Below, piece after piece: positions 1-64,000 of a DNA stretch of 64,000 nucleotides. The notes beneath the pieces were generated by a model. It did not search any database. It was not told where the DNA came from and worked only from the letters and a program-made list of their open reading frames with translations. A program made the translations under genes and the position numbers. This DNA comes from Oceanibacterium hippocampi (lineage in GTDB: Bacteria; Pseudomonadota; Alphaproteobacteria; Sneathiellales; Sneathiellaceae): positions 868,001 to 932,000 of the forward strand of contig NZ_FWFR01000001.1 in NCBI RefSeq assembly GCF_900172325.1, in the 5' to 3' direction. How positions within the stretch are numbered: the first letter of the stretch is position 1; every line of letters begins with the position of its first letter.

Positions 1-6
1 AGGCGT

Positions 7-876
7 GTGTTGAACGATTCCGAAGGCAGTACAGGCGCGCTCGAAACGCTGCGCGCCGAGATCGACCGCATCGACGACCAGCTGCTGACACTCATTCAGC
101 AACGGGTCGCCTGCGTCAACGACATCGCGCGCGCGAAACAGGCGAACGGCGGCCGGCCGGGCATTCGCCCGGGCCGCGAGGCGATGATCCTGCGCCGCCT
201 CCTGGCCGGCTACGACAACGCCCTGCCGGTCCAGGTCGTGGTGCGGATCTGGCGCGAACTGATTTCCGCCTTCTGCCGTTTCCAGAGCCCTTACTCGGTC
301 GCGGTCGTCGCGCCGGAGAAGTCGGTCGGCTACTGGGACCTGGCGCGCTCCCATTACGGAACCGCGACGCCGACCTCGCTGCATCGCTCGCAGCATGTCG
401 TCCTGAGCACCGTCTCGGCCGATTCTGACGTCGTCGGGATCCTGCCCTGGCCGTGCCCGGAAGGCGATGAGGAACCCTGGTGGATCCAGCTCGTCGCCGG
501 CGGCGAACGGACCCCGCAGATCATCGCCAAGCTGCCCTTCCTCGAACCCGGCGGTGGCCGCTTCGAGGATCTGAGCGCGATGGCGGTCGCCAATGTCGAT
601 CCCGAACCGTCCGGCGACGACATCACGCTGGCCGTCGCTGTGACCCGCGAGCAGGTCAGCCGGGCCCGCTTCAACACCGAGATCGAACGAGCCGGAATTC
701 CCGGGCATTGCATCGATTCGCGCCAGGCTCGCTCGGGCGGCGACTGGATGCAGCTCATCGAAATCGACGGTTTCGTCGAACGCGGCGATCCACGCCTCGA
801 GGCGCTCCAGGCCGCCGAAGGGGCCGACATCGAGCGCATCGTCGTGCTCGGCGCTTACGCCAAGCCGCTTCACTAG
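7..876 (+). CDS. Chorismate mutase (AroQ type) with long C-terminal extension
   Basis: The first ~95 residues are an all-helical AroQ-type chorismate mutase domain (LRAEIDRIDDQLL near the N-terminus, then an arginine-rich helix and RIWREL), which converts chorismate to prephenate for Phe/Tyr synthesis in the cytosol. Residues ~96-289 start like a prephenate dehydratase domain (VAVVAPEKSVGYWDLA) but I see no TRF catalytic motif, so this half is probably non-catalytic, perhaps structural or ligand-binding. GTG at 7 or TTG at 10 could start it; the frame is open to the window edge, so the true start may lie outside. It leads directly into the HisC-type aminotransferase and prephenate dehydrogenase, a short aromatic-amino-acid operon. 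Confidence 0.85.
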   Translation: MLNDSEGSTGALETLRAEIDRIDDQLLTLIQQRVACVNDIARAKQANGGRPGIRPGREAMILRRLLAGYDNALPVQVVVRIWRELISAFCRFQSPYSVAVVAPEKSVGYWDLARSHYGTATPTSLHRSQHVVLSTVSADSDVVGILPWPCPEGDEEPWWIQLVAGGERTPQIIAKLPFLEPGGGRFEDLSAMAVANVDPEPSGDDITLAVAVTREQVSRARFNTEIERAGIPGHCIDSRQARSGGDWMQLIEIDGFVERGDPRLEALQAAEGADIERIVVLGAYAKPLH

Positions 877-915
877 AGATCCGATCAGGCGACATTCCTC
901 ACCCGGGAGATTGAG

Positions 916-2010
916 TTGAGCTTGCCCGAACCGCAGCCAGGCATCATGGCGATCAAACCCTATCGTGGCGGCGCCCACAGCGCCGAGGGTGTCGAGCGGG
1001 TGATCACGCTGTCGGCGAACGAGTCGCCGCTCGGGCCGAGTCCCAAGGCGGTCGCGGCGGTTCGCGCCATGGCCGATCATGCCCATCGCTATCCGGACGG
1101 CGGCGCCACGGCGCTCCGCGAGGCGCTGGCCGCACACTACGGGCTCGAGGCCGATCGCATCATCTGCTCGAACGGCTCCGACGAGCTGATTTCGCTGCTC
1201 TGCGCCGCCTATGTCGGGCCGGGCGACGAGATCGTCATGAGCCGGCATGGCTTCCTGATGTATCCGATCGCCGCGACCGTCTGCGGCGGCAAGGTGGTGA
1301 TGGCGCCGGAGAACGAGCTCACCGCCAATGTCGATGCGCTGATCGCCGCGGTGAGCGACAGGACGCGGATCTGTTTTCTCGCGAACCCGAACAACCCGAC
1401 CGGGACGATGCTGCCGAGCGACGAGGTCGCGCGGCTGCGTGACGGCCTGCCCGAGCGTGTCCTGCTGGTGATCGACGCGGCCTATGCCGAATATGTCACG
1501 CGGAACGATTACAGCGCCGGCATGGATCTGGTTGCCCGTCATGACAACGTGATCATGACGCGGACCTTCTCGAAGATCTACGGGCTGGCCGGGCTCAGGA
1601 TCGGCTGGGCCTACGGCGCACCGGGCGTGATCGAGGTGCTGCACCGGGTCCGTGGGCCGTTCAACACCAATGCGGTTGCCCAGGCCGCGGCCATCGCGGC
1701 GCTCGCCGATGTTGCCCATGTCGACGCGGCCCGGAGCCACAACGATATCTGGCGACCTTGGCTGGAACGGGAATTCCGTGCCCTCGGCCTGGAGGTCACG
1801 CCGAGTGTCGGCAATTTCCTGCTTGTCCATTTCCCGGGCGGTGACAAGGGCGCGCAGGCGGCCGACGCCTTCCTGGTCAAGCGCGGCATCCTGCTTCGCG
1901 ACATGCAGGCATACGGTTTCGATCATGCGCTTCGCGTGACCGTCGGGCTCGAGGAGGAGAACCGGGCCCTGGTCGCCGCCCTCGCCGATTTCCTCGGCGC
2001 GAAGGGCTAG
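916..2010 (+). CDS. hisC: Histidinol-phosphate/aromatic aminotransferase HisC
   Basis: Class I/II PLP-dependent aminotransferase of 364 residues, the usual HisC length. The substrate/cofactor loop ANPNNPTGT is at ~156-164, the PLP-contacting Asp at ~187 (VIDAAYAEY), and the Schiff-base lysine at ~220 in TRTFSKIYGLAG. It interconverts histidinol phosphate and imidazole-acetol phosphate. Its position between chorismate mutase and prephenate dehydrogenase suggests that it also, or mainly, transaminates prephenate or the phenyl/hydroxyphenyl-pyruvates. The start is TTG at 916, supported by GGGAGA about 6 bases upstream. The next gene begins 3 bases after the stop. Confidence 0.92.
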   Translation: MSLPEPQPGIMAIKPYRGGAHSAEGVERVITLSANESPLGPSPKAVAAVRAMADHAHRYPDGGATALREALAAHYGLEADRIICSNGSDELISLLCAAYVGPGDEIVMSRHGFLMYPIAATVCGGKVVMAPENELTANVDALIAAVSDRTRICFLANPNNPTGTMLPSDEVARLRDGLPERVLLVIDAAYAEYVTRNDYSAGMDLVARHDNVIMTRTFSKIYGLAGLRIGWAYGAPGVIEVLHRVRGPFNTNAVAQAAAIAALADVAHVDAARSHNDIWRPWLEREFRALGLEVTPSVGNFLLVHFPGGDKGAQAADAFLVKRGILLRDMQAYGFDHALRVTVGLEEENRALVAALADFLGAKG

Positions 2011-2013
2011 GGG

Positions 2014-2952
2014 ATGGCCGGAAAACCGATCGTCGGGCGGCTGGCACTGATCGGCATCGGCCTGATCGGCTCGTCGCTGGCCCGTGCGGTGAAGCGTGGC
2101 GGCCTGGCGGGCGAGATTGTCTGCACCGCGCGCAGCGCCCGGTCGCGCGAGACGGCGCTGCGCCTCGGCATCGTGGATCGGGTCGAAAGCGACCCGGCCG
2201 CCGCGGTCGCCGGCGCCGATCTGGTCGTTCTCTGCACGCCGCTGCAAAGCTACGAGGCAATCACGAAGAGTATCGCCGGGGCGCTCGCGCCGGGCGCGAT
2301 CCTCAGCGATGTGGGCTCGGTCAAGCAGCATGTCCTCGACAGCCTGGGGCCGCTGCTCCCCGAGGGCGTCCATCTCGTGCCGGGCCATCCGATCGCCGGC
2401 ACCGAGGAATCCGGACCCGAAGCCGGCTTCGCCGAGCTGTTCGACAATCGCTGGTGCGTGCTGACGCCGGCCGAGGATTGCGCGCCCGAGGCGTTGGCGA
2501 AGGTCAGCGCGCTGTGGGAGGCGGTCGGCAGCCGGGTCGAGGTGATGGATGCTCGGCATCACGACCGGGCCCTGGCGCTGACCAGCCATCTGCCGCATCT
2601 GATCGCCTACAACATCGTCGGCACCGCGAGCGACCTCGAAGCCGTGACCGCGCAGGAAGTGATCAAGTATTCCGCCGGCGGGTTCCGCGACTTCACCCGC
2701 ATCGCGGCCTCGGATCCGACGATGTGGCGCGACGTCTTCCTGACCAACCGCGAGGCGGTGCTGGAAGTCCTGTCCCGCTTCACCGAGGATCTCTTCGCCC
2801 TGCAACGGGCGATCCGCTGGGGCGACGGCGACGCGCTGTTCGACCTGTTCACGCGGACCCGGGCGATCCGCCGGCAGATCGTCGAGGCCGGCCAGGAAAC
2901 CGCGGCACCGGACTTCGGCCGCCCGCATGGCGACGGCGGCGCCGACGAATAA
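2014..2952 (+). CDS. tyrC: Prephenate/arogenate dehydrogenase
   Basis: 312-residue NAD(P)-dependent dehydrogenase of the TyrA/TyrC family, making 4-hydroxyphenylpyruvate or tyrosine from prephenate or arogenate. The N-terminal Rossmann motif GIGLIG is at ~14-19 and the catalytic-histidine motif GHPIAGTE at ~124-131; the remainder is the helical dimerisation domain. There is no C-terminal ACT domain, so allosteric Tyr inhibition through such a domain is not expected. It lies 3 bases after hisC and completes the aromatic block. Whether prephenate or arogenate is preferred cannot be read from the sequence. Confidence 0.9.
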   Translation: MAGKPIVGRLALIGIGLIGSSLARAVKRGGLAGEIVCTARSARSRETALRLGIVDRVESDPAAAVAGADLVVLCTPLQSYEAITKSIAGALAPGAILSDVGSVKQHVLDSLGPLLPEGVHLVPGHPIAGTEESGPEAGFAELFDNRWCVLTPAEDCAPEALAKVSALWEAVGSRVEVMDARHHDRALALTSHLPHLIAYNIVGTASDLEAVTAQEVIKYSAGGFRDFTRIAASDPTMWRDVFLTNREAVLEVLSRFTEDLFALQRAIRWGDGDALFDLFTRTRAIRRQIVEAGQETAAPDFGRPHGDGGADE

Positions 2953-3183
2953 CCGCGAATTGCGGGTCGGCTGCGACCGCGGCTGTGATCCCGTTCACCG
3001 CGCCGCCCGCGCCCGCGTATCAGTTCTGGTGAAAGGCCCGTCCGGCCGTGCCGGGCGGTCCCCCATTCCGTAGCGTCCCGTTTTCCCGTCATCAACCGAC
3101 GGCGCCCGCGGTGCCCGATCCCGACTGCGCGACCGAAGGGTCGACCGTTGCGCCGATCGCCGGAAACTGGAAGGATTCACACG

Positions 3184-4506
3184 ATGGAAGACCAGCGTGG
3201 ACTGCGTTTCTCCTCGGGCAGCGCGGGCAGCCGCGATGCCTACGAGGCGGCTCTGAGGGCCTTCAACGTCTATCGCGGCGATCCCGTCGCCATCATCGAC
3301 AAGGCACTCGCCGAGGATCCGGACTTCGCGATGGGCCATGTCCTGCGGGCCGAGGTCCATGTCTCGATGTGGGAGCGTGGCGTGCTGCCCGAGATCGAGG
3401 CCAGCCTCGCCCGGCTCGAGGAACTCGGCAACCGTTTGAACGAGCGCGAGCGGATGCATGCCGGCGCGATCCGGCAATGGGCCGCCGGCGACTGGAACGG
3501 CATGCGCGACCGGCTCGACCGGCTTTCCGCCGAGTATCCGCGCGATCTGCTGGCGCTGCAGATCGGCCATCTGGCGGATTTCTTTCACGGCGACCGCCAC
3601 AACCTGCAGGGCCGGGTCGCGCGGGCCCTGCCGGCCTGGAACCGTGACGACCCGGGTTACGGCATCCTGCTCGGCATGCGCGCCTTCGGTCTCGAGGAGA
3701 ACGGCGACTATGCCGTGGCCGAGGAAACCGGCCGACATGCCCTCGCCCTGGATGGCGACGATTGCTGGGCACAGCACGCGGTCGCCCATGTCCTCGAGAT
3801 GCAGGGCCGGCAGGCCGAAGGCGCGGCCTTCATGGAAAGTCGGACGGCGCACTGGGCCCAGGACGACAACGGCTTCGCCTTCCACAACTGGTGGCACACG
3901 GCGCTCTATCATCTTGACCAGGACCATGTCGGGCGGGTGCTCGAGATCTACGACCAGGGCGTCCGGCCGGAACCCAGCGACATCCACCTGATGCTGCTCG
4001 ATGCCGCCGCGCTGCTCTGGCGACTGCATCTTCGCGGGATCGATGTCGGCGGACGCTGGCAGGAACTCGCCGATGCCTACGAGCGGACAGGCGACGACGG
4101 CTTCTATGTCTTCAACGATCTGCACCGCATGATGGCCCTTGTCGCGACCGGGCGGAACGACGCGGCGCAGCGCCTGCTCGACGCGGTCACCCGTGCGGCG
4201 GGCGAGGCCGGTACCAATGCCCGCATGGTCCGGGACGCCGGTCACGCGGTCGTCGCCGCCATCGAGGCATTCGGCCGAGAACGCTATGGCGATGCGGTCG
4301 ACCTGCTGATGCCGGTTCGCTACAGGGCCTATGTCTTCGGCGGCAGCAACGCGCAGCGGGACATCCTCCACAGGACCCTGATCGAGGCCGCGCTCCGTGC
4401 CGGCGACAGGCCGCTCGCCATCGCGCTGGCGAACGAGCGAACCGTCGGAAGGCCGCATTGCCCGTTCAGCCGGTCGCTTGCGGCGCGGGCGGTGGCGCTG
4501 CACTGA
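3184..4506 (+). CDS. TPR-repeat protein of the TTC38 type
   Basis: 440-residue soluble protein made of helical pairs typical of tetratricopeptide repeats, with the overall character of the TTC38 family shared with eukaryotes (AYEAALRAFNVYRGDP near the start, HAVAHVLEMQGR and NWWHTALYHLD in the middle). No signal peptide or membrane segment. I chose ATG 3184 because AGGA sits 8 bases upstream; an in-frame start 36 bases earlier lacks one. The molecular role of this family is not established; a protein-interaction scaffold or a noncatalytic metabolic protein are both possible. It stands alone between the aromatic genes and the phasin gene. Confidence 0.8.
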   Translation: MEDQRGLRFSSGSAGSRDAYEAALRAFNVYRGDPVAIIDKALAEDPDFAMGHVLRAEVHVSMWERGVLPEIEASLARLEELGNRLNERERMHAGAIRQWAAGDWNGMRDRLDRLSAEYPRDLLALQIGHLADFFHGDRHNLQGRVARALPAWNRDDPGYGILLGMRAFGLEENGDYAVAEETGRHALALDGDDCWAQHAVAHVLEMQGRQAEGAAFMESRTAHWAQDDNGFAFHNWWHTALYHLDQDHVGRVLEIYDQGVRPEPSDIHLMLLDAAALLWRLHLRGIDVGGRWQELADAYERTGDDGFYVFNDLHRMMALVATGRNDAAQRLLDAVTRAAGEAGTNARMVRDAGHAVVAAIEAFGRERYGDAVDLLMPVRYRAYVFGGSNAQRDILHRTLIEAALRAGDRPLAIALANERTVGRPHCPFSRSLAARAVALH

Positions 4507-4519
4507 CGGCCGGACCATT

Positions 4520-4551
4520 GCGGGGCCGGGGCGGGCTCGCTCCGGCCCCGC
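4520..4551 (+). terminator. Strong GC-rich inverted repeat after the TPR gene
   Basis: GCGGGGCCGG (4520-4529) is exactly complementary to CCGGCCCCGC (4542-4551) with a 12-base loop, starting 13 bases past the stop of the TPR gene. No T-run follows, so this is terminator-like rather than a textbook intrinsic terminator; it may act with Rho or protect the 3' end. Confidence 0.45.
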
Positions 4552-4730
4552 CGACGATTCGGCCGCGCCGCCGGCTTCCCCTGATCCGCGGTCCGGCGAC
4601 CCCGGCGCAGGCGGCCTTTACGCCTCATATTTGATTCTGCTCATTGACAGAGCCCCGGCGCATCACAATCCTGAACGGCGAGGCCGACCCGCCGCGCATT
4701 CCTGCGAGGGCGGAGAAAGGGAGGCTTATC

Positions 4731-5114
4731 ATGGCAAATGACAAGGCGAAGACCGCGACCGGTGCGATCGAGGAAATGTTCCCGTTCGCGGCCAACATGA
4801 CGGCGGCGTTTCCGGGCAACGAAGGGGCCATAAAGGCCTGGGTCGAGATGAACCGCACGATCGCGCAAGGCATGTACAAATTCTCCGAAGAGACGACACG
4901 CTTCATGGCCCAGCGGATGGAGGACGATCTCGAGCGTCAGCAGGAGATCATGGCCTGCAAGTCGCCCGAGGAGTTCTGGAAGGCCTACAAGGCCTTTGCC
5001 GACAAGGCGGCTGAGGACTACTCGCACGAAGCGGAGAAGATCCTGTCGCTGGCCACCGAGATGCAGACCGCCTGCGCGCATTTCGGCGACAATCTGCGCG
5101 ACAAGAAGGGCTGA
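4731..5114 (+). CDS. Phasin family protein
   Basis: 127-residue amphipathic helical protein (AANMTAAFPG, EMNRTIAQGMYKFSEETTRFMAQRMEDDLERQQE) of the phasin_2 type, which coats polyhydroxyalkanoate granules or acts as a general granule/membrane-associated helper. The start at ATG 4731 is decided by a strong AAAGGGAGG at 4716-4723; the frame extends upstream to 4644 without a comparable ribosome site. A TTGACA box at 4644-4649 may be the -35 element, though the matching -10 is weak. Hbd and the crotonyl-CoA genes downstream fit a cell handling C4 hydroxyacyl-CoA, but no PHA synthase is in the window. Confidence 0.8.
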   Translation: MANDKAKTATGAIEEMFPFAANMTAAFPGNEGAIKAWVEMNRTIAQGMYKFSEETTRFMAQRMEDDLERQQEIMACKSPEEFWKAYKAFADKAAEDYSHEAEKILSLATEMQTACAHFGDNLRDKKG

Positions 5115-5135
5115 TCGCCGGAAGGGTGGCGTCGC

Positions 5136-6161
5136 TCAGAAGAGCGGCCGCACCTTGAGCAGTTTCGCCGGGCCGAGATAGACCCGCCCGTCCGTGGCGC
5201 TCAGCGGCGCCGTCAGGGTCGGTCGCCCGTCGACCGTCGGCTTGGCAAGCAGCGCCAGCGCGATCTTGATCAGATTGGCGTCCTTGTTCCTGACGGTGCC
5301 GGTCTGGACGAGCGCATCGACGGCTTCGTTGAAGCCGGCGATCCGGGTTGTCAGCGTTCCGGCGGGCCGGCGTTCGTCGTCGAGCGTGAGCGTTCCCTCG
5401 GCCTGCAGGTCGAGATCGCCCCAGATCGCGGCGAAACGCCCGACCTCGATCCGGCCGCCACCGTCGCGCCAGGCGAGCAGCGACTTGCGCCAGGAACGGT
5501 CGGCGCGCAGGGGGCCGGTGACGAGGCTCTCGACGGCGACTTCCTGAACGACAGGTCCGAACGGCAGCGGTTTTCCGACGTCCGGCAGTTTCAGCGTCTC
5601 GGCCGAGAGCGCGACGTTGTAGCTGCCGGCCGGCAGGCCCGCCTCATCGCCGTGGTTGGCGCGCACGAAGAGGCGCGCCCGGGCCGCGTCGAGCGGCGGT
5701 CCGTCCGACGGGCGCCAGGACGGCGCGGTCATGTCGAGGGCGAAACGAAGCGGCTGGCCGGCGCCGTCGAGCACCAGGCTGAAGCGGTTCGTCTCGCTCG
5801 CGAGCATCGCCGTGTGCTGTTTCCCACCGTCGCTCCAGGCGATGTCCTGGCGGCCCTCGACGCTGCCGATCACGTGATTGAGCTTCCACGGCTGGACGAT
5901 CGCCCAGACCCTCTCGGCCCGCCATTCGCCGCTCTCCTTGCCGCGCGACACGACCGCCTGCGGATTCACGACGTCGATGCGGATGCGGTAGGGGAAGCCG
6001 CTTCGTTCGATGCGGTCGAAGGCGATGTCATGGCCCTTGTCGCGCTGGGCGGCGGCCCAGCCTATGACGCCGTCGAGCAGGCGGTCGCTCAGCCAGTACC
6101 AGTATCCGGTATAGCCGCCGAGAACCGTGACGATCGCCAGGATTGCGAGAATGAGGCGCAT
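5136..6161 (-). CDS. DUF2125 domain-containing envelope protein
   Basis: 341 residues with an N-terminal hydrophobic anchor/signal (~1-24, ILAILAIVTVLGGYTGYWYW), followed by a mostly beta-stranded body containing the family-typical GFPYRIRIDV stretch. This is the alphaproteobacterial DUF2125 family, whose function is unknown; the anchor suggests a periplasmic or membrane-tethered position. It converges on the phasin gene (21 bases between stops) and is divergent from the DMT transporter, sharing a 107-bp region with a TTTATATA stretch at 6203-6210. Confidence 0.82.
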   Translation of the reverse strand: MRLILAILAIVTVLGGYTGYWYWLSDRLLDGVIGWAAAQRDKGHDIAFDRIERSGFPYRIRIDVVNPQAVVSRGKESGEWRAERVWAIVQPWKLNHVIGSVEGRQDIAWSDGGKQHTAMLASETNRFSLVLDGAGQPLRFALDMTAPSWRPSDGPPLDAARARLFVRANHGDEAGLPAGSYNVALSAETLKLPDVGKPLPFGPVVQEVAVESLVTGPLRADRSWRKSLLAWRDGGGRIEVGRFAAIWGDLDLQAEGTLTLDDERRPAGTLTTRIAGFNEAVDALVQTGTVRNKDANLIKIALALLAKPTVDGRPTLTAPLSATDGRVYLGPAKLLKVRPLF

Positions 6162-6268
6162 GGTTCCGTTCCGAGAAGAGTGCTGGCGCTCGCGCGAAGC
6201 ACTTTATATAGAGGTTCGACCGGAGCCGGTCGAGGCGGGTCGGCGCTACCTGTGGGGCAGTAACGAGC

Positions 6269-7186
6269 ATGAACGCTGGCGAGAAGGAAAGCGGCGCCCT
6301 GCAGGGGCTTTGGCTCGCGGCCATGCCGGGCGTCTTCGTGCTGCTCTGGAGCACCGGCTTCATCGGCGCCAAGCTTGGCCTGCCCTATGCCGAGCCGCTG
6401 ACGTTCCTGTCCTACCGGTTCGCCATCGTCGGCGTGACACTGGTCGTCTTCTCGCTGCTCACGGGGGCGTCCTGGCCGCGCCGGGGCATCGACTGGCTGC
6501 ATATCGCCTTCGTCGGGCTGATGATGCACGGCATCTATCTGGGCGGAGTCTTCTCGTCGATCCACCTGGGTGTCCCGGCCGGGGTCTCGGCGCTTATCGT
6601 CGGCATCCAGCCGCTGCTGGTCGCCGCCGCCGCCGGGCCGGTGCTGCGCGAGCGGGTGACCGCCCGGCAATGGGCGGGACTGGTGCTCGGCCTTGGCGGC
6701 GTCATGCTGGTGGTCGAGCAGAAGCTCGCGGTCGGCGAGGGCACGCCCTTCGCCGTCTCGCTGTCGATCTTCGCCCTGGTCGGGATCACCGTCGGCACGC
6801 TCTACCAGAAGCGCTTCTGCTCGCACATGAACCTGCGCACCGGCAACGCGATCCAGTTCACCGCCGCCGGCGCCGCGGTCTGGCTGATCTCGCTGCTGAC
6901 CGAGACCGGCGAGGTGGTCTGGTCCGGCGAGTTCGTCTTCGCGCTCGGCTGGCTGGTCGTGGTGCTTTCCTTCGGGGCGATGACGCTGCTTTACATCCTG
7001 ATCCGCCGGGGCGCGGCGGCGCGGGTCTCCAGCCTGTTCTTCCTGGTGCCGCCCTCGACGGCCGTCATCGCCTTCTTCCTGTTCGGCGAGCAGCTCGGCT
7101 GGATCGCGCTGTTCGGGATGGCGCTCACCATGGTCGGGGTCGCGATGGTCAACCTGCGGCCTGCCAAGCCGGCGGTGCGGGCCTGA
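6269..7186 (+). CDS. DMT-superfamily (EamA) transporter
   Basis: 305-residue hydrophobic protein with about ten predicted membrane segments in two EamA repeats (first repeat from PGVFVLLWSTGFIGAKLGLPYAEP, second from LSIFALVGITVGTLYQKRF). Drug/metabolite exporters of this family move amino acids, nucleotides or metabolites out of the cell; the substrate is not predictable here. Its TGA overlaps the ATG of the ChaC-like gene by one base (TGATG), so the two are translationally coupled. The promoter region is shared with the divergent DUF2125 gene. Confidence 0.88.
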   Translation: MNAGEKESGALQGLWLAAMPGVFVLLWSTGFIGAKLGLPYAEPLTFLSYRFAIVGVTLVVFSLLTGASWPRRGIDWLHIAFVGLMMHGIYLGGVFSSIHLGVPAGVSALIVGIQPLLVAAAAGPVLRERVTARQWAGLVLGLGGVMLVVEQKLAVGEGTPFAVSLSIFALVGITVGTLYQKRFCSHMNLRTGNAIQFTAAGAAVWLISLLTETGEVVWSGEFVFALGWLVVVLSFGAMTLLYILIRRGAAARVSSLFFLVPPSTAVIAFFLFGEQLGWIALFGMALTMVGVAMVNLRPAKPAVRA

Positions 7187-7791
7187 TGGCCGTGACGCCG
7201 CGCCCGCTGCTGGAACCCGACCTGCCGCCGGTCGATTACCCGCTGCCCGATTTCCGGCCCGGCGAGGATCTATGGGTGTTCGGCTACGGCTCGCTGATGT
7301 GGCGGCCCGGCTTCGACCATCTGGGCATCGAGCCGGCGCTTCTGCGCGGCTACCACCGGGCCTTCTGCGTGCGCTCGGTGGTCCATCGCGGTACCCGCGC
7401 GCGCCCGGGCCTCGTTCTTGGCCTCGACAACGGCGGGGCCTGCCGGGGCCGGGCGATCCGCGTGGCCGCGCCCGACCGGGAATATGTCGTCGATTACCTC
7501 TATCGCCGGGAAATGGTGACCAGCGTCTACCGGCCGCGCATTGTCCGGGTCCGCCTGACCGCGCGCGACGAAACGGTCCCGGCGCTGGCCTTCGTGGTCG
7601 ACCGGCGGCACGAGCAATATTGCGGCAAGCTGGCGCTCGACGAGGCGGCGGCCGTCATCGCCGCGGCCAGCGGGCGCGGTGGTCCGAACGTGGAGTACCT
7701 GCGCTCGACCATCACCCATCTCGACGAGCTTGGCATTGCCGAGGGGCCGTTGCACCGGATACTGGCGCTCGCCGAGACGGCGAAAGGTTAG
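7186..7791 (+). CDS. chaC: Gamma-glutamylcyclotransferase, ChaC-like
   Basis: 201 residues with the family hallmark FGYGSLMW at ~32-39, which forms the gamma-glutamyl binding loop. ChaC enzymes act in the cytosol on glutathione, giving 5-oxoproline and Cys-Gly. ATG 7186 overlaps the stop of the EamA transporter by one base, implying coupled translation and perhaps a joint role in thiol or amino-acid turnover and export; that link is inference. The 3' end converges on nrdJ with only 16 bases between the stops. Confidence 0.88.
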   Translation: MAVTPRPLLEPDLPPVDYPLPDFRPGEDLWVFGYGSLMWRPGFDHLGIEPALLRGYHRAFCVRSVVHRGTRARPGLVLGLDNGGACRGRAIRVAAPDREYVVDYLYRREMVTSVYRPRIVRVRLTARDETVPALAFVVDRRHEQYCGKLALDEAAAVIAAASGRGGPNVEYLRSTITHLDELGIAEGPLHRILALAETAKG

Positions 7792-7807
7792 CCTCGGTGC
7801 TTGCGGC

Positions 7808-10141
7808 TCAGCCGCATTTCGAATAGCCGCAGGACGTGCAGGTATCGCAATTCTCGAGCCGGAGCATCGCCGGCTCGCCGCAGCGCGGGCAGGAGCGGAA
7901 GGCCGTCGTGCCGCCGGGGCCGGCGGTGCCCGCGACGGCCATCTTCTTCGCCGACGGCTCGTCGCCGGATGCCTTGCGGTCGACCATGAAGCCGATTTCC
8001 ACCAGATGCTGTTCGATCACCCCGCCGATCGCCGCCAGGATCGAGGGCACGTAGCGCCCGTCCATCCACTGGCCGCCGCGCGGGTCGAAGACCGCCTTCA
8101 ACTCCTCGACCACGAAGGAGACGTCGCCGGCCCGGCGGAAGACGGCCGAGATCATCCGGGTCAGCGCCACGGTCCAGGCGTAATGCTCCATGTTCTTCGA
8201 GTTGATGAAGATCTCGAAGGGCCGCCGCCGGCCGTCCTTGATGACGTCGTTGATGGTGATGTAGATCGCGTGGTCGCTGTCCGCCCACTTGATCTTGTAG
8301 GTCTGGCCCGGCAGCACGCCCGGGCGATCGAGCGGCTGGGTCATGTAGACGACTCCGCCGGCCTCGTAGGCGTCGCCCGGCAGGGCCGGATCGACGGCGG
8401 TCTCCGCCGAGGCCTCGTGGCGGTCCGGCCCCTCCGAATCCTGCGCCGGGCGGGTCGCAAGCACGGCGCCGGTGATCGCGTTCGGGCGATAGGTCGTGCA
8501 GCCCTTGCAGTCGCTTTCGTAGGCCAGCCGGTAGATGTCCTTGAAATGCTCGAAGGAGATCGCTTCGGGGCAGTTGATGGTCTTCGAGATCGAGCTGTCG
8601 ACGTATTTCTGCACCGCCGCCTGGACCCGGATATGGTCTTCGGGCCGGAGCGCCTGGGCATCCACGAAATAGTCCGGCAACGGCGCGTCCGGGCCCTTGA
8701 TCGCGCGGAAGCGGCGGAGTGCGTAGTCGGTCACCTCCTCGGTCTTGCGGCTGCCGTCCGGCATCAGCACGGTGCGGTCGTAGGTGAAGGCGAAGACCGG
8801 CTCCAGCCCGCTGGAAACGTTGTCGGCGAAGATCGAGATCGTCCCCGTCGGCGCGATCGAGGTCAGCAGCGCGTTGCGAATGCCGTGCTCGGCGATGCCG
8901 GCGCGGATGTCGTCGGGCAATTCCCGGATCGCCGGGCGGTCAAGGTAGGCGTCCTTGTCGAAGAGCGGGAAGGCACCCTTCTCCTTCGCGAGGTCGACCG
9001 AGGCCCGATAGGCGGCATCGCGGATCGCCCGCATCCATTCCTCGATGCGCCCGATCGCCGCGTCGCTGCCATAGCGGATGCCGGCGAAGATCAGCGCGTC
9101 GGCGAGCCCGCTGACGCCGAGCCCGATGCGCCGCTTGGCGCGCGCCTCCTTGGCCTGGGCCTCGAGCGGGAAGCCCGACACGTCGACCACGTTGTCCATC
9201 ATCCGGACCGCGGTCGCAACCAGCTTGTCGAGCGCCGCGCGGTCGACGTCGGCGCCGTCGGTGAACGGCTCCGCAATCAGGCGGGCCAGGTTGATCGAGC
9301 CGAGCAGGCAGGCGCCGTAGGGCGGCAACGGCTGTTCGCCGCAGGGATTGGTCGCCGAGATATGCTCGCAATAGCCGAGGTTGTTGCGCGCGTTGACCCG
9401 GTCGATGAAGATCACGCCGGGCTCGGCGTAGGCATAGGTCGCGCGCATGATCTCGTCCCACAGCGCGCGTGCCGGCACCGTCTGGTAAACCTTGCCGTCG
9501 AAGCGCAGGTCCCAGGATCCGTCCGCCTCGACCGCCGCCATGAAGCCGTCGGTGACGAGCACCGACAGGTTGAACATGCGGAGCCGGCCGGGGTCCTTTT
9601 TCGCGGTGATGAAGTCCTGGATGTCCGGATGGTCGCAGGCCATCGTCGCCATCATCGCGCCCCGGCGGTGGCCGGCGCTCATGATGGTGCGGCACATCGC
9701 GTCCCAGACATCCATGAAGGTGAGCGGACCGGAGGCGTCCGCCCCCACGCCCTTTACAAGCGCGCCCTTCGGCCGGAGCGTCGAGAAGTCGTAGCCAATT
9801 CCACCGCCCTGCTGCATGGTCAGCGCGGCCTCGCGGAGATGCCCGAAAATCCCGCTCATGTCGTCGGGCACGGTGCCCATGACGAAGCAGTTGAACAGCG
9901 TCACCTTGCGACCGGTGCCGGCGCCGGCGAGGATCCGCCCGGCCGGCAGGAAGCGGTAGTCGTCGAGGGCCTCGCGGAACCGCGCCTGCCAGGCCGCGGG
10001 GTTCTTCTCGGGCACGGCCAGTGCCGTGGCGACGCGATCCCAGGTCGCCTCGACGGTCGCATCGACGACATCGCCGTCGGTTCGCTTGAAGCGGTACTTC
10101 ATGTCCCAGATCTGGCGGGAGATCGCGGCTGTGCTGGGCAT
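7808..10141 (-). CDS. nrdJ: Adenosylcobalamin-dependent (class II) ribonucleotide reductase
   Basis: 777 residues. NPCGEQPLPPYGAC at ~265-278 holds the thiyl-radical cysteine (~267) and the catalytic glutamate (~269); NCFVMG (~84-89) carries one of the redox cysteines. The C-terminus ends in a CPRC...CTSCGYSKC zinc-ribbon/redox tail typical of B12-dependent RNRs. It reduces ribonucleotides to deoxyribonucleotides independently of oxygen. ATG 10141 is preferred over ATG 10147 because GAGG (10151-10148 on the minus strand) is six bases before the former but abuts the latter. I found no cobalamin riboswitch in the short upstream gap. A cobalamin adenosyltransferase gene lies at ~26 kb. Confidence 0.95.
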   Translation of the reverse strand: MPSTAAISRQIWDMKYRFKRTDGDVVDATVEATWDRVATALAVPEKNPAAWQARFREALDDYRFLPAGRILAGAGTGRKVTLFNCFVMGTVPDDMSGIFGHLREAALTMQQGGGIGYDFSTLRPKGALVKGVGADASGPLTFMDVWDAMCRTIMSAGHRRGAMMATMACDHPDIQDFITAKKDPGRLRMFNLSVLVTDGFMAAVEADGSWDLRFDGKVYQTVPARALWDEIMRATYAYAEPGVIFIDRVNARNNLGYCEHISATNPCGEQPLPPYGACLLGSINLARLIAEPFTDGADVDRAALDKLVATAVRMMDNVVDVSGFPLEAQAKEARAKRRIGLGVSGLADALIFAGIRYGSDAAIGRIEEWMRAIRDAAYRASVDLAKEKGAFPLFDKDAYLDRPAIRELPDDIRAGIAEHGIRNALLTSIAPTGTISIFADNVSSGLEPVFAFTYDRTVLMPDGSRKTEEVTDYALRRFRAIKGPDAPLPDYFVDAQALRPEDHIRVQAAVQKYVDSSISKTINCPEAISFEHFKDIYRLAYESDCKGCTTYRPNAITGAVLATRPAQDSEGPDRHEASAETAVDPALPGDAYEAGGVVYMTQPLDRPGVLPGQTYKIKWADSDHAIYITINDVIKDGRRRPFEIFINSKNMEHYAWTVALTRMISAVFRRAGDVSFVVEELKAVFDPRGGQWMDGRYVPSILAAIGGVIEQHLVEIGFMVDRKASGDEPSAKKMAVAGTAGPGGTTAFRSCPRCGEPAMLRLENCDTCTSCGYSKCG

Positions 10142-10237
10142 TCTCATCCTCGATCGCGGGCCCGTTGCGGGCCTGGGCCATCAAGATAGGGCGCGGGCGC
10201 GCAGCCGACAACAGTGGCGGGCGCCACGGCGTATGGA

Positions 10238-11326
10238 TCAGTAGAAGTGGCTGTCGTTGGCCGGCGCGAGGTCGTTCTCCAGCCGGTAGATCTGTTTTCG
10301 TCCGAAGCCCCGGATCTCGTGCTCGCCACGGTCGGTCATGCGGAATTCCTGCTGGATCAGGTCATGCATCTCGCCGGTCAGCAGGATCTCCATCGGCCCG
10401 CAGAGCGGTTCCAGCCGGGCGGCCAGGTTCATGCCAGGGCCGAAGATGTCGTAGACATATTTCTGTACGCCGACGACCGAGCCGATGACCGGGCCGGAGT
10501 TGATGCCGATCCGGGCCTCCCAGTTGAATTCGCTCATCGCATTGCGGCGCTTCAGGTAGCGGATGAAGCGGAGTGCCACCCGGGCGATGTTCCGGGCATG
10601 CTCGGGATTGCTTTCCGGCATGCCGGAAACCGCGATATAGGCATCGCCGATGGTCTTCAAGCGCTCGCAACCGAACTGTTCGACGATGCGGTCGAAGGAG
10701 GTGAAGATGTCGTTCAGTTCGGCGATCAGCTTGGTCGGCTCGTGGGAGACCGCCATCTCCGTGAAGCCGACGAAATCGAGCATCAGCACCGAGGCTTCCT
10801 CGAAGCGCTGCGGCGTGGTGACGCCGAACTGCTTCCACTCCTCGTAGACCTGTTGCGGCATGATGTTCAGAAGCAGCCGCTCGACCCGTTCCTTCTCCTT
10901 GCGGAGATCGCGGTTCTGGCGCTCGATCATCTTCGAATAGGACTCGATCATGTATTCGAGTTCCTTGATCTTCGAGATGTTCTGGCATTGCACCATGATC
11001 TCGCCGCGTCCGGGGCCGACAGCCCGATGGAGCTCGATCGCCAGCGTGATGACGCGCCGCTTGGGCTTGATCTCGACTTCGATCCGATAGTCCCGGCCGG
11101 CGTCCAGTTCCGCCTCCATCGCCGCCCGGTCGAGCGTCGGCAGCACCTCGAGAAGCGTCAATTCGTTGTCGTCGGCCGTGGGGAACCATTCAATGAAGGC
11201 GACGTTGCGGACGAGAAAACGGTATTGTTCCGGCTCGACGACAGCCAGCGCCACGCCGACCGAATCCAGAAGGAGCGAACGGAATCGCTCCATATCCATG
11301 GAGATCTGCCGGGCCGGCTCGCTCAC
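10238..11326 (-). CDS. Class III adenylate cyclase with N-terminal sensor and coiled coil
   Basis: 362 residues: a PAS-like/HNOB-like sensory segment (~1-118), a charged coiled coil (~120-155, KELEYMIESYSKMIERQNRDL), then a class III cyclase domain (~175-350). All catalytic positions are visible: metal-binding Asp184 (LDFVGFTE) and Asp228 (GDAYIA), adenine-specifying Lys224 and Asp293 (YDIFG), and transition-state Asn300 and Arg304 (MNLAAR). It should therefore be an active homodimeric adenylate cyclase making cAMP. It overlaps the truncated-haemoglobin gene by 4 bases (ATGA), so the two are co-translated. No transmembrane segment is evident. Confidence 0.88.
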   Translation of the reverse strand: MSEPARQISMDMERFRSLLLDSVGVALAVVEPEQYRFLVRNVAFIEWFPTADDNELTLLEVLPTLDRAAMEAELDAGRDYRIEVEIKPKRRVITLAIELHRAVGPGRGEIMVQCQNISKIKELEYMIESYSKMIERQNRDLRKEKERVERLLLNIMPQQVYEEWKQFGVTTPQRFEEASVLMLDFVGFTEMAVSHEPTKLIAELNDIFTSFDRIVEQFGCERLKTIGDAYIAVSGMPESNPEHARNIARVALRFIRYLKRRNAMSEFNWEARIGINSGPVIGSVVGVQKYVYDIFGPGMNLAARLEPLCGPMEILLTGEMHDLIQQEFRMTDRGEHEIRGFGRKQIYRLENDLAPANDSHFY

Positions 11327-11691
11327 CTGTCCTGTCCGGAAATGATGGCCGGCGCACGGGCCTCGATCTCGTTCATGACCATGTCGACGTCGGCGGCTTC
11401 CAGCCTGAACTCCTGAAGTGTTTCGCGGAGCAGCCGCGACATCTCGTCGAACGAGCCGCGATCGATCGCCAGCGTCGCATGCACCCGGCGAAGCGTGTCG
11501 TCGGCATAGGCAACCGGACCGCCCATCACGGAGGCGATGAACTTCGTCTGGTGGTCGACCAATCTGCGCATGTCGATGTCGTCGAAAAACGGGCCGATGA
11601 CGTCGGAATCGATGGCCTTGTCGTAGAACGCCATGATGATCTTGCTCAGGTTGGCGAAGCCGCCGTATTTCTCGAAGAGAGTTACTGCCAT
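11323..11691 (-). CDS. Group I truncated haemoglobin (trHbN type)
   Basis: 122-residue 2-over-2 globin starting MAVTLFEKYGG. B10 Tyr is at ~23 (AFYDKA), the distal E-helix pair His-Gln at ~47-48 and the proximal F8 His at ~71 (RRVHATL), as in group I truncated haemoglobins, which bind O2 and NO and often dioxygenate NO. ATG 11691 is preceded by GGGGG; the frame extends 17 codons further but without a ribosome site. Its stop overlaps the start of the adenylate cyclase gene, so the globin may supply the gas signal for that cyclase (inference). Confidence 0.88.
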   Translation of the reverse strand: MAVTLFEKYGGFANLSKIIMAFYDKAIDSDVIGPFFDDIDMRRLVDHQTKFIASVMGGPVAYADDTLRRVHATLAIDRGSFDEMSRLLRETLQEFRLEAADVDMVMNEIEARAPAIISGQDR

Positions 11692-11712
11692 TCTTACCCC
11701 CGATTCACCATC

Positions 11713-11742
11713 AGGATAGACTGTAGATGCGAAGAATCGCAA
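11713..11742 (-). promoter_or_regulatory. Candidate promoter and inverted-repeat operator of the globin–cyclase operon
   Basis: Read on the minus strand, TTGCGA (11742-11737) and TATCCT (11718-11713) are 18 bases apart, a plausible -35/-10 pair. The -35 box is embedded in a near-perfect inverted repeat, TTGCGA-TTCT-TCGCAT (11742-11727), with CRP/FNR-like geometry though not a canonical FNR box. A regulator bound there would compete with polymerase. Confidence 0.35.
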
Positions 11743-11784
11743 TTAGCAGTTGGACATAAATGGAATGCCGGCGCCGTCGGCGCC

Positions 11785-12504
11785 CTAGCCGGCCGGCCGG
11801 ACTTCGAGCAGCGCCCGGCTGCGTTCCTCGATCCTTCGTTCGAGCTCGGCGGCAAAGGTCTTGCGGTCGAGCCCCGGCGGAATGGCGGGCAGGATCTCCA
11901 TGACCATCGTGCCCGGCCGCTTGGCGAAGCTCCGCCGGCCCCATAACAGGCCGCTGTTCAGCGCCATCGGCACGCAGGGCAGGCCGAGCCTGGCATAGAG
12001 CGCGGCGACGCCCGGCTGATAGGGCAGTGCCGCCCCCGGCTGTCCGCGGGTGCCTTCCGGGAAGACCACGATGGGGCGGCCCTTCGCCGCCGCCGCCTCG
12101 GCCTGCCGGACCATGTCCTTCAGGGCGGAGGCGCCGGCCTTGCGGTCGACGGCGATCATCTCGGTCTTCCGGCAATACCAGCCGTAAATCGGGATCGAGA
12201 GCAGTTCCCTCTTCATTACGATGGCCGGATCGTCGAGCAGGTCGTGAAAGACCATCGTGTCGAAGGCCGACTGGTGCTTGGCGGCGAGGATGAACGGGCC
12301 GTCGGGCAGGTTCTCCCGCCCGCGGATCTCCAGGCGGATGCCGGCGAACAGCCGCATCAGGACGATGACGCCGCGCGTCCAGAGCCGCTGGCCGCGTACG
12401 ATCAGCAGGCGGTCGCCGAGCAGACCCGGCAGGAAAGCCAGGTTCATGATCGCCGACCAGAGCCAGAACGCGATGTTGAAGACGAGCGAACGAAGGAAGG
12501 TCAC
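11785..12504 (-). CDS. plsC: 1-acyl-sn-glycerol-3-phosphate acyltransferase
   Basis: 239-residue membrane-bound acyltransferase making phosphatidic acid from lysophosphatidic acid. The HX4D catalytic motif is at His77-Asp82 (KHQSAFD) and FPEGTR at ~148-153; hydrophobic segments are at ~5-30 and ~45-57. It starts at GTG 12504, whose GTGA overlaps the stop of the DUF218 gene by 4 bases. It is the last gene of the ftsE-ftsX-HAD-DUF218-plsC operon, linking division/septal wall hydrolysis with envelope lipid synthesis. Confidence 0.92.
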   Translation of the reverse strand: MTFLRSLVFNIAFWLWSAIMNLAFLPGLLGDRLLIVRGQRLWTRGVIVLMRLFAGIRLEIRGRENLPDGPFILAAKHQSAFDTMVFHDLLDDPAIVMKRELLSIPIYGWYCRKTEMIAVDRKAGASALKDMVRQAEAAAAKGRPIVVFPEGTRGQPGAALPYQPGVAALYARLGLPCVPMALNSGLLWGRRSFAKRPGTMVMEILPAIPPGLDRKTFAAELERRIEERSRALLEVRPAG

Positions 12505-13121
12505 GAGGGGGCGGGCTCCGGCAGGTTGTCGGTCAGGCGGACGCGGACCAGGCTGACGAGATACTTGTTGAACTCGCTGAACATCACGAACAGCGCGCGT
12601 GGCCGGTACCACCAGCCGCCTGGCGTCACCGCATCGCTCCGGGTTGCGAAGGGCGTGAGCGAGAGCGCCGGCATCCGGGCGCGGAACTCGAGCATGCTGC
12701 GCGGCATGTGATAGCCCGTGGTGACGACGATCAGCGAATGAAATCCGTGGCTTTCCGCCCACAGGATGGCCTCGGTCGCATTGCCGCGGGTGTGCAGGGC
12801 GATGCGTCCGAGATCGACGCAGCAATCGAGCAGCTGTTCGTCCTGCCCGGTGGCCTGGCCGAGTATCGCCTTGGTCGTCGCCGGGTTGACCCCGGAGATC
12901 AGCAGCCGCCTGCCGAGTCCCTGGCGCAGGAGGTCGAAGCCGGCAACCAGCCGGTCGCGCGTCCCGGTCAGCACCACGATGCCGTCATGCGGGACCGCGA
13001 CCGTCGTGCCAGGCGTCGGCATGCCGGCGCAGAAGCCCAGGAATCCGCCGAACCAGAAGAGCAGCAGCGCGCACAGCACGACGATCAGGTCGCGCGCCTC
13101 CGGCAGGTAGAACCGACGCAT
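12501..13121 (-). CDS. DUF218 (YdcF/ElyC-like) membrane protein
   Basis: 206 residues with an N-terminal membrane helix (~10-32, LIVVLCALLLFWFGGFLGFC) followed by a DUF218 domain (GIVVLTGTRDRL, RGNATEAILWAESHGF, VVTTGYHMPRS). ElyC and YdcF relatives affect lipid-carrier use in cell-wall synthesis; the enzymatic activity is unsettled. ATG 13121 overlaps the stop of the HAD gene by one base; TTG 13124 is the alternative. Tight overlap on both sides supports co-translation in the ftsEX-plsC operon. Confidence 0.85.
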   Translation of the reverse strand: MRRFYLPEARDLIVVLCALLLFWFGGFLGFCAGMPTPGTTVAVPHDGIVVLTGTRDRLVAGFDLLRQGLGRRLLISGVNPATTKAILGQATGQDEQLLDCCVDLGRIALHTRGNATEAILWAESHGFHSLIVVTTGYHMPRSMLEFRARMPALSLTPFATRSDAVTPGGWWYRPRALFVMFSEFNKYLVSLVRVRLTDNLPEPAPS

Positions 13122-13672
13122 CAACGGGCGGTCTCCAGGATCTGTTCGGCGGCCTCGCGGAGATCCTCGGCGACCCGGACCGGCAGCACCTCGCGTGGCA
13201 GGCCGGCCGCCTGGGTCGCGATGCCCTTGCCGGTGCGCACCAGGATACGGCCGCAGCCGACCCGCGCGGCGGCTTCCATGTCGCGCAGCGCGTCGCCGAC
13301 CATGACCGTCTCCGCCGGTTGGCAGCCGAACTGCCGCATCGCCTCGATCAGCATGCCGGGCGCCGGCTTGCGCCGCTCGCTGTGGCTGCTTGGCAAATCG
13401 GTGCAGGCGAAGATGGCGTCGAGCCGGCCGCCGCCGGCCAGGATCGTCTCGCGCAGCTTGCGGTGAATTTCCTCCAGCATCGACGGGCTGACGATGCCCT
13501 TGCCAACGCAGGCCTGGTTGGTGACGACGGCAACCCGGGCGCCGGCCTCGGTCAGACGGCGCACGCCCTCGACGGCGCCGGGCAGCATCCGGAGTTCCGC
13601 CGGGCTGCGGACATAGTCCGGGCGGTCCTCGTTCAGCACCCCGTCCCGATCGAGCAGTACCAGCATCCTCAC
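13121..13672 (-). CDS. HAD-IIIA phosphatase, GmhB-like
   Basis: 183 residues with nucleophile and acid Asp8/Asp10 (LDRDGVLN), threonine motif VVTNQA, lysine in RRKPAPGM and the acidic motif MVGDALRDMEAA. This matches D-glycero-D-manno-heptose-1,7-bisphosphate 7-phosphatases and histidinol phosphatases. Unlike classical GmhB it lacks the Cys-X-His...Cys-X-Cys zinc loop: the region reads FACTDLPSSHSERRKP with a single Cys. The exact substrate is therefore open. It overlaps ftsX by 4 bases and DUF218 by 1. Confidence 0.8.
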   Translation of the reverse strand: MRMLVLLDRDGVLNEDRPDYVRSPAELRMLPGAVEGVRRLTEAGARVAVVTNQACVGKGIVSPSMLEEIHRKLRETILAGGGRLDAIFACTDLPSSHSERRKPAPGMLIEAMRQFGCQPAETVMVGDALRDMEAAARVGCGRILVRTGKGIATQAAGLPREVLPVRVAEDLREAAEQILETAR

Positions 13673-14544
13673 ATCATCCGCCTGAGCGCCGAAATCACCG
13701 TGTAGCGCGTCGTCGCGACAACCAGAAGCGCGAGCGCCGGACCGGCCAGCGCCATCGCGATCCAGCCTGCCACACCGATATGGAAACCGGAAACGAGCGG
13801 AATGTCGACCTGTGCCGCCAGCCCCTGCAGGGCGAGCGCGGCAGCGACGCCGAGAACCAGCCCGGGCACCGCGCCGGCGATGGTCAGCCGCAGGAAATGA
13901 CGCTCGAACTGGCGCGCCACATAGGCGTCATGGGCCCCGACCAGGTGCAGGACCTCGATCACCGCCGACTGCGAGGCCAGGCCGGCCCGGGTGGCGAAGA
14001 CGACGATCGTCGCCGTGGCGCCTGCGATCAGCAGGAAGACGGAGAGCGCGACAAGCTGCATGGCCCGGGCGAAGCGAACGAGCGGCGCCATCCAGGGCCG
14101 GAAATCCTCGACATGCGCCTCCGGCACGGTCTCGGCGAGGCGTGCGGCGATGGTCTCGGGGTCGAGCCCGGCCGCCGCGTCGAGCCGCACGTCGATCAGG
14201 CGCGGCAGCGGCAGTTTCGCGGTCACCTCGTCATCGCCGAACCAGGGGCTCACGAGGCGGCGAAGCTCGGCTTCCGGAAGCGCCGTCGCCGTTGCGACGC
14301 CGGGGATCTGGCGCAGGCGCTCGACCGCTGCCGCCTCGAGCGCCGCCATGTCGGCGTCCGCCCTGTGGGCGATCTCGACCGTCAGCTGGCTCTCGGCCGT
14401 GGCCTGCCAGCCGCCGACGGCGCCGTGCAGGCTCGATGCGCCGGCGATCGCGAGCGCGGCGAGAAACAGCATCACCGCGATCAGGTAGGGCAGGGTGCGG
14501 GCGGACCCGTCGCGCTCCAGCCGAAGCTCGTGGACTCTAGCCAT
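13669..14544 (-). CDS. ftsX: Cell division ABC permease FtsX
   Basis: 291 residues with the FtsX layout: one N-terminal membrane helix (~20-40), a periplasmic domain (~45-160) and three C-terminal helices (~165-187, 213-238, 255-278). With FtsE it forms a mechanotransmission complex that activates septal peptidoglycan hydrolases rather than importing a substrate. It overlaps ftsE by 8 bases and the downstream HAD gene by 4 bases, so the order ftsE-ftsX is kept and translation is coupled. Confidence 0.88.
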
Positions 14545-15253
14545 TGCCGGCGTCTCCGTCGGCGGGTGCCGCCTCGGCGAAGGCAGGGACCCCGGCCGGA
14601 ACGGTGCGAAGCTCGCCCTGGCTGATCACCAGCAGCGGGTTCGGGAAGCGCGCGATCAGCGATTCGTCATGGGTGGCGATGACCACGGTGGTACCGATCT
14701 TGTTGAGTTCGACGAACAGCCGCATCAGCCGGTGCCCCATCGTGGTGTCGATGTTGCCGGTCGGCTCGTCGGCGAGCAGCAGCTTCGGCCGGGCGATGAC
14801 CGCCCGCGCGATGGCGACGCGCTGCTGCTCGCCGCCCGACAGGGTCGGCGGCCGGGCGTCCATGCGATCTTCCAGCCCGACCCAGGACAGCAGCTCGCGG
14901 ACATGGGCGCCGATCTGATTCGCCGGCGCGCCGGCGATGCGCAGCGGCAGGGCCACGTTGTCGACCGCCGAAAGATGGTCGAGCAGGCGGAAATCCTGGA
15001 ACACCACGCCGATCCGGCGGCGCAGCGCCACCAGGTCGGCGCGGGCGGCACGCGAGACGTCCTGGTCGAACATCGTCACCAGGCCGCGGCTCGGCCGGTG
15101 CGACAGCGACATCAGTTTCAGCATCGACGTCTTGCCGGCCCCGGTCCGTCCGGTCAGGAAATGGAAGGAGCCCGGCGCCAGCTCGAACGAGATGTCGCGC
15201 AACACCTCCGGGCCGTTGGCATAGCGCATGCCGACATTCTGGAAACGCACCAC
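14537..15253 (-). CDS. ftsE: Cell division ATP-binding protein FtsE
   Basis: 238-residue ABC ATPase: Walker [10 protein letters not shown] (~36-44), signature LSGGEQQR followed by VAIARA, Walker [10 protein letters not shown]-loop ATHDE. Highly similar in layout to FtsE, with a C-terminal tail rich in Ala/Pro. The start is GTG 15253 (followed by a second GTG codon). It is the first gene of the leftward operon and is divergent from the zinc-ribbon/hpt/cpdR operon across a 168-bp region. Confidence 0.92.
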
Positions 15254-15363
15254 GATCGGGCAACCCCCTCAACGATCCGGCAATGGAAACCGGGTGGACG
15301 GCAAGGCCGCTTGACGACTGCCATCCAACCATCGGACCATCATGTTCACGCCGTTGCTCAACC

Positions 15364-15414
15364 TTGCGCCGGTATCAGCAACGGCCTATAAAGTTTTGGT
15401 TCGAAAGCAAAACT
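15364..15414 (+). promoter_or_regulatory. Candidate promoter and inverted repeat upstream of the zinc-ribbon/hpt/cpdR operon
   Basis: TTGCGC (15364-15369) and TATAAA (15387-15392) are separated by 17 bases and would start transcription near 15399, some 23 bases before the ATG at 15422. A 7-bp inverted repeat, AGTTTTG (15392-15398) with CAAAACT (15408-15414), spans the predicted start site and could be an operator or a 5' hairpin. Confidence 0.45.
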
Positions 15415-15421
15415 CCCGCGG

Positions 15422-16162
15422 ATGATATTAACCTGTCCTTCCTGCGCAACGCGATATCTCATTGATCCGGCTGCGCTCGGCAGTGAAGGTCGTGTCGTGC
15501 GATGCGCGAAATGCAGCCACACCTGGCGTGAATTTCCGCCGCCGCCGAGCGCACTTCCCGATAACGAGATCCCGATCACCCCGCCGCCTCCGCCGGAGCC
15601 GGAGGACGTCGTCGCGACCGGCGAGGGCGAGGGCGCTCGCCGCAAGGAAAAGCGCGGCCGGGGTCGCGAACGCGGCCGCAACCTGCCGGCGCTGCGCAAG
15701 GAACGACGGTCCGGCTACGGTCTAATTGGCTGGCTTGCCCTGCTCGTCGTGGTCGCCGCGCTGTGTGCCGGGGCACTCCTTGCGCGCGAACAGATCGTCC
15801 AGCTCTGGCCGGCATCGAGCAAGCTCTACGGAATGCTGCAGATGCCGGTCAATCCGAACCAGATCGGTCTCGAGTTCGAGAACGTCAAGCCGTCCAAGCA
15901 GCCCGAGAAGAACGGCGAGATGTTCCTGATCGTCTCGGGCGACATCCGCAACGTTGCGCGCGAGACCCGGCCGTTGCCACGCCTGCGCATCGCGCTGCAG
16001 AATGCCGATCAGCAGGAAATCTACCACTGGACGGCGGATCTCGGCGTCTCCGAACTGGCGGCAGGCGACGTGCTGCATTTCTCGAAGCGGCTGAAGAATC
16101 CACCTGCTGCGGCGGTGGGCGTGAAAGTGACATTCGTCGAAACGGGCGGGCAGGAACAGTGA
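15422..16162 (+). CDS. MJ0042 zinc-ribbon / DUF3426 membrane protein
   Basis: 246 residues. A four-cysteine zinc ribbon (Cys5, Cys8, Cys28, Cys31: CPSC...CAKC) heads the protein, followed by a Pro-rich then Arg/Lys-rich linker, a single membrane helix (~100-120, LIGWLALLVVVAALCAGALL) and a beta-rich C-terminal DUF3426-type domain on the other side of the membrane. Such proteins are common in proteobacteria but their role is unknown. The stop overlaps the GTG start of hpt by 4 bases, and cpdR follows, so expression of the three is likely joined. Confidence 0.82.
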   Translation: MILTCPSCATRYLIDPAALGSEGRVVRCAKCSHTWREFPPPPSALPDNEIPITPPPPPEPEDVVATGEGEGARRKEKRGRGRERGRNLPALRKERRSGYGLIGWLALLVVVAALCAGALLAREQIVQLWPASSKLYGMLQMPVNPNQIGLEFENVKPSKQPEKNGEMFLIVSGDIRNVARETRPLPRLRIALQNADQQEIYHWTADLGVSELAAGDVLHFSKRLKNPPAAAVGVKVTFVETGGQEQ

Positions 16163-16707
16163 TCAATACAACGGGACGCGGCCGCAAGAGGGCGGAGGTC
16201 TTGTACTCGGCCGCCGAGATCGCCGCGCGGAACGAGGAGCTGGCCGCCAGCATCGCCAGTTCGCTCGGCACCGACGTGCTGGTCGTGGCGATCCTGAAGG
16301 GCAGCTTCGTCTTCGCCGCCGACCTGGTCCGGGCGCTGCATCACGCGGGCGTGCAGCCGCAGATCGATTTCATGGCGCTCTCGTCCTACGGCAGCGCGAC
16401 GGAAAGCTCGGGCAGCGTCCATATCAGCCGCGACATTTCCGACGACGTCCGTGACCGCAACGTGCTGCTGGTCGACGACATCCTCGAATCGGGCCGCACG
16501 CTGGGCTTCGCCAAGAAGGCGCTGGCCGAGCGCGGCGCCCGCGATGTCGAGGTCTGCGTGCTGCTCGACAAGCCGGGCAAGCGGGTCGTCGATCTCGATG
16601 CCGAGTTCGTCGGATTCACCTGCCCGGACCGCTTCGTGGTCGGTTACGGTCTCGATTATGCGCATTACTATCGCGAGTTGCCCTATATCGGCTACCTGGC
16701 GGATTGA
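16159..16707 (+). CDS. hpt: Hypoxanthine phosphoribosyltransferase
   Basis: 182-residue purine-salvage enzyme joining hypoxanthine (and guanine) to PRPP. The PRPP-binding loop VLLVDDILESGRT carries the paired acidic residues; ILKGSFVFAADL and the C-terminal ELPYIGYL are family hallmarks. GTG 16159 is chosen because its GTGA overlaps the previous stop; further upstream the frame runs as a shadow inside the zinc-ribbon gene. Confidence 0.92.
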   Translation: MINTTGRGRKRAEVLYSAAEIAARNEELAASIASSLGTDVLVVAILKGSFVFAADLVRALHHAGVQPQIDFMALSSYGSATESSGSVHISRDISDDVRDRNVLLVDDILESGRTLGFAKKALAERGARDVEVCVLLDKPGKRVVDLDAEFVGFTCPDRFVVGYGLDYAHYYRELPYIGYLAD

Positions 16708-16724
16708 CGCGGGCAGTCGGGGAA

Positions 16725-17093
16725 ATGGCGCGCATACTGGTTGCCGACGATGAGGAGACGGTCCGCGAGTTCGTGACCCGGGCGTTGCGATACCGCGGCC
16801 ACGAGGTCGGCCAGGCGATCGACGGAGCCTCGGCGCTCGAAGCGCTGCAGCGCGAGCCGTTCGACCTGTTGCTCACCGATATCGTCATGCCGGTGATGGA
16901 CGGCATCGCGCTGGCCCTCAAGGTCTCGCGCGACTATCCGGCGATGCGGATCCTGATGATGACCGGGTATGCCAACGAGCGGCAGCGGGCGCATAACCTG
17001 GACGCGCTGATCCACGACGTCATTCTCAAGCCGTTCTCGCTCGACGAGATCTGCGCCAAGGTCGACGAGGCGCTTGCCGTACCGCATGCCTGA
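16725..17093 (+). CDS. cpdR: Single-domain response regulator CpdR
   Basis: 122 residues consisting of one receiver domain: acidic pair Asp8-Asp9, phospho-acceptor Asp52 (LLTDIVMP) and conserved Lys in LKPFS. The sequence MARILVADDEETV...MTGYANERQRA follows CpdR closely, including DIVMPVMDGIALAL. In alphaproteobacteria unphosphorylated CpdR primes ClpXP for degrading cell-cycle substrates such as CtrA, under control of the CckA-ChpT phosphorelay. The start is ATG 16725 with GGGGA upstream; it lies 17 bases after hpt. Confidence 0.9.
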   Translation: MARILVADDEETVREFVTRALRYRGHEVGQAIDGASALEALQREPFDLLLTDIVMPVMDGIALALKVSRDYPAMRILMMTGYANERQRAHNLDALIHDVILKPFSLDEICAKVDEALAVPHA

Positions 17094-17132
17094 AGGTTTC
17101 CTGGCCGTCCGCTGACGGCGTGCCGGGTCGCC

Positions 17133-19652
17133 TCAGAAGCGGCGCAGCAGCCGGTCGATATAATCAAGCTCGAAACGCGGGCGGCCGCGCTCGCCGGAGC
17201 GGCGATAGAGTTCGTTCAGAATTTCCCGGGCGCGCTGCAGGTCGGCCTTGTCGGGCACGCTGACATCGTCGCCGGTATCCCCCCAGTTGCCGCCGACCGG
17301 CCGGCCGAGCGGGTCGCGGGACGACGGATCGCCCGGATTCTGCGCGGTCCGGCCCTGCTCGCCCTGGCCCATCTGTTCCATCATCTCCTGCGCAAGCGCC
17401 TGGGCGCCGGCGCGGAGCTGTTCGAGGGCGTCGCTCTGCGAACCGAGCGCGCTTTCGGTTTCCGAGCCCTCCAGCGAGCGCCCGGCGTCGCGCATCATCC
17501 GCTCGGCCTGGCCGAGCGGGTCGGGGATCGCGCCGCGGCCGGCGCCGAGCCGGGCCATGATGTCGCCGAGCGCGCGGCGAAGCGCCTCCTGGCGGGCGGC
17601 GAGGTCGCCGCTGTCGCCCGGCTGACCCGGCTGTCCCTGCTCGCCCGGCTGTCCCGGCCGGCGCTGCCCCTGCTGGCCCTGCTGGCCGCGCTGGCCTTGC
17701 TGCGAGCGGCGAAAGGTCTCGTCGAGCAGTTCCTGCTGGCCCTGCATGAGATTGCCGAGTTCCTGGAGCGCCTGCTGGCCAGCCTGCTGCTGGCCCATGT
17801 TGGGCATCCGCCCGGCCTGCAGGTTCTCCAGCATCTGGCGAAGCTGGTTCAGCAGATTCTGCGCCATCTCCTTGGCGCCCGACTTGCTGAGGTCGCCGAT
17901 GCGGTCGAGCATCTCCTGCAGGTCCTGCTGGTTCAGGGTCTGCGCGTCGGCGTCGATTTCAGGCAGTTCGCCGCCCTCGGCCATCTGGCGCTGGGCCTGT
18001 TCGGCGAGCGCCTGCATGAATTCCTCCATCGCCTGGCGCAGTTCGTCGATGAGCCGCTCGATCTCATCGTCGGGCGCGTTGCGGGCCAGCGCCTCCTGCA
18101 GCCTTTCCTGGGCACTGCGCAGCGCCCGCTCCGCCAGCGAGACATTGCCATCCTCGATCCGGAGCGCGGTCTCCCAGAGGATTTCCTGGACCTCCGGGAT
18201 CGCCGCGGCGCCTTCCGGCGACAGCAGGCGATGCACGGCAATGCGGAGCGCGAGGAACGCGACGACGTCCTCGTGGTAGCGCTCGGGCACGGCGGAGATC
18301 GCCGAGAGCGCGCGGGCGATCCGCTCACGCTTCTCGGGCTCGAGGGTCAGCAGCTTGCGCTGTTCGACGATGGCGCGGGCCACCGGGTGGAAGAATACCC
18401 GTTCCGGCAACACCATGGAGACGGTCTCGCTCGCGCCCTGCTGGCCGGCATGGTCGCGCGCGAGAAGGCGCAGATCGACCCGTGTCCCCGCCCAGGGATG
18501 GGCGGTCAGGTCGTGAAAGCTCTGTCCCGTCGCCTGCCGGGGCGAAAGCGCCGGCAGGACGAGGGCGATTTCCAGATGCTCGCCGGTCACGTCGCCGGCG
18601 GTGCCCGAGGGGCCGGCGACAGGCCGTGTCAGCTCGACGACCGCGTCGGCGAGGCCGTAATCGTCGGCGGCCGAATAGCGCAGCCCGAGGGCGCTTCGCG
18701 CGGTCGGCATCGGCGGTTCGTCGAACGCGATCGTAGGCGGCAGGTCCGGGATGATCCGGACTTGCCAGGATTCGAGCGCGTTCTCGCCCTCGCGGACAAC
18801 GATCTGCTCGGCCGTCGAGAGCGTCGATTCGATCTGGTAGTTGCTGGCGTCGATCGCCTCGAAGGCTTGCGCCTGCCCGTCGATGACGAGTTCGGGCGGC
18901 TGCTTGCCGCCGTTCAGGCGGATCAGCAGCGTGCTGCCGACCGGCACCGCGTGCACCGGGTCGGGCGCCGCCACCGCCGTCTCGACCACCGGTCCCGGGC
19001 CACCCGGCGCGGTCGCGTTCCGGGTCAGGAATACCGGCGGCAGGCGGGTATAGGGGGGCGGGCTGATCCAGGCCTCGATCTCGATCGGTGCGCGCGCGAC
19101 CGAGAGGTCCGGGAGCAGCGCATGACGCAGCCGTTCCGGCGCGTCCTGGCCGGCGACGCCGACGCCGATCACCAGCAGCAGGATCAGGGCGCCGCGAAGG
19201 GCGCGCGGATCATGGCGGGCAAGTTCGGGATGCGGCAGGCCGGGGCGCAGGCGGCCCAACCGTTCGCGTGCGCGGCGCTGGTGCTCGTACCAGATCGCCC
19301 GCGTGGTCTCGTCGGCGCTGCTGTCGGCGAGTTGATCCTCGATCGTCGCCAGCGGCCGGTGCGGCACGCCGCTGTCGCGCTCGAGACGGCGCACGGCATC
19401 GAGCCGGTCGGGCGCCCGCAGGCCGCGCAGGCCGCGGACGAGAACGGCGACGAAACCGATCGCGAACAGCACGAGACCTGCGAGATGCAGCCAGCCGGGA
19501 AGATGCGCCCAAAGACCGACCAGCGAGAGAAAGACGAACAGGCCTGCGATTCCGGTCGCCGGCCAGAGCGCCGGCCACAGGCGTTCCCAGGCAATGGCGG
19601 CCCAGGCCAGGCGCTCCGGCAATCGAAGGAAGCCGTCGCGCCCGCCGTTCAT
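17133..19652 (-). CDS. DUF4175 / TIGR02302 family protein
   Basis: 839 residues. Two membrane helices near the N-terminus (~30-50 and ~55-75), a third at ~155-170, a large beta-rich region with an Ig-like look (~200-420), a helical Glu/Gln-rich region (~480-650), then a low-complexity Gly/Gln/Pro/Arg tract (~660-700) and a charged C-terminal end. This is the alphaproteobacterial TIGR02302 family of unknown function, probably an inner-membrane protein with a large periplasmic part. Its ATG overlaps the lysA stop by 4 bases, placing it at the end of the argH-lptM-lysA operon. Confidence 0.85.
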   Translation of the reverse strand: MNGGRDGFLRLPERLAWAAIAWERLWPALWPATGIAGLFVFLSLVGLWAHLPGWLHLAGLVLFAIGFVAVLVRGLRGLRAPDRLDAVRRLERDSGVPHRPLATIEDQLADSSADETTRAIWYEHQRRARERLGRLRPGLPHPELARHDPRALRGALILLLVIGVGVAGQDAPERLRHALLPDLSVARAPIEIEAWISPPPYTRLPPVFLTRNATAPGGPGPVVETAVAAPDPVHAVPVGSTLLIRLNGGKQPPELVIDGQAQAFEAIDASNYQIESTLSTAEQIVVREGENALESWQVRIIPDLPPTIAFDEPPMPTARSALGLRYSAADDYGLADAVVELTRPVAGPSGTAGDVTGEHLEIALVLPALSPRQATGQSFHDLTAHPWAGTRVDLRLLARDHAGQQGASETVSMVLPERVFFHPVARAIVEQRKLLTLEPEKRERIARALSAISAVPERYHEDVVAFLALRIAVHRLLSPEGAAAIPEVQEILWETALRIEDGNVSLAERALRSAQERLQEALARNAPDDEIERLIDELRQAMEEFMQALAEQAQRQMAEGGELPEIDADAQTLNQQDLQEMLDRIGDLSKSGAKEMAQNLLNQLRQMLENLQAGRMPNMGQQQAGQQALQELGNLMQGQQELLDETFRRSQQGQRGQQGQQGQRRPGQPGEQGQPGQPGDSGDLAARQEALRRALGDIMARLGAGRGAIPDPLGQAERMMRDAGRSLEGSETESALGSQSDALEQLRAGAQALAQEMMEQMGQGEQGRTAQNPGDPSSRDPLGRPVGGNWGDTGDDVSVPDKADLQRAREILNELYRRSGERGRPRFELDYIDRLLRRF

Positions 19653-20941
19653 TGTGCCGCGTCGCGCGCCGGTGGCGCGGCGTCCAGCCAGTCCGGTAGC
19701 CGGTCGCGGGACAGGAGGTCCTCGACGCTCTGGCGCGCGCGGACGACGGCGAAGCGGTCGCCGTTCACCAGCACTTCGGGAAGCAGGGGTCGCATGTTGT
19801 ACGTCGAGGCCATCACCGCGCCATAGGCTCCTGCACTACAAATGGCCACCAAATCGCCGGCGGCAAGGGGCGGGGCGAGGCGCTCGCGTGCGAAGGTATC
19901 GCCGGTTTCGCAAACCGGGCCGACGAAATCGACCGGCTGGAGGGCCGTGCCCGATGCTGCCTCGCGGACCGGGACGATCTTCATGTAGGCGTCGTAGAGG
20001 GCCGGCCGGATCAGGTCGTTCATGGCGGTGTCGAGGATCACGAAGGTCCGGCTGGCACCCGACTTCACGTACGTCACCTCGCTGACCAGCAGGCCCGCGT
20101 TGCCGGCGATCAGACGGCCGGGCTCGAGCTGTATCTCGCAGCCGACATTGCCGGTGATCCGCCCGACCATCGCGCCGTAGGCGGCCGGCAGCGGCGGCTG
20201 TTCCATGTCATAGGGAATGCCGAGGCCGCCGCCGAGGTCGATCCGCTGGATATCGTGGCCGTCGGCGCGGAGCGCGTGCACCAGCTCGACGACGCGGGCG
20301 AAGGCGGCCTCGAAGGGCAGCAGGTCGGTCAGTTGCGAACCGATATGGACGTCGACGCCGACGATCCGGATGCCGGGCATCGCCGCCGCCTCGGCATAGA
20401 CCGCCCGGGCGCGGGTCCAGGGGATGCCGAACTTGTTCTCCGCCTTGCCGGTCGAGATCTTCTCGTGCGTGCCGGCATCGACGTCTGGATTGACCCGGAT
20501 GGTGATCGGCGCCGTCTCGCCGCGCGCCTCCGCCAGTGCGGAAAGGGCGGCCAGTTCCGGCTCGGACTCGACGTTGAACTGGTAGATCCCGGCGTCGAGC
20601 GCGAGGGCGATCTCGTCGCGAGTCTTGCCGACCCCGGAAAAGACGATGCTCCCGGCCGGGATGCCCGCCTGCAGGGCCCGGCGCAGCTCGCCGCCTGAAA
20701 CGACGTCGGCGCCGGCGCCGAGGCGGGCCAGGGTGCGCACGACCGCGAGGTTCGAATTGGCCTTCAGCGAGAAGAAGATCTTTGCCCGCTGGCCGGCGAA
20801 GGCCTCGGCGAAGACCCTGTAATGGCGCTCAAGCGTTGCCGTCGAATAACAGTAGAAGGGGGTCCCCACGGCGCGCGCGATGTCGGCGAGCGGAACGCCT
20901 TCCGCATGCAGTTCGCCGTCGCGATACTCGAAATGGTTCAT
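19649..20941 (-). CDS. lysA: Diaminopimelate decarboxylase
   Basis: 430-residue fold III PLP enzyme making L-lysine from meso-diaminopimelate. The Schiff-base Lys is at ~60 (FFSLKANSN); the glycine-rich phosphate loop (DLGGGLGIPY) and the other-subunit CETGDTF motif are intact. ATG 20941 is preceded by GGGAAC; 18 further in-frame codons upstream are not supported. It follows lptM by 89 bases on the same strand and overlaps the DUF4175 gene downstream. Confidence 0.94.
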   Translation of the reverse strand: MNHFEYRDGELHAEGVPLADIARAVGTPFYCYSTATLERHYRVFAEAFAGQRAKIFFSLKANSNLAVVRTLARLGAGADVVSGGELRRALQAGIPAGSIVFSGVGKTRDEIALALDAGIYQFNVESEPELAALSALAEARGETAPITIRVNPDVDAGTHEKISTGKAENKFGIPWTRARAVYAEAAAMPGIRIVGVDVHIGSQLTDLLPFEAAFARVVELVHALRADGHDIQRIDLGGGLGIPYDMEQPPLPAAYGAMVGRITGNVGCEIQLEPGRLIAGNAGLLVSEVTYVKSGASRTFVILDTAMNDLIRPALYDAYMKIVPVREAASGTALQPVDFVGPVCETGDTFARERLAPPLAAGDLVAICSAGAYGAVMASTYNMRPLLPEVLVNGDRFAVVRARQSVEDLLSRDRLPDWLDAAPPARDAAQ

Positions 20942-21030
20942 CGTTGCTGTTCCCGATAGGGCGCGCGCCCGGCCGAGGCCGTTCGCCCGCATCATGGCGG
21001 AGAAGCGCGTTGCCTGTCGAGGCCGGGGCC

Positions 21031-21162
21031 TCAGTCGGCGCTCTTCCTGTCCTTGCTGACCTGTTTGCCGGACGGCGCCGTCGGCTCGTTCTTCACGCCG
21101 CAGCCCGAGAGCGTCGCGGTGAACAGGAACGCCACCGCGAGCGCGAGCAGAGCCGCCCTCAT
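21031..21162 (-). CDS. lptM: Small lipoprotein LptM (YifL family)
   Basis: 43-residue lipoprotein. Hydrophobic signal of ~16 residues, lipobox LSGC with lipidated Cys21, then [14 protein letters not shown], the form expected of LptM, which helps the LptD translocon mature at the outer membrane. The ATG at 21162 overlaps the argH TGA in an ATGA, so it is read by ribosomes finishing argH. The placement between argH and lysA is the conserved proteobacterial order, which raises confidence for such a short gene. Confidence 0.82.
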
Positions 21163-22562
21163 CGGAGCGCCTCCCGCCAGCGGGCGATCTGGGCCCTGAC
21201 CTGGGCCGGCGCGGTGCCGCCGTAGCTTTGCCGGCTGTTGACCGAATTGGCGACCCCGAGCACGTCGAAGAGCGCTTCGGTGATCCGCGGCTCGACCGCG
21301 CGCATGTCGTCGAGCGCCAGGCCGTCGAGGTCGACCGCCTTCTCCTCGGCCAGCCGGACCAGTTCGCCGGTCACGTGGTGGGCGTCGCGGAACGGCATGC
21401 CGAGTACCCGTACCAGCCAGTCGGCGAGGTCGGTCGCGGTCGAGAAACCGGACCCGGCGGCGGCCAGCATCGGCCCCTCGTTGACCGTCAGTTCGGCGAT
21501 CATGCCGGTCATCGCGGCGACGCAGAGCGCCAGGTTGTCGGCGGTATCGAAGACCGGTTCCTTGTCCTCCTGCATGTCCTTGCCGTAGGTCATCGGCAGG
21601 CCCTTCATGACCACCAGCAGGCTGGTCAGGTTGCCATAGAGGCGCCCGGCCTTGCCGCGGATCAGCTCGGCGGCATCCGGGTTCTTCTTCTGCGGCATGA
21701 TCGAGGAGCCGGTCGAGAAGGAATCCGAACAGGTCACGAAGCGGAACTGCGCGCTCGACCAGATGACGATTTCCTCAGCCAGCCGCGACAGGTGGCTCGC
21801 GGCGATCGCCGCGGTGCTCAGATATTCCAGCGCGAAGTCCCGGTCCGACACGGCGTCCAGCGAATTCGCCGTCGGCCGGTCGAAGCCGAGCGTCCCGGCC
21901 GTTGCCTGGCGGTCGATCGGGAAGGACGTGCCGGCGAGCGCCGCCGCGCCGAGCGGGCATTCGTTCATCCGCCGCCGGCAGTCCTGCAGGCGCCCGCGAT
22001 CGCGGCCGAACATCTCCACATAGGCCATCATGTGATGGCCGAAGGTCACCGGCTGGGCGCTCTGCAGGTGGGTGAAGCCCGGCATGATGGTGTCGGCATG
22101 GCGCTCCGCCTGGTCGAGCAGCGCCTGCTGCAGATCGGCGAATCCCCGGTCGGCGGCGTCGAGTTCCTTGCGGACCCAGAGCCGGAGGTCGGTCGCCACC
22201 TGGTCGTTGCGGGAGCGCGCGGTGTGCAGCCGCCCGGCGGCCGGGCCGATCAGTTCCTTCAGCCGCGCCTCGACATGGGTATGGATGTCCTCGAGCGCCG
22301 GATCGACGCGCATCTTGCCCTCGCCGAACTCCTGCAGGATGGTCCGCAGGCCATCGGCGATCGCCCGGCCGTCCTCGGCGCTCACGATCTTCTGTTCGAC
22401 CAGCATCTGGACATGGGCCAGCGAACCCTCGATATCTTCAGCGAAGAGCCGGCGGTCGAAATCGATGGAGGCGTTGATCTTCTCCATGATGGCCGCCGGG
22501 CCGCTGGAGAAGCGCCCGCCCCATTGCCGGTTTGACGAGGGTGCGTCGTTATGCTTGGTCAT
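21159..22562 (-). CDS. argH: Argininosuccinate lyase
   Basis: 467 residues, the normal length. Contains the fumarase/aspartase superfamily signature [12 protein letters not shown] with the catalytic serine loop, and [16 protein letters not shown] in the substrate site. It splits argininosuccinate into arginine and fumarate. Start ATG 22562 ([10 protein letters not shown]) is in the divergent space shared with the TlpA-like gene. Downstream it is coupled to lptM. Confidence 0.95.
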
Positions 22563-22602
22563 GGTTTCGGGCTCTGGCGTTGACAGGAAAGAAAGGCTGG
22601 GT

Positions 22603-23166
22603 GTGGCTGTGCTGAAATCGCTTCTGATCGCTGGACTGCTTATGGCCGGCTCGATCTTCCCGGCCGGCGCCGATGGCGGGACCCCGCCGCTGTCCGGCGA
22701 CATGGCGAACTTTAACGTCTCTGCCGAGCTCAAGCCAGTTCCGGATATCGCCTTCGAGGCGCTCGACGGCACGACGCTTTCGCTGCGCGCGTTCCGCGGC
22801 AAGCTGCTGCTGGTCAATTTCTGGGCGACCTGGTGCGGCCCCTGCCGGCAGGAGATGCCCGAGCTCGACGCCCTGCAGGCGGAGTTCGGTTCCGACCGCT
22901 TCGAGGTGCTGGCGATCGGCCAGGATATCGGCGGCATGGAGAAGGTGACCGGCTTTTTCGCCGATTACGGGATCCGGCATCTGCGGCCGCTCAACGATCG
23001 CCGCTCGGCCTCGGGTCGCAGTCTCGGCGTGTTCGGCCTGCCGACCACGCTGCTGATCGATGATGAAGGTCGGGAAATCGGTCGTCTGGTCGGCCCCGCG
23101 GCGTGGCACGGGCCGGCGGCCAAGGCGCTGATCCGGCATTACCTGGATGCCGCCGTGAAGACCTGA
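22603..23166 (+). CDS. TlpA-type thiol-disulfide oxidoreductase
   Basis: 187 residues with an N-terminal signal/anchor (~4-22, [20 protein letters not shown]) and a thioredoxin fold with active site WATWCGPC (Cys78, Cys81) and a cis-Pro in GLPTTLLID. TlpA/ResA proteins act in the periplasm as reductants, for example in cytochrome maturation. I chose GTG 22603 because AAGG lies 6 bases upstream and it gives a clean signal peptide; the frame also has an ATG at 22561, but this would overlap the argH start codon head to head. Confidence 0.85.
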
Positions 23167-23190
23167 GGAACCGTTCGGTGCCCGGCGCGC

Positions 23191-24084
23191 TCAGCGCGTC
23201 GGGACCGGAACCTCGCCGCGATAGTCGTAGAAGCCGCGCTGGACCTTCTTGCCGAGCCAGCCGGCCTCGACATATTTCACCAGCAGCGGGCAGGGACGGT
23301 ACTTGCTGTCGGCAAGGCCGTCATAGAGCACCTGCATGACCGCGAGACAGACGTCGAGGCCGATGAAGTCGGCCAGCTCGAGCGGTCCCATCGGGTGATT
23401 GGCGCCGAGCTTCATGGCGGTGTCGATCGCCTCGACGGTGCCGACACCCTCGTAGAGCGTGTAGACCGCCTCGTTGATCATCGGCAGCAGGATGCGATTG
23501 ACGATGAAGGCCGGGAAATCCTCGGCCGGCGTCGGCGTCTTGCCGAGTCGGACGGTGAGTTCGCGGATCGCCTGGAAGGTCCGTTCCTCGGTCGCGATGC
23601 CGCGGATCAGCTCGACGAGCTTCATCAGCGGCACCGGGTTCATGAAATGCATGCCGATGAAACGTTCCGGCCGGTCGGTGGTCGAGGCGAGCCGGGTGAC
23701 CGAGATCGAGGACGTGTTGGTGGCGACGATCGCTTCCGGATTCAGCTTCGGGCAGACTTCCGCGAAGATCTTGCGCTTGACCTGCTCGTTCTCCGTCGCC
23801 GCCTCGATCACGAGATCGACCTTGTCGAGGAAGTCGTAGTTCGACGCGGTCTTGATCCGCTTCAGCGCGGCGACATGATCTTCCTCGCTGATCACGTTGC
23901 GGGCTGCCTGACGGGCCAGGTTGCCGTCGATCGTGTTGAGCGCTTTCGAAAGCGCCTCCTCGTTAATATCGGTCAGATAGACGTCGTAGCCGGCGAGGGC
24001 ACATACATGGGCGATGCCGTTCCCCATCTGGCCGGCGCCGATCACGCCGATCGTGTTGATCTCGGGCAGGTTATCCACGCTCAT
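23191..24084 (-). CDS. hbd: 3-hydroxybutyryl-CoA dehydrogenase
   Basis: 297 residues with a Rossmann motif GAGQMGNG (~16-23), the conserved EAATENEQVK region and catalytic FIGMHFMNPVP histidine, ending in the helical dimer domain. It oxidises (S)-3-hydroxybutyryl-CoA to acetoacetyl-CoA, or the reverse. It lies 26 bases after etfA on the same strand, so hbd is probably co-expressed with the electron-transfer flavoprotein, and supports the nearby acyl-CoA pathway genes. Confidence 0.93.
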   Translation of the reverse strand: MSVDNLPEINTIGVIGAGQMGNGIAHVCALAGYDVYLTDINEEALSKALNTIDGNLARQAARNVISEEDHVAALKRIKTASNYDFLDKVDLVIEAATENEQVKRKIFAEVCPKLNPEAIVATNTSSISVTRLASTTDRPERFIGMHFMNPVPLMKLVELIRGIATEERTFQAIRELTVRLGKTPTPAEDFPAFIVNRILLPMINEAVYTLYEGVGTVEAIDTAMKLGANHPMGPLELADFIGLDVCLAVMQVLYDGLADSKYRPCPLLVKYVEAGWLGKKVQRGFYDYRGEVPVPTR

Positions 24085-24110
24085 TCGTTTACGCTCGCCT
24101 CGCTGCGCGC

Positions 24111-25043
24111 TCAGGAGAGCGCTTCTTCCAGTTCCGGGATCGCCTTGAAGAGATCGGCGACGAGGCCGTAGTCGGCGACCTGGAAGATCGGCGCCTCCTC
24201 GTCCTTGTTGATGGCGACAATGACTTTCGAATCCTTCATGCCGGCGAGATGCTGGATCGCACCGGAAATGCCGACCGCGATGTAGAGCTCGGGCGCCACG
24301 ACCTTGCCGGTCTGGCCGACCTGGTAGTCGTTCGGCACGAAGCCGGCATCGACAGCGGCGCGGCTCGCGCCGACGGCGGCGCCGAGCTTGTCGGCGACCT
24401 TCTCCAGCAGCACGAAATTCTCGCCGGAACCCATGCCGCGACCGCCGGAAATGACGATCTTGGCGGCGGTCAGCTCGGGACGCTCGGACTTGGAGAGTTC
24501 CTCGCCGACGAACTCGGACAGGCCCGGATTGTCGGCCGCGCCGACCTTCTCGACCGAGGCGCTGCCGCCTTCAGCCGCGGCGGCGGCAAAGGTCGTGCCG
24601 CGCACGGTGATGATCTTCTTGGCGTCGCCGCTCTGCACCGTCGCCATGGCATTGCCGGCATAGATCGGGCGGATGAAGGTGTCGGCCGAGACCACCGCGG
24701 TGATGTCGGAAATCTGCGCAACGTCGAGCAGGGCGGCAACGCGCGGCATGATGTTCTTGCCGTTCGTGGTCGCCGGCGCGAGCAGCGCGTCGTAGTCGCC
24801 GGCCAGGCCGACGATCAGCGCCGCCGTCGGCTCGGCGAGCAGGTGGTCGTAGGCCGCGTCGTCGGCGTGCAGCACCTTGGCCACGCCGGCGATCTTGGCG
24901 GCCGCCTCGGCGGCCCCGGTAGCGGCGGCGCCGGCGACGAGGACATGCACGTCGCTGTCGACGGCGATTGCGGCGGTGACGGTGTTCAGGGTCGCCGCGG
25001 CCAGCGTGCCGCCGGCATGATCGGCAATGACAAGGGCGGTCAT
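24111..25043 (-). CDS. etfA: Electron transfer flavoprotein subunit alpha
   Basis: 310 residues with the C-terminal FAD domain: [11 protein letters not shown], the [11 protein letters not shown] loop, QVGQTGK and [11 protein letters not shown] signature. With EtfB it carries electrons from acyl-CoA dehydrogenases (such as the methylsuccinyl-CoA dehydrogenase encoded at ~31 kb) to ETF:quinone oxidoreductase. Its ATG overlaps the etfB stop by one base (TGATG). Confidence 0.95.
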
Positions 25044-25792
25044 CAGATCACTCCCGCTTCGTTACGCAGTTTGTCGACCAGCTCAGCCACCGATTCGACC
25101 TTGACGCCGGCCTTCCGCTTCGGCGGCTCCTCGACCTTGAGAACCTTCAGGCGGGGCGCGATGTCCACGCCGAGCGCCTCGGGCGTCTGCTCGTCGATCG
25201 GCTTCTTCTTCGCCTTCATGATGTTCGGCAGCGACGCGTAGCGCGGCTCGTTCAGGCGCAGGTCGGTGGTCGCGATCAGCGGCATCTTGAGGGTCAGCGT
25301 CTGCAGGCCGCCGTCGATCTCGCGCGTCACCTTGGCGGCGCCGTCGGCGATCTCGATCTTCGAGGCGAAGGTGCCCTGCGCCCAGCCGAGCAGCGCGGCC
25401 AGCATCTGGCCGGTCTGGTTGCTGTCGTCGTCGATCGCCTGCTTGCCGAGGATGACCAGTTCCGGGCTTTCCGCCTCGACCAGCGCTTTCAGGATCTTGG
25501 CGACCCCGAGCGGCTCGACGGTCGCGTCGGTCTTGACCAGGATTCCGCGATCGGCACCCATGGCCAGCGCGGTGCGGATGGTTTCCTGCGCCTGCTGCGG
25601 CCCGACGGAAACCGCGATGATCTCGCTCGCGACCCCGGCTTCCCGAAGACGAATCGCCTCCTCGACGGCAATCTCGTCGAACGGGTTCATCGACATCTTG
25701 ACGTTGGCGAGCTCGACCCCGGTCTGGTCGGCTTTGACGCGGATCTTGACGTTGTAGTCAACGACCCGTTTGACGGCGACAAGAACTTTCAT
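25043..25792 (-). CDS. etfB: Electron transfer flavoprotein subunit beta
   Basis: 249 residues of the EtfB type ([70 protein letters not shown]), including the recognition loop and the Leu-rich docking region that contacts acyl-CoA dehydrogenases. It is the first gene of etfB-etfA-hbd, preceded by a 148-bp gap that holds the likely promoter. Confidence 0.95.
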
Positions 25793-25940
25793 TCGGCGCT
25801 CTTCGAATTCGTTGGACGGGTTGCGCGGGACCTAAGCGAACGAGGGAGATCGCTCACGCATGCGGCGCTGCACCATAGAAGCATGACATTGCGGTGTCAA
25901 CGAATGGCAGCCCCCGGAATATGAAGGCATTCCGGCGCTC

Positions 25941-26504
25941 TCAGCGGTTTGCGCCGGGCTTCCAGAGCACGTCGCGGCCGCCGTTGTCATTCGCTTCCCG
26001 GGCGAGCACGAAGAGCAGGTCCGAGAGCCGGTTGATGTAGCGGATCGCGGCCTCGCTCACGACTTCCTCGCGGGCCAGGGCAACGACCCGCCGTTCCGCC
26101 CGCCGCGTCACGGTGCGGGCCTGGTGCAGGAACGCCGCCGCGGCCGCGCCACCCGGCAGGATGAAGGATTCGAGCGGTGCCAGAGCGGCGTTCACCCGGT
26201 CGATCTCGGATTCCAGCCAGGTCACCTGCGGATCGGTCACGCGAAGCCGCTCCCGCGTCGATCCTTCCGCCTCCGGCGTGCAGAGATCCGCGCCGAGGTC
26301 GAAGAGGTCGTTCTGGATCCGTGCCAGGGTCTCGTCGAGCCGGCCCGCGGCATGCAGGCGCGCCAGCCCGATCGCCGCGTTCGCCTCGTCGACGTCGCCA
26401 TAGGCATCGACCCGGAGCGCGTCCTTGCCGACCCTGCTGCCGTCGCCGAGCGAGGTTTCGCCGCGATCGCCGCCACGGGTATAGATCCGGGTCAGTTTGA
26501 CCAT
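25941..26504 (-). CDS. PduO-type cob(I)alamin adenosyltransferase
   Basis: 187 residues starting MVKLTRIYTRGGDRGETSLGDG, the ATP-binding N-terminus of PduO-type adenosyltransferases, with the active-site region RAERRVVALAR and YINRLSDLLFVLAR near the C-terminus. It makes adenosylcobalamin, the cofactor needed by Ecm (34-36 kb) and NrdJ (8-10 kb). Thus cofactor supply lies close to its users. It follows the small twin-membrane-helix gene by 37 bases and is probably co-transcribed with it. Confidence 0.92.
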   Translation of the reverse strand: MVKLTRIYTRGGDRGETSLGDGSRVGKDALRVDAYGDVDEANAAIGLARLHAAGRLDETLARIQNDLFDLGADLCTPEAEGSTRERLRVTDPQVTWLESEIDRVNAALAPLESFILPGGAAAAAFLHQARTVTRRAERRVVALAREEVVSEAAIRYINRLSDLLFVLAREANDNGGRDVLWKPGANR

Positions 26505-26541
26505 GTCCCCTCCAATGCTGCCTGGCGCCGGGTTCCGCCCG

Positions 26542-26742
26542 TCAGGACGGCGCGCCCATCATCCACAGGGCGGCCATGATGAGGATCACGGCGAGGAATT
26601 GGAAGAGGATGCGAAGGCGCATCAGCTTGTTGGCGTTGCGGCGATTGAATTCGCCGCCGCGCAGCATCGAGAAGATGCCGACGCCGAGCACCGCGACGGT
26701 CGCGAGGACCATGACCGGTATGAGGAGGGCAAAAACGTTCAT
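26542..26742 (-). CDS. Twin-transmembrane HIG1-like small protein
   Basis: 66 residues with two membrane helices (~3-25 and ~45-63) joined by a basic loop RGGEFNRRNANKLMRLR. This is the small HIG1-type 'twin transmembrane' family of alphaproteobacteria; HIG1 proteins in mitochondria associate with respiratory complexes, which is only a pointer here. It sits immediately upstream of the cobalamin adenosyltransferase on the same strand, an arrangement I have the impression is common in this class. Confidence 0.8.
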   Translation of the reverse strand: MNVFALLIPVMVLATVAVLGVGIFSMLRGGEFNRRNANKLMRLRILFQFLAVILIMAALWMMGAPS

Positions 26743-26840
26743 TGGCGAAATATAGTGCGTCGCGCGCCAACCGCACAGGGGCCTTGCCGAAGCCTGCCGC
26801 CTCCGGCTATTAGCGATGCATTCGGTCGTGGGAGTATGCG

Positions 26841-28031
26841 TTGGAAGCTGCGGATATCGTCATCGTCGGCGGCGGCGTCATCGGCAGCGCCGTTGCCTAC
26901 TTCCTGAAGGGGCCGGCGCGATTTCCCGGTCGCGTCACCGTCGTCGAACGGGACGCGAGCTATTCGGAAGGCTCGACCGCGCGGTCGGCCGGATCGATCC
27001 GCCAGCAGTTCTCGACGCCCGAGAATATCCGCATGTCGCAGTTCGGCCATGCCTTCCTCGGCTCCCTGCAGGAGCATCTGGGGGTCGATGGCGATCCGGT
27101 CGATATCGGCTTCCACGCGGCCGGATACCTGTTCCTTGCAACCCCTGCCGGCCTGCCGGTGCTGGCCGCCAATCACGCCATTCAGACCGCCGAGGGGGCG
27201 GAAATCGCGCTGCTCGACACCGCGGCGCTGGCCGCACGCTATCCCTGGCTCGCGCTCGACGACCTTGCTGCCGGCACGCTCGGGCTCGCCGGCGAGGGCT
27301 GGTTCGATGGCTACGGCCTTGGCCAGGCCTTCCGGCGCAAGGCGCGCTCGCTCGGCGTCGACTATCGCCACGACCGGGTCGTCGGGCTTGACCGCGATGG
27401 CGCCCGGATCACCGCCGCGCGGCTTGAAAGCGGCGGGCGGCTCGCCTGCGGGGCACTGGTCGACGCGGCCGGGCCGCGCGGCGCCGAGATCGCCGCGATG
27501 GCCGGGCTCTCGCTGCCGGTGCGGCCGCGCAAGCGCTTCGTCTTCGTGTTCGACTGCCGGGCCGCTGCCGACGGCCGCTTCGCCGACTGCCCGCTGGTGA
27601 TCGACCCGTCCGGCGTCTATTTCCGTCCCGAGGGCCCGCAGTTCATCACCGGCCTCTCGCCGGGCGTCGACGATCCCGACCCTGACTGCCTCGATCTGGA
27701 AGTCGATCACGACTGGTTCGACGAGCGGATATGGCCTGTGCTGGCGGCGCGCGTGCCGGACTTCGAGGCGATCAAGATGATCCGGGCCTGGGCCGGGCAC
27801 TATGCCTACAACACGCTCGACCAGAATGCCGTGCTCGGCCCCCACCCGGAGATCGGGAACTTCTATTTCGCTAACGGCTTTTCCGGGCATGGCCTGCAGC
27901 AATCGCCGGCGGTCGGTCGCGCCATCGCCGAACTGATCGTCGAGGGCGGCTATCGCAGCCTCGATCTCTCGCGCTTCGGCTACGAGCGGATCGTCGCCAA
28001 CGAGCCGGTACTGGAGAAGAACGTGGTCTGA
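26841..28031 (+). CDS. FAD-dependent oxidoreductase of the DAO family
   Basis: 396 residues with dinucleotide-binding GGGVIG at ~10-15, an acidic residue ending the second strand (VVERD), and a C-terminal FANGFSGHGLQQSPAVGRAIAELI flavin motif, as in sarcosine/D-amino-acid oxidase-like dehydrogenases (FOXRED1-like). It probably oxidises an N-methyl or amino compound; the substrate is unknown. TTG 26841 is used, with GTGGGAG 7-14 bases upstream; no ATG is in frame nearby. Confidence 0.82.
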   Translation: MEAADIVIVGGGVIGSAVAYFLKGPARFPGRVTVVERDASYSEGSTARSAGSIRQQFSTPENIRMSQFGHAFLGSLQEHLGVDGDPVDIGFHAAGYLFLATPAGLPVLAANHAIQTAEGAEIALLDTAALAARYPWLALDDLAAGTLGLAGEGWFDGYGLGQAFRRKARSLGVDYRHDRVVGLDRDGARITAARLESGGRLACGALVDAAGPRGAEIAAMAGLSLPVRPRKRFVFVFDCRAAADGRFADCPLVIDPSGVYFRPEGPQFITGLSPGVDDPDPDCLDLEVDHDWFDERIWPVLAARVPDFEAIKMIRAWAGHYAYNTLDQNAVLGPHPEIGNFYFANGFSGHGLQQSPAVGRAIAELIVEGGYRSLDLSRFGYERIVANEPVLEKNVV

Positions 28032-28170
28032 ACAGTCGCCGACACCGTGCCGTGACCCCGGACACGGTTCGTTAAAGCCGGCGGGGCTATGCTCGGTGCC
28101 TGTTGACGAACGGGGATCCGAACGACGCCAGGTGGCGGCGGCGCGATCCCCGGAAGCGCGGAGGATCGCA

Positions 28171-28872
28171 ATGCCGGCACGCTGGCTTGTCGTCGCCCTG
28201 GGCCTTCTGCTGCTCCCGGCGTTTACCGCCGGGCCTGCTCCCGCGCCGCTTCCGTCCGGCCGGATGGCGCTGGTCTTCTTCGATTCGCTGGCGCTGATGC
28301 GGGGCGAGGGGCAGGACGCCAGCGTTCCGGGCCTCGTCCGTCGCTTTGAAGGGCCGGTCGTGATCCGCCTGCGGGGCAGCGCGTCTGCTCGGACCCGGGC
28401 CGAGGTCGCCCGCATCGCGGCGCGTCTGAGCGACTGGACGGGGCGCCGGTTCCGGCTTGTGGACGAGATACCCTACCGAACCCGGCATATCGACATCACG
28501 GTGCATGACGATGCCCGGGTCGGCGCCCGCCACGGCGACGAGGGCGCGGTCTGCTTCACCCGTACATGGGGCCGCCAGGGCCACCTGTTCCGCGCCGCGA
28601 TCGACATCGGCGCCGATTACGCCGATTGCCTGGCGCACGAGATGATGCACGCGGTCGGGTTCGACAATCACTGGGCCGGGCGCGACGCCGGGGCGGACTG
28701 CCCGTCGGTATTGGCGCACCGTCATACGGATGCCCGGACAAGCGATTTCAGCGCCTTCGACGAGATGGCGATCCGCCTGCTCTACAGCGCCGAACTCAGC
28801 CCCGGGATGGTGCGGGCGGAGGCGCTCGCCATCGCCCGCCGGGCATTGATGCCGGGGCGTTCGGCCAGCTGA
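28171..28872 (+). CDS. DUF2927 secreted metalloprotease-like protein
   Basis: 233 residues with a signal peptide (~1-21, WLVVALGLLLLPAFTAG) and a zinc-protease motif HEMMHAVGFDNH at ~156-167 (HExxHxxGxxxH). This is the DUF2927 family, predicted secreted zinc peptidases without a known substrate. ATG 28171 is preceded by a perfect GGAGG 7 bases away, which decides the start against codons up to 75 bases upstream. Confidence 0.82.
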   Translation: MPARWLVVALGLLLLPAFTAGPAPAPLPSGRMALVFFDSLALMRGEGQDASVPGLVRRFEGPVVIRLRGSASARTRAEVARIAARLSDWTGRRFRLVDEIPYRTRHIDITVHDDARVGARHGDEGAVCFTRTWGRQGHLFRAAIDIGADYADCLAHEMMHAVGFDNHWAGRDAGADCPSVLAHRHTDARTSDFSAFDEMAIRLLYSAELSPGMVRAEALAIARRALMPGRSAS

Positions 28873-28909
28873 CGGCCGTATCGCGCATGCTGACGTTGTC
28901 GCCGCACCG

Positions 28910-29767
28910 TCACGTGACCTCCGAACGAAGCCATTCCAGCACGGCATCTCGCGCGGCGTTCGACTTTCGCTGCGCGGGTTGAACCACGTAATAGCCGCCC
29001 TGGTCCTCCCGCCCGTCCTGCCACAGGACGACGAGCCGGCCCTCGGCGAGCGAACTGCCCAGAAGCAGACGTGGCACGAGCGCGATGCCTTGCCCGTTTG
29101 CCGCGGCATCCATGGCCAGCGCGGTCTGATTGAACTGCATGATCCGATGCCGGGCGCCATTGGCCGTGTCGGCGAGCAGCGCTTCCCAGTATCGGTGGCT
29201 GTCCTGGATCAGGCGGCGATCGGCCAGCGCGCCGATATGGTCGACGGCACTGACGGTCTTTCCGAACTCCGGACTGCAGACCGCGCAGAGGTCGAGGCGG
29301 GCGAGCAGCGACCATTCCAGACCCTTTCCGAACGGTGGGCGCCCCTGGCGGATCGCCAGGTCGATGCCGTCGGAGCGAAAATCCGCGAGCCGTTCGCTCG
29401 CCATCGTGTGGAGATCGATGTCGGGATGTCGCTCGGCGAAGCGGCCGAGCCGGGGCACCAGCCATTTCGCGGCGAACGACGGTGTCATGCTGAGGGTTAT
29501 ACGGGCGTTCTCCGGCCGGAGCTCACGGGTCGCCTGTTCGATGATCGTGAATGCCCGGCGGAGCGGCGCGTGATAACTGGCCCCGCTCTCGGTCAGTGCC
29601 AGGCCGCGGGCCTGCCGCAGGAACAGCGGCACCCCGAGGTCGGCCTCCAGCCGCCGGACCTGCTGCGCCACCGCCCCGGGCGTCAGGTTCAGCTCGTCCG
29701 CGGCGCGTCGGAAATTGAGGTGCCGGGCGGCGGCATCGAACATCCGCAACATGTTCAGGTTCGGCAT
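28910..29767 (-). CDS. LysR-family regulator, GcvA-like
   Basis: N-terminal winged helix (LRMFDAAARHLNFRRAADELNLTPGAVAQQVRRLE) and a LysR substrate-binding domain with the GcvA-like WLVPRLGRFAERHPDIDL pattern. Start uncertain: ATG 29767 gives the usual LysR N-terminus and 285 residues; TTG 29839 would add 24 residues. Neither has a good ribosome site. It is divergent from the SDR gene, the classical LysR arrangement, so the SDR is its likely target. Confidence 0.85.
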   Translation of the reverse strand: MPNLNMLRMFDAAARHLNFRRAADELNLTPGAVAQQVRRLEADLGVPLFLRQARGLALTESGASYHAPLRRAFTIIEQATRELRPENARITLSMTPSFAAKWLVPRLGRFAERHPDIDLHTMASERLADFRSDGIDLAIRQGRPPFGKGLEWSLLARLDLCAVCSPEFGKTVSAVDHIGALADRRLIQDSHRYWEALLADTANGARHRIMQFNQTALAMDAAANGQGIALVPRLLLGSSLAEGRLVVLWQDGREDQGGYYVVQPAQRKSNAARDAVLEWLRSEVT

Positions 29768-29893
29768 TCGCACGGGCGGAGCGGCTCTTTCAGGCAGTAG
29801 ATTTTCTACAGTCTCGCGCGACAAGCGATGATTGGTCAAGCGGCCGTCCGCGGTTCATGTTGATGACGGAATGTGACAACGGGAGAACCAGTC

Positions 29894-30598
29894 ATGACGT
29901 CATCGAAGGTTGCGCTCATCACGGCAGGTGGCAGCGGCATGGGCGCGGACGCCGCCCGGCGGCTGGCCGCGGACGGTTACGAAATCGCGATCCTGTCATC
30001 CTCGGGCAAGGGTGAAGCCCTGGCGAAGGAACATGGCGGGATCGGCGTGACCGGTTCGAACCGCTCGGTCGAGGATCTGCAGAAGCTTGTCGACCTTGCG
30101 ATGGAACGCTGGGGGCGCATCGACGTGCTGGTCAATTCCGCCGGCCACGGCCCGAAGGGTCCGGTGCTGGAAATCAGCGACGACGACTGGCACGTCGGGA
30201 TGGAGGTATATCTGCTGAACGTCGTGCGGCCGGCCCGCCTCGTCGCCCCGGTCATGTCGGCGCAGGGCGGCGGCGCGATCGTCAACATCTCGACCTTCGC
30301 GGCCTTCGAGCCGGACCCGTTGTTTCCGACCTCGGGCGTGTTCCGGGCCGGGCTGGCCGCCTTCACCAAGCTCTTCGCCGACAAGTATGCCTCCGACAAT
30401 GTCCGGATGAACAACGTTCTTCCCGGCTTCATCGACAGCCTTCCCGAAACCGCCGACCGTCGCGCGCGGATCCCGATGGGGCGCTATGGAAATGCGGACG
30501 AGGTTTCGGCCCTGATCGCCTATCTGGCGTCGGACGCCGCCGCCTACGTGACCGGTCAGAATATCCGTATCGACGGCGGGCTGACCCGTGCCGTCTGA
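29894..30598 (+). CDS. SDR-family protein with a degenerate active site
   Basis: 234 residues with an SDR Rossmann fold: TAGGSGMG cofactor loop near the start, NSAG, and C-terminal TGQNIRIDGG. The YxxxK catalytic motif, expected before an AGL helix, reads PTSGVFRAGL here, so Tyr appears as Ser and Lys as Arg. The protein may bind NAD(P) but is unlikely to catalyse by the standard mechanism. Start ATG 29894 has GGGAGA at 29881-29886. Divergent LysR gene upstream; the small membrane protein gene overlaps its 3' end by 11 bases. Confidence 0.82.
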   Translation: MTSSKVALITAGGSGMGADAARRLAADGYEIAILSSSGKGEALAKEHGGIGVTGSNRSVEDLQKLVDLAMERWGRIDVLVNSAGHGPKGPVLEISDDDWHVGMEVYLLNVVRPARLVAPVMSAQGGGAIVNISTFAAFEPDPLFPTSGVFRAGLAAFTKLFADKYASDNVRMNNVLPGFIDSLPETADRRARIPMGRYGNADEVSALIAYLASDAAAYVTGQNIRIDGGLTRAV

Positions 30599-30842
30599 CG
30601 CGATCGTCGGGTTGCGGGGTACGGGCCGGATTGCCTTCGCGATCAAGTGGATCGCCTCGGCCATGCAGATCCTCGGATATTCCGCGACGGCCGTTGGGCT
30701 GGCGCCGTGGAATATCTACCTGTTCCTGGCCGGTCTGACGGGCTGGCTCGCCGTCGGCGTGCTGTGGAACGACAAGGCGATCATGCTGATCCACCTTGCC
30801 GCCCTCGGTGCCATGCTGGTCGGGCTGGCCGGCGGGTCCTAG
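30588..30842 (+). CDS. Small membrane protein, DUF6552-like
   Basis: 84 residues, with three hydrophobic segments (~17-37, ~43-58, ~64-82: IKWIASAMQILGYSATAVGL, PWNIYLFLAGLTGWLAVGVLW, IMLIHLAALGAMLVG). The pattern resembles the DUF6552 family of small alphaproteobacterial membrane proteins; no function known. GTG 30588 overlaps the SDR stop by 11 bases, implying coupling; its own stop overlaps the mcd stop on the other strand. Confidence 0.68.
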   Translation: MPSDAIVGLRGTGRIAFAIKWIASAMQILGYSATAVGLAPWNIYLFLAGLTGWLAVGVLWNDKAIMLIHLAALGAMLVGLAGGS

Positions 30843-32539
30843 TTCGCGCCGTCCAGCAAGCGGCGGGCGATGACCTGGGCCTGGATCTCGCCGGCGCCCT
30901 CGAAGATGTTGAGGATCCGGGCGTCGCAGAGCACCCGGCTGATCGGGTACTCCATGGCGAAGCCGTTGCCGCCGTGGATCTGCAGCGCGTTGTCGGCGGC
31001 GCCCCAGGCGACCCGGGCGGCAAGCAGCTTGGCCATGCCGGCCTCGAGGTCGCAGCGCCGGCCCTCGTCCTTGGCGCGTGCCGAGGCGTAGGTGAGCTGA
31101 CGGGCGATCATGATCTCGGTCGCCATCCACGCCAGCTTGCCGTAGACGCGCGGGAAGGCGCCGATCGGCTTGCCGAACTGGATCCGCTCGCGGGCGTAGG
31201 CGAGGCCAAGTTCGAGCGCGTTCTGGGCGACGCCAAGCGCGCGCGCCGCGGTCTGGATGCGGGCGCTCTCGAAGGTCTGCATGAGCTGCTTGAAGCCGTT
31301 GCCCTCGCTGCCGCCGAGCAGGTTCTCCTTCGGCACCTCGAAGCCGTCGAAGCCGATCTCGTATTCCTTCATGCCGCGATAGCCGAGCACCGGGATCTCG
31401 CCGCCCGACATGCCCTCGGCCGGGAAGGGATCGCCCTCGGTGCCGCGCGGCTTTTCGGCGAGCAGCATGGAGAGGCCCTTGTAGCCCGGCGCGTCCGGGT
31501 TGGTGCGGGCGAGCAGGGTCATCACGTCGGCGCGGGCGGCGTGGGTGATCCAGGTCTTGTTGCCGGTCACCTTGTAGACGTCGCCGTCGAGGCGGGCGCG
31601 GGTCTTCAGGCTGGCGAGGTCGGAACCGGTGTTGGGCTCGGTGAAGACCGCGGTCGGCAGGATCTCGCCGCTGGCGATCTTCGGCAGCCAGCGCGTCTTC
31701 TGCGCGTCGGTGCCGCCGAGCAGGATCAGTTCGGCGGCAATCTCCGAGCGGGTGCCGAGCGAGCCGACGCCGATATAGCCGCGCGAGAGCTCTTCCGAGA
31801 CCACGCACATCGATGTCTTGCCGAGGCCGAGGCCGCCGAAATCCTCCGGGATGGTCAGGCCGAAGACGCCGAGTTCGGCCATCTCCTCGATCACCGACAT
31901 CGGGATCAGTTCGTCCTTCAGATGCCAGTCATGGGCGAACGGCACGACCTTCTCGTCGGCGAAGCGGCGGAACTGCTGCGCGATCATGGTGTAGGTCTCG
32001 TCGAGACCCGGATCGCCGAAATCGCCGGTCGTCGTGCCCTCGGCGATCAGCGTCCCGATCTGTGCGCGCACGCCCGGCGCATCGCCCGCCGCGATCAGCC
32101 GGCGCACCGCCGGGGTCAGTACGCTGGCCATCGCCGCCTCGTCGAGGCCGAAATGGGCCGGTCGGACGATCTCGCCCTGGGTCATCGCCACGCCGCCGGC
32201 GAGCTGGCCGAGATATTCGCCGAAGCCGGCCTGCAGGATAAGCCGCTCGATCTCGCCGAGCTTGCCCTCGTCGTCAAGCCGGACGGCCCAGCCGCGCAAC
32301 TCGCGCAGGGCCTCGACATAGGTCGCGATCCAGGCGAAGCCGTGGGCGCGGAACTGCTCTTGCTCGAGGCGCGCGGTATCGATCCGGCCGTCGGCGCCGC
32401 CGACCTGTGCCGCGACCCGTTCGGCGACCAGCGAGCGGTAGCGCTCGGCCGCCTCGACCGCCTCGCCGGTGATTGCCAACAGATCGTCGAGAAGCGGGCC
32501 GGTGCCCGCCGCGTCCGCTTCGAGTGCCGCAGCCGTCAT
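30839..32539 (-). CDS. mcd: (2S)-Methylsuccinyl-CoA dehydrogenase
   Basis: 566 residues, longer than ordinary acyl-CoA dehydrogenases because of an N-terminal helical domain of ~150 residues, as in Mcd. The dehydrogenase core shows FTEPNTGSDLASLKTRA, SARIQTAARALGVAQ and IHGGNGFAMEYPISR. Mcd converts (2S)-methylsuccinyl-CoA to mesaconyl-CoA in the ethylmalonyl-CoA pathway for acetyl-CoA assimilation, passing electrons to ETF (etfBA at ~24-26 kb). It lies 97 bases downstream of ccr on the same strand, which supports this identification over a generic acyl-CoA dehydrogenase. Confidence 0.9.
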   Translation of the reverse strand: MTAAALEADAAGTGPLLDDLLAITGEAVEAAERYRSLVAERVAAQVGGADGRIDTARLEQEQFRAHGFAWIATYVEALRELRGWAVRLDDEGKLGEIERLILQAGFGEYLGQLAGGVAMTQGEIVRPAHFGLDEAAMASVLTPAVRRLIAAGDAPGVRAQIGTLIAEGTTTGDFGDPGLDETYTMIAQQFRRFADEKVVPFAHDWHLKDELIPMSVIEEMAELGVFGLTIPEDFGGLGLGKTSMCVVSEELSRGYIGVGSLGTRSEIAAELILLGGTDAQKTRWLPKIASGEILPTAVFTEPNTGSDLASLKTRARLDGDVYKVTGNKTWITHAARADVMTLLARTNPDAPGYKGLSMLLAEKPRGTEGDPFPAEGMSGGEIPVLGYRGMKEYEIGFDGFEVPKENLLGGSEGNGFKQLMQTFESARIQTAARALGVAQNALELGLAYARERIQFGKPIGAFPRVYGKLAWMATEIMIARQLTYASARAKDEGRRCDLEAGMAKLLAARVAWGAADNALQIHGGNGFAMEYPISRVLCDARILNIFEGAGEIQAQVIARRLLDGAN

Positions 32540-32636
32540 CGTTCTTCCTTACAACGCGAGTATCTTCGAATGTCGATGCCCCCGCCCGGATCGCCCGTGC
32601 GGGACGGGACGGGCGGGGGCTATGCCGTCCGCCCGG

Positions 32637-33947
32637 TCAGCCGTTGCCGGCCTCGATCGCATCCTCGACCGTGCGCATGCCGGGATATTTCGCCGACACC
32701 AGCACCGCCATGTTCCCCGGCTTGTGCTCGTTCTTGTACATCTTCATGTGCGCGCGCGGGATGTCGGACCAGGAGAAAACCTCGCTCATCACCGGGTCGA
32801 TGCGACGCTCGATCATCAGCTGGTTGGCCTGGGCGGCCTGTTTCAGGTTGGCGAAATGGCTGCCCTGGATGCGCTTCTGCCGCATCCAGACGAAGCGCGC
32901 ATCGAAGGTGATGTTGTAGCCGGTGGTGCCGGCGCAGAAGACCACCATGCCGCCGCGCTTGACCACGAAGCAGGACACCGGGAAGGTCGCCTCGCCCGGA
33001 TGCTCGAAGACGAAATCGACGTCGTTGCCCTTGCCGGTGATCGCCCAGATCGCCTTGCCGAACTCGCGGCACTTCTTCATGTAGGCGCCGTAGGCCTCGG
33101 TATCCTCGACCAGCGGCATCTTGCCCCAGCAGTCGAAGTCCTTGCGGTTGATGACGCCCTTGGCGCCGAGCGAGAGCACGAAATCGCGCTTCGATTCGTC
33201 CGAGATCACGCCGATGGCGTTGGCGCCGGCGGTCGAGATGAGTTGGATCGCCATCGAGCCGAGGCCGCCGGAGGCACCCCAGACGAGCACGTTGTCGCCC
33301 GGCCGGAGGATATGCGGGCGATGGCCGAACAGCATGCGGTAGGCGGTGGCGAGCGTCAGCGTGTAGCAGGCGCTTTCTTCCCAGGTCAGGTGGCGCGGCC
33401 GATGCATGATCTGGCGCGACTGCACCCGGGCGAACTGCGCGAACGAGCCGTCCGGCGTCTCGTAGCCCCAGATCCGCTGGCTCGGCGAGAACATCGGGTC
33501 GCCGCCGTTGCATTCCTCGTCGTCGCCGTCGTCCTGGTTGCAATGCACCACGACCTCGTCGCCGACCTTGAAGCGCTTGACCCGGCTGCCGATCGCATAG
33601 ACCACGCCCGAGGCGTCGGAACCGGCGATGTGGTAATCGGCCTTGTGGATGTCGAACGGGCTAACAGGGACGCCCAGTCCGGCCCAGACGCCGTTGTAGT
33701 TGACGCCCGCGGCCATCACGAGAATCAGCACCTCGTCCGGGTCGATCGTCGGCGTATCGACGACCTCGACCTGCATCGCCTTGTCGGGCAGGCCGTGCCG
33801 TTCGCGCCGAATCGCCCAAGCATACATCTGCTTCGGTACATGTCCGAGCGGGGGAATCTCGCCGACTTCATAGAGGTCTTTGTAGACGCCTTTCGCCGCA
33901 CTTTCGGTCGTCGCGTCGGCGACGCTTTCGGTTTCAGCCATGGCCAT
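32637..33947 (-). CDS. ccr: Crotonyl-CoA carboxylase/reductase
   Basis: 436-residue MDR-superfamily enzyme. NADPH fold VWGASGGLGSMAIQLISTAGA, the crotonyl-CoA/CO2 pocket region HPGEATFPVSCFVVKRGG, and the N-terminal YAWAIRRERHG pattern are those of Ccr, which reductively carboxylates crotonyl-CoA to ethylmalonyl-CoA. This is the committed step of the ethylmalonyl-CoA pathway. The ATG at 33947 has GGAGGAAT upstream. It is divergent from ecm across a 242-bp regulatory region and leads mcd. Confidence 0.95.
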   Translation of the reverse strand: MAMAETESVADATTESAAKGVYKDLYEVGEIPPLGHVPKQMYAWAIRRERHGLPDKAMQVEVVDTPTIDPDEVLILVMAAGVNYNGVWAGLGVPVSPFDIHKADYHIAGSDASGVVYAIGSRVKRFKVGDEVVVHCNQDDGDDEECNGGDPMFSPSQRIWGYETPDGSFAQFARVQSRQIMHRPRHLTWEESACYTLTLATAYRMLFGHRPHILRPGDNVLVWGASGGLGSMAIQLISTAGANAIGVISDESKRDFVLSLGAKGVINRKDFDCWGKMPLVEDTEAYGAYMKKCREFGKAIWAITGKGNDVDFVFEHPGEATFPVSCFVVKRGGMVVFCAGTTGYNITFDARFVWMRQKRIQGSHFANLKQAAQANQLMIERRIDPVMSEVFSWSDIPRAHMKMYKNEHKPGNMAVLVSAKYPGMRTVEDAIEAGNG

Positions 33948-34069
33948 TCCTCCAACCTTCCTTGTCTCGCGGGCGGCGCGCCGCTAGGCTCGCAACCCGA
34001 TCATTTCAGCCGTCTCCCGCGGCCGGAAGCGGCGAACTGAGGGCGATCTAAGAGGATCGATCAGGATGC

Positions 34070-34143
34070 TGCAAGTTCTTTTTGCACCGCAGCAGAGAGA
34101 CATGATATTTCTTCCAGCGACCTTGCGCCGCAATATTGCGCCG
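34070..34143. promoter_or_regulatory. Repeat-rich regulatory region between ccr and ecm
   Basis: Between the divergent ccr and ecm starts there are an inverted repeat TGCAA-N7-TTGCA (34070-34086), a perfect palindrome GCAATATTGC (34130-34139) and a direct repeat TTGCGCCG at 34123-34130 and 34136-34143. TGCAA-type half-sites resemble those bound by ScfR-family regulators (RamB, PccR) of acetate and propionyl-CoA genes. I read this as a probable operator cluster; the bound protein is inference. Confidence 0.4.
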
Positions 34144-34189
34144 TGACAGGGGTCAGTCGACGAAACGATGTTGTGCAGATGAGGTTCAG

Positions 34190-36196
34190 GTGAGCGGCAA
34201 GGCGGACAGGACGGAAACCCCGGTGAAGCGCGACAAACCGTGGCTGTTCCGGACATATTCGGGACATTCCTCGGCGCGCGCCTCGAACGAGCTGTACCGG
34301 ACGAACCTGGCGCGCGGGCAGACCGGGCTGTCGGTGGCCTTCGACCTGCCGACCCAGACCGGTTACGATTCCGACCATCCGCTGGCGATCGGCGAGGTCG
34401 GCAAGGTCGGCGTGCCGATCGGCCACCTGGGCGACATGCGGGCGCTGCTCGACGGCATCCCGCTCGACCGCATGAACACCTCGATGACGATCAACGCGAC
34501 GGCGCCCTGGCTGCTGGCGCTCTATATCGCGGTCGCCGACGAAACCGGCGCGGCGCGCGAATCGCTTACCGGCACGGTGCAGAACGACATCATCAAGGAG
34601 TATCTGAGCCGGGGCACCCACATCTTCCCGCCCGAGCCGTCGATGCGGCTGATCACCGACGTGATCTCGTTCACCGCCGGCGAGATGCCGAAATGGAACC
34701 CGACCAACATCTGCTCCTACCACCTGCAGGAGGCGGGCGCGACGCCAGTGCAGGAACTGGCCTATGCGCTGGCCAACGCGATCGCCGTGCTCGACGCGGT
34801 GCGGGCGACCGGGCGCTTCGACGATGACGCCTTCCCGCGTGTCGCCGGCCGGATTTCCTTCTTCGTCAATGCCGGCATCCGCTTCATCACCGAGATCTGC
34901 AAGATGCGCGCCTTCGGCGAGTTGTGGGACGAGATCCTCGAAACCCGCTACGGCGTCGAGGACCCGAAGTTCCGGCGCTTCCGTTACGGCGTGCAGGTCA
35001 ACTCGCTCGGCCTGACCGAGCAGCAGCCGGAGAACAACGTCTATCGCATCCTGCTGGAGATGCTGGCGGTCACCCTGTCCAAGGACGCCCGGGCCCGCGC
35101 CGTGCAGCTGCCGGCGTGGAACGAGGCGCTCGGCCTGCCGCGCCCGTGGGACCAGCAATGGTCGCTGCGCCTGCAGCAGATCGTCGCCCACGAGACCGAC
35201 CTGCTGGAATACGAGGACATTTTCCGCGGCTCCGAGGTGATCGCTGCCAAGGTCGAGAGCCTGAAGGCCGAGGCCAAGGCCGAACTCGACCGGATCCTCG
35301 GACTCGGCGGCGCCGTCGCGGCCGTCGAGACCGGCTACATGAAGGAAGCGCTCGTCCAGGCCAATGCCGAGCGGGTGCGCCGGGTGATGGACGGCTCGAC
35401 CGTCGTGGTCGGCGTCAACCAGTTCACCGAAAGCGCACCGTCGCCGCTGCTGGATGCGGGCGACGGCGGCATCATGACCGTCGACCCGGCGGCGGAGAAT
35501 GCCCAGATCGAGGGCCTCGCCGGCTGGCGGGCAGGCCGCGATCAGGGCGCCGTCGACGCGGCGCTGGCCGCGCTCGCCGAGGCGGCGAAGGGCGGCGCCA
35601 ACATCATGCCGGTCTCGATCGAGGCGGCGAAGGCCGGCGTCACCACCGGCGAATGGGGCGAGACCCTGCGTCGGGTGTTCGGCGAGTATCGAGCGCCGAC
35701 CGGCGTCGGCGCCACGGTCAGCCGGGTCGGCGGCGACCGCCTGACGGAAACCCGCAACCGGGTCGAGGCGGTCGCCCGGCGGCTTGGCCGGCCGCTCAAG
35801 ATCCTGATCGGCAAGCCCGGCCTCGACGGTCATTCCAACGGCGCCGAGCAGATCGCCGTTGCCGCGCGCGACTGCGGCATGGAGGTGGTCTACGAGGGCA
35901 TCCGCCTGACCCCGGACCAGATCGTCAACGCGGCGCTGGAGGAGGCGGTTCACCTGGTCGGCCTGTCGATCCTGTCGGGCAGTCACGTGAAGCTCGCCGA
36001 GGATGTCCTGAAGGGCCTGCGCGATCTCGGGCTCGGCGCAGTGCCGGTGATCGTCGGCGGCATCATCCCGCCCGAAGACGCGGCGCGCCTGAAGGCGGCG
36101 GGGATCGCCGCCGTATACACGCCGAAGGATTACGACCTGACCGCGATCATGGCCGATATCGCCGGGATCATCGACGCCCGGGGCGAGGCGGCCTGA
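34190..36196 (+). CDS. ecm: Ethylmalonyl-CoA mutase
   Basis: 668-residue B12-dependent acyl-CoA mutase converting (2R)-ethylmalonyl-CoA to (2S)-methylsuccinyl-CoA. N-terminal TIM-barrel (FDLPTQTGYDSDHP, TINATAPWLLALY) and C-terminal cobalamin domain with the base-off histidine motif DGHSNGAEQIA, the Ecm-typical variant of the DxHxxG loop, and VGLSILSGSH. GTG 34190 is chosen because GAGG lies 5 bases upstream (34180-34184) and because the earlier in-frame start would add 18 unsupported residues. Divergent from ccr and mcd, completing the distinctive steps of the pathway. Confidence 0.95.
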   Translation: MSGKADRTETPVKRDKPWLFRTYSGHSSARASNELYRTNLARGQTGLSVAFDLPTQTGYDSDHPLAIGEVGKVGVPIGHLGDMRALLDGIPLDRMNTSMTINATAPWLLALYIAVADETGAARESLTGTVQNDIIKEYLSRGTHIFPPEPSMRLITDVISFTAGEMPKWNPTNICSYHLQEAGATPVQELAYALANAIAVLDAVRATGRFDDDAFPRVAGRISFFVNAGIRFITEICKMRAFGELWDEILETRYGVEDPKFRRFRYGVQVNSLGLTEQQPENNVYRILLEMLAVTLSKDARARAVQLPAWNEALGLPRPWDQQWSLRLQQIVAHETDLLEYEDIFRGSEVIAAKVESLKAEAKAELDRILGLGGAVAAVETGYMKEALVQANAERVRRVMDGSTVVVGVNQFTESAPSPLLDAGDGGIMTVDPAAENAQIEGLAGWRAGRDQGAVDAALAALAEAAKGGANIMPVSIEAAKAGVTTGEWGETLRRVFGEYRAPTGVGATVSRVGGDRLTETRNRVEAVARRLGRPLKILIGKPGLDGHSNGAEQIAVAARDCGMEVVYEGIRLTPDQIVNAALEEAVHLVGLSILSGSHVKLAEDVLKGLRDLGLGAVPVIVGGIIPPEDAARLKAAGIAAVYTPKDYDLTAIMADIAGIIDARGEAA

Positions 36197-36380
36197 GGAT
36201 AACTTGCCCGCGGGCCGCCTGTGAGAATCGGGGAAAAGCCGGTGCGTGCTTATCCGCCAGCGGCTTGCCGGGCTCGCCACCGGGGATGGATCGGACGATG
36301 AATTGCCGCGCCGGGCAGGCTATGCTGGGGCCGCAGGACGCGGCCGCGCCGGCCGTGCCGCAACCCCCGACGATGCAGCC

Positions 36381-37499
36381 ATGAACGACCAGACCACGCG
36401 TTATTCGACCGGCATCCTGCCGGCCCAGATGATCCGCCAGGCGATCGCCGCGGGCGAGCTTGCCAGCGACGACGCGGCCCTGCCGATCGACGAGGCGCAG
36501 GTTCAGCCGGCCAGCCTCGACCTGCGTCTCGGCCGGACCGCGCACCGGATCCGGGCGAGTTTCCTGCCGGGCCGCGAGACGACTGTTGAGAGCAAGATCG
36601 AGCGGCTGGAGATGCACCGCCTCGACCTCACCGGGGGCGCGGTGCTGGAACAGGGCTGCGTCTATGTCGTGCCGTTGCTCGAACGGCTGGCCCTGAAGAA
36701 GCGCATGTTCGCGACCGCCAATCCGAAGAGCTCGACCGGGCGGCTCGATGTCTTCGTCCGCATCCTTACCGACAACGGCGCCGAATTCGACCAGATCGCC
36801 GAGGGCTACCGGGGCCGGCTCTATGCCGAGATCACGCCGCGCACCTTCTCGATCCGGGTCCGCACCGGCTCGCGCCTGGCCCAGCTCAGGCTTCGCCGCG
36901 GCTCCCCGGTGTCGAGCGACGACGAACTGCGCCGCCTGCACCAGACGGTCGGCCTTGTCGATGCCGCCAGCGGCGAGCCGGTGATCAAGAACGGGCTCGC
37001 TTTTAGCGTCGATCTGGCCGGCGGTGAGGACGGCTTCGTCGGCTACAAGGCCCGCCATCATTGCCCGGTGATCGATGTCGACCGCCCGGCCCACTACGAG
37101 AAATGGGACTTCTGGGAGCCGGTGCGGGCCGACCGCAACCGCTCGATGATCCTGACCCCGGACGATTTCTACATCCTGGCCTCCCGCGAGGCCGTCTCGA
37201 TCCCGGTCAATTACGCCGCCGAGATGCTCGCCTACGACACCCTGGTGGGTGAGTTCCGCGTCCATTACGCCGGCTTCTTCGATCCGGGATTCGGGCTCGC
37301 CTCGCTCGGCGCCTCGGGCACGCGCGCGGTGCTGGAGGTTCGCAGCCACGAGGTTCCGTTCCTGCTCGAGGACGGACAGATCGTCGGCCGGCTGGTCTTC
37401 GAACGCCTGATGGAGACCCCCGACAAGCTGTACGGCCAGGGCATCGGCTCCCACTACCAGCGCCAGGGCCTGCAACTCGGCAAGCAGTTCCGGCCCTGA
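36381..37499 (+). CDS. dcd: 2'-Deoxycytidine 5'-triphosphate deaminase, long form
   Basis: 372 residues, the double-length alphaproteobacterial form with two dUTPase/Dcd-like beta domains. The first half shows VQPASLDLRLG and NPKSSTGRLDVFVR with the catalytic-region glutamate in GRLYAEITPRTFSIRV; the second half repeats the fold (AGFFDPGFG, LEVRSHEVPFLLEDGQ). It deaminates dCTP to dUTP, feeding dTMP synthesis. ATG 36381 follows a weak ribosome site; the open frame runs back to 36246 but with low-complexity Arg/Gly residues that look non-coding. Confidence 0.9.
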   Translation: MNDQTTRYSTGILPAQMIRQAIAAGELASDDAALPIDEAQVQPASLDLRLGRTAHRIRASFLPGRETTVESKIERLEMHRLDLTGGAVLEQGCVYVVPLLERLALKKRMFATANPKSSTGRLDVFVRILTDNGAEFDQIAEGYRGRLYAEITPRTFSIRVRTGSRLAQLRLRRGSPVSSDDELRRLHQTVGLVDAASGEPVIKNGLAFSVDLAGGEDGFVGYKARHHCPVIDVDRPAHYEKWDFWEPVRADRNRSMILTPDDFYILASREAVSIPVNYAAEMLAYDTLVGEFRVHYAGFFDPGFGLASLGASGTRAVLEVRSHEVPFLLEDGQIVGRLVFERLMETPDKLYGQGIGSHYQRQGLQLGKQFRP

Positions 37500-37514
37500 G
37501 GGATCGCGCCCCAC

Positions 37515-37544
37515 TTGACGTCCTGCCGCGCTTGGGCGTAGCTT
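37515..37544 (+). promoter_or_regulatory. Candidate promoter of the ACT-domain gene
   Basis: TTGACG (37515-37520) and TAGCTT (37539-37544) are 18 bases apart. A start site ~7 bases downstream would fall at about 37551, the ATG of the small open frame described next. The promoter begins 16 bases after the dcd stop. Confidence 0.45.
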
Positions 37545-37550
37545 TCCGCC

Positions 37551-37638
37551 ATGACCGTGTTCGGACAAATGGAGCGAATTAGCGGCCCGGCCTCCTGAAG
37601 AGGCCGGGATAGGACACCCCTGTTCACCGCTCGCTCCA
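37551..37638 (+). promoter_or_regulatory. Structured leader with 15-codon leaderless open frame
   Basis: An open frame from ATG 37551 to TGA 37596-37598 encodes MTVFGQMERISGPAS with no Shine-Dalgarno, consistent with leaderless translation from the predicted start site. The RNA from 37570 to 37638 folds on paper as a three-way junction: P1 TGGAGCG (37570-37576) with CGCTCCA (37632-37638), an AATT bulge, AGCGG (37581-37585) with CCGCT (37627-37631), P2 CCCGGCCTC/GAGGCCGGG (37586-37594, 37600-37608) and P3 GGACA/TGTTC (37612-37616, 37621-37625). The uORF stop lies in the P2 loop, so a translating ribosome would open P1 and P2. It does not match the SAM-II, SAH or cobalamin consensus I know. Confidence 0.5.
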
Positions 37639-37662
37639 CAATCCGTCACGGGATTCCCGCTC

Positions 37663-37986
37663 ATGTCGCATACCGAACAGGCCCTCGAGGCCGACCGAAC
37701 CGCGTTCGCGCCGCTTGAAACCGGCGCCGAGGCCGCTGCTTCACCCCGTCTCACCACCTTCCTGATCCGCGGCCAGTCCGAACCGGGCATGCTGCCGCGC
37801 CTGCTCGAGCTCTTCGCGCTGCGCAGCGTCGTGCCGACCCGGCTCGAGGCGAGCGCCGAGGTGGGTACGCTGGCGGTTCGCATCACCGTGCCCTGCCTCG
37901 GGCGGAACGAGATCGAGCATCTCCGGCTGCGCATGGCCGGCCAGGTCTCGGTCGAGACCGTCTGCATCGAGGGTGCCGGCGACTAG
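37663..37986 (+). CDS. Stand-alone ACT-domain protein
   Basis: 107 residues: a ~28-residue unstructured, Ala/Glu-rich head, then an ACT-like domain (TTFLIRGQSEPGMLPRLLELFALRSVVPTRLEA...VSVETVCIE) resembling the regulatory subunit of acetohydroxyacid synthase (IlvN/IlvM). ACT domains bind amino acids and regulate partner enzymes. No enzyme partner is adjacent on the same strand. The ribosome site ACGGGA lies inside a small CGGG-ATT-CCCG hairpin. Together with the structured leader, amino-acid-responsive control is plausible. The 3' end overlaps the gluQ stop by 4 bases on the other strand. Confidence 0.72.
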   Translation: MSHTEQALEADRTAFAPLETGAEAAASPRLTTFLIRGQSEPGMLPRLLELFALRSVVPTRLEASAEVGTLAVRITVPCLGRNEIEHLRLRMAGQVSVETVCIEGAGD

Positions 37987-38840
37987 GCCTCGCCGGCCGC
38001 CATCCCGGCCATCGCGATCACCTCTTCCGGCGACCTGCCGGCCTCGCGCAGGGCGCGGATCGTCGGTGCGCCGTCGCGCTTGGCAAGCCGGCGGCCGGCC
38101 GCATCGGTGAGCAGCCGGTGATGGCAATAGTCGGGTGTCGGCAGACCGAGCAGCGCCTGCAGCAGGCGATGCACATGGGTCGCCTCGAACAGGTCCTCGC
38201 CCCGGATCACGCAGGTCACCCCCTGCAGCGCGTCGTCGACGGTGACCGCAAGGTGATAGCTTGTCGGGATCTCCTTGCGCGCCAGCACGACATCGCCGAA
38301 CGGCGCAGGGTCAAGCGCCACGGGCCCGCGTCGCGCATCGGTCCAGCCGAGCGTGCGTCCGGCGATGGCGCGAAGCGCGCTGTCCATGTCGAGCCGTAGC
38401 GCGAAGGGTATGCCGGCGGCCTCGCGGGCCCGTCGTTCGCCGTCATCGAGACCGCGGCAGGTGCCGGGATAGCGCGGCCCGTCGGGCCCGTGCGGGGCGT
38501 TGCCGCTGGCGGCGATCTCGGCGGCGATTTCCTTGCGGGTGCAGAAGCAGGGATAGAGCAGGCCGGCGGCGTCGAGCCGGGCGAGGGCGGCAGCGTAGTC
38601 GTCCATATGCTTCGACTGGCGGCGCACCGGCTGCTCCCAGTCGAGGCCGAGCCAGGCGAGGTCTTCCTGGATGCCGGCGACGAACTCCGGGCGCGCCCGG
38701 CCGCCGTCGATATCCTCGATGCGGAGCAGGAAGCGGCCGCCCGCGCGCCGTGCCGCCTGCCAGGCGGCGAGCGCGGAATGGGCGTGACCGAGATGCAGGT
38801 AGCCGGTCGGGCTGGGGGCGAAGCGGGTGACGAAAGACAT
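37983..38840 (-). CDS. gluQ: Glutamyl-Q tRNA(Asp) synthetase
   Basis: 285 residues, a GluRS catalytic core lacking the anticodon-binding domain. HIGH-type motif in PTGYLHLGHAHSAL, zinc-site cysteines in CFCTRKE...YPGTC, and a KMSKS-like RLAKRDGAP. It attaches glutamate to queuosine in the anticodon of tRNA-Asp instead of charging tRNA-Glu. Converges on the ACT-domain gene with a 4-base overlap of stops. Confidence 0.92.
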   Translation of the reverse strand: MSFVTRFAPSPTGYLHLGHAHSALAAWQAARRAGGRFLLRIEDIDGGRARPEFVAGIQEDLAWLGLDWEQPVRRQSKHMDDYAAALARLDAAGLLYPCFCTRKEIAAEIAASGNAPHGPDGPRYPGTCRGLDDGERRAREAAGIPFALRLDMDSALRAIAGRTLGWTDARRGPVALDPAPFGDVVLARKEIPTSYHLAVTVDDALQGVTCVIRGEDLFEATHVHRLLQALLGLPTPDYCHHRLLTDAAGRRLAKRDGAPTIRALREAGRSPEEVIAMAGMAAGEA

Positions 38841-38956
38841 GATGAACTGATATAACGGCCCGGGAAACGTGGAGCCAGCGCGGCGCTCGACCGCGACGGG
38901 ATCGTTGGCGACGCTGGCTTAAGGAATGTTTCATAGACCGGTTCTAGGCTCGCCTG

Positions 38957-40258
38957 ATGCATCGACAATTCGGAACCCGGTGGCCCGCCCTGCTCTTCGC
39001 GGCCGTCCTGCTGGCCGCCTGCGCGTTGCCGTCGCTGCCGTTCCAGCTCGATCCGGTGGTCCATCTGGCGCTCGAGGATTACGATCGGGGCTACCGCCAG
39101 GCGATCGGGACGGCGCCGCCGGAGGATCATCTGGAGATGGTCGGCCAGGCGATGCAGAAGGTCGAGCGTCTCTATGTCGACGACGTCGATATCCCGGCGC
39201 TGTCCCAGGCCGCGCTGCGCGGCGTGATCGCCCTGCCGGAGGCCGACCGCGTCGATCCCGCGCTGACCACGGCCGCGATCAACGGCATGCTGGCGGAACT
39301 CGACCCCAATACGAGCTACCTGCCGCCGGAGGCCTATTCCGCCTACCTGGAGAGCATCGACGGCCACTACGAGGGCTTCGGCGTGCGCATCAGGATCGAC
39401 GGCGACTATGTCACCATCGTCAATCCGATCGAGGGTTCGCCGGCCGCCGAAATCGGCCTCCTGGCGGACGACCGGATCACCCATATCGACGGCCGGGAGC
39501 TCATCGGCCTGACGTTGAGCGAGGCGGTGCGGCAGCTTCGCGGGCCCGTTGACAGCACCGCGGTGCTTGCCATCGAGCGGCCGAGCACAGCGGAGCGGTT
39601 CGAGGTCAGGCTGGCGCGACGCGCGATCGAAGTGGCCGCCGTCCATCATCGCATTGACGGCGACGTCGCCTATATCCAGCTCGCCCGCTTCAACCGCACC
39701 ACGGTGCGCGGTCTCGACGCGGCCTTCGACGATATCGAACGGACGCTCGGCGCCCGTCTCTGCGGCATCGTCCTCGATATGCGCGACAATCCGGGCGGCC
39801 TGGTCAGTGCCGCCGTCGAGGTCGCCGACCGCTTCCTCGAACGCGGCGCGATCCTCGAGGTGCACGGCCGCGCCCAGTCCGGGCAGCGCCACCTGGCCGC
39901 CGCCGGCGACCGGGCCGATGGCAAGCCGGTTCTGGTGGTCATGAACCGCGAAAGCGCCTCGGCCGCGGAAATCGTTGCCGGTGCGCTCCGCTACCAGTCG
40001 CGCGCCCGGGTGGTTGGCGAGCGCAGCTTCGGCAAGGGCACGATGCAGGTTCTCCAGTCGCTCGACAACGGCGGCGGCATGCGGCTGACCACCGGTCGGT
40101 TTTCCGCCGGCGGCGGCCCGTCGTTCGACGGCAAGGGGATCGAGCCCGATATTCCCTTCATCGCCGATGCCCAGCAGGGCGACGATGCGTTCATCGGCCG
40201 GATCGAGGCAACGCTGCCCTGCCAGCCGCTGATCGCCGGCCGGCCGGCCGGGGAGTGA
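38957..40258 (+). CDS. S41-family C-terminal processing protease, lipoprotein
   Basis: 433 residues. Lipoprotein signal LLAACALPS with lipid-modified Cys22, a PDZ domain (~138-220, FGVRIRIDGDYVTIVNPIEGSPA) and an S41 protease domain with Ser335 (ESASAAEIVAG) and Lys360 (GERSFGKGT) as the catalytic pair. It resembles CtpA/Prc-type tail-specific proteases that trim envelope proteins. GTGA at its end overlaps the start of the glycosylase gene, so the two are coupled though functionally unrelated. Confidence 0.88.
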   Translation: MHRQFGTRWPALLFAAVLLAACALPSLPFQLDPVVHLALEDYDRGYRQAIGTAPPEDHLEMVGQAMQKVERLYVDDVDIPALSQAALRGVIALPEADRVDPALTTAAINGMLAELDPNTSYLPPEAYSAYLESIDGHYEGFGVRIRIDGDYVTIVNPIEGSPAAEIGLLADDRITHIDGRELIGLTLSEAVRQLRGPVDSTAVLAIERPSTAERFEVRLARRAIEVAAVHHRIDGDVAYIQLARFNRTTVRGLDAAFDDIERTLGARLCGIVLDMRDNPGGLVSAAVEVADRFLERGAILEVHGRAQSGQRHLAAAGDRADGKPVLVVMNRESASAAEIVAGALRYQSRARVVGERSFGKGTMQVLQSLDNGGGMRLTTGRFSAGGGPSFDGKGIEPDIPFIADAQQGDDAFIGRIEATLPCQPLIAGRPAGE

Positions 40259-40869
40259 GCGACGACGCGCTGGCCGCGCTGGCGGCCGCGGACCCTGACC
40301 TTGCCCGCATCATGCCGGTCTCGACGCCGCTGCCCGACCGCAGCCGCCCGCCCGGGTTCGAGACGCTCGCCCGCATCATCGTGCAGCAGCAGGTCTCGCT
40401 CGCCAGCGCTGCGGCGATCTGGTCCCGCCTCGAGGCTGCGATCCGTCCGTTCGACGCGGAAACCCTGCTCGGCCATGACGAGACGGCCCTTCGCGCCCTC
40501 GGGCTGAGCCGCCAGAAGGCGCTTTACCTGAGTCATCTCTCGACCCTGGTGGCCGACGGCACGCTCGATCTCGACGCCCTGCACCGTCTCGACGACGAGG
40601 CGGCCCAGGCGGCCCTGGTCGCGGTCAAGGGAGTCGGCCGCTGGACCGCCGAGATCTACCTGATGTTCGCGCTCGGCCGCGAGGACATCTGGCCGGCAGG
40701 CGACATTGCCCTGCAGGAGGCGATCCGCATTGCCAAGGGTCTGGCAGAGCGACCGAAAGGCCGGGTGATGGACGATCTGGCGGAGCCCTGGCGGCCGCAT
40801 CGGGCGGTCGCGGCGCGGCTGCTCTGGAGCTACTACCGCCACGTCAAGGGTCGGGCGGTCGCGCCGTAG
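40255..40869 (+). CDS. alkA: DNA-3-methyladenine glycosylase II-like protein
   Basis: 204 residues with a helix-hairpin-helix GPD fold: GVGRWTAEIYLM at ~126-137 and the catalytic Asp150 in WPAGDIAL. It removes alkylated purines in base excision repair. It lacks the N-terminal beta domain of E. coli AlkA, as many short bacterial homologues do. The GTG start at 40255 overlaps the protease gene stop by 4 bases. Confidence 0.88.
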   Translation: MSDDALAALAAADPDLARIMPVSTPLPDRSRPPGFETLARIIVQQQVSLASAAAIWSRLEAAIRPFDAETLLGHDETALRALGLSRQKALYLSHLSTLVADGTLDLDALHRLDDEAAQAALVAVKGVGRWTAEIYLMFALGREDIWPAGDIALQEAIRIAKGLAERPKGRVMDDLAEPWRPHRAVAARLLWSYYRHVKGRAVAP

Positions 40870-41032
40870 ACAAGCCGGAACCGGGACCGAGGTGCCGTCG
40901 CCTCAATATTCGGTATCGTCAAAAACTCTTCACACTCAATCTTGTAAATCGAATTGCGTTTTCATTGGCGCCGGTTAACAATCGTGGACGTTTTCGATCG
41001 CGACCCGCAGCACATGGGGAGATGACGCGAAA

Positions 41033-41578
41033 ATGACACCGGAGAGTTGTCCGACCCTGGTGCTTAACGCGGACTACAGACCACTGAGCTACTTTCCGCT
41101 CTCGCTGTGGTCCTGGCAGGAAACCGTGAAGGCGACCTTTCAGGATCGCGTCGAGGTGATTTCGGAATATGACGCCGTCGTGCGCTCGCCGAGCTTCGAG
41201 ATGCGGCTGCCAAGCGTCGTCTGCCTGAAACGCTATGTCCGGCCGGCGCCGCGCCCCGCCTTCACCCGGTTCAACCTGTTCCTCCGCGACATGTTCTCCT
41301 GCCAGTATTGCGGCGCCCGCGAGGAACTGACCTTCGACCATGTGTTGCCGCGGTCCAAGGGCGGCCGCACGTCCTGGGGTAATATCGTCACCGCCTGCGC
41401 GCCCTGCAACGTGCGGAAGGGCGGGCGGATGCCGCGCGAGGCCCGGATGATCCCGCGTCGGGAACCCTATATCCCGACCGTCGGCGAGCTGCAGAACAAC
41501 GGCCGGGCATTTCCGCCGAACTACCTCCACGAAAGCTGGAACGATTATCTCTACTGGGATTCCGAGCTCGAGCCCTGA
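41033..41578 (+). CDS. HNH endonuclease family protein
   Basis: 181 residues. The HNH core is at ~88-131: zinc cysteines Cys90/Cys93 (CQYC) and Cys122/Cys125 (CAPC), with Asp102-His103 and Asn117 (DHVLPRSKGG, WGNIV). The N-terminal TLVLNADYRPLSYFPLSLWSW is a common lead in stand-alone bacterial HNH proteins found in chromosomes, of unclear role. The 163-bp upstream gap is AT-rich (40917-40981), likely promoter. Confidence 0.88.
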   Translation: MTPESCPTLVLNADYRPLSYFPLSLWSWQETVKATFQDRVEVISEYDAVVRSPSFEMRLPSVVCLKRYVRPAPRPAFTRFNLFLRDMFSCQYCGAREELTFDHVLPRSKGGRTSWGNIVTACAPCNVRKGGRMPREARMIPRREPYIPTVGELQNNGRAFPPNYLHESWNDYLYWDSELEP

Positions 41579-41741
41579 GCGGCCCGGCCCGCCCCCGCAA
41601 GTCTCTCCCGATATTTCTCCGTTCGTTGCCGCCGGTCCCGGGCCGGAAGCTCCCGGCCGGCGCAGAGCGGCCTTGATGGCGGCGCATTTCGCCACTATTC
41701 AGACGGGAGTCAGTCGGAAAAATCGCAAGCGATAGCTGGAT

Positions 41742-42473
41742 ATGGGTTACGAACTCGGCGTTTCGCGCCGCCGCAAACAGCAGGAACGCCGGCGCCGTGT
41801 GGTGTTGTTCATCGTCTATGTGGCGCTTCTGGGCGCCATCGGGGCCTACGGCTATTTCGAGGGTCAGGACGAGGCCGGTCGCCAGGTCGAGGCGATCTAT
41901 GCCCAGGTTTCGGCGCTTGAGAAGGAAAACGAGGAGCTTCGGCAGCAGACCGAGGAGGCCGTAAGCCAGCATGGCGCGGCGCTGCTTGAGGCCCGCACTT
42001 GGCGGAGCCGCTACGAGAAGGACCTGCCCACCGGCGCCCGCCTCGAACTTCTTGAACTTTTGACCCAGCGGCTGGAGGACGGCGTCAGCCCGGCCCGTCT
42101 CACCGAAGTGCTCAAGCTGGCCGAGGAAAAGCGCAATTGCGATGCCGATCCGAGCGCCAAGCGCTTCGTCGTCTCGACCCCGATCTACGATGCCGGCCCG
42201 GCCGGCGCCGTCGCCTTCGATGACGGCGCGGTGGTGATCGCGGCGACCGGCGAACCGGCGAAGAACGAGGCCGGCCAGCCCGAGGGATGGTTCGATCCGC
42301 GGGAGGCGGTGACCGTCACCTTCACCTGGCGGGGCGGCGACGCGACGACGGTGAACGGGGTGTTGCCGCTGCACCATGCACAGGTGGTCGGCAATCGCGA
42401 ATTCCGCTTCTCGATCACCTCGTCTCGGCGGGCCTTCGCCTCGGTCAGCCTGGAGACCTGCGCCTACCCCTGA
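41742..42473 (+). CDS. Coiled-coil inner-membrane protein of unknown function
   Basis: 243 residues not assigned to a known family. A short basic cytoplasmic head (RRRKQQERRRR) is followed by one membrane helix (~20-42, VVLFIVYVALLGAIGAYGYF), a coiled coil (~50-85, AIYAQVSALEKENEELRQQTEE) and a beta-rich outer part (~135-243). The layout recalls periplasm-facing structural or assembly factors, but no function is proposed. It is tail-to-tail with coq7, 12 bases apart. Confidence 0.72.
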   Translation: MGYELGVSRRRKQQERRRRVVLFIVYVALLGAIGAYGYFEGQDEAGRQVEAIYAQVSALEKENEELRQQTEEAVSQHGAALLEARTWRSRYEKDLPTGARLELLELLTQRLEDGVSPARLTEVLKLAEEKRNCDADPSAKRFVVSTPIYDAGPAGAVAFDDGAVVIAATGEPAKNEAGQPEGWFDPREAVTVTFTWRGGDATTVNGVLPLHHAQVVGNREFRFSITSSRRAFASVSLETCAYP

Positions 42474-42485
42474 TCGCCGACGCGG

Positions 42486-43085
42486 TCAGATCCGTGTCGA
42501 CAACCAGATCGCCAGCCGGGAGCCGGCCTTGATGGCGGTCGTCAGCGGCGCGTAGCCCGGCGCCTCGGCGGCGCCTTCGGCGCGCGCGATGTCGCGGTGC
42601 TCGATTTCCTCGGCGCGGAAACCGTCGATCGTTTCGCGGAGTTCCTTCTCGTCGTCGCCAAGGCTTTCCGCCTGTTTCCGGTAATGCTCGTCGATCACTT
42701 CCTCGACCGCCTCGGTGCAGGCCATCGCCGCTTCCTTGCCGAGCAGCGCGGTACCGGCGCCCAGCGCGAACCCGGCCAGATGCCAGAGCGGGCCAAGCGC
42801 CGTCGGGCGGACCCGGCGTTCGGCGATCAGGGTCTCGAAGGCGGCGAGGTGCACCGCTTCCTGGTCGCGCATGTGGCGGAGCGTCTCGCCGCACTCGCTC
42901 GCGCCCAGCACGGCGATCTGCCCGGCATAGATGCGCGCCGCGCCATATTCGCCGGCATGGTCGACCCGGATCATCCGGGCGACCTGTTCCTTCGGATCCG
43001 GGTCGCCGGGCTGCCGACCGGCGCCGGTGCGGGCGGCCGCGGGAATCTCGGCCGGTCGCCGGGTCCTGTCGTCCGTACCGGTCAT
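42486..43085 (-). CDS. coq7: Demethoxyubiquinone hydroxylase Coq7
   Basis: 199 residues with di-iron ligands spread over two repeats: Glu in RVDHAGEYGA, the ExxH of DQEAVHL, and Glu/ExxH in EVIDEH and EEIEHRD. It hydroxylates demethoxyubiquinone in ubiquinone synthesis at the membrane. An N-terminal ~35-residue Pro/Arg-rich extension precedes the domain. ATG 43085 overlaps the dsbB stop in ATGA, so the two are coupled. Confidence 0.92.
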   Translation of the reverse strand: MTGTDDRTRRPAEIPAAARTGAGRQPGDPDPKEQVARMIRVDHAGEYGAARIYAGQIAVLGASECGETLRHMRDQEAVHLAAFETLIAERRVRPTALGPLWHLAGFALGAGTALLGKEAAMACTEAVEEVIDEHYRKQAESLGDDEKELRETIDGFRAEEIEHRDIARAEGAAEAPGYAPLTTAIKAGSRLAIWLSTRI

Positions 43086-43597
43086 AGCGTGCGCCGCCGT
43101 TCGACCTGCTTGCGGACGGCCTGGAAGGCCAATCCGGCAAGGGCCAGCGAGATCAGGCCATTCCAGGCGGCCATCGACAGGCCGAACAGGGACCAGGCGA
43201 CCTCGTCGCAGCGCGCTATCGGCGTCGCCAGCAATTGCTGGCGCAGCGCGTCGAGCGACTGCGCCTCGCCCGGCGGCGCGGTGCAGCCTTCGAGGCCCTG
43301 CCACCATTGCTGCTCGACACCGACATGGAAGAGCGCGATCCCGGCGCCGACCAGCAGGATCAGTCCGGCGATCGCGGTCAGGGCCTGGCCGAGTTGCGGC
43401 CGCGAGGCCCAGAAGCCCCACGCGACGAGGCTGATGATGACCACCGCGACATGGGGCCAGCGCTGCCAGATGCAGAGCTTGCACGGAATGAGATCGAAAA
43501 CCACTTGCGAGGCAAACGCGAAGAGGAGCATCGCCGCGCTGGCCGCCGCGAGGATCAGCGGCAGTCGGTCGAGCGGCGTTGTGCGATGCATGTTCAT
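43082..43597 (-). CDS. dsbB: Disulfide bond formation protein B
   Basis: 171 residues with four membrane helices. The quinone-reducing CKLC pair (Cys39, Cys42) and the periplasmic pair Cys105 and Cys130 are present, so DsbA could be reoxidised using ubiquinone. Coupling to coq7 joins a quinone user with a quinone-making enzyme. The start is ATG 43597; ATG 43591 is an alternative. Confidence 0.92.
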   Translation of the reverse strand: MNMHRTTPLDRLPLILAAASAAMLLFAFASQVVFDLIPCKLCIWQRWPHVAVVIISLVAWGFWASRPQLGQALTAIAGLILLVGAGIALFHVGVEQQWWQGLEGCTAPPGEAQSLDALRQQLLATPIARCDEVAWSLFGLSMAAWNGLISLALAGLAFQAVRKQVERRRTL

Positions 43598-43659
43598 GCG
43601 ACCTAGATAGGCCTAACCGGCGTGTTGGGCCAGCTTTTCGTGTGGTTTGCCGGGCGTCG

Positions 43660-44244
43660 TCACACCAGGTAGCGGACGGCGACGAAGCCGGCGAACAGCA
43701 TCACGAAGAAGACGATGGTAAGCAACCCGAGGCGCTTCTCGATGAATTCCCGGATCGGTTCGCCGAAGCGCTTCAGCAGGGCCGCGACCAGGAAGAAACG
43801 CGCCGACCGGGTGAGCACGGAGGCGGTGAGGAAGATCACGAGATCGAGCTGGGTCACGCCGCTGGCGATCGTGATGACCTTGTAGGGGAAGGGCGTGAAG
43901 CCGAACAGGGCCACGATCCAGCCGCCATGATCGTTGTAGCCGGCCTGGAAGGCGGCGAACTTGTCGGCGAAACCGTAGAACTCGACGAGCGGCTGGCCGA
44001 CCGTGCCCCAGAAGAAATAGCCGATCGCGTAACCGAAGAGGCCGCCGATCACCGAGGCGATCGAGCAGATCAGGGCGATCCGCCAGGCGCGGTCGGGCCG
44101 CGCGAGCACCATCGGGATCAGCATGACGTCGGGGGGCACCGGAAAGAACGAGCTTTCCGCGAAAGAGACTCCGGCCAGCGCCGTTTCGGCGTTCCGATGG
44201 CCCGCGAGGCTCATCGTCCAGTCATACAGCCGCCTCAGCATCAT
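43660..44244 (-). CDS. YqaA-family DedA-like membrane protein
   Basis: 194 residues with about five membrane segments and the SNARE-associated/DedA-like features FFPVPPDVMLIPMVLARP and FGFTPFPYKVITIASG. This matches the YqaA group. DedA relatives act in membrane lipid homeostasis or proton-linked transport; a specific role cannot be read. It lies 62 bases upstream of dsbB on the same strand. Confidence 0.87.
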   Translation of the reverse strand: MMLRRLYDWTMSLAGHRNAETALAGVSFAESSFFPVPPDVMLIPMVLARPDRAWRIALICSIASVIGGLFGYAIGYFFWGTVGQPLVEFYGFADKFAAFQAGYNDHGGWIVALFGFTPFPYKVITIASGVTQLDLVIFLTASVLTRSARFFLVAALLKRFGEPIREFIEKRLGLLTIVFFVMLFAGFVAVRYLV

Positions 44245-44378
44245 CCCTCCGGAACCCGGTCGCTACGCGCGGCGGACTATGCCGGAGGGCGGCGGCGCTG
44301 TCCACAGCGGCCGCCGGCACGACGAAAAAGGGAGCGCCGGTGAGGGCGCTCCCCGCTTCCGTTCGATACGACTGCCGG

Positions 44379-44840
44379 TCAGGCGGCCTTCTTCGAGGTA
44401 ATCGCCTTGGGGCTGTCGCCGCGCTTGATCGCGATCGTCTTAGGCTTCATCGCCTCGGGGATCTCGCGCTTCAGCTCAACAACAAGCATGCCGTTGACGA
44501 GGCTCGCCTCGGTCACCTTGACATGATCCTCGAGCCGGAACCGGCGTTCGAAGCCGCGGCGGGCAATGCCCTTGTAGAGATAATTGCCCTCGGGCTCTTC
44601 CTGCTTGGTCTGGCCCTTGATGATCAGCAGGCCTTCCTGGACGGTGAGCTCGATATCGTCCTCGCCGAAGCCGGCGACGGCCATCGAGATCCGGTAATCG
44701 TCCTCGCCGAACTGCTCGATGTTGTAGGGCGGATAGCCATTGCCGCCATCGCTGTCGCGAAGCGCCATCTCGAGCAGGCGCGGCAGCCGGTCATAGCCGA
44801 TCGTGGAACGGAAAAGGGGCGTGAAATCAAAGGTGCTCAT
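44379..44840 (-). CDS. hsp20: Small heat shock protein, Hsp20/IbpA type
   Basis: 153 residues: a short N-terminal arm, the alpha-crystallin domain (~37-130, with AGFGEDDIELTVQEGLLIIKG and the LVNGMLVVEL signature) and a C-terminal tail with the I-x-I-like IAI motif that binds neighbouring subunits. A cytosolic holdase chaperone. ATG 44840 is chosen because AGGA lies 5 bases upstream; ATG 44852 has no ribosome site. Expression should be heat-controlled at two levels: an RpoH-like promoter and a ROSE-like 5' UTR (see those entries). Confidence 0.92.
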   Translation of the reverse strand: MSTFDFTPLFRSTIGYDRLPRLLEMALRDSDGGNGYPPYNIEQFGEDDYRISMAVAGFGEDDIELTVQEGLLIIKGQTKQEEPEGNYLYKGIARRGFERRFRLEDHVKVTEASLVNGMLVVELKREIPEAMKPKTIAIKRGDSPKAITSKKAA

Positions 44841-44936
44841 GTCATCCTCCATTGAGCGATAACGTTGTTTCGGGACGGCCTCATTCGGCCCGTCCCCTCA
44901 CACTTCTCCGAAGCGGACCCCGTACGGGCGTCCGCC
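44841..44936 (-). promoter_or_regulatory. ROSE-like RNA thermometer in the hsp20 5' UTR
   Basis: Read on the minus strand the leader has three hairpins. Hairpin 1 (44935-44913) has GCGGAC/GTCCGC arms with an inner CCCGTACGGG. Hairpin 2 (44896-44872) pairs GGGACGGGCC with GGCCGTCCC with one bulged G. Hairpin 3 (44863-44841) pairs GTTATCGCTC with GAGGATGAC around an AATG loop; it contains TCGCT opposite the AGGA ribosome site, including the G-G mismatch and bulged C that define the ROSE motif (UYGCU/AGGA). At low temperature the Shine-Dalgarno would be closed; heating would open it. Confidence 0.75.
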
Positions 44937-44945
44937 TCGACCCCG

Positions 44946-44974
44946 ATGTGGGAAATGCCGTTTCGCCCGTCAAG
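44946..44974 (-). promoter_or_regulatory. Candidate RpoH-type heat shock promoter of hsp20
   Basis: On the minus strand CTTG (44974-44971) is followed after 18 bases by CCCACAT (44952-44946), close to the alphaproteobacterial RpoH pattern CTTG-N17/18-CYTATNT. Transcription would begin near 44938-44940, directly before hairpin 1 of the thermometer. Confidence 0.5.
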
Positions 44975-45001
44975 GGGGTGGCCGGGGCGGGCGAATCCGC
45001 A

Positions 45002-45042
45002 CCGGCGGTCCTTGTTGACCGCCGGACCGGCTCGGTTATAGT
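45002..45042 (+). promoter_or_regulatory. tRNA-Leu promoter overlapped by a perfect inverted repeat
   Basis: TTGACC (45015-45020) and TATAGT (45037-45042) are 16 bases apart, ending 10 bases before the tRNA. The -35 box is part of a perfect 9-bp inverted repeat, CCGGCGGTC (45002-45010) with GACCGCCGG (45017-45025). The same segment lies upstream of the divergent hsp20 promoter. Confidence 0.55.
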
Positions 45043-45052
45043 GCGCGGCCGT

Positions 45053-45139
45053 GCCCCTGTGGCGGAATTGGTAGACGCGGCAGACTCAAAATCTGTTGCC
45101 GGCAACGGCGTGCTGGTTCGAGTCCGGCCAGGGGCACCA
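45053..45139 (+). tRNA. tRNA-Leu (CAA)
   Basis: 87 bases with encoded CCA. Acceptor stem GCCCCTG pairs with CAGGGGC; anticodon arm GCAGA-CTCAAAA-TCTGT gives anticodon CAA (reads UUG); a long variable arm (TGCCGGCAACGGCG) marks a class II tRNA such as Leu; T-arm has GGTTCGAGTCC. UUG-reading tRNA-Leu would be little used in such a GC-rich genome. Confidence 0.96.
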
Positions 45140-45187
45140 TTCCCGACATCGCGATCCCGACAAGGCTTCCGGAGCGGCCCTCGGGCG

Positions 45188-46105
45188 CTAGCCGGTTGAA
45201 TCGATCGCGGCGAGCGCCCGGCGCAGGCGCGGTGCGGCGAAATCGAGGAAATGGCGCATCTTGAGCGGCATCTGCCCGCGCGCGGCATGGACGAGATGGA
45301 TCGGCGCGGGCGCGGGCTCGAAATCCTCCAGCACGATGCGGAGCAGGCCGGCCCGGACCGCCTCGGCCACCTGGTAATGGAGCAGCCGCGTCACGCCCGC
45401 GCCCCGTATCGCCGCCTCGGCGGCGGCTTCGGTTGTGGTGACCGACAGGCGCGGCGCGACCGGGATCTCCAGACGGCGGGGAGGCTCGGTCGAGCGGAAG
45501 CGCCAGACCGTGGAAAGCGACGCGACTTCCGCCGTCAGGCAGGGCAGTTCCGCGAGGTCGTCCGGGTGCCGCGGGTCGCCGTGGCCGGCAAGCAGGTCCG
45601 GGCTGGCGCAGATCACCGTGCGCACCGCGCCGACCCGTGTCGCGATTATCCCGCTGTCCGGCAGCTCGCCGATCCGGACCGCCATGTCGACGTTATCGTC
45701 GACAAGGTGGACGTTGCGGTCCGACAGCAGCAGACGGACGTTGATTTCGGGAAAAAGGGCCAGGAAGTCGGTGACCACCGGAAGAACATGCAGGCGGCCG
45801 AACTGGATAGGCGCGGTGAGTACGAGTTCGCCCTTCGGCGTAGTAAATTCACCCGCTGCCTCGCGTTCCGCGTCGTCGACCTGTTCGAGAATCCGGCGCG
45901 CGGCCGCGACGTAGCCGACCCCGGCGTCGGTCAGGCTGAGTTTCCGGGTCGTGCGGATCAGCAGACGCGTGCCGAGGCGGGCTTCGAGGTCGGAGATCTT
46001 CCGGCTGAGCGTCGGGACCGGGACCCGAAGCGCGCGGCCGGCGGCGGACAGGCTGCCTTTCTCGACAACCTCCAGCAGCATCGACATGGCTTCGAGCCGG
46101 TCCAT
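45188..46105 (-). CDS. LysR-family transcriptional regulator
   Basis: 305 residues: winged helix at the N-terminus (LLEVVEKGSLSAAGRALRVPVPTLSRKISDLEARLG) and a type-2 periplasmic-binding-like effector domain. Resembles the large LysR subgroup typically divergent from small oxidoreductase or hydrolase genes. It is divergent from the CMD-family gene, with an array of repeats between them, so it probably controls that gene and itself. Confidence 0.9.
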   Translation of the reverse strand: MDRLEAMSMLLEVVEKGSLSAAGRALRVPVPTLSRKISDLEARLGTRLLIRTTRKLSLTDAGVGYVAAARRILEQVDDAEREAAGEFTTPKGELVLTAPIQFGRLHVLPVVTDFLALFPEINVRLLLSDRNVHLVDDNVDMAVRIGELPDSGIIATRVGAVRTVICASPDLLAGHGDPRHPDDLAELPCLTAEVASLSTVWRFRSTEPPRRLEIPVAPRLSVTTTEAAAEAAIRGAGVTRLLHYQVAEAVRAGLLRIVLEDFEPAPAPIHLVHAARGQMPLKMRHFLDFAAPRLRRALAAIDSTG

Positions 46106-46116
46106 TCAATCTTTCC

Positions 46117-46164
46117 AAAATCTGGTAAGATGACTTACGATATTGCCAGATTTTTCTGCCAGAT
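46117..46164. promoter_or_regulatory. Nested inverted and direct repeats, probable LysR operator
   Basis: Outer inverted repeat AAAATCTGG (46117-46125) with CCAGATTTT (46146-46154), inner inverted repeat GTAAG (46125-46129) with CTTAC (46134-46138), and a direct repeat of TGCCAGAT at 46145 and 46158. The region is AT-rich against the GC-rich background and lies between the LysR gene and its divergent neighbour, as expected for activation and autoregulation sites. Confidence 0.6.
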
Positions 46165-46225
46165 GAAAATACCCATTCTTCTTCGTGACCGAGCCACACC
46201 GGCTCCCGCAGCGAAGGAGATTGCC

Positions 46226-46768
46226 ATGTCACGCATCGACATCCCCACCCGCGACGATGCCCCCGAAGCGTCCCAGCCCATTCTCGACGCCGTTCACAAG
46301 CAACTCGGCGTCGTGCCGAACCTGTTCCGTCTGATCGCCCTCAGCCCGGCGGCGCTGGCCGGTTACACCGCCTTCCAGGGCGCTCTGGGCAAGGCGCTGG
46401 ACGTCCGGACCCGTGAGCGGATCGCGCTCGCCGTCGCCCAGGCCAATGGCTGCGACTATTGCCTGTCGGCCCATACCTATCTCGGCCTCAACCTTGCGCG
46501 GCTGAGCCCGGTGGAAATCGCCCTCAACCGCAAGGGCGCGTCCGGGGACGCGAAGGCGAATGCCGCCGTGGCATTCGCCGTCAAGGTCGTCGCGCGCCGC
46601 GGCCACGTAAGCGAGGCGGACGTTGCCGCGGTCCGGGATGCCGGCTTCAGCGACGGACAGATCGTCGAGATCGTGGCGCTTGTCGCGGAGAACACCTTCA
46701 CGAACTTCCTCAACGAAGTTGCCAAGACCGAGATCGATTTCCCGGCTGTTCGGGCCGAGGCGGCCTGA
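46226..46768 (+). CDS. Carboxymuconolactone decarboxylase-family (AhpD-like) protein
   Basis: 180 residues. The AhpD-type CxxC with following His (CDYCLSAH; Cys76, Cys79, His83) marks a peroxidase-linked or thiol-disulfide role rather than the decarboxylase itself. ATG 46226 has GAAGGAGA upstream; the frame continues far upstream only as a shadow of the LysR gene. Divergent from the LysR regulator and followed by a DUF1348 gene. Confidence 0.9.
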
Positions 46769-46778
46769 CTCCGAGTGT

Positions 46779-46812
46779 GCCGAGGCACATCAGCCCCCTC
46801 CCGTGCCTCGGC
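46779..46812 (+). terminator. Inverted repeat between CMD and DUF1348 genes
   Basis: GCCGAGGCAC (46779-46788) is exactly complementary to GTGCCTCGGC (46803-46812) around a 14-base loop, 11 bases after the CMD stop. No T-run follows; it may be an attenuator or processing hairpin lowering expression of the DUF1348 gene. Confidence 0.4.
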
Positions 46813-46874
46813 TCATTCCGCCACATCAGCCGGCGCCGACAAGGTGCCGCTCAGCAATCAGAAGGAACCTGAAG

Positions 46875-47345
46875 ATGAACCAGAGTCGCCCGCCCTTGCC
46901 GCCCTTCACCGTCCGGACCGCCGTCGAGAAGGTCCGGCAAGGCGAGGACGGCTGGAACGGCCGCGATCCCGAGAAGGTCGCGCTCGCCTACACGATCGAC
47001 AGCACCTGGCGGAACCGCGCGGAGTTCGTGCAGGGCCGGGAGGCGATCATCGGCTTTCTCAGGCGCAAATGGGCGCGCGAGCTGGATTACCGGCTGATCA
47101 AGGAGATGTGGGCGTTTCACGAAAACCGGATCGCCGTCCGCTTTGCCTACGAATGGCACGACGACAGCGGCAACTGGTTCCGCTCCTACGGCAATGAGAA
47201 CTGGGAGTTCGACGAGCACGGCCTGATGCGCAGGCGCCTCGCCTGCATCAACGACCTGCCGATCCGCGAAAGCGATCGCCTCTACCACTGGCCTCTCGGC
47301 CGGCGACCCGACGATCACCCGGGCCTCAGCGAACTGGGCCTGTAA
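46875..47345 (+). CDS. DUF1348 / NTF2-like protein
   Basis: 156 residues of the DUF1348 family: [66 protein letters not shown] and CINDLPI. The fold is NTF2-like (cone-shaped pocket); function unknown. Start ATG 46875 with AAGGA 8-12 bases upstream. Probably under the divergent LysR together with the CMD gene, a pairing seen in other proteobacteria as far as I recall. Confidence 0.88.
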
Positions 47346-47372
47346 CCGTCGTGCCTGATCGGGCCTGTCGCC

Positions 47373-48257
47373 TCAGCCCATCCGTTTGGAGGCGTAGGCG
47401 CCCGGCCCGGCGGGGAAGACGACGGTCTTGTTGCCGTTCAGGAAGACCCGGCGGTGGATGTGGGCGTGGATCGCCCGCGCCAGCACCTGGCTTTCCACGT
47501 CGCGGCCGAGCGAGACATAGTCGGCGGCGGACTGGGCGTGGGTGACGCGCACGGTGTCCTGCTCGATGATCGGCCCCTCGTCGAGATCGGCGGTGACATA
47601 GTGCGCCGTCGCGCCGATCAGCTTCACGCCACGCTCGTAGGCCTGCTTGTAGGGATTGGCGCCCTTGAAGCTCGGCAGGAAGGAATGGTGGATGTTGATG
47701 ATCCGCCCCGACATCCGCGTGCACATGTCGTCCGAGAGGACCTGCATGTAACGGGCGAGCACGATGAGTTCGGCCCCGATCTCCTCGACGACGGCCAGCT
47801 GACGGGCCTCGGCGGCGGCCTTGTTCTCCTTCGTCACGCGGATGTAGTGGAACGGGATGTCGTGGTTCACCACGACCTTCTGATAGTCCAGATGGTTCGA
47901 GATCACGGCAACGATGTCGATCGGGAGCGCGCCGATCCGCCAGCGATAGAGCAGGTCGTTCAGGCAGTGGCCGAAGCGCGAGACCATGAGCACGACCTTC
48001 ATCCGCGCGGCCTCGTCGTGGAAGCTGTAGTCCATCGACAGCGGCGCCGCGACCGCGGCGAAGCCCGCATCGAGATCCTCGAGCGTCCGGCCTTGCTCGC
48101 TCAGAAAGCTGATGCGCATGAAGAAGCGGCCGGTCTCGCGGTCGTCGAACTGCGTGCTGTCCGAAATGTTGCAGCCCTCGCGGGCCAGGTAGCCCGATAT
48201 CGCCGCGACCACGCCGCGTGTCGACAGACAGGTAACCGTCAGGGTGAAACTGTTCAT
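47373..48257 (-). CDS. purU: Formyltetrahydrofolate deformylase
   Basis: 294 residues: N-terminal ACT domain (~1-80, LTVTCLSTRGVVAAISGYLA) and a formyltransferase-type hydrolase domain with the Asn-His-Asp-related motif HHSFLPSFKGANPYKQA and GATAHYVTADLDEGPII. It hydrolyses 10-formyl-THF to formate and THF, balancing one-carbon pools. ATG 48257 (MNSFTLTV) is preceded by GGCGGA; 16 further codons upstream are less convincing. A folate cyclo-ligase gene lies 1.5 kb away. Confidence 0.93.
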   Translation of the reverse strand: MNSFTLTVTCLSTRGVVAAISGYLAREGCNISDSTQFDDRETGRFFMRISFLSEQGRTLEDLDAGFAAVAAPLSMDYSFHDEAARMKVVLMVSRFGHCLNDLLYRWRIGALPIDIVAVISNHLDYQKVVVNHDIPFHYIRVTKENKAAAEARQLAVVEEIGAELIVLARYMQVLSDDMCTRMSGRIINIHHSFLPSFKGANPYKQAYERGVKLIGATAHYVTADLDEGPIIEQDTVRVTHAQSAADYVSLGRDVESQVLARAIHAHIHRRVFLNGNKTVVFPAGPGAYASKRMG

Positions 48258-48423
48258 TCCGCCACGCACATCCTCGTTCACCGTCGCCCGCGCCGAGCCA
48301 GGCAACGGGCCTCCCCTCCGGACGGTTGGCGCCGGCCGGTCGCGCTACGGAACTAGGCGATTGGCGCGGTTGCCGCAAGCAATGTGTGACGAAGGCTGGC
48401 GCGCGGCGGGTGACGGGGCGGGG

Positions 48424-48792
48424 CTAGAGCGCCTTCAGGACGTCCTTCAGCACAACGGCCTGGTTGTGCTCGGTATCCTTCGCGCCGAAGAGCAGGGTCA
48501 TCCGCTTGCCGCCGCAGTCATCGAGCAGTTCCCGGAGCGTGTCGGTCTGCTCGTCCAGTTCCTCACGATAACGCTTCCGGAACTCGTCCCATCTCTCCGG
48601 ATCGTGTCCGAACCATTTCCGAAGCTTCGAAGAGGGCGCGATTTCCTTCGCCCAGCGGTCGATATCGGCCTCTTCCTTCGAGACGCCGCGTGGCCAGACC
48701 CGGTCGACCAGGACACGGTAGCCGTCCCTCCGGGAGGCGCCGTCGTAAATCCGCTTGATCGCGATCTCGGGCTTCGATTTTCCACTGCTCAT
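48424..48792 (-). CDS. DUF488 family protein
   Basis: 122 residues of the DUF488 type: IAIKRIYDGA, YRVLVDRVWPRGVSKEEADIDRWAKEIAPSSKLRKWFGHDPERWDEF and TLLFGAKDTEHNQA. The function is unknown. Start ATG 48792 overlaps the stop of the nsrR-like gene by 4 bases, so the two form a small coupled unit, placing this protein in an NO-responsive setting. Confidence 0.9.
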   Translation of the reverse strand: MSSGKSKPEIAIKRIYDGASRRDGYRVLVDRVWPRGVSKEEADIDRWAKEIAPSSKLRKWFGHDPERWDEFRKRYREELDEQTDTLRELLDDCGGKRMTLLFGAKDTEHNQAVVLKDVLKAL

Positions 48793-49223
48793 CCTGCCAG
48801 TTCCTCCAGCTTGTCGGTCCGTGCCGGATAGGCGCAATCGGCCAGCGTGCTGCGGTCGAGCTCGGCCAGGAAGATCTCGCGCGCGGCCGCGAGGCGGCCC
48901 TTCAGGCGGCAGTCAGGCGTCAGAACGCAGGCGCCGCCGTCGGCACGAAAACATTCGGCAAGCGCCTGGCGGTTCTCGAGCAGCCTGACGATCTCGCCGA
49001 TCGAAATGCCTTCCGGCGCGCGGGCGAGCCGGAAACCACCGCCCGACCCGCGCTGGGTGACAACGATGCCGGCGGCGCCCAGTTCCCGGATGACCTTGGT
49101 CAGGTGATGCCGAGAGATGCCGAATTCCCGGGCAATCTCGTCGGTGGTGAACAGGCGCCCCGGCTCGCCGGCGAGGCGCATCAGCGCGCGCAGTCCGAAA
49201 TCGGTGAAGGCGGTCAGGCGCAT
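48789..49223 (-). CDS. nsrR: Rrf2-family nitric oxide sensor, NsrR-like
   Basis: 144 residues with a winged helix (FTTDEIAREFGISRHHLTKVIRELG) and three cysteines Cys91, Cys99, Cys105 (ECFRADGGACVLTPDC) in the spacing used by NsrR to hold an iron-sulfur cluster. Asp8 (FTDFG), the fourth ligand in Streptomyces NsrR, is also present. NsrR represses NO-detoxification genes until NO destroys its cluster. ATG 49223 (MRLTAF) is the canonical Rrf2 start. Divergent from a truncated haemoglobin gene, the expected target. Confidence 0.88.
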   Translation of the reverse strand: MRLTAFTDFGLRALMRLAGEPGRLFTTDEIAREFGISRHHLTKVIRELGAAGIVVTQRGSGGGFRLARAPEGISIGEIVRLLENRQALAECFRADGGACVLTPDCRLKGRLAAAREIFLAELDRSTLADCAYPARTDKLEELAG

Positions 49224-49302
49224 CCCGGTCCCCTGATTAGCTGTTGGCGCGGCCAGTATCGCATGATAAATACGCATATAGAATACTTATTCAGAGGCGG
49301 AC
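49224..49302. promoter_or_regulatory. AT-rich divergent control region, nsrR / truncated haemoglobin
   Basis: 79 bases. The stretch 49263-49292 is strikingly AT-rich, with TAGAAT (49279-49284) as a possible -10 for the globin gene and a direct repeat AATAC at 49269-49273 and 49282-49286. I could not fit a classical NsrR palindrome, so the operator assignment rests on position. Confidence 0.4.
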
Positions 49303-49800
49303 ATGACTCCTGCTGAGAAAAGGGCGGCGGTCGCGGCCGAGATCGTCGAACGGACGGGAATCGACGAGGTGATGATCGATCGTCTGGTGCGCGCCTTCTA
49401 TGACAAGGTGCGCCAGGACCCGCTGATCGGGCCGGTCTTCGACGCGCGCATCGCCGAATGGGAGCCGCATCTGCAGACCATGTGCGAGTTCTGGTCGTCG
49501 GTGTCGCTGATGACCGGGCGCTATCATGGCCAGCCGATGGTCAAGCATATGCCGCTGCCGGTCGACGCCCGACATTTCGACCGCTGGCTCTCGCTGTTCG
49601 AGAAAACCGCCTTCGAGGTCTGTCCGCCGGAGGCGGCCGAGCATTTCCTGACAATTGCCCGTCGCATTGCGGCTAGTCTCGAACTCGGGATCGCGGGACA
49701 TAACGGGGTGATGCTGATGATGGGCGAACGGCTGCACCGGGCGGACGCGGATGTCGTTCTGCCGGCCGTCCCCGGCGAAGCGACAGGAACGACGATATGA
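49303..49800 (+). CDS. Group III truncated haemoglobin
   Basis: 165 residues. B10 Tyr33 (AFYDKV), the group III FW pair in CEFWSSV, proximal His82 in KHMPLPV and G8-type Trp95 (HFDRWLSLF) identify a group III truncated haemoglobin, a family linked to NO resistance and microaerobic life. ATG 49303 has AGAGGCGG just upstream. Divergent from the NsrR-like repressor, and overlapping the folate cyclo-ligase gene by 4 bases. Confidence 0.9.
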   Translation: MTPAEKRAAVAAEIVERTGIDEVMIDRLVRAFYDKVRQDPLIGPVFDARIAEWEPHLQTMCEFWSSVSLMTGRYHGQPMVKHMPLPVDARHFDRWLSLFEKTAFEVCPPEAAEHFLTIARRIAASLELGIAGHNGVMLMMGERLHRADADVVLPAVPGEATGTTI

Positions 49801-50501
49801 GTGTTGGCGACGACGACGAAGGTGCGGGGCAATTCGCGTCGCCGCCCTGTTTCATGCATGAGACCGATCCGGAATGGTCGGCACTCTCGGCTGCGGCCGG
49901 TTCCGGCCAGAGCGCCGACCTGAAACGCTGGCGGAAGGCGGAGCGGGAGCGGCTGATCGCCGAACGCATGGCGCTGACCGGCGATCTTCGCCGTCGTGCT
50001 GGCGATCGTCTCATGAACAATCTCGACAATGCCGTCGGCGAGGTCGAGGGCCTGACGGTGAGCACCTATTGGCCGTTTCGGGGCGAGCCGAACCTGCATC
50101 CGTTCATGAAGGATCTCGAGGATCGCGGCGCCCGCTGCGCGCTCCCGGTGGTTGTCGCAAAGGGCGAGCCGCTGATCTTCCGCCACTGGAAGACCGGAGA
50201 CGCACTCGACCGCGGGGTGTGGAACATCCCGATCCCGAAGGAGACCGCCGAGGTCGTCATTCCGGATATCGTCATAGCGCCGGTCGTCGGCTATGACCGC
50301 GCCTGCTACCGATTGGGCTATGGCGGCGGATTCTACGACCGCACCCTCGCGGCGATGCGGAAACGGCCCCGCGTGATCGGGGTCGGCTTCCGGCTTTCCG
50401 CGATCCCCACGATCTATCCGCAATGGTATGACATACCGATGGACGCCGTGGTGACCGAGGTCGAGATCGTTTCGCCTGTGGTCCCGGACGAGGCGCCGTG
50501 A
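49797..50501 (+). CDS. 5-Formyltetrahydrofolate cyclo-ligase-family protein
   Basis: 234 residues. The ATP-binding LGYGGGFYDRTL and IAPVVGYDRACYR match 5-formyl-THF cyclo-ligase, which makes 5,10-methenyl-THF from 5-formyl-THF. There is an N-terminal extension of ~40 residues, and the helix LKRWRKAERERLIAERM is where the usual K-x-x-x-R start lies. ATGA overlap with the globin and GTGA overlap with the MOSC gene make one tightly coupled unit. Confidence 0.88.
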   Translation: MSVGDDDEGAGQFASPPCFMHETDPEWSALSAAAGSGQSADLKRWRKAERERLIAERMALTGDLRRRAGDRLMNNLDNAVGEVEGLTVSTYWPFRGEPNLHPFMKDLEDRGARCALPVVVAKGEPLIFRHWKTGDALDRGVWNIPIPKETAEVVIPDIVIAPVVGYDRACYRLGYGGGFYDRTLAAMRKRPRVIGVGFRLSAIPTIYPQWYDIPMDAVVTEVEIVSPVVPDEAP

Positions 50502-51205
50502 CCCTCGCCGTTCGCGCCGTCCTTGTGGGCAAGGTCGCGCCGCTCGGCCGGCGCGGTGTGGCCAGCGGGATCTTCAAGCAGCCGGTCGGAGACAGCGTTC
50601 TCGTCACCCGCACGGGCCTTGCCGGCGACGCCCAGGGCGACACCGGCCGGCATGGCGGCCCGGAAAAGGCGGTGCATCACTATCCGTACGAGCATTACGC
50701 GCTCTGGCGGCGGGAGGCGCCCGGTCTTGCCGCGCTGCTCCCCCGCGAAGGCGCCTTCGGGGAGAATCTCTCGACCGAGGGACTGACCGAGGCGGATGTC
50801 TGCATCGGCGACGTCTACCGGCTCGGCACGGCGCTGGTCCAGCTTTCGCAGGGACGGCAGCCCTGCTGGCGGCTGAACGAGCGCTTCGGCGAACCGGCAA
50901 TGGCGCGGCGTGTCCAGGAGACTGGCCGGACCGGCTGGTACTACCGGGTTCTGGAAGAAGGGCGGGTCAGGGCGGGCGACCGGATGACGCTCGTCGAACG
51001 TCCGGCAGAAGGCTGGACCCTGCAGCGGATCATGGACGTGCTCTATCGGGATACCCTGAACCGGGAGGTGCTGGCCCGGCTCGTTGATATGCCGTTGCTG
51101 GCCGAGTCCTGGCGAAACCTCGCCCGCCGCCGCCTGGAACAGCAGGCCGTCGAGGACTGGTCGCCCCGCCTCGAAACGCCCGCGGCCGCGCGCGCCGAGC
51201 CATGA
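50498..51205 (+). CDS. MOSC-domain protein, YiiM-like
   Basis: 235 residues of the MOSC fold with the conserved Cys in RQPCWRLNERFG, the ligand that may hold molybdenum cofactor or sulfur, and DTGRHGGPEKAVHHYPYEHY near the N-terminus. YiiM relatives reduce N-hydroxylated compounds using molybdenum cofactor. GTG 50498 overlaps the cyclo-ligase stop by 4 bases, so it may belong to the same NO-responsive operon. Confidence 0.88.
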   Translation: MTLAVRAVLVGKVAPLGRRGVASGIFKQPVGDSVLVTRTGLAGDAQGDTGRHGGPEKAVHHYPYEHYALWRREAPGLAALLPREGAFGENLSTEGLTEADVCIGDVYRLGTALVQLSQGRQPCWRLNERFGEPAMARRVQETGRTGWYYRVLEEGRVRAGDRMTLVERPAEGWTLQRIMDVLYRDTLNREVLARLVDMPLLAESWRNLARRRLEQQAVEDWSPRLETPAAARAEP

Positions 51206-51447
51206 TCGTGAACCCAGTCCCGGCCGTCTCCATGGTCCGCCGCAGGGCCACTATGAAATTGACATCGGTTACGGGGTGACGCAAACAATGCGCGGGATGT
51301 CGCGCGCCCCGTGACGACGCCCGACAGGCGACCGGCTCACGTCATGGCCTTCGCCGGGATCCACCGGGCGATGCCGTTGCCTTCCGGCTTCGTCCCGCCG
51401 TCTGCACCGGCTGGTGCCGCCCTTCAACGACGCCAACGAGCTGCAGA
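51206..51447. other. Gap between the MOSC and MarR genes
   Basis: 242 bases with no convincing gene. Short frames here lack ribosome sites and familiar composition. It presumably holds the MarR-gene promoter, but no clear -35/-10 pair or palindrome was found. Confidence 0.4.
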
Positions 51448-51903
51448 ATGCCCTATCGAGCCCGCCCCGTCCGTATCGAGCACCAGGACCCCGTCTATGT
51501 GCTGGAGGAACAGATCGGCCATCTGCTCCGCCGGGCCCATCAGCGCGCGACGGCGGTCTTCCAGAGCACGATCGGCGAGGACAACCTGACGCCGACGCAA
51601 TATGCGGTGCTCAGCAAGCTCTATGCGCATGGCGAGTTGTCCCAGAATCATCTGGGGCGACTGACGGCGATGGATCCGGCGACGACGATGAACCTGATCC
51701 GCCGCTTGCGGGCGCGGGATCTCGTCGCCACCCGGCGCGATCCGGACGACGGCCGGCGGGTGCTGTTGCAGCTTACCGATAGCGGCGAAGACCTGTTCCT
51801 GCGTCACTACGGGAACGGCTTCGTGGTCAGCGAACGCATCCTCGAGCCGCTCGACGCGGCGGAACAGGCGACCCTGCTGGCGCTGCTCAAGAAACTCATC
51901 TGA
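51448..51903 (+). CDS. MarR-family transcriptional regulator
   Basis: 151 residues: winged helix (LTPTQYAVLSKLYAHGELSQNHLGRLTAMDPATTMNLIRRLRARDLVATRRDPDDGRR) flanked by dimerisation helices. No cysteine-based redox site is evident, so an aromatic or amide ligand is more likely. It converges on the catabolic operon (68 bases between stops). It could regulate that operon, as MarR proteins beside nicotinate or aromatic catabolic genes do, but the position proves nothing. Confidence 0.9.
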   Translation: MPYRARPVRIEHQDPVYVLEEQIGHLLRRAHQRATAVFQSTIGEDNLTPTQYAVLSKLYAHGELSQNHLGRLTAMDPATTMNLIRRLRARDLVATRRDPDDGRRVLLQLTDSGEDLFLRHYGNGFVVSERILEPLDAAEQATLLALLKKLI

Positions 51904-51970
51904 CCGCGACCCCTACGTACGACGTAACAGATGCCGTTCCGCCCCGATGTCCGGGATCGGCGACCGCCGG

Positions 51971-53176
51971 TCAGTGGCCGACGATTTCGGGGACCTTGTC
52001 GGCGGGCGGCGTGTGGCGAGAGCGCTGGCAGCGGACGATGCCGTCGATCATGACCATGCCGACGCCTGGCAGGTCGCCGATCGAGAGCGCCTCGAGAATA
52101 TCCTTGCCGGCGGAATGCTGGGGCCGGTCGGCGAACACCAGGTCGGCGGGGCGGCCGGTTTCGATCAGCCCGACCTTGAGGTCCCGCATGCGCGCCGTGT
52201 TGCCGGTGGCGAAGCAGACGACCTGCTCGGCCGGGATCTCGCCCACGCTGGCGAGCAGGGCCATCGTGCGCAGGATGCCGAGCGGCTGCACGCCGGAGCC
52301 GGCCGGCGAGTCGGTGCCGAGGATGACGCGCTGCGGCTGGTCGAGTTCGTAGGCGGTGCGGACAGCGTAGAGGGCCGCTTTCTCGTTGCCGTTATGGACC
52401 ACCTCGATACCGCGCGCGCAGCCCTCGCAGAGGCAGCGGATCTGGTCGAGCGGGAGAGCCGTGTGGCCGCCGTTGATATGGCCGATGACGTCCGGATCGG
52501 CTTCGAGGATGACATCCTTGTCGATATAGCCGGAACCTGGCACGGACGGGCCGCCGGTATGGATCGTCGACTGGATGCCGTGCTTGCGCGCCCAGGCGAC
52601 CATCTGGCGGGCCTCGTCGCCGGCCTTGACGCTGCCGAGGCCGATTTCGCCAATCAGGCTTACGCCGGCGCCGGCGAGCTCGGCAAAGTCGGCTTCCTCC
52701 ATCCCCTTTTCCAGGATTGGCGCCCCGGCGTGGACCTTCACGCCGCCGGGCCGGAAGGCCGAGAAGGCCCGCTGGGCGGTGATCGCCAGCGCCTTCAGGC
52801 CGACGATGTCCTTCGGTCGGCCCGGCAGGTGGACCTCGCCGGCCGAGATCATCGTGGTGACGCCGCCGTTCAGGAAGGACTCGATCCAGCCGAGCTGGTT
52901 CTGTCGCGGGGTCCAGTCGCCGAACACCGGATGGACGTGGCTGTCGATCAGCCCCGGCATGACCGCGCAGCCGTGGGCGTCGATCACCGACGTCGGGTTC
53001 GACTGGTCGACGTCCTTCGCGCGCCCGGCGGCGGCGATCAGCCCGTTCTCGACGACGATGGTGTCGGCGTCCATGACCGGGTTCTCGAAATCGCCCGAGA
53101 GCAGGATGCCGATGTTCCGGATGACGACTTTCTGGCCGTCCGCGGGGTTCTGGGCGTTGTCCGTTCCGTGGCTCAT
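51971..53176 (-). CDS. Enamidase-like amidohydrolase
   Basis: 401-residue amidohydrolase-superfamily protein: HxH metal site His80/His82 (GLIDSHVHPVF), further His in STIHTGG and GHINGGHTAL, and GTDSPAG with the general-base Asp. The overall sequence (GGVTTMISAGEVHLPGRP, EVVHNGNEKAAL) recalls enamidase, which hydrolyses 6-oxo-tetrahydronicotinate to 2-formylglutarate and ammonia. The likely reaction is opening a cyclic enamide or amide; the true substrate is unknown. ATG 53176 overlaps the DUF1185 stop by 4 bases. Last gene of the leftward operon. Confidence 0.85.
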   Translation of the reverse strand: MSHGTDNAQNPADGQKVVIRNIGILLSGDFENPVMDADTIVVENGLIAAAGRAKDVDQSNPTSVIDAHGCAVMPGLIDSHVHPVFGDWTPRQNQLGWIESFLNGGVTTMISAGEVHLPGRPKDIVGLKALAITAQRAFSAFRPGGVKVHAGAPILEKGMEEADFAELAGAGVSLIGEIGLGSVKAGDEARQMVAWARKHGIQSTIHTGGPSVPGSGYIDKDVILEADPDVIGHINGGHTALPLDQIRCLCEGCARGIEVVHNGNEKAALYAVRTAYELDQPQRVILGTDSPAGSGVQPLGILRTMALLASVGEIPAEQVVCFATGNTARMRDLKVGLIETGRPADLVFADRPQHSAGKDILEALSIGDLPGVGMVMIDGIVRCQRSRHTPPADKVPEIVGH

Positions 53177-53757
53177 CTCAGACCGTCCTCTCCCTTGATC
53201 TCGTTCTTGGTCAGGCCGCCGACGCGCGGCAGCGGGCGGCCGCCGTCGGTCAGCACGATGGCGACGAGGATCTCGTCGCGGCGCGGCGCGTCGGAAACCG
53301 AGACGCACATCGCGTCGAAATGGGTCCGCACGTAAGCCGCGTCCTTGTGGCCGAGCGGTACGTCGATGGTCGCGCCGAGGCCGCCCATCTTCTTGGCCGA
53401 GGGAATGAGCGCCGGGCCGCCGCCGATCGCGGCGCGCAGCGGCTTGCCGATGCGCGGATGCAGGATCGCCGCCGCATGTTCCAGTTCGCCGTCGGCGCCG
53501 ACGATCGCCGCCTTGCCGAAGCTCTCGATCACGCCATGGTCGCCGCCCAGCGCGGCAACCGCCTCCGCCGCCAGCAGCCCGCCCAGTTCCTCGCCGATCG
53601 CCATCAGCGGCTCGAGATCCTCGACATAGCGGCCGGCCAGCGGGTTCTCGACGATCGCGACCGCGGCCGCCCGGCGCACCGGCGGATCGACGGCCTTCCC
53701 GTTCTCGCGAAAAATCTTCTCGACTGAAACGACGATCTTCCGAATGACCGCTGACAT
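53173..53757 (-). CDS. DUF1185 'amino acid synthesis' family protein, copy 2
   Basis: 194 residues of PF06684/DUF1185 (IRKIVVSVEKIFRENGK, NPLAGRYVEDLEPL, GKAAIVGADGELEHAAA, ending EIKGEDGLR). Structures of the family have suggested a role in amino acid synthesis, but no activity is established. It is the same length as the adjacent copy and similar throughout, so the pair arose by duplication. Coupled by ATGA to the enamidase-like gene. Confidence 0.88.
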   Translation of the reverse strand: MSAVIRKIVVSVEKIFRENGKAVDPPVRRAAAVAIVENPLAGRYVEDLEPLMAIGEELGGLLAAEAVAALGGDHGVIESFGKAAIVGADGELEHAAAILHPRIGKPLRAAIGGGPALIPSAKKMGGLGATIDVPLGHKDAAYVRTHFDAMCVSVSDAPRRDEILVAIVLTDGGRPLPRVGGLTKNEIKGEDGLR

Positions 53758-53807
53758 GGCGTTCCTCGATTTCTGCTGTGGGGACCGATGGACGATACTA
53801 GCGAGGC

Positions 53808-54392
53808 TTATCGCAGCCCGTCATCGCCCTTGATTTCCGAAGTCTGCAGGCCACCGGCACGGGCATGGACGCGGGCCCCGATGGTCATCGCCAGGATGAA
53901 GACCGCCTCGTCCGGCCGCGGGCCGTCGGCAACGCCGACCTCGATCGCGTCGAAATGGCTGCGGACGTAGGCGGCGTTGACATGATGCACGGGAATGTCG
54001 ATGCGCGTCCCGGCAACGCCGACCTTCTTGGTCGACGGCACGATGGCCTTGGTCCCGCCGAGCGCCTCGCGCATCGCGTAGCCGCCGGCCGGATGCCAGA
54101 CCGCGCCATGCTCGACCTCGCCGGCGGTGCCGATGATCGCGCCCTTGCCATAGGCCTCGATCTCGTCCGGCCTGGCCTGCATCGCGGCGAGCAGCTTCTT
54201 CGCCATCGCCAGGCCATGCGGGTTCAATGCCTCGATCAGCGGCATGATGTCCTCGACATAGCGGCCGGCGTAGGGATTCTTGCAGACCATGGCGATCGCG
54301 CCGCGCCGGTGCGGCACCTTCCGGGGCTCTCCGCCCTCGTGGAAGATCTCGTCGAGCTGGATGGCGATACGTCGAATTTGAACCAGACTCAT
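53808..54392 (-). CDS. DUF1185 'amino acid synthesis' family protein, copy 1
   Basis: 194 residues (IRRIAIQLDEIFHEGGE, NPYAGRYVEDIMPLI, GKGAIIGTAGEVEHGAVWHPAGGYAM, ending EIKGDDGLR). A paralogue of the next gene downstream, 50 bases away. Shared, probably functional positions are NP-AGRYVED, the GKxAI-G-GE-EHxA stretch, the internal STKKV/SAKKM lysines and the C-terminal EIKG-DGLR. It has a very strong ribosome site, AAGGGAGGG, upstream of ATG 54392. Two non-identical copies suggest a heteromer or two successive steps. Confidence 0.88.
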   Translation of the reverse strand: MSLVQIRRIAIQLDEIFHEGGEPRKVPHRRGAIAMVCKNPYAGRYVEDIMPLIEALNPHGLAMAKKLLAAMQARPDEIEAYGKGAIIGTAGEVEHGAVWHPAGGYAMREALGGTKAIVPSTKKVGVAGTRIDIPVHHVNAAYVRSHFDAIEVGVADGPRPDEAVFILAMTIGARVHARAGGLQTSEIKGDDGLR

Positions 54393-54495
54393 GTCCCGGC
54401 CCTCCCTTGGTTTTTTACGGTCCGACCCTCCCGGCCTGGCGGCGCCAGCCGGGGATTGCCGGGGAATTCAGGATGTCGCGGTGCCGGCCCGGCCG

Positions 54496-55476
54496 TCACC
54501 CGCCGCCCCGGAGGCCGCGCGGCAGACGCAGCCGGAATACCGGCGCCAGCAGCCCGCGCGGCAGCAGGACGACAGACAGGATAAAGAGTATTCCGAGCAC
54601 GAGCAGCCAGTATTGCCCGAGGGCGTCGGAAAGGACATTCTCGACGGACTTCACGACCAGCGCCCCGAGGAAGGCGGCGAGCAGGACCTCCTTGCCGCCT
54701 AGCGCGACCCAGATCAGGACCTCGGTCGAGAGTGCGAAGCCGAGAATGGCCGGCGAGACGAAGGCGAACTGGATCGCGAAGAGCGCGCCGGCGAAGCCCG
54801 CGACGGCCGCCGCGACGGCGAAGCTCGCGGCCTTGTAGCGGGCGACGTCGTAGCCCATGAAGGCGGCCCGCATCTCGTTGTCGCGGATGCCGCGCAGCAC
54901 GGTTCCGAACGGCGAGCGTTCGAGGCCGAGCAGCAGCAGGTAGACGACCAGCGCCGCGCCGAAGACGATGAGGAAGATCGGCAGCGGCTCGAAGATCTCG
55001 ATCGCCCCGTCGCCGCTGCCGAACGTGAGCGGCGGGATGTCGAGCAGGCCGTTGAAGCCGCCGATGTAGTTCCAGTTGACCGCCAGCCGCTCGGCGATGA
55101 CCGCCGCGGCCAGGGTGACAATGCCGAAATAGGGTCCGACCAGGCCGCGCCCCCGGAACAGCGCGAGCCCGAGCAGGAATGCCACCGTCCCGGGCAGCGC
55201 CAGCGCCAGCAGGAAGCCGACCAGGGCGCTTGCCGGGACACCCGGAAGCAGGCCCTTCGTGGTCAGCGCCATCGCGTAGGCGCCGAGGCCGAAGAACAGC
55301 GCCTGGCCGAAGCAGAGCAGGCCGCCCTGTCCCCAGATGAACGACAGGCTCATCGCGAAGATGCCGTAGATCATCAGTTGCGCGAGCAGGCCGAGGTTCC
55401 AGTCGTCGACGACGAGCGGGCAGAGGGCGAGGACGGCCCAGACGGCGACGGTCAGCGGGGAGGACGGACGGCGCAT
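54496..55476 (-). CDS. livM: Branched-chain-type ABC transporter permease LivM
   Basis: 326 residues, around eight to ten membrane helices with the LivM motif GLVGPYFGIVTLA and RSPFGTVLRGIRDNEMRAAFMGYDV. One of two inner-membrane permeases of the uptake system in this operon. Its ATG abuts the livH stop with no gap. The 103-bp region to the next gene contains a T-rich stretch. Confidence 0.92.
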   Translation of the reverse strand: MRRPSSPLTVAVWAVLALCPLVVDDWNLGLLAQLMIYGIFAMSLSFIWGQGGLLCFGQALFFGLGAYAMALTTKGLLPGVPASALVGFLLALALPGTVAFLLGLALFRGRGLVGPYFGIVTLAAAVIAERLAVNWNYIGGFNGLLDIPPLTFGSGDGAIEIFEPLPIFLIVFGAALVVYLLLLGLERSPFGTVLRGIRDNEMRAAFMGYDVARYKAASFAVAAAVAGFAGALFAIQFAFVSPAILGFALSTEVLIWVALGGKEVLLAAFLGALVVKSVENVLSDALGQYWLLVLGILFILSVVLLPRGLLAPVFRLRLPRGLRGGG

Positions 55477-56334
55477 CTACTTCTTCTTCCATCCGGCAAT
55501 GCCGTTCGGGAGGATCCGGATGACGACGATCGCGAGGCTGAACACGAGGATCTGGGCAATGACAGGCGTCCAGACGGCGGCGATCACGCTGTTCGAGGTG
55601 CCGATGACCGCGGCCCCCCAGATCGCCCCGACCGGGCTTGCCGCGCCGCCGACCAGGATCGACAGGAAGGCCGGGATCAGGAAGCCGACGCCCATTTGCG
55701 GATCGACGCTCATCAGCGGCGCCATGACGGCCCCCGCGAGGCCGGCGAGGCCCGAGCCGAAGGCGAAGGTGAGGCGGTCGATCCGCCGCGTGTTGACGCC
55801 AAGACAGCTCGCCATCTGGCGGTTGGCGATGACGCCGCGGGCGGTCAGGCCGAGCTTGGTCTTGTAGAGCACGAGGAAGGTCGCGGCCGTGACCGCGATC
55901 GCCATCGCCATCACGAACAGGCGGTAGGACGAGTAGGTGATGCCGAGAAACGCCACCGGTTCCGCGAACGGCGCGACGACCTGCTGCGAGGCCGGGCCGA
56001 AGATCACGATGATCGCCTGCTTCAGGGCCAGCGATATGCCCCACGTCGCGAGGATCGTGTCGAGGAAGCGGTGGTAGATATGGCGGATGATGAACTGTTC
56101 GATCAGCAGCCCGATGAAGGCGACGAGGCAGAAGGCGACGATCAGCACCAGCCAGAACGGCGCCCCGAGCGACTGCGTGTAGACGACGCTGTAGGCGCCG
56201 ATCAGGAACAGTTCGCCATGGGCCAGGTTGATGACGTTCATCATGCCGAAGATGATGACCAGGCCGATGCAGACGAGCAGCAGGGCGAGGACATATCCGG
56301 TCGCGTCGAGGCCGATCAGGAATATCAGGCTCAT
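55477..56334 (-). CDS. livH: Branched-chain-type ABC transporter permease LivH
   Basis: 285 residues with the LivH patterns MMNVINLAHGELFLIGAY, LARGVIANRQMASCLGVNTRRIDRLTFAFGSGLAGLAG. Partner permease to LivM. Six bases after livF's stop, on the same strand. The substrate of Liv-type systems varies widely (amino acids, urea, amides, aromatic acids), so the name does not imply branched-chain amino acids. Confidence 0.93.
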   Translation of the reverse strand: MSLIFLIGLDATGYVLALLLVCIGLVIIFGMMNVINLAHGELFLIGAYSVVYTQSLGAPFWLVLIVAFCLVAFIGLLIEQFIIRHIYHRFLDTILATWGISLALKQAIIVIFGPASQQVVAPFAEPVAFLGITYSSYRLFVMAMAIAVTAATFLVLYKTKLGLTARGVIANRQMASCLGVNTRRIDRLTFAFGSGLAGLAGAVMAPLMSVDPQMGVGFLIPAFLSILVGGAASPVGAIWGAAVIGTSNSVIAAVWTPVIAQILVFSLAIVVIRILPNGIAGWKKK

Positions 56335-56339
56335 GTCGG

Positions 56340-57041
56340 CTACACCGTCAGATAGCGGCTGACCAGGGTCGGGTCCGATCGAACCTCGTCGATCGACACG
56401 CCGGTCTTGATCAGCCCGTTTTCGATGAATCGCACGCTTGTCGCGAGGCGGAAGACGAGGTCGATATTCTGCTCGACCACGATCACGGTCAGCGCCTCCT
56501 CGGCGGCAATGCGCTTCAGGGTCATGGCGATATCCTGCACGATGGACGGCTGGATCCCTTCCGACGGCTCGTCGAGCAGTAGCAGTTGCGGCCGTCCGAC
56601 GAGGGCGCGGGCAATCGCCAGCTGCTGCTGCTGCCCGCCGGACATGGTTCCGGCAAGCTGCGTCCGGCGCTCGGCGAGGATCGGGAAATAGTCGAATACG
56701 AAATCGACGCTATCCACCTTGAGCGGCTTGCCGATGACGCCCATCGCGAGATTCTCCGCGACCGTGAAATCGCCGAAGATCTCCCGCCCTTGCGGTACGT
56801 AGGCGATGCCAAGGTTGCTGATGCGGTAGGGCGGCAGGCCGCGGATCTCAGTGCCGTTGAAGGTGATCGAGCCGCGGACATGCGGCAGGCAGCCCATCAG
56901 GGCCTTGACGAAGGTCGTCTTGCCCATGCCGTTCCGCCCCATCAGGGCGACGGATTCGCCCTTTGCGACGTCGAAACGGAGCCCTTTCAGGACGTCGGCG
57001 CCGCGGCTGTAGCCGGCGCGAAGATCGCTGACGGTCAGCAT
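56340..57041 (-). CDS. livF: ABC transporter ATP-binding protein LivF
   Basis: 233 residues: Walker A GRNGMGKTT, Q-loop, LivF-type YVPQGREIFGDFTVAENL, signature MSGGQQQQLAIARAL, Walker B LLLLDEPSEGIQPSIV. ATG 57041 overlaps the livG stop by 7 bases. Usual LivF length. Confidence 0.93.
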   Translation of the reverse strand: MLTVSDLRAGYSRGADVLKGLRFDVAKGESVALMGRNGMGKTTFVKALMGCLPHVRGSITFNGTEIRGLPPYRISNLGIAYVPQGREIFGDFTVAENLAMGVIGKPLKVDSVDFVFDYFPILAERRTQLAGTMSGGQQQQLAIARALVGRPQLLLLDEPSEGIQPSIVQDIAMTLKRIAAEEALTVIVVEQNIDLVFRLATSVRFIENGLIKTGVSIDEVRSDPTLVSRYLTV

Positions 57042-57787
57042 GCGACCGGCTCCCCGAGATAGGCGCGGCGGATTTCCGGATCGTCCTTGATGTCGTCGTA
57101 GGCGCCTTCGGTCAGCACGGCGCCCTTCATCATGACGACGACCGGGCAATCGAGCTCGCGAACGAAGGCCATGTCGTGCTCGATGACGAGGATCGAGACC
57201 CCCAGGTTCGCCCGGATATCGCGGATCAGCGCGACGGTTGCCGCGGTCTCCGCCTCCGTCATGCCGGCGGTCGGCTCGTCGAGCAGCAGGAGCCGCGCGC
57301 TGGTCGTCACCAGCATCATGATCTCAAGCCGCTGCTTGATGCCGTGCGGCAGTTCGCTGGCCACGACGCCGGCATAGTCGCCGAGGCCGCTGTCGGCCAA
57401 CAGCCGGTCATAATCCGAACGGTCGGGGCGTCGGCGCAGCATCGAGAGCGGCAGATAGGCACGTTTCGCGGCGGCGGCGGCGATCTCGATGTTCTCGGTC
57501 ACCGTCATGTCGCCGAACACAGCCGGGACCTGGAATTTCCGGCCGACGCCGAGACGGCTGATGATCGGCGGGGTGAGCCCGGTAATATCCTCTCCGGCGA
57601 ACTCCACGCGACCGGAAGTCGGCGGCAATGCGCCGGAGATGATATTGAACAGCGTGCTCTTGCCGCAGCCGTTCGGGCCGATGATGCATTTCACATCGCC
57701 GTCCGGAAGCTGCAGGTCGACTCCGTTCAGGGCCTGGATGCCGCCGAAATTCTTGGTGACGGCCTCAATCGACAAGATCGGCGACAT
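57035..57787 (-). CDS. livG: ABC transporter ATP-binding protein LivG
   Basis: 250 residues: Walker A GPNGCGKST, LivG-type GVGRKFQVPAVFGDMTVTENIEIA, Walker B RLLLLDEPTAGM, then VIEHDMAFVREL. The signature motif is altered to LPHGIKQRLEI, as in urea-type (UrtD) relatives. That, with the binding protein type, hints at an amide or urea-like ligand. Confidence 0.92.
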   Translation of the reverse strand: MSPILSIEAVTKNFGGIQALNGVDLQLPDGDVKCIIGPNGCGKSTLFNIISGALPPTSGRVEFAGEDITGLTPPIISRLGVGRKFQVPAVFGDMTVTENIEIAAAAAKRAYLPLSMLRRRPDRSDYDRLLADSGLGDYAGVVASELPHGIKQRLEIMMLVTTSARLLLLDEPTAGMTEAETAATVALIRDIRANLGVSILVIEHDMAFVRELDCPVVVMMKGAVLTEGAYDDIKDDPEIRRAYLGEPVAC

Positions 57788-57822
57788 CGCAGTCCTGAAC
57801 CTTCGTTACGGTCGTGCGGGCG

Positions 57823-59013
57823 TCAGGCGCACTGGCTCGGCGCGGAGATCCGGCCGATATACTTCTGCTGGTTGAGCTTGCCGCCCTGGGCCTCGAAGAT
57901 CAGCATGTTCAGATCCACATGCAGGTCTTCCGGACGCAGCGTGACCTCGCCGTTGCCGACGGTCAGGGTCTGACCGGGCAGCGCCGCCATGATCTTGTCC
58001 TTCTGGTCGGAATCGGCGCGCCTGATCGCCTCGATGAAGAACTTGGTGATGCCGTAATGTGAATCGACGTAGTAGCTCACCGTGACGTCGTCGCCGAACT
58101 TGGCCTTCTGGCGGGCGACGAAGTCGTGCGCTTCCGGCCGGTCCAGGGTCTGGATGAAATGCGAGCAGCCGATGATGCCGTTCGATTCCTCGTCGCTCAG
58201 GCCCGGCAGGTAATTCTCGTTGAAGCCCATGAAGGCGATCCGGCATTTCGACTTCATGCCGGCCGCCGTGAACTGCTTAACGAAGGTGATGCCGTCGGCG
58301 CCCGGAACCGTGAGCACGACGCACTTGGCCCCGGATTCCTCGATCTTGCGGATCGTGGTGGCGAAATCCTTCATGCCGAAGGGTGTGTATTCCTCACCGA
58401 CGACGGTGCCGTTCGCCCCTTCGATCACCCGGCGAATCGCCTTGTTCATCTGCTGCGGCCAGACATAGTCGGCACCGAACAGGTAGAAGCTCTCGCCCAC
58501 GGTCTCCTGCAGATAGGGCATCAGCGGATCGACGTAATGGGCGGGCAGGGCGCTGTAGCAGGAGATCGTCTTGCTGCACACGCCGCCTTCGTAATCGGTC
58601 GCGTAAAGCAGCGGCGTCTTGTAACGCTCGACCGTCGACTTGATCGCGTCGCGGGCGGCGCTGGTGACCGGGCCGATGATCGCGTGCACCTTGTCGCGCT
58701 GGATGAGCTGTGCGGCGCGTTCGACCGAGGTCTTGGGGTCGGTCCGGTTGTCGGCCTTGACGATCTCGATCTGCCGGCCGAGCACGCCGCCGGCGGCGTT
58801 CGCCTCGTCGACCGCCATGCCGATGCCCTGCGTGCCCTGCTGGCCGAAGAGCTCAAGGCCGCCCGAGAAGGGCAGCAGCACGCCGAGCTTGATGGTTTCC
58901 GCGGCGCGGGCCACGAACGGTGCGGCGACCGACATGACGGCGGCGCCACCGGCGACGCCGGCGGCGCTTGTCAGGACCCGGCGACGGGTGAACTTGCTGT
59001 TGAACGTTTTCAA
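57823..59013 (-). CDS. Liv/urea-type periplasmic substrate-binding protein
   Basis: 396 residues with a Tat signal (FTRRRVLTSAAG, ~8-19) and cleavage near VARAAE, then a type I periplasmic binding fold: IKLGVLLPFSGGLELFGQQG, RTDPKTSVERAAQLI, IGPVTSAARDA, FYLFGADYVWPQ. The latter pattern (GxDYxWP) is that of AmiC/UrtA-type proteins binding short amides or urea. The Tat route implies cofactor-free but folded export. First gene of the transporter block. Confidence 0.9.
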   Translation of the reverse strand: MKTFNSKFTRRRVLTSAAGVAGGAAVMSVAAPFVARAAETIKLGVLLPFSGGLELFGQQGTQGIGMAVDEANAAGGVLGRQIEIVKADNRTDPKTSVERAAQLIQRDKVHAIIGPVTSAARDAIKSTVERYKTPLLYATDYEGGVCSKTISCYSALPAHYVDPLMPYLQETVGESFYLFGADYVWPQQMNKAIRRVIEGANGTVVGEEYTPFGMKDFATTIRKIEESGAKCVVLTVPGADGITFVKQFTAAGMKSKCRIAFMGFNENYLPGLSDEESNGIIGCSHFIQTLDRPEAHDFVARQKAKFGDDVTVSYYVDSHYGITKFFIEAIRRADSDQKDKIMAALPGQTLTVGNGEVTLRPEDLHVDLNMLIFEAQGGKLNQQKYIGRISAPSQCA

Positions 59014-59060
59014 GTGTGCCTCCTTGTTGTTGATTGCCGGCGATCCCCACGCCGGTTGGT

Positions 59061-59828
59061 TCAGACGATGGTGTAGCCACCGTCGGCGACGAGATTCTCT
59101 CCGGTTACGAAGCTGGCCTCGGGGCTCGCGAGAAAGAGCGCCGCCTGGGCGATCTCTTCGGCCGTTCCGAAGCGCTTCATGGGTTGCAGCGCAAGATAGC
59201 GGTCCAATGCCTCGGCCGGGTCGTCGGCCGTCGTCGCAACACCGCGGCGCAAGCCGGGCGTGTCGATCGTGCCGGGGCAGATCGCGTTGACCCGGATGCC
59301 GTGCTCCATCAGGCCGATCGCCGCTGCCCGGGTCAGCGAGGAGATCGCCCCCTTGGTCGCGTGATAAGCCGCGTAACCCGGCGAGCCGACGATGGCGAAG
59401 CTCGACGACGTGTTGACGATCGCCCCGCCGCGTCCCTGCGCGATCATCAGCCGGGCGGCCTCGCGGATGCCGACGAAGACGCTCTTAAGGTTGACCCGGA
59501 TCGAGAGGTCGAAATCCTCGTCCGAGGTCTCGAGAATCGACCGGGTATTCTGTATCGCGGCATTGTTGAACAGGATGTCGAGGCCGCCGAAGGTGTCGAC
59601 CGCCTGCTGCAAGGCGGACTTGATGTCGTCGGTGACGCCGACGTCGCAGGCCGCGAAGACGGCCTCGCCGCCGGCCGCTGCGATCTCCGCGACACGCGCC
59701 CGACCGGCGTCTGCGTCGATGTCGGCGACGACGACCTTCGCTCCTTCGCGGGCGAACAGGACGGCCGCCGCCGCGCCGATGCCGTTGCTGCCGCCGGTGA
59801 TGACGGCGACCTTTGCGGCAAGTCTCAT
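59061..59828 (-). CDS. SDR-family oxidoreductase
   Basis: 255 residues with TGGSNGIG cofactor loop, Asp at the end of strand 2 (VVADID, so NAD preferred), NNAA, catalytic Ser in NTSSSFAI and YHATK (Tyr and Lys) and C-terminal TGENLVADGG. A fully competent classical SDR. It probably oxidises or reduces the alcohol/aldehyde formed after ring opening in this operon. ATG 59828 overlaps the hydrolase stop by 4 bases. Confidence 0.9.
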   Translation of the reverse strand: MRLAAKVAVITGGSNGIGAAAAVLFAREGAKVVVADIDADAGRARVAEIAAAGGEAVFAACDVGVTDDIKSALQQAVDTFGGLDILFNNAAIQNTRSILETSDEDFDLSIRVNLKSVFVGIREAARLMIAQGRGGAIVNTSSSFAIVGSPGYAAYHATKGAISSLTRAAAIGLMEHGIRVNAICPGTIDTPGLRRGVATTADDPAEALDRYLALQPMKRFGTAEEIAQAALFLASPEASFVTGENLVADGGYTIV

Positions 59829-60466
59829 GTCTCGAGGTCCAGGATATCCAGCGGGCCTTTGCCGAGCAGATGCGCCGAGACGCTCTGCGCGGTCGAGACG
59901 ACGCCGAAGTGGGTCGCGATGTCGTAGAGCGAGGATTCCTGCTCGCGCGGACCCGTCGCCGCGACGCAATCCTCCGGCACGACGCATTCGTAGCCCATGA
60001 AGAAGGCGTCATGGATGGTGGAGCGCACGCAGATATTGGTCACCACGCCCATGACGACCAGCGAACGGATCCGGAAATCGCGCAGCGTGACGTCGAGGTC
60101 GGTGTTGAAGAAGGCGGAGTAGCGCCGCTTGATGATCCTGATGTCGTCCGCCTGCGGCTCGAGATCGTCGATCACGCCCGAGCCCCATTCGCCCTCGATG
60201 CAATGCGGCGTGCGCTTGAGGAATTCGCGATCCTGGCGGGCATTGCCGCGATGCGCGTCTATGACGAAGACAATGGGCGCACCGGCCTCGCGTCCGGCCG
60301 CGATCACCTGGCGCTGCGGCCCGATCAGGCGCTCGTATCCGGGCAGCACCATGGCCCCGCCCGGCTTGCAGAAATCGTTGAGCATGTCGACCACGACGAT
60401 CGCCGTCGTGGCCGGATCGAGCGTCACGGAAGCGGCGAGATTCTTGCTGGAAAAGACGTCGGACAT
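59825..60466 (-). CDS. Isochorismatase-family cysteine hydrolase
   Basis: 213 residues with the catalytic triad Asp28 (VVVDMLNDF), Lys113 (IIKRRYSAF) and Cys146 (VVTNICVRST), and the cis-peptide Val-Thr just before. Family members include nicotinamidase, maleamate amidohydrolase, N-carbamoylsarcosine amidase and biuret hydrolase; in this operon an amide hydrolase is most likely. ATG 60466 is preceded by GGGGGT; the frame reaches 47 codons further upstream across the operator, which argues against those starts. First gene of the leftward operon. Confidence 0.9.
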   Translation of the reverse strand: MSDVFSSKNLAASVTLDPATTAIVVVDMLNDFCKPGGAMVLPGYERLIGPQRQVIAAGREAGAPIVFVIDAHRGNARQDREFLKRTPHCIEGEWGSGVIDDLEPQADDIRIIKRRYSAFFNTDLDVTLRDFRIRSLVVMGVVTNICVRSTIHDAFFMGYECVVPEDCVAATGPREQESSLYDIATHFGVVSTAQSVSAHLLGKGPLDILDLET

Positions 60467-60492
60467 GCGGACCCCCGGCTTCGAATTTTTAT

Positions 60493-60522
60493 ATGTGTAC
60501 ACATGATATTTTGGGGCGTCAA
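60493..60522 (-). promoter_or_regulatory. Promoter and GntR-type palindromic operator of the catabolic operon
   Basis: ATGTGTACACAT (60493-60504) is a perfect 12-bp palindrome with the TGTNNACA core seen in GntR-family sites. A minus-strand -35 box TTGACG (60522-60517) lies 12 bases before it, so the palindrome covers the -10 region and a bound protein would block transcription. A half-like copy, TTTGTACA, is at 60563-60570. No GntR gene is in the window. Confidence 0.55.
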
Positions 60523-60855
60523 TCGGTCCGGGAGTGCCTGCCCGGAGGTAATTCTCCTTATGTTTGTACAGCTTGCGACGAATAAGTTGTGAGCGGCCAC
60601 GGGTCATCCCGTGCTGCCCGCCCCTGTTGTCCTCAGGGTCTGTTCCGCAAGGCCCCTCGTTCGCGCGGCGCCGCGCATCGAGATCGGAAGCGATAACACC
60701 GATTATTTACGATTTGAGGATCAGAGTTCCGGAAATATTTCGCGCAGGAAGTTGCATGCCACTATTCAGGCGGTGTGAGCGGTCTATATGCTTGCGAAGC
60801 GTTTTGGGAAACGCCCCGATTTCCGGGTGACGTCTTCAGGCGGAAAGTAAAGACA
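60523..60855. other. Divergent gap with a 10-codon open frame and hairpin
   Basis: 333 bases before the membrane gene. On the plus strand GGAGG (60544-60548) precedes an ATG at 60560 opening a 10-codon frame (MFVQLATNKL, stop 60590-60592), followed by the hairpin CACGGG-TCAT-CCCGTG (60598-60613). The rest, 60690-60770, is AT-rich and probably promoter. None of this is strong enough to call a gene. Confidence 0.35.
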
Positions 60856-63315
60856 ATGCGCCGTATCAGTTGTGGAATTTTTCTGATCGCGTTCGTCACG
60901 TTGGTGTCGGAACTGCTCCTGATCCGGGTGTTCGACGTCATCCTGACCGCGAATATCGGCTACATGATCATCACCTGCGCGATGTTCTCGCTGGGACTGG
61001 GCGGCATCTACCTCGTGCTGTTCCCGAATTTCCTGCAGGGCGAGCCGCGTAAGATCGCCGTGCAGGCCTCGATCGGCTATGCGCTCACGCTGGCGCTGTT
61101 TCTGCCGATCTGCAACGCCCTGCCGTTCGACTACGAGGATATCGCCGCCCATCCGGTGAAGCAGCTTCTGGCTTTTCTCGGGGTCTATCTGGCGCTGATG
61201 GCGCCGTTTTTCGCGGCTGGACTGATCTTCTCCAAGATCTTCAGCTTCCACGCGGACAAGATCGGCCGGCTCTATTTCTTCGACCTGGTCGGCGCCGGCG
61301 TCGGCTGTGTCGCCTTCGTGCCGTTCCTGCCGCTCATCGGCCCGGGCGGGCTGTTGATCGCGGCGGGCGGGATGGCGCTGCTCGCCGGCGCGATGTTCGC
61401 GACGACCCGGGTGACAACCGCAACCCTCGCGGTGGCCGGTCTCGCCCTCATGGCCGTGCCGGCGGTACATGCACCGGCGATCTACGACTTCGATTTCCAT
61501 GTCGACAAGCGCGGCGTCCGCACGGCTGCAGACGAGGGTCGGATCGAGTTTTCCCGCTGGGACCCGATCTCGCGCATCGACGTCGTCAGGCCGAGCGAGG
61601 GCGACAGCGGCGATCTCGGACCGAACCGCTTCCATGTCGCCTATGACGGCGGCACCCAGAGCACGCATTTCTACAAGTTCGACGGGGACTATGATGCCCT
61701 GCGCCGCGGCCTCGAGGACGGCAGTGTCGATCCCGACCAGCAATTCTGGTTCCTCAGCGTCGCCGCCTCCCATTATCTCAAGCGGGACAGCGGCGCCGAG
61801 GTCCTGGTGATCGGCAGCGCGGGCGGGCAGGAAGCCAAGGCGGCGCTCACCTTCGGGGCCGCCTCGGTCGACGCCGTCGAGATGGTCGGCACGGTCACCG
61901 AACTGGCGAAGGGTCCCTATGCCGACTATATCGGCAACCTCTTCAACGACTCCCGTGTCCGGACCGTCCGCGGTGAGGGGAGGAGTTTCCTCCGGGCGCG
62001 CGAGAAGCGCTATGACATCATCCAGATCTTCTCGAACCACACCAGCTCCAGCATCGCCTCCGGGACGGGCGCGATGCAGACCACCTATCTGCAGACCGCC
62101 GGCGCCTATGTCGAATATTTCAGCCACCTGAAGCCGGACGGCGTGCTGCAGATCAACCACCACGTCTTCCCGCGCATGATCACGACCGCGGCGCTCGCCT
62201 GGAAGCGCATGGGACTGACCGATTTCCAGCGTCATGTCGCGATTTTCGAGCGCGAGGTCGAACTGGATGCCGTGCCGACGCTGCTGATCAAGATGACGCC
62301 CTGGACGGCGGAGGAGCTGGACGACCTGCAAGGCTTTCTCGCGAAGTCGCCGCAGCAGGTCCAGTTGATCGAGAACCCAACCCATCCGCAACGGAGCTTC
62401 CTGCCGGCTTCGTTCTACAGCGGCGACTATTCCGACGAGGGACTCGAGGATTCGCCGATCCGGCTCTATCCCTCCACCGACGACCGGCCGTTCTTCAACT
62501 ATCTGCGGGCCAGCCTGGGTCATGTGGTCGAGGACAAGGCGCTGCATATCGACCGCAGCACGGCGGGCATCCAGAACAGCCAGCTCCGCCGCTTCGTGCC
62601 GACCGATATCATTCATCTGGTGGTGACGACGATCTCGGCCTTTGTCTTCGCCCTGATCTTCATTCTCCTGCCGATGCGTTTCGCCCCGGTGGCACAGGCG
62701 GTCGGCGAGGGACGGGCCAGCTTCATCGCCTATTTCGCCTGCCTCGGTTTCGGCTTCATCGTGCTCGAACTGACCCTCGTGCAGATCTTCATGGAACTGA
62801 TCGGCCCGCCGCTGCACACCTTCTCGACGGTGCTGTTCTCGATGCTGCTGTTTTCCGGGATCGGCAGCCTTGCCGGCACCGGGCTCCGCGTCCAGATCGA
62901 CGGGCGCTGGTGGCTTCCCTTCGCCGGCATCGCGGTTTGCGGCCTGCTGCTGGTACTGTTCTATGAACCGTTCATCCAGGCTGGCCTCGTCCTGCCGCTC
63001 ACCGGCCGGATCCTGCTGACCGTGGCCGCAGTGGCGCCGCTTTCCTTCTTCCTCGGCATGCCGTTCCCGCTCGGCGTGTCGGCGCTCGCCGGCTTTCCGC
63101 GACGACTGGTCGCCTGGGCCTGGGCGATCAACGGCCTGTTCACGGTGATCGGCGGCATCGCGAGCGTGCTGCTGGCGCTTTATCTCGGCTTCGAGGTGAC
63201 GATGACCATTGCCTTCTCGGCCTATCTCCTGGCCTGCTCGCAGGTCCTCCTGCTTCGCCGCGGCCATTTCCTCCGCCTGGCGCGCGGGCTGGGTGCGCAG
63301 GTCGCCGCGCAATAG
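60856..63315 (+). CDS. Membrane-embedded spermidine synthase-like protein
   Basis: 819 residues in three parts: about six membrane helices (~1-215), a soluble methyltransferase/spermidine-synthase-like Rossmann domain (~220-580, VLVIGSAGGQEAKAALTFGA with acidic VEM after strand 2) and about seven more helices (~605-810). The SAM-type nucleotide loop is intact, but the catalytic acidic motif of aminopropyltransferases is not evident (the equivalent strand reads RYDIIQIFSNH), so a transferase on a membrane substrate or a binding function is possible. ATG 60856 is chosen over GTG 60775; neither has a strong ribosome site. Confidence 0.78.
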   Translation: MRRISCGIFLIAFVTLVSELLLIRVFDVILTANIGYMIITCAMFSLGLGGIYLVLFPNFLQGEPRKIAVQASIGYALTLALFLPICNALPFDYEDIAAHPVKQLLAFLGVYLALMAPFFAAGLIFSKIFSFHADKIGRLYFFDLVGAGVGCVAFVPFLPLIGPGGLLIAAGGMALLAGAMFATTRVTTATLAVAGLALMAVPAVHAPAIYDFDFHVDKRGVRTAADEGRIEFSRWDPISRIDVVRPSEGDSGDLGPNRFHVAYDGGTQSTHFYKFDGDYDALRRGLEDGSVDPDQQFWFLSVAASHYLKRDSGAEVLVIGSAGGQEAKAALTFGAASVDAVEMVGTVTELAKGPYADYIGNLFNDSRVRTVRGEGRSFLRAREKRYDIIQIFSNHTSSSIASGTGAMQTTYLQTAGAYVEYFSHLKPDGVLQINHHVFPRMITTAALAWKRMGLTDFQRHVAIFEREVELDAVPTLLIKMTPWTAEELDDLQGFLAKSPQQVQLIENPTHPQRSFLPASFYSGDYSDEGLEDSPIRLYPSTDDRPFFNYLRASLGHVVEDKALHIDRSTAGIQNSQLRRFVPTDIIHLVVTTISAFVFALIFILLPMRFAPVAQAVGEGRASFIAYFACLGFGFIVLELTLVQIFMELIGPPLHTFSTVLFSMLLFSGIGSLAGTGLRVQIDGRWWLPFAGIAVCGLLLVLFYEPFIQAGLVLPLTGRILLTVAAVAPLSFFLGMPFPLGVSALAGFPRRLVAWAWAINGLFTVIGGIASVLLALYLGFEVTMTIAFSAYLLACSQVLLLRRGHFLRLARGLGAQVAAQ

Positions 63316-63328
63316 GCGGGGCGGCCTG

Positions 63329-64000
63329 TCAGGCGGCGGTCAATCTGTCGAGAAGCGGCAGCAGTTCGTCGAGACGGTCGAGACGATGGAAGCGCGCCGC
63401 AGCGCGCGGCGGGTCGGCATGTTCGAGCGCCCAGGTCAGCTCGTGCGGGACATGGACCGCCCAGCTGCCGGCCTCGAGCGCCGGGATGACGTCGGACTTC
63501 AGTGAATTGCCGACCATCATCGCCCGTTCGGCGCCGTCGCCGTGGCGGGCGAAGATCCGCTCGTAGGTTTCGCGCCCCTTGTCGCTGACGATCTCGATCG
63601 CGTCGAACAGCTCGCCCAGTCCCGATTGCGCGAGTTTGCGTTCCTGGTCGAACAGGTCGCCCTTGGTGATCATCACCAGGCGAAAGCGGCCGGCGAGCGC
63701 CTGCAAGGTCGCCTCGACGCCCGGCAGGGTCTCGACCGGGTGGCGCAGCATGTCGCGCCCGGCATCGAGGATCTCGCCGATCACCCGTGTCGGCACCCGG
63801 CCTCCGGTGACCTCGAGCGCGGTCTCGATCATCGAGAGCGTGAAGCCCTTGATGCCGAATCCGTAGAGCGCCAGATTGCGCCGCTCGGCCGCGAGCAGCC
63901 GTTCCGCCAGATGCCCTGCCTCCGCATGATCGGCGAGCAGCAGGGTGAAGCGGTCCTCGGTCAGGCGGAAGAATTGCTCGTTGTGCCAGAGCGTGTCGTC
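63329..64000 (-). CDS. HAD-family hydrolase, truncated by the window edge
   Basis: At least 224 residues, N-terminus beyond the window. The first visible residues DDTLWHNEQFF are the end of the HAD nucleophile motif (usually DADDTLWHNE); MITKGD is motif 2, the lysine lies around VSDKGRETYERI and MVGNSLKSDVIPALEAG is the acidic motif. It is a phosphatase-like HAD enzyme (YjjG/haloacid dehalogenase group); substrate unknown. Converges on the membrane protein gene with 13 bases between stops. Confidence 0.88.
   Translation of the reverse strand, partial: DDTLWHNEQFFRLTEDRFTLLLADHAEAGHLAERLLAAERRNLALYGFGIKGFTLSMIETALEVTGGRVPTRVIGEILDAGRDMLRHPVETLPGVEATLQALAGRFRLVMITKGDLFDQERKLAQSGLGELFDAIEIVSDKGRETYERIFARHGDGAERAMMVGNSLKSDVIPALEAGSWAVHVPHELTWALEHADPPRAAARFHRLDRLDELLPLLDRLTAA

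Follow-up and report, generated by a model that had tools for sequence, protein, structure and literature searches.

The ten-gene operon described here, which lies in a 64,000-nucleotide stretch of Oceanibacterium hippocampi DNA (the window), probably, at odds that we put near 60%, encodes the ring-opening part of a catabolic pathway of the nicotinate/nicotinamide type, the first half of which would be encoded approximately 770 kb away in a second locus (locus B). As read from its sequence, its most likely task is to take up a nicotinamide-like compound and to open the ring of that compound. In the proposed route, a Urt-like ABC transporter would import a carboxamide of the nicotinamide kind, an isochorismatase-fold amidase (ISO) would remove the carboxamide, and the molybdenum hydroxylase and 6-hydroxynicotinate reductase of locus B, both recognized by orthology, would produce 6-oxo-1,4,5,6-tetrahydronicotinate (THON). 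The window enamidase is predicted from strong orthology to convert THON to 2-formylglutarate and ammonia, both DUF1185 proteins would most likely act on the opened enamine/2-formylglutarate through enamine hydrolysis, tautomerisation or decarboxylation towards glutarate semialdehyde, and an SDR would perform one redox step.

Organization of the operon and its proposed amidase

Coordinates, translations and a family scan bore out the ten minus-strand genes of the initial annotation in the order that it gave, and its reading of them as a single catabolic operon is supported. The features, in window positions, are as follows:

60488..60507, unstranded: predicted operator (palindrome core and held-out profile)
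59825..60466, minus: ISO, isochorismatase-fold amidase, PF00857 (family scan; RutB model and alignment)
59061..59828, minus: SDR oxidoreductase, PF13561 (family scan)
57823..59013, minus: Urt/AmiC-like periplasmic binding protein, PF13458, Tat-like signal, TTG start (family and model scan)
57035..57787, minus: first ABC ATPase, PF00005, UrtD-like, under the model cut-off (family and model scan)
56340..57041, minus: second ABC ATPase, in the LivF/UrtE position (position and translation)
55477..56334, minus: UrtB-like permease, BPD_transp_2, PF02653 (family and model scan)
54496..55476, minus: UrtC-like permease, under the model cut-off, BPD_transp_2, PF02653 (family and model scan)
53808..54392, minus: DUF1185a, PF06684 (family scan)
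53173..53757, minus: DUF1185b, PF06684 (family scan)
51971..53176, minus: enamidase, predicted ring opener of 6-oxo-1,4,5,6-tetrahydronicotinate (orthology, tree)
51448..51903, plus: MarR-family regulator, convergent with the operon (family scan)

From operon start to end, the successive intergenic gaps computed from the coordinates are -4, 47, 35, -7, 5, 0, 103, 50 and -4 bases; most genes were said to overlap or to lie less than 60 bases apart, and the sole larger gap is indeed the 103 bases between the UrtC-like permease (LivM) and DUF1185a. The likely start of ISO is the ATG at 60466, and the region extends to 60522, including the operator.

ISO is a proposed carboxamide amidase on the basis of its sequence. 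Its likeness to the pyrimidine Rut pathway lies in the D, K and C of RutB, which it keeps in the alignment; in contrast, it scores 128.6 bits against the RutB NCBIfam equivalog, far under the cut-off of 377.95, and the other Rut enzymes are absent from the families of the operon. ISO orthologues (62-68%) are found in six other genomes of the class, all of them reductase-bearing, where they do not adjoin enamidase or DUF1185. The four best SDR matches among the fetched loci (L254, L297, L229 and L235; 37-41%) are SDRs located beside ISO, while the fifth (L073) is not.

Predicted ring opening, locus B and a shared operator type

The earlier proposal of hydrolytic ring opening by an enamidase-like enzyme is supported by a full-length match of the window enamidase to the solved Eubacterium barkeri enamidase 2vun (48%, E 4.7e-114, 384.7 bits, residues 17-399), and by its retention of 99 of the 101 positions conserved in reductase-linked enamidases. 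The inferred tree places it among these enzymes together with 2vun, with moderate fork support (85/71). H83, H207, H234 and D290 are invariant in set A1, H81 is present in the window protein, and we take these five residues to be the amidohydrolase metal-ligand positions. The window gene is the only enamidase match in its own genome at E 1e-30 (6 of 23 first-look candidates scored), and E. barkeri itself is not among the best 80 matches of the named-genome scan.

Locus B, on the same contig, holds adjacent genes for a 6-hydroxynicotinate reductase (G000:C16:1694880-1696412; enamidase at C16:919974) and a fused molybdenum hydroxylase. The reductase is 66% identical to the gene in the clusters of relatives, and the hydroxylase, which lies beside an FAD subunit and the reductase and whose substrate is assigned by orthology, is 57% identical over query residues 6-910 of 915. 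Among the matches listed from plasmid records, the reductase orthologue is named 6-hydroxynicotinate reductase in 11 of 20 (26 records match), its function being given by name. The initial annotation had set the operon apart from the known nicotinate route for want of a hydroxylase and a reductase; this is true inside the window only, given that locus B contains both behind the same type of operator. Locus B also has a Liv-type transporter of its own and an isochorismatase-fold protein nearby, so the window operon need not share its substrate.

As far as the nicotinate route via 6-hydroxynicotinate and THON is described in the parts of PMC3511419 covered here (E. barkeri, Azorhizobium caulinodans and Bradyrhizobiaceae SG-6C), it resembles the present case in the window enamidase orthologue, in the hydroxylase and reductase orthologues of the same genome, and in the regular presence of DUF1185 in the clusters of relatives. 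It differs in that the O. hippocampi genes are split over two distant loci, such that the first three THON-pathway steps are not encoded together in this genome, and in that the window enamidase is accompanied by ISO, SDR and a transporter that is Urt-like rather than Liv-type.

The palindrome reported ahead of the operon is present as a perfect core, ATGTGTACACAT, at 60493-60504, inside an operator located 22-41 bases upstream of the ISO start that is also the top operator-profile match of the 64 kb. With a held-out profile of 15 sites, from which the window and Mesorhizobium soli sites and one of two identical Bradyrhizobium sites were removed, the window site scored 27.0 bits, compared to 5.0 for the next non-overlapping match in the 64 kb and a top score of 16.9 in 20 shuffled windows. 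The core TGT[AG]TACA/TGTA[TC]ACA, which was picked after the window and locus B sites were known, has 19 matches in 244 upstream stretches (16 loci), three of them belonging to the window (two, overlapping) and locus B (one), against a mean of 1.36 and a maximum of 6 in shuffles (n=300) and 2 matches in 1.137 Mb of coding DNA. Exact palindrome enumeration yielded no dominant word, and the held-out profile revealed no comparable site in Kaistia soli, Neopusillimonas or L199 (best 4.8, 8.7 and -1.2). The same operator type precedes the window operon, locus B and the nicotinate clusters of relatives. The window MarR is 58-60% identical to that of locus B, and both loci are probably under the control of a MarR regulator acting at these sites.

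Across 289 genomes, 18 of the 19 with enamidase also carry the reductase, and all 19 carry DUF1185. The 44 reductase genomes (G127 on a partial match) comprise 17 with only the window-type enamidase, 25 with only a caprolactamase-like HyuA, one with both and one with neither; at most four HyuA candidates were scored per genome with a 57% threshold set after the ranked list was known, and two HyuA-only genomes, G104 and G064, also carry a distant enamidase homologue (41% and 36%, the latter partial). From this distribution, enamidase and HyuA appear to be alternatives for ring opening. Of the named models, the ATP-dependent caprolactamase CapAB, as presented in the covered parts of PMC8453981, best fits the HyuAB found in place of enamidase in relatives, although this HyuAB falls far under the cut-offs (516 and 342 vs 1000) and is absent from the window. 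O. hippocampi encodes a HyuAB (58%) at a separate locus (L291), which could also open the lactam. Membership of this HyuAB in the window regulon was rejected, with a best operator score of 3.9 bits and a different ABC transporter at L291.

A possible reductase-independent entry

In Kaistia, two Mesorhizobium, Sinorhizobium medicae and Rhizobium rhododendri, genes for two nucleoside hydrolases and a nucleoside importer of the PnrA type adjoin relatives of ISO, MarR, DUF1185 and a ring opener, and Mesorhizobium plurifarium joins this nucleoside module to the window-type transporter (54-61%). No match to the reductase (E 1e-20) or the hydroxylase (E 1e-100) was detected in Kaistia soli, Mesorhizobium soli and two Chloroflexota, the first two of which carry ISO, enamidase and DUF1185. 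Since relatives of the amidase/DUF1185/ring-opener set occur in genomes lacking both matches, a second entry that bypasses reductase and hydroxylase is likely, which in part vindicates the earlier exclusion of the nicotinate route. In nucleoside-module genomes without these enzymes, the imported nucleoside should be at the tetrahydro level already. Derivatives of hydrated NADH (NADHX) fit as its source, an identity of the imported nucleoside or base that we assume from chemical reasoning. We tentatively propose an undescribed nucleoside-fed entry to THON, comprising the PnrA importer, nucleoside hydrolases, a RutB-like amidase, SDRs, DUF1185, and enamidase or HyuAB, of which the window operon may be the base-importing form.

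The operon itself would then be independent of the reductase: the SDR would oxidize a ring-modified nicotinamide already at the tetrahydro level, for example 6-hydroxy-1,4,5,6-tetrahydronicotinamide, the base of hydrated NADH, to the lactam, which ISO would deamidate and the enamidase would open. We hold this to be possible but doubtful. The recurrence of the nucleoside module, its union with the window-type transporter in M. plurifarium and the genomes of K. soli and M. soli speak for it, as do the proteobacterial ISO-adjacent enamidases, which change 0-3 of the 101 conserved positions. ISO-adjacent enamidases also require five label changes in the tree; however, six tree rows are ISO-labelled (L260, with an amidase match just below the 49% cut, was entered as 'other') and shuffled labels average 5.9 changes, so this scatter is no more than chance. 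Furthermore, the window has no match to nucleoside hydrolases or a nucleoside importer, the best nucleoside hydrolase match in the genome reaches 40%, the window SDR is just 37-41% identical to the ISO-adjacent SDRs, and such NADHX catabolism is not described in the titles and abstract openings of the literature matches listed.

The DUF1185 pair and the probable imported substrate

DUF1185a and DUF1185b, the only two DUF1185 proteins of the genome, score 229.3 and 239.5 bits against PF06684 (Pfam gathering cut-off 27), and DUF1185b represents the paralogue that is usually closest to enamidase in relatives. The co-inheritance proposed for DUF1185 and the amidohydrolase is supported: DUF1185 lies within 12 kb of enamidase in 61 of 72 loci, which were chosen for holding enamidase and include some near-copies, and among the remaining 11 it occurs elsewhere in the genome for L055, L066 and L068. 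Its extension to the transporter holds in part, as the window-type transporter is rarer than the pair and travels with it in only some loci.

In fold comparison, DUF1185 reaches Z 6.7 over 117 residues with Rid/YjgF enamine deaminases, tied with unrelated synthetases, and Z 5.0-5.8 with cyclic amide hydrolases of the barbiturase type, all under the Z 8 caution level. The idea that HyuAB together with a Rid protein generally takes the place of DUF1185 was rejected, since only one of 24 HyuAB loci (L291 of O. hippocampi) has a Rid-like gene beside HyuA; one of 94 other enamidase loci has a Rid-like gene, there not adjoining enamidase.

The DUF1185 family was described structurally in 2010 (PMC2954203), and the literature passages covered report no catalytic function for it. 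In the covered parts of PMC7913881, HcdD of coumarin degradation is likened to the former DUF1185 family and TgnF of trigonelline degradation is called homologous. The ring chemistry differs from that of the window, and TgnF is known here second-hand. There, TgnF is stated to stimulate TgnE, an effect not seen for HcdD, and the DUF1185 proteins might by extension be non-catalytic helpers that merely stimulate a dehydrogenase. This is rather unlikely: 13 charged or polar residues show at least 95% conservation across 155 DUF1185 sequences and at least 94% within each paralogue group, and a DUF1185 protein that made the semialdehyde faster would give the same stimulation.

It is improbable that the operon imports and opens a cyclic amide with no relation to nicotinate, as was first annotated. 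Enzymes with amidohydrolase or isochorismatase folds accept many amides as substrates, and a distant enamidase clade has other partners, including a monooxygenase and a succinate-semialdehyde dehydrogenase. In this clade, however, a mean of 21 of the 101 conserved positions are changed (15 members), compared to two in the window enamidase, which falls among the reductase-linked enzymes, and the window shares its operator type with nicotinate clusters.

The binding protein carries TRRRVLTS near its N-terminus, which we take to be a Tat-like signal, and the first ATPase reads ELPHGIKQ in place of LSGGQ, presumably an altered ABC signature; both features had been annotated and are seen in the translations. 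The subunits resemble the urea transporter UrtABCDE, the UrtB-like permease just exceeding its cut-off (253.3 vs 250.3 bits). In contrast, the first ATPase, the second permease and the binding protein (219.8 bits against UrtA, cut-off 492.75) fall under theirs, the binding protein reaches the cut-off of no named transporter model scanned, and urease is absent from the families of the operon. The best orthologues of the binding protein are L229 (61%), L217 (52%), L077-L080 (41-46%) and L299 (40%). Six of the seven fetched loci with the window-type transporter contain ISO or a nicotinamidase-like gene, the seventh, G001 (L076/L299; binding protein 40%), having no amidase of either kind nearby. 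The suggested uptake of a small nitrogenous, perhaps cyclic, compound is supported, the compound being likely a small N-heterocyclic amide. A plain transporter for branched-chain amino acids followed by unrelated enzymes would agree with the Liv-type architecture, but this amidase association and a branched-chain binding-protein score of 66.9 bits (cut-off 477), below those of the Urt models, make it exceedingly improbable.

Taken together, these data give DUF1185 a concrete, testable place directly after enamidase-type ring opening, and suggest that enamidase and HyuAB are isofunctional ring openers in the breakdown of vitamin B3. If true, the nucleoside-fed entry would serve to catabolize damaged pyridine nucleotides, and with purified enzymes the recurrent nucleoside module would make it possible to ask whether bacteria eat damaged NADH.

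An enamidase operon with a Urt-like importer

The operon (51971-60522) comprises ten minus-strand genes, encoding an isochorismatase-fold amidase (ISO), an SDR, a binding protein, two ATPases, two permeases, two DUF1185 (PF06684) proteins and an amidohydrolase. Gene calls and family assignments bear out the order described in the initial annotation, and the close packing that it reported (under 60 bases) holds for all gaps but one, of 103 bases, ahead of the first DUF1185 gene. A MarR gene is convergent with the operon. The uptake system, previously described as Liv-type, is an ABC importer set, but model scores for the binding protein, first ATPase and both permeases indicate that it is Urt-like, not Liv-like: the first permease exceeds the UrtB cut-off (253.3 versus 250.3), and Urt models rank first, all under cut-off, for the other three proteins.

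Searches of solved structures with the amidohydrolase returned a single strong match, the Eubacterium barkeri enamidase (2vun; E 4.7e-114, residues 17-399, 48% identity). In a tree of 97 sequences the protein falls among enamidases linked to 6-hydroxynicotinate reductase, the fork uniting these with 2vun having moderate support (85/71). It differs (V224I and N389H) at two of 101 reference positions that show no more than a single exception across 51 enamidases linked to the reductase, a set to which 2vun belongs; the mean for a distant enamidase clade (15 members) is 21. On this sequence evidence the amidohydrolase is an enamidase, in agreement with its original designation as enamidase-like.

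Elsewhere in the window, positions 30839-36196 hold clustered acyl-CoA dehydrogenase, crotonyl-CoA carboxylase/reductase-like and B12-dependent mutase-like genes (read from translations), a clustering like that of the ethylmalonyl-CoA pathway.

A distant reductase locus and a shared operator

A hydroxylase and a 6-hydroxynicotinate reductase had been reported as absent, but the O. hippocampi genome (4.83 Mb, 18 contigs) encodes both on the same contig, approximately 770 kb from the operon: a reductase (66% to relatives' cluster genes) and, adjoining it, a fused molybdenum hydroxylase (57%). This second locus, locus B (L098/L099), reads MarR, large FAD oxidoreductase, FAD subunit, hydroxylase, reductase, UPF0280-like protein and Liv-type transporter, with an isochorismatase-fold protein, whose top solved relative is PncA (weak, E 1.4e-4), about 1.3 kb beyond the transporter. 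No DUF1185 or enamidase gene was found at locus B; both DUF1185 genes of the genome are the window copies, and its sole enamidase match at E 1e-30 is the window gene (6 of 23 first-look candidates scored). Among the matches listed, the reductase orthologue is called 6-hydroxynicotinate reductase in 11 of 20 plasmid records. A Sulfitobacter and a Comamonadaceae plasmid carry clusters with the reductase orthologue, an amidohydrolase and two DUF1185 genes, the latter annotated as 'amino acid synthesis family protein'.

The gene near the locus B reductase is:

L098:16413-17288, UPF0280-like gene

Of 85 fetched loci with the reductase, 83 have such a gene no more than 1.5 kb from it, and the two exceptions fall at the end of a stretch. 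If the E. barkeri reductase has a covalently bound flavin and UPF0280 is ApbE-like, this gene could encode the flavin transferase of the reductase.

The palindrome ahead of the ISO gene resembles a site ahead of the FAD-hydroxylase-reductase genes of locus B (TTTGTATGTATACAAACAAA). The 244 upstream stretches contain 19 copies of the operator core, three of these being the window's and locus B's own sites (shuffle mean 1.36, maximum 6, 300 shuffles); 1.137 Mb of coding sequence contains two. Under a profile trained without it, the window operator scores 27.0 bits, against 5.0 for the next non-overlapping match in the window and 16.9 for the best over 20 shuffled windows. The MarR proteins of the two loci share 58-60% identity. 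Both sites are probably recognised by a MarR protein.

Co-inheritance of DUF1185 and a probable exchange of ring openers

The operon is genuine, and searches across genomes show that its enamidase and DUF1185 genes are co-inherited, as its initial description implied. DUF1185 lies within 12 kb of the enamidase match in 61 of 72 fetched loci at 47% identity or above and in 15 of 21 below it, counts that exclude two Chloroflexota loci also having DUF1185 near the enamidase. Among 289 Alphaproteobacteria genomes, 44 encode the reductase, 19 the enamidase (at least 67%) and 56 DUF1185 (over cut-off); the 19 enamidase genomes all encode DUF1185 and 18 encode the reductase. As related genomes are not independent, the p-values for these counts overstate the association. 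Several contigs of Bacillota and Desulfobacterota type (L239, L241-L246), mostly anaerobic groups, carry enamidase, reductase, UPF0280-like and DUF1185 genes together, so the occurrence of DUF1185 extends beyond the aerobic branch.

The reductase genomes divide between the enamidase (17) and HyuA of the caprolactamase-like HyuAB (25, at least 57%), with one genome, that of O. hippocampi, encoding both and one neither; at most four HyuA candidates were scored per genome, and the threshold was chosen after the ranked list was known. The top models of representative HyuA and HyuB are caprolactamase subunits (516 and 342 bits versus cut-offs of 1000). Loci that pair ISO with nucleoside hydrolases, outside the reductase clusters, show this exchange again, with the enamidase in Kaistia and Mesorhizobium and HyuAB in Sinorhizobium medicae and Rhizobium rhododendri; we infer that both open the same lactam. 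The O. hippocampi HyuAB (L291:7322-11593, contig C6; 56-62% to reductase-linked HyuA) lies directly behind a Rid-like gene, beside a different ABC transporter and without the operator, and is perhaps a lactamase for another compound.

Thirteen DUF1185 residues, numbered as in DUF1185a, show at least 95% conservation across 155 aligned sequences and at least 94% within each paralogue group: R7, N39, K83, E92, E94, H95, R108, S120, R144, H146, E162, R174 and R178. K123 is narrowly below. This pattern suits an enzyme binding a dicarboxylate. The best matches of the predicted fold (pLDDT 92.9) are the two solved DUF1185 structures, followed by Rid proteins, AIR and selenophosphate synthetases, chorismate mutase and barbiturase (Z 5 to 7, too weak for membership). 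Going from 2-formylglutarate to glutarate removes one carbon and hence calls for a decarboxylation; no enzyme assigned to this step was found. Three annotated plasmid loci belong to the distant enamidase clade: two have DUF1185 next to the enamidase and a succinate-semialdehyde dehydrogenase no more than 5 kb away, and the third, from Rhodococcus, has neither. PMC7913881 relays, at second hand, a stimulation of semialdehyde oxidation by TgnF, an effect to be expected if DUF1185 accelerates semialdehyde formation.

Nucleoside-linked relatives and the imported compound

Three species, Kaistia soli, Mesorhizobium soli and Mesorhizobium plurifarium, have genes for ISO, MarR, enamidase and DUF1185 next to those for two nucleoside hydrolases and an importer of PnrA type (assigned by Pfam for L229 and, in L221, for the binding protein and one of the hydrolases, otherwise by similarity). 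Two Chloroflexota stretches (L254, L260), where no nucleoside hydrolase match was found, have consecutive genes for ISO, enamidase, DUF1185, an SDR and an epimerase-like protein, which amounts to the soluble enzymes in compact form. Neither the reductase (E 1e-20) nor the hydroxylase (E 1e-100) was found in K. soli, M. soli or the two Chloroflexota genomes. The ISO-linked enamidases (six tree rows) require five label changes, no fewer than chance, and are changed at 0-3 of the 101 conserved positions in Proteobacteria and 12-14 in Chloroflexota; such scatter, combined with little change, argues for one and the same reaction. A nucleoside whose base reaches 6-oxo-1,4,5,6-tetrahydronicotinate (THON) without hydroxylase or reductase should already be reduced, and hydrated NADH derivatives would fit chemically.

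The window-type transporter occurs in seven fetched loci. ISO lies near it in two (L229, L217), and L077-L080 encode an isochorismatase-fold protein 69% identical to that near locus B; neither type was found in L076/L299, from a relative (G001) with a reductase cluster. The simplest reading, short of proof, is that the cargo is a carboxamide compound, such as nicotinamide or a ring-oxidised form. The Neopusillimonas run (L217) holds ISO, the transporter, a second ISO-like gene, reductase, both DUF1185 genes and enamidase; no hydroxylase was found in Neopusillimonas at E 1e-100, as expected for 6-oxonicotinamide as substrate. Against a tight link, the ISO orthologues of six other Alphaproteobacteria genomes are not beside enamidase or DUF1185. 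Several reductase/enamidase clusters (L051-L053, L062, L101, L199) include, beside a Liv-type transporter, a Rieske oxygenase that may serve to demethylate N-methylated pyridines.

These comparisons establish orthology, co-inheritance and operator similarity, while the substrates and the DUF1185 reaction are inferred. The system of O. hippocampi is most likely a variant of the known THON route in which the genes are split over two loci and are joined by a Urt-like importer and what is probably a carboxamide amidase.
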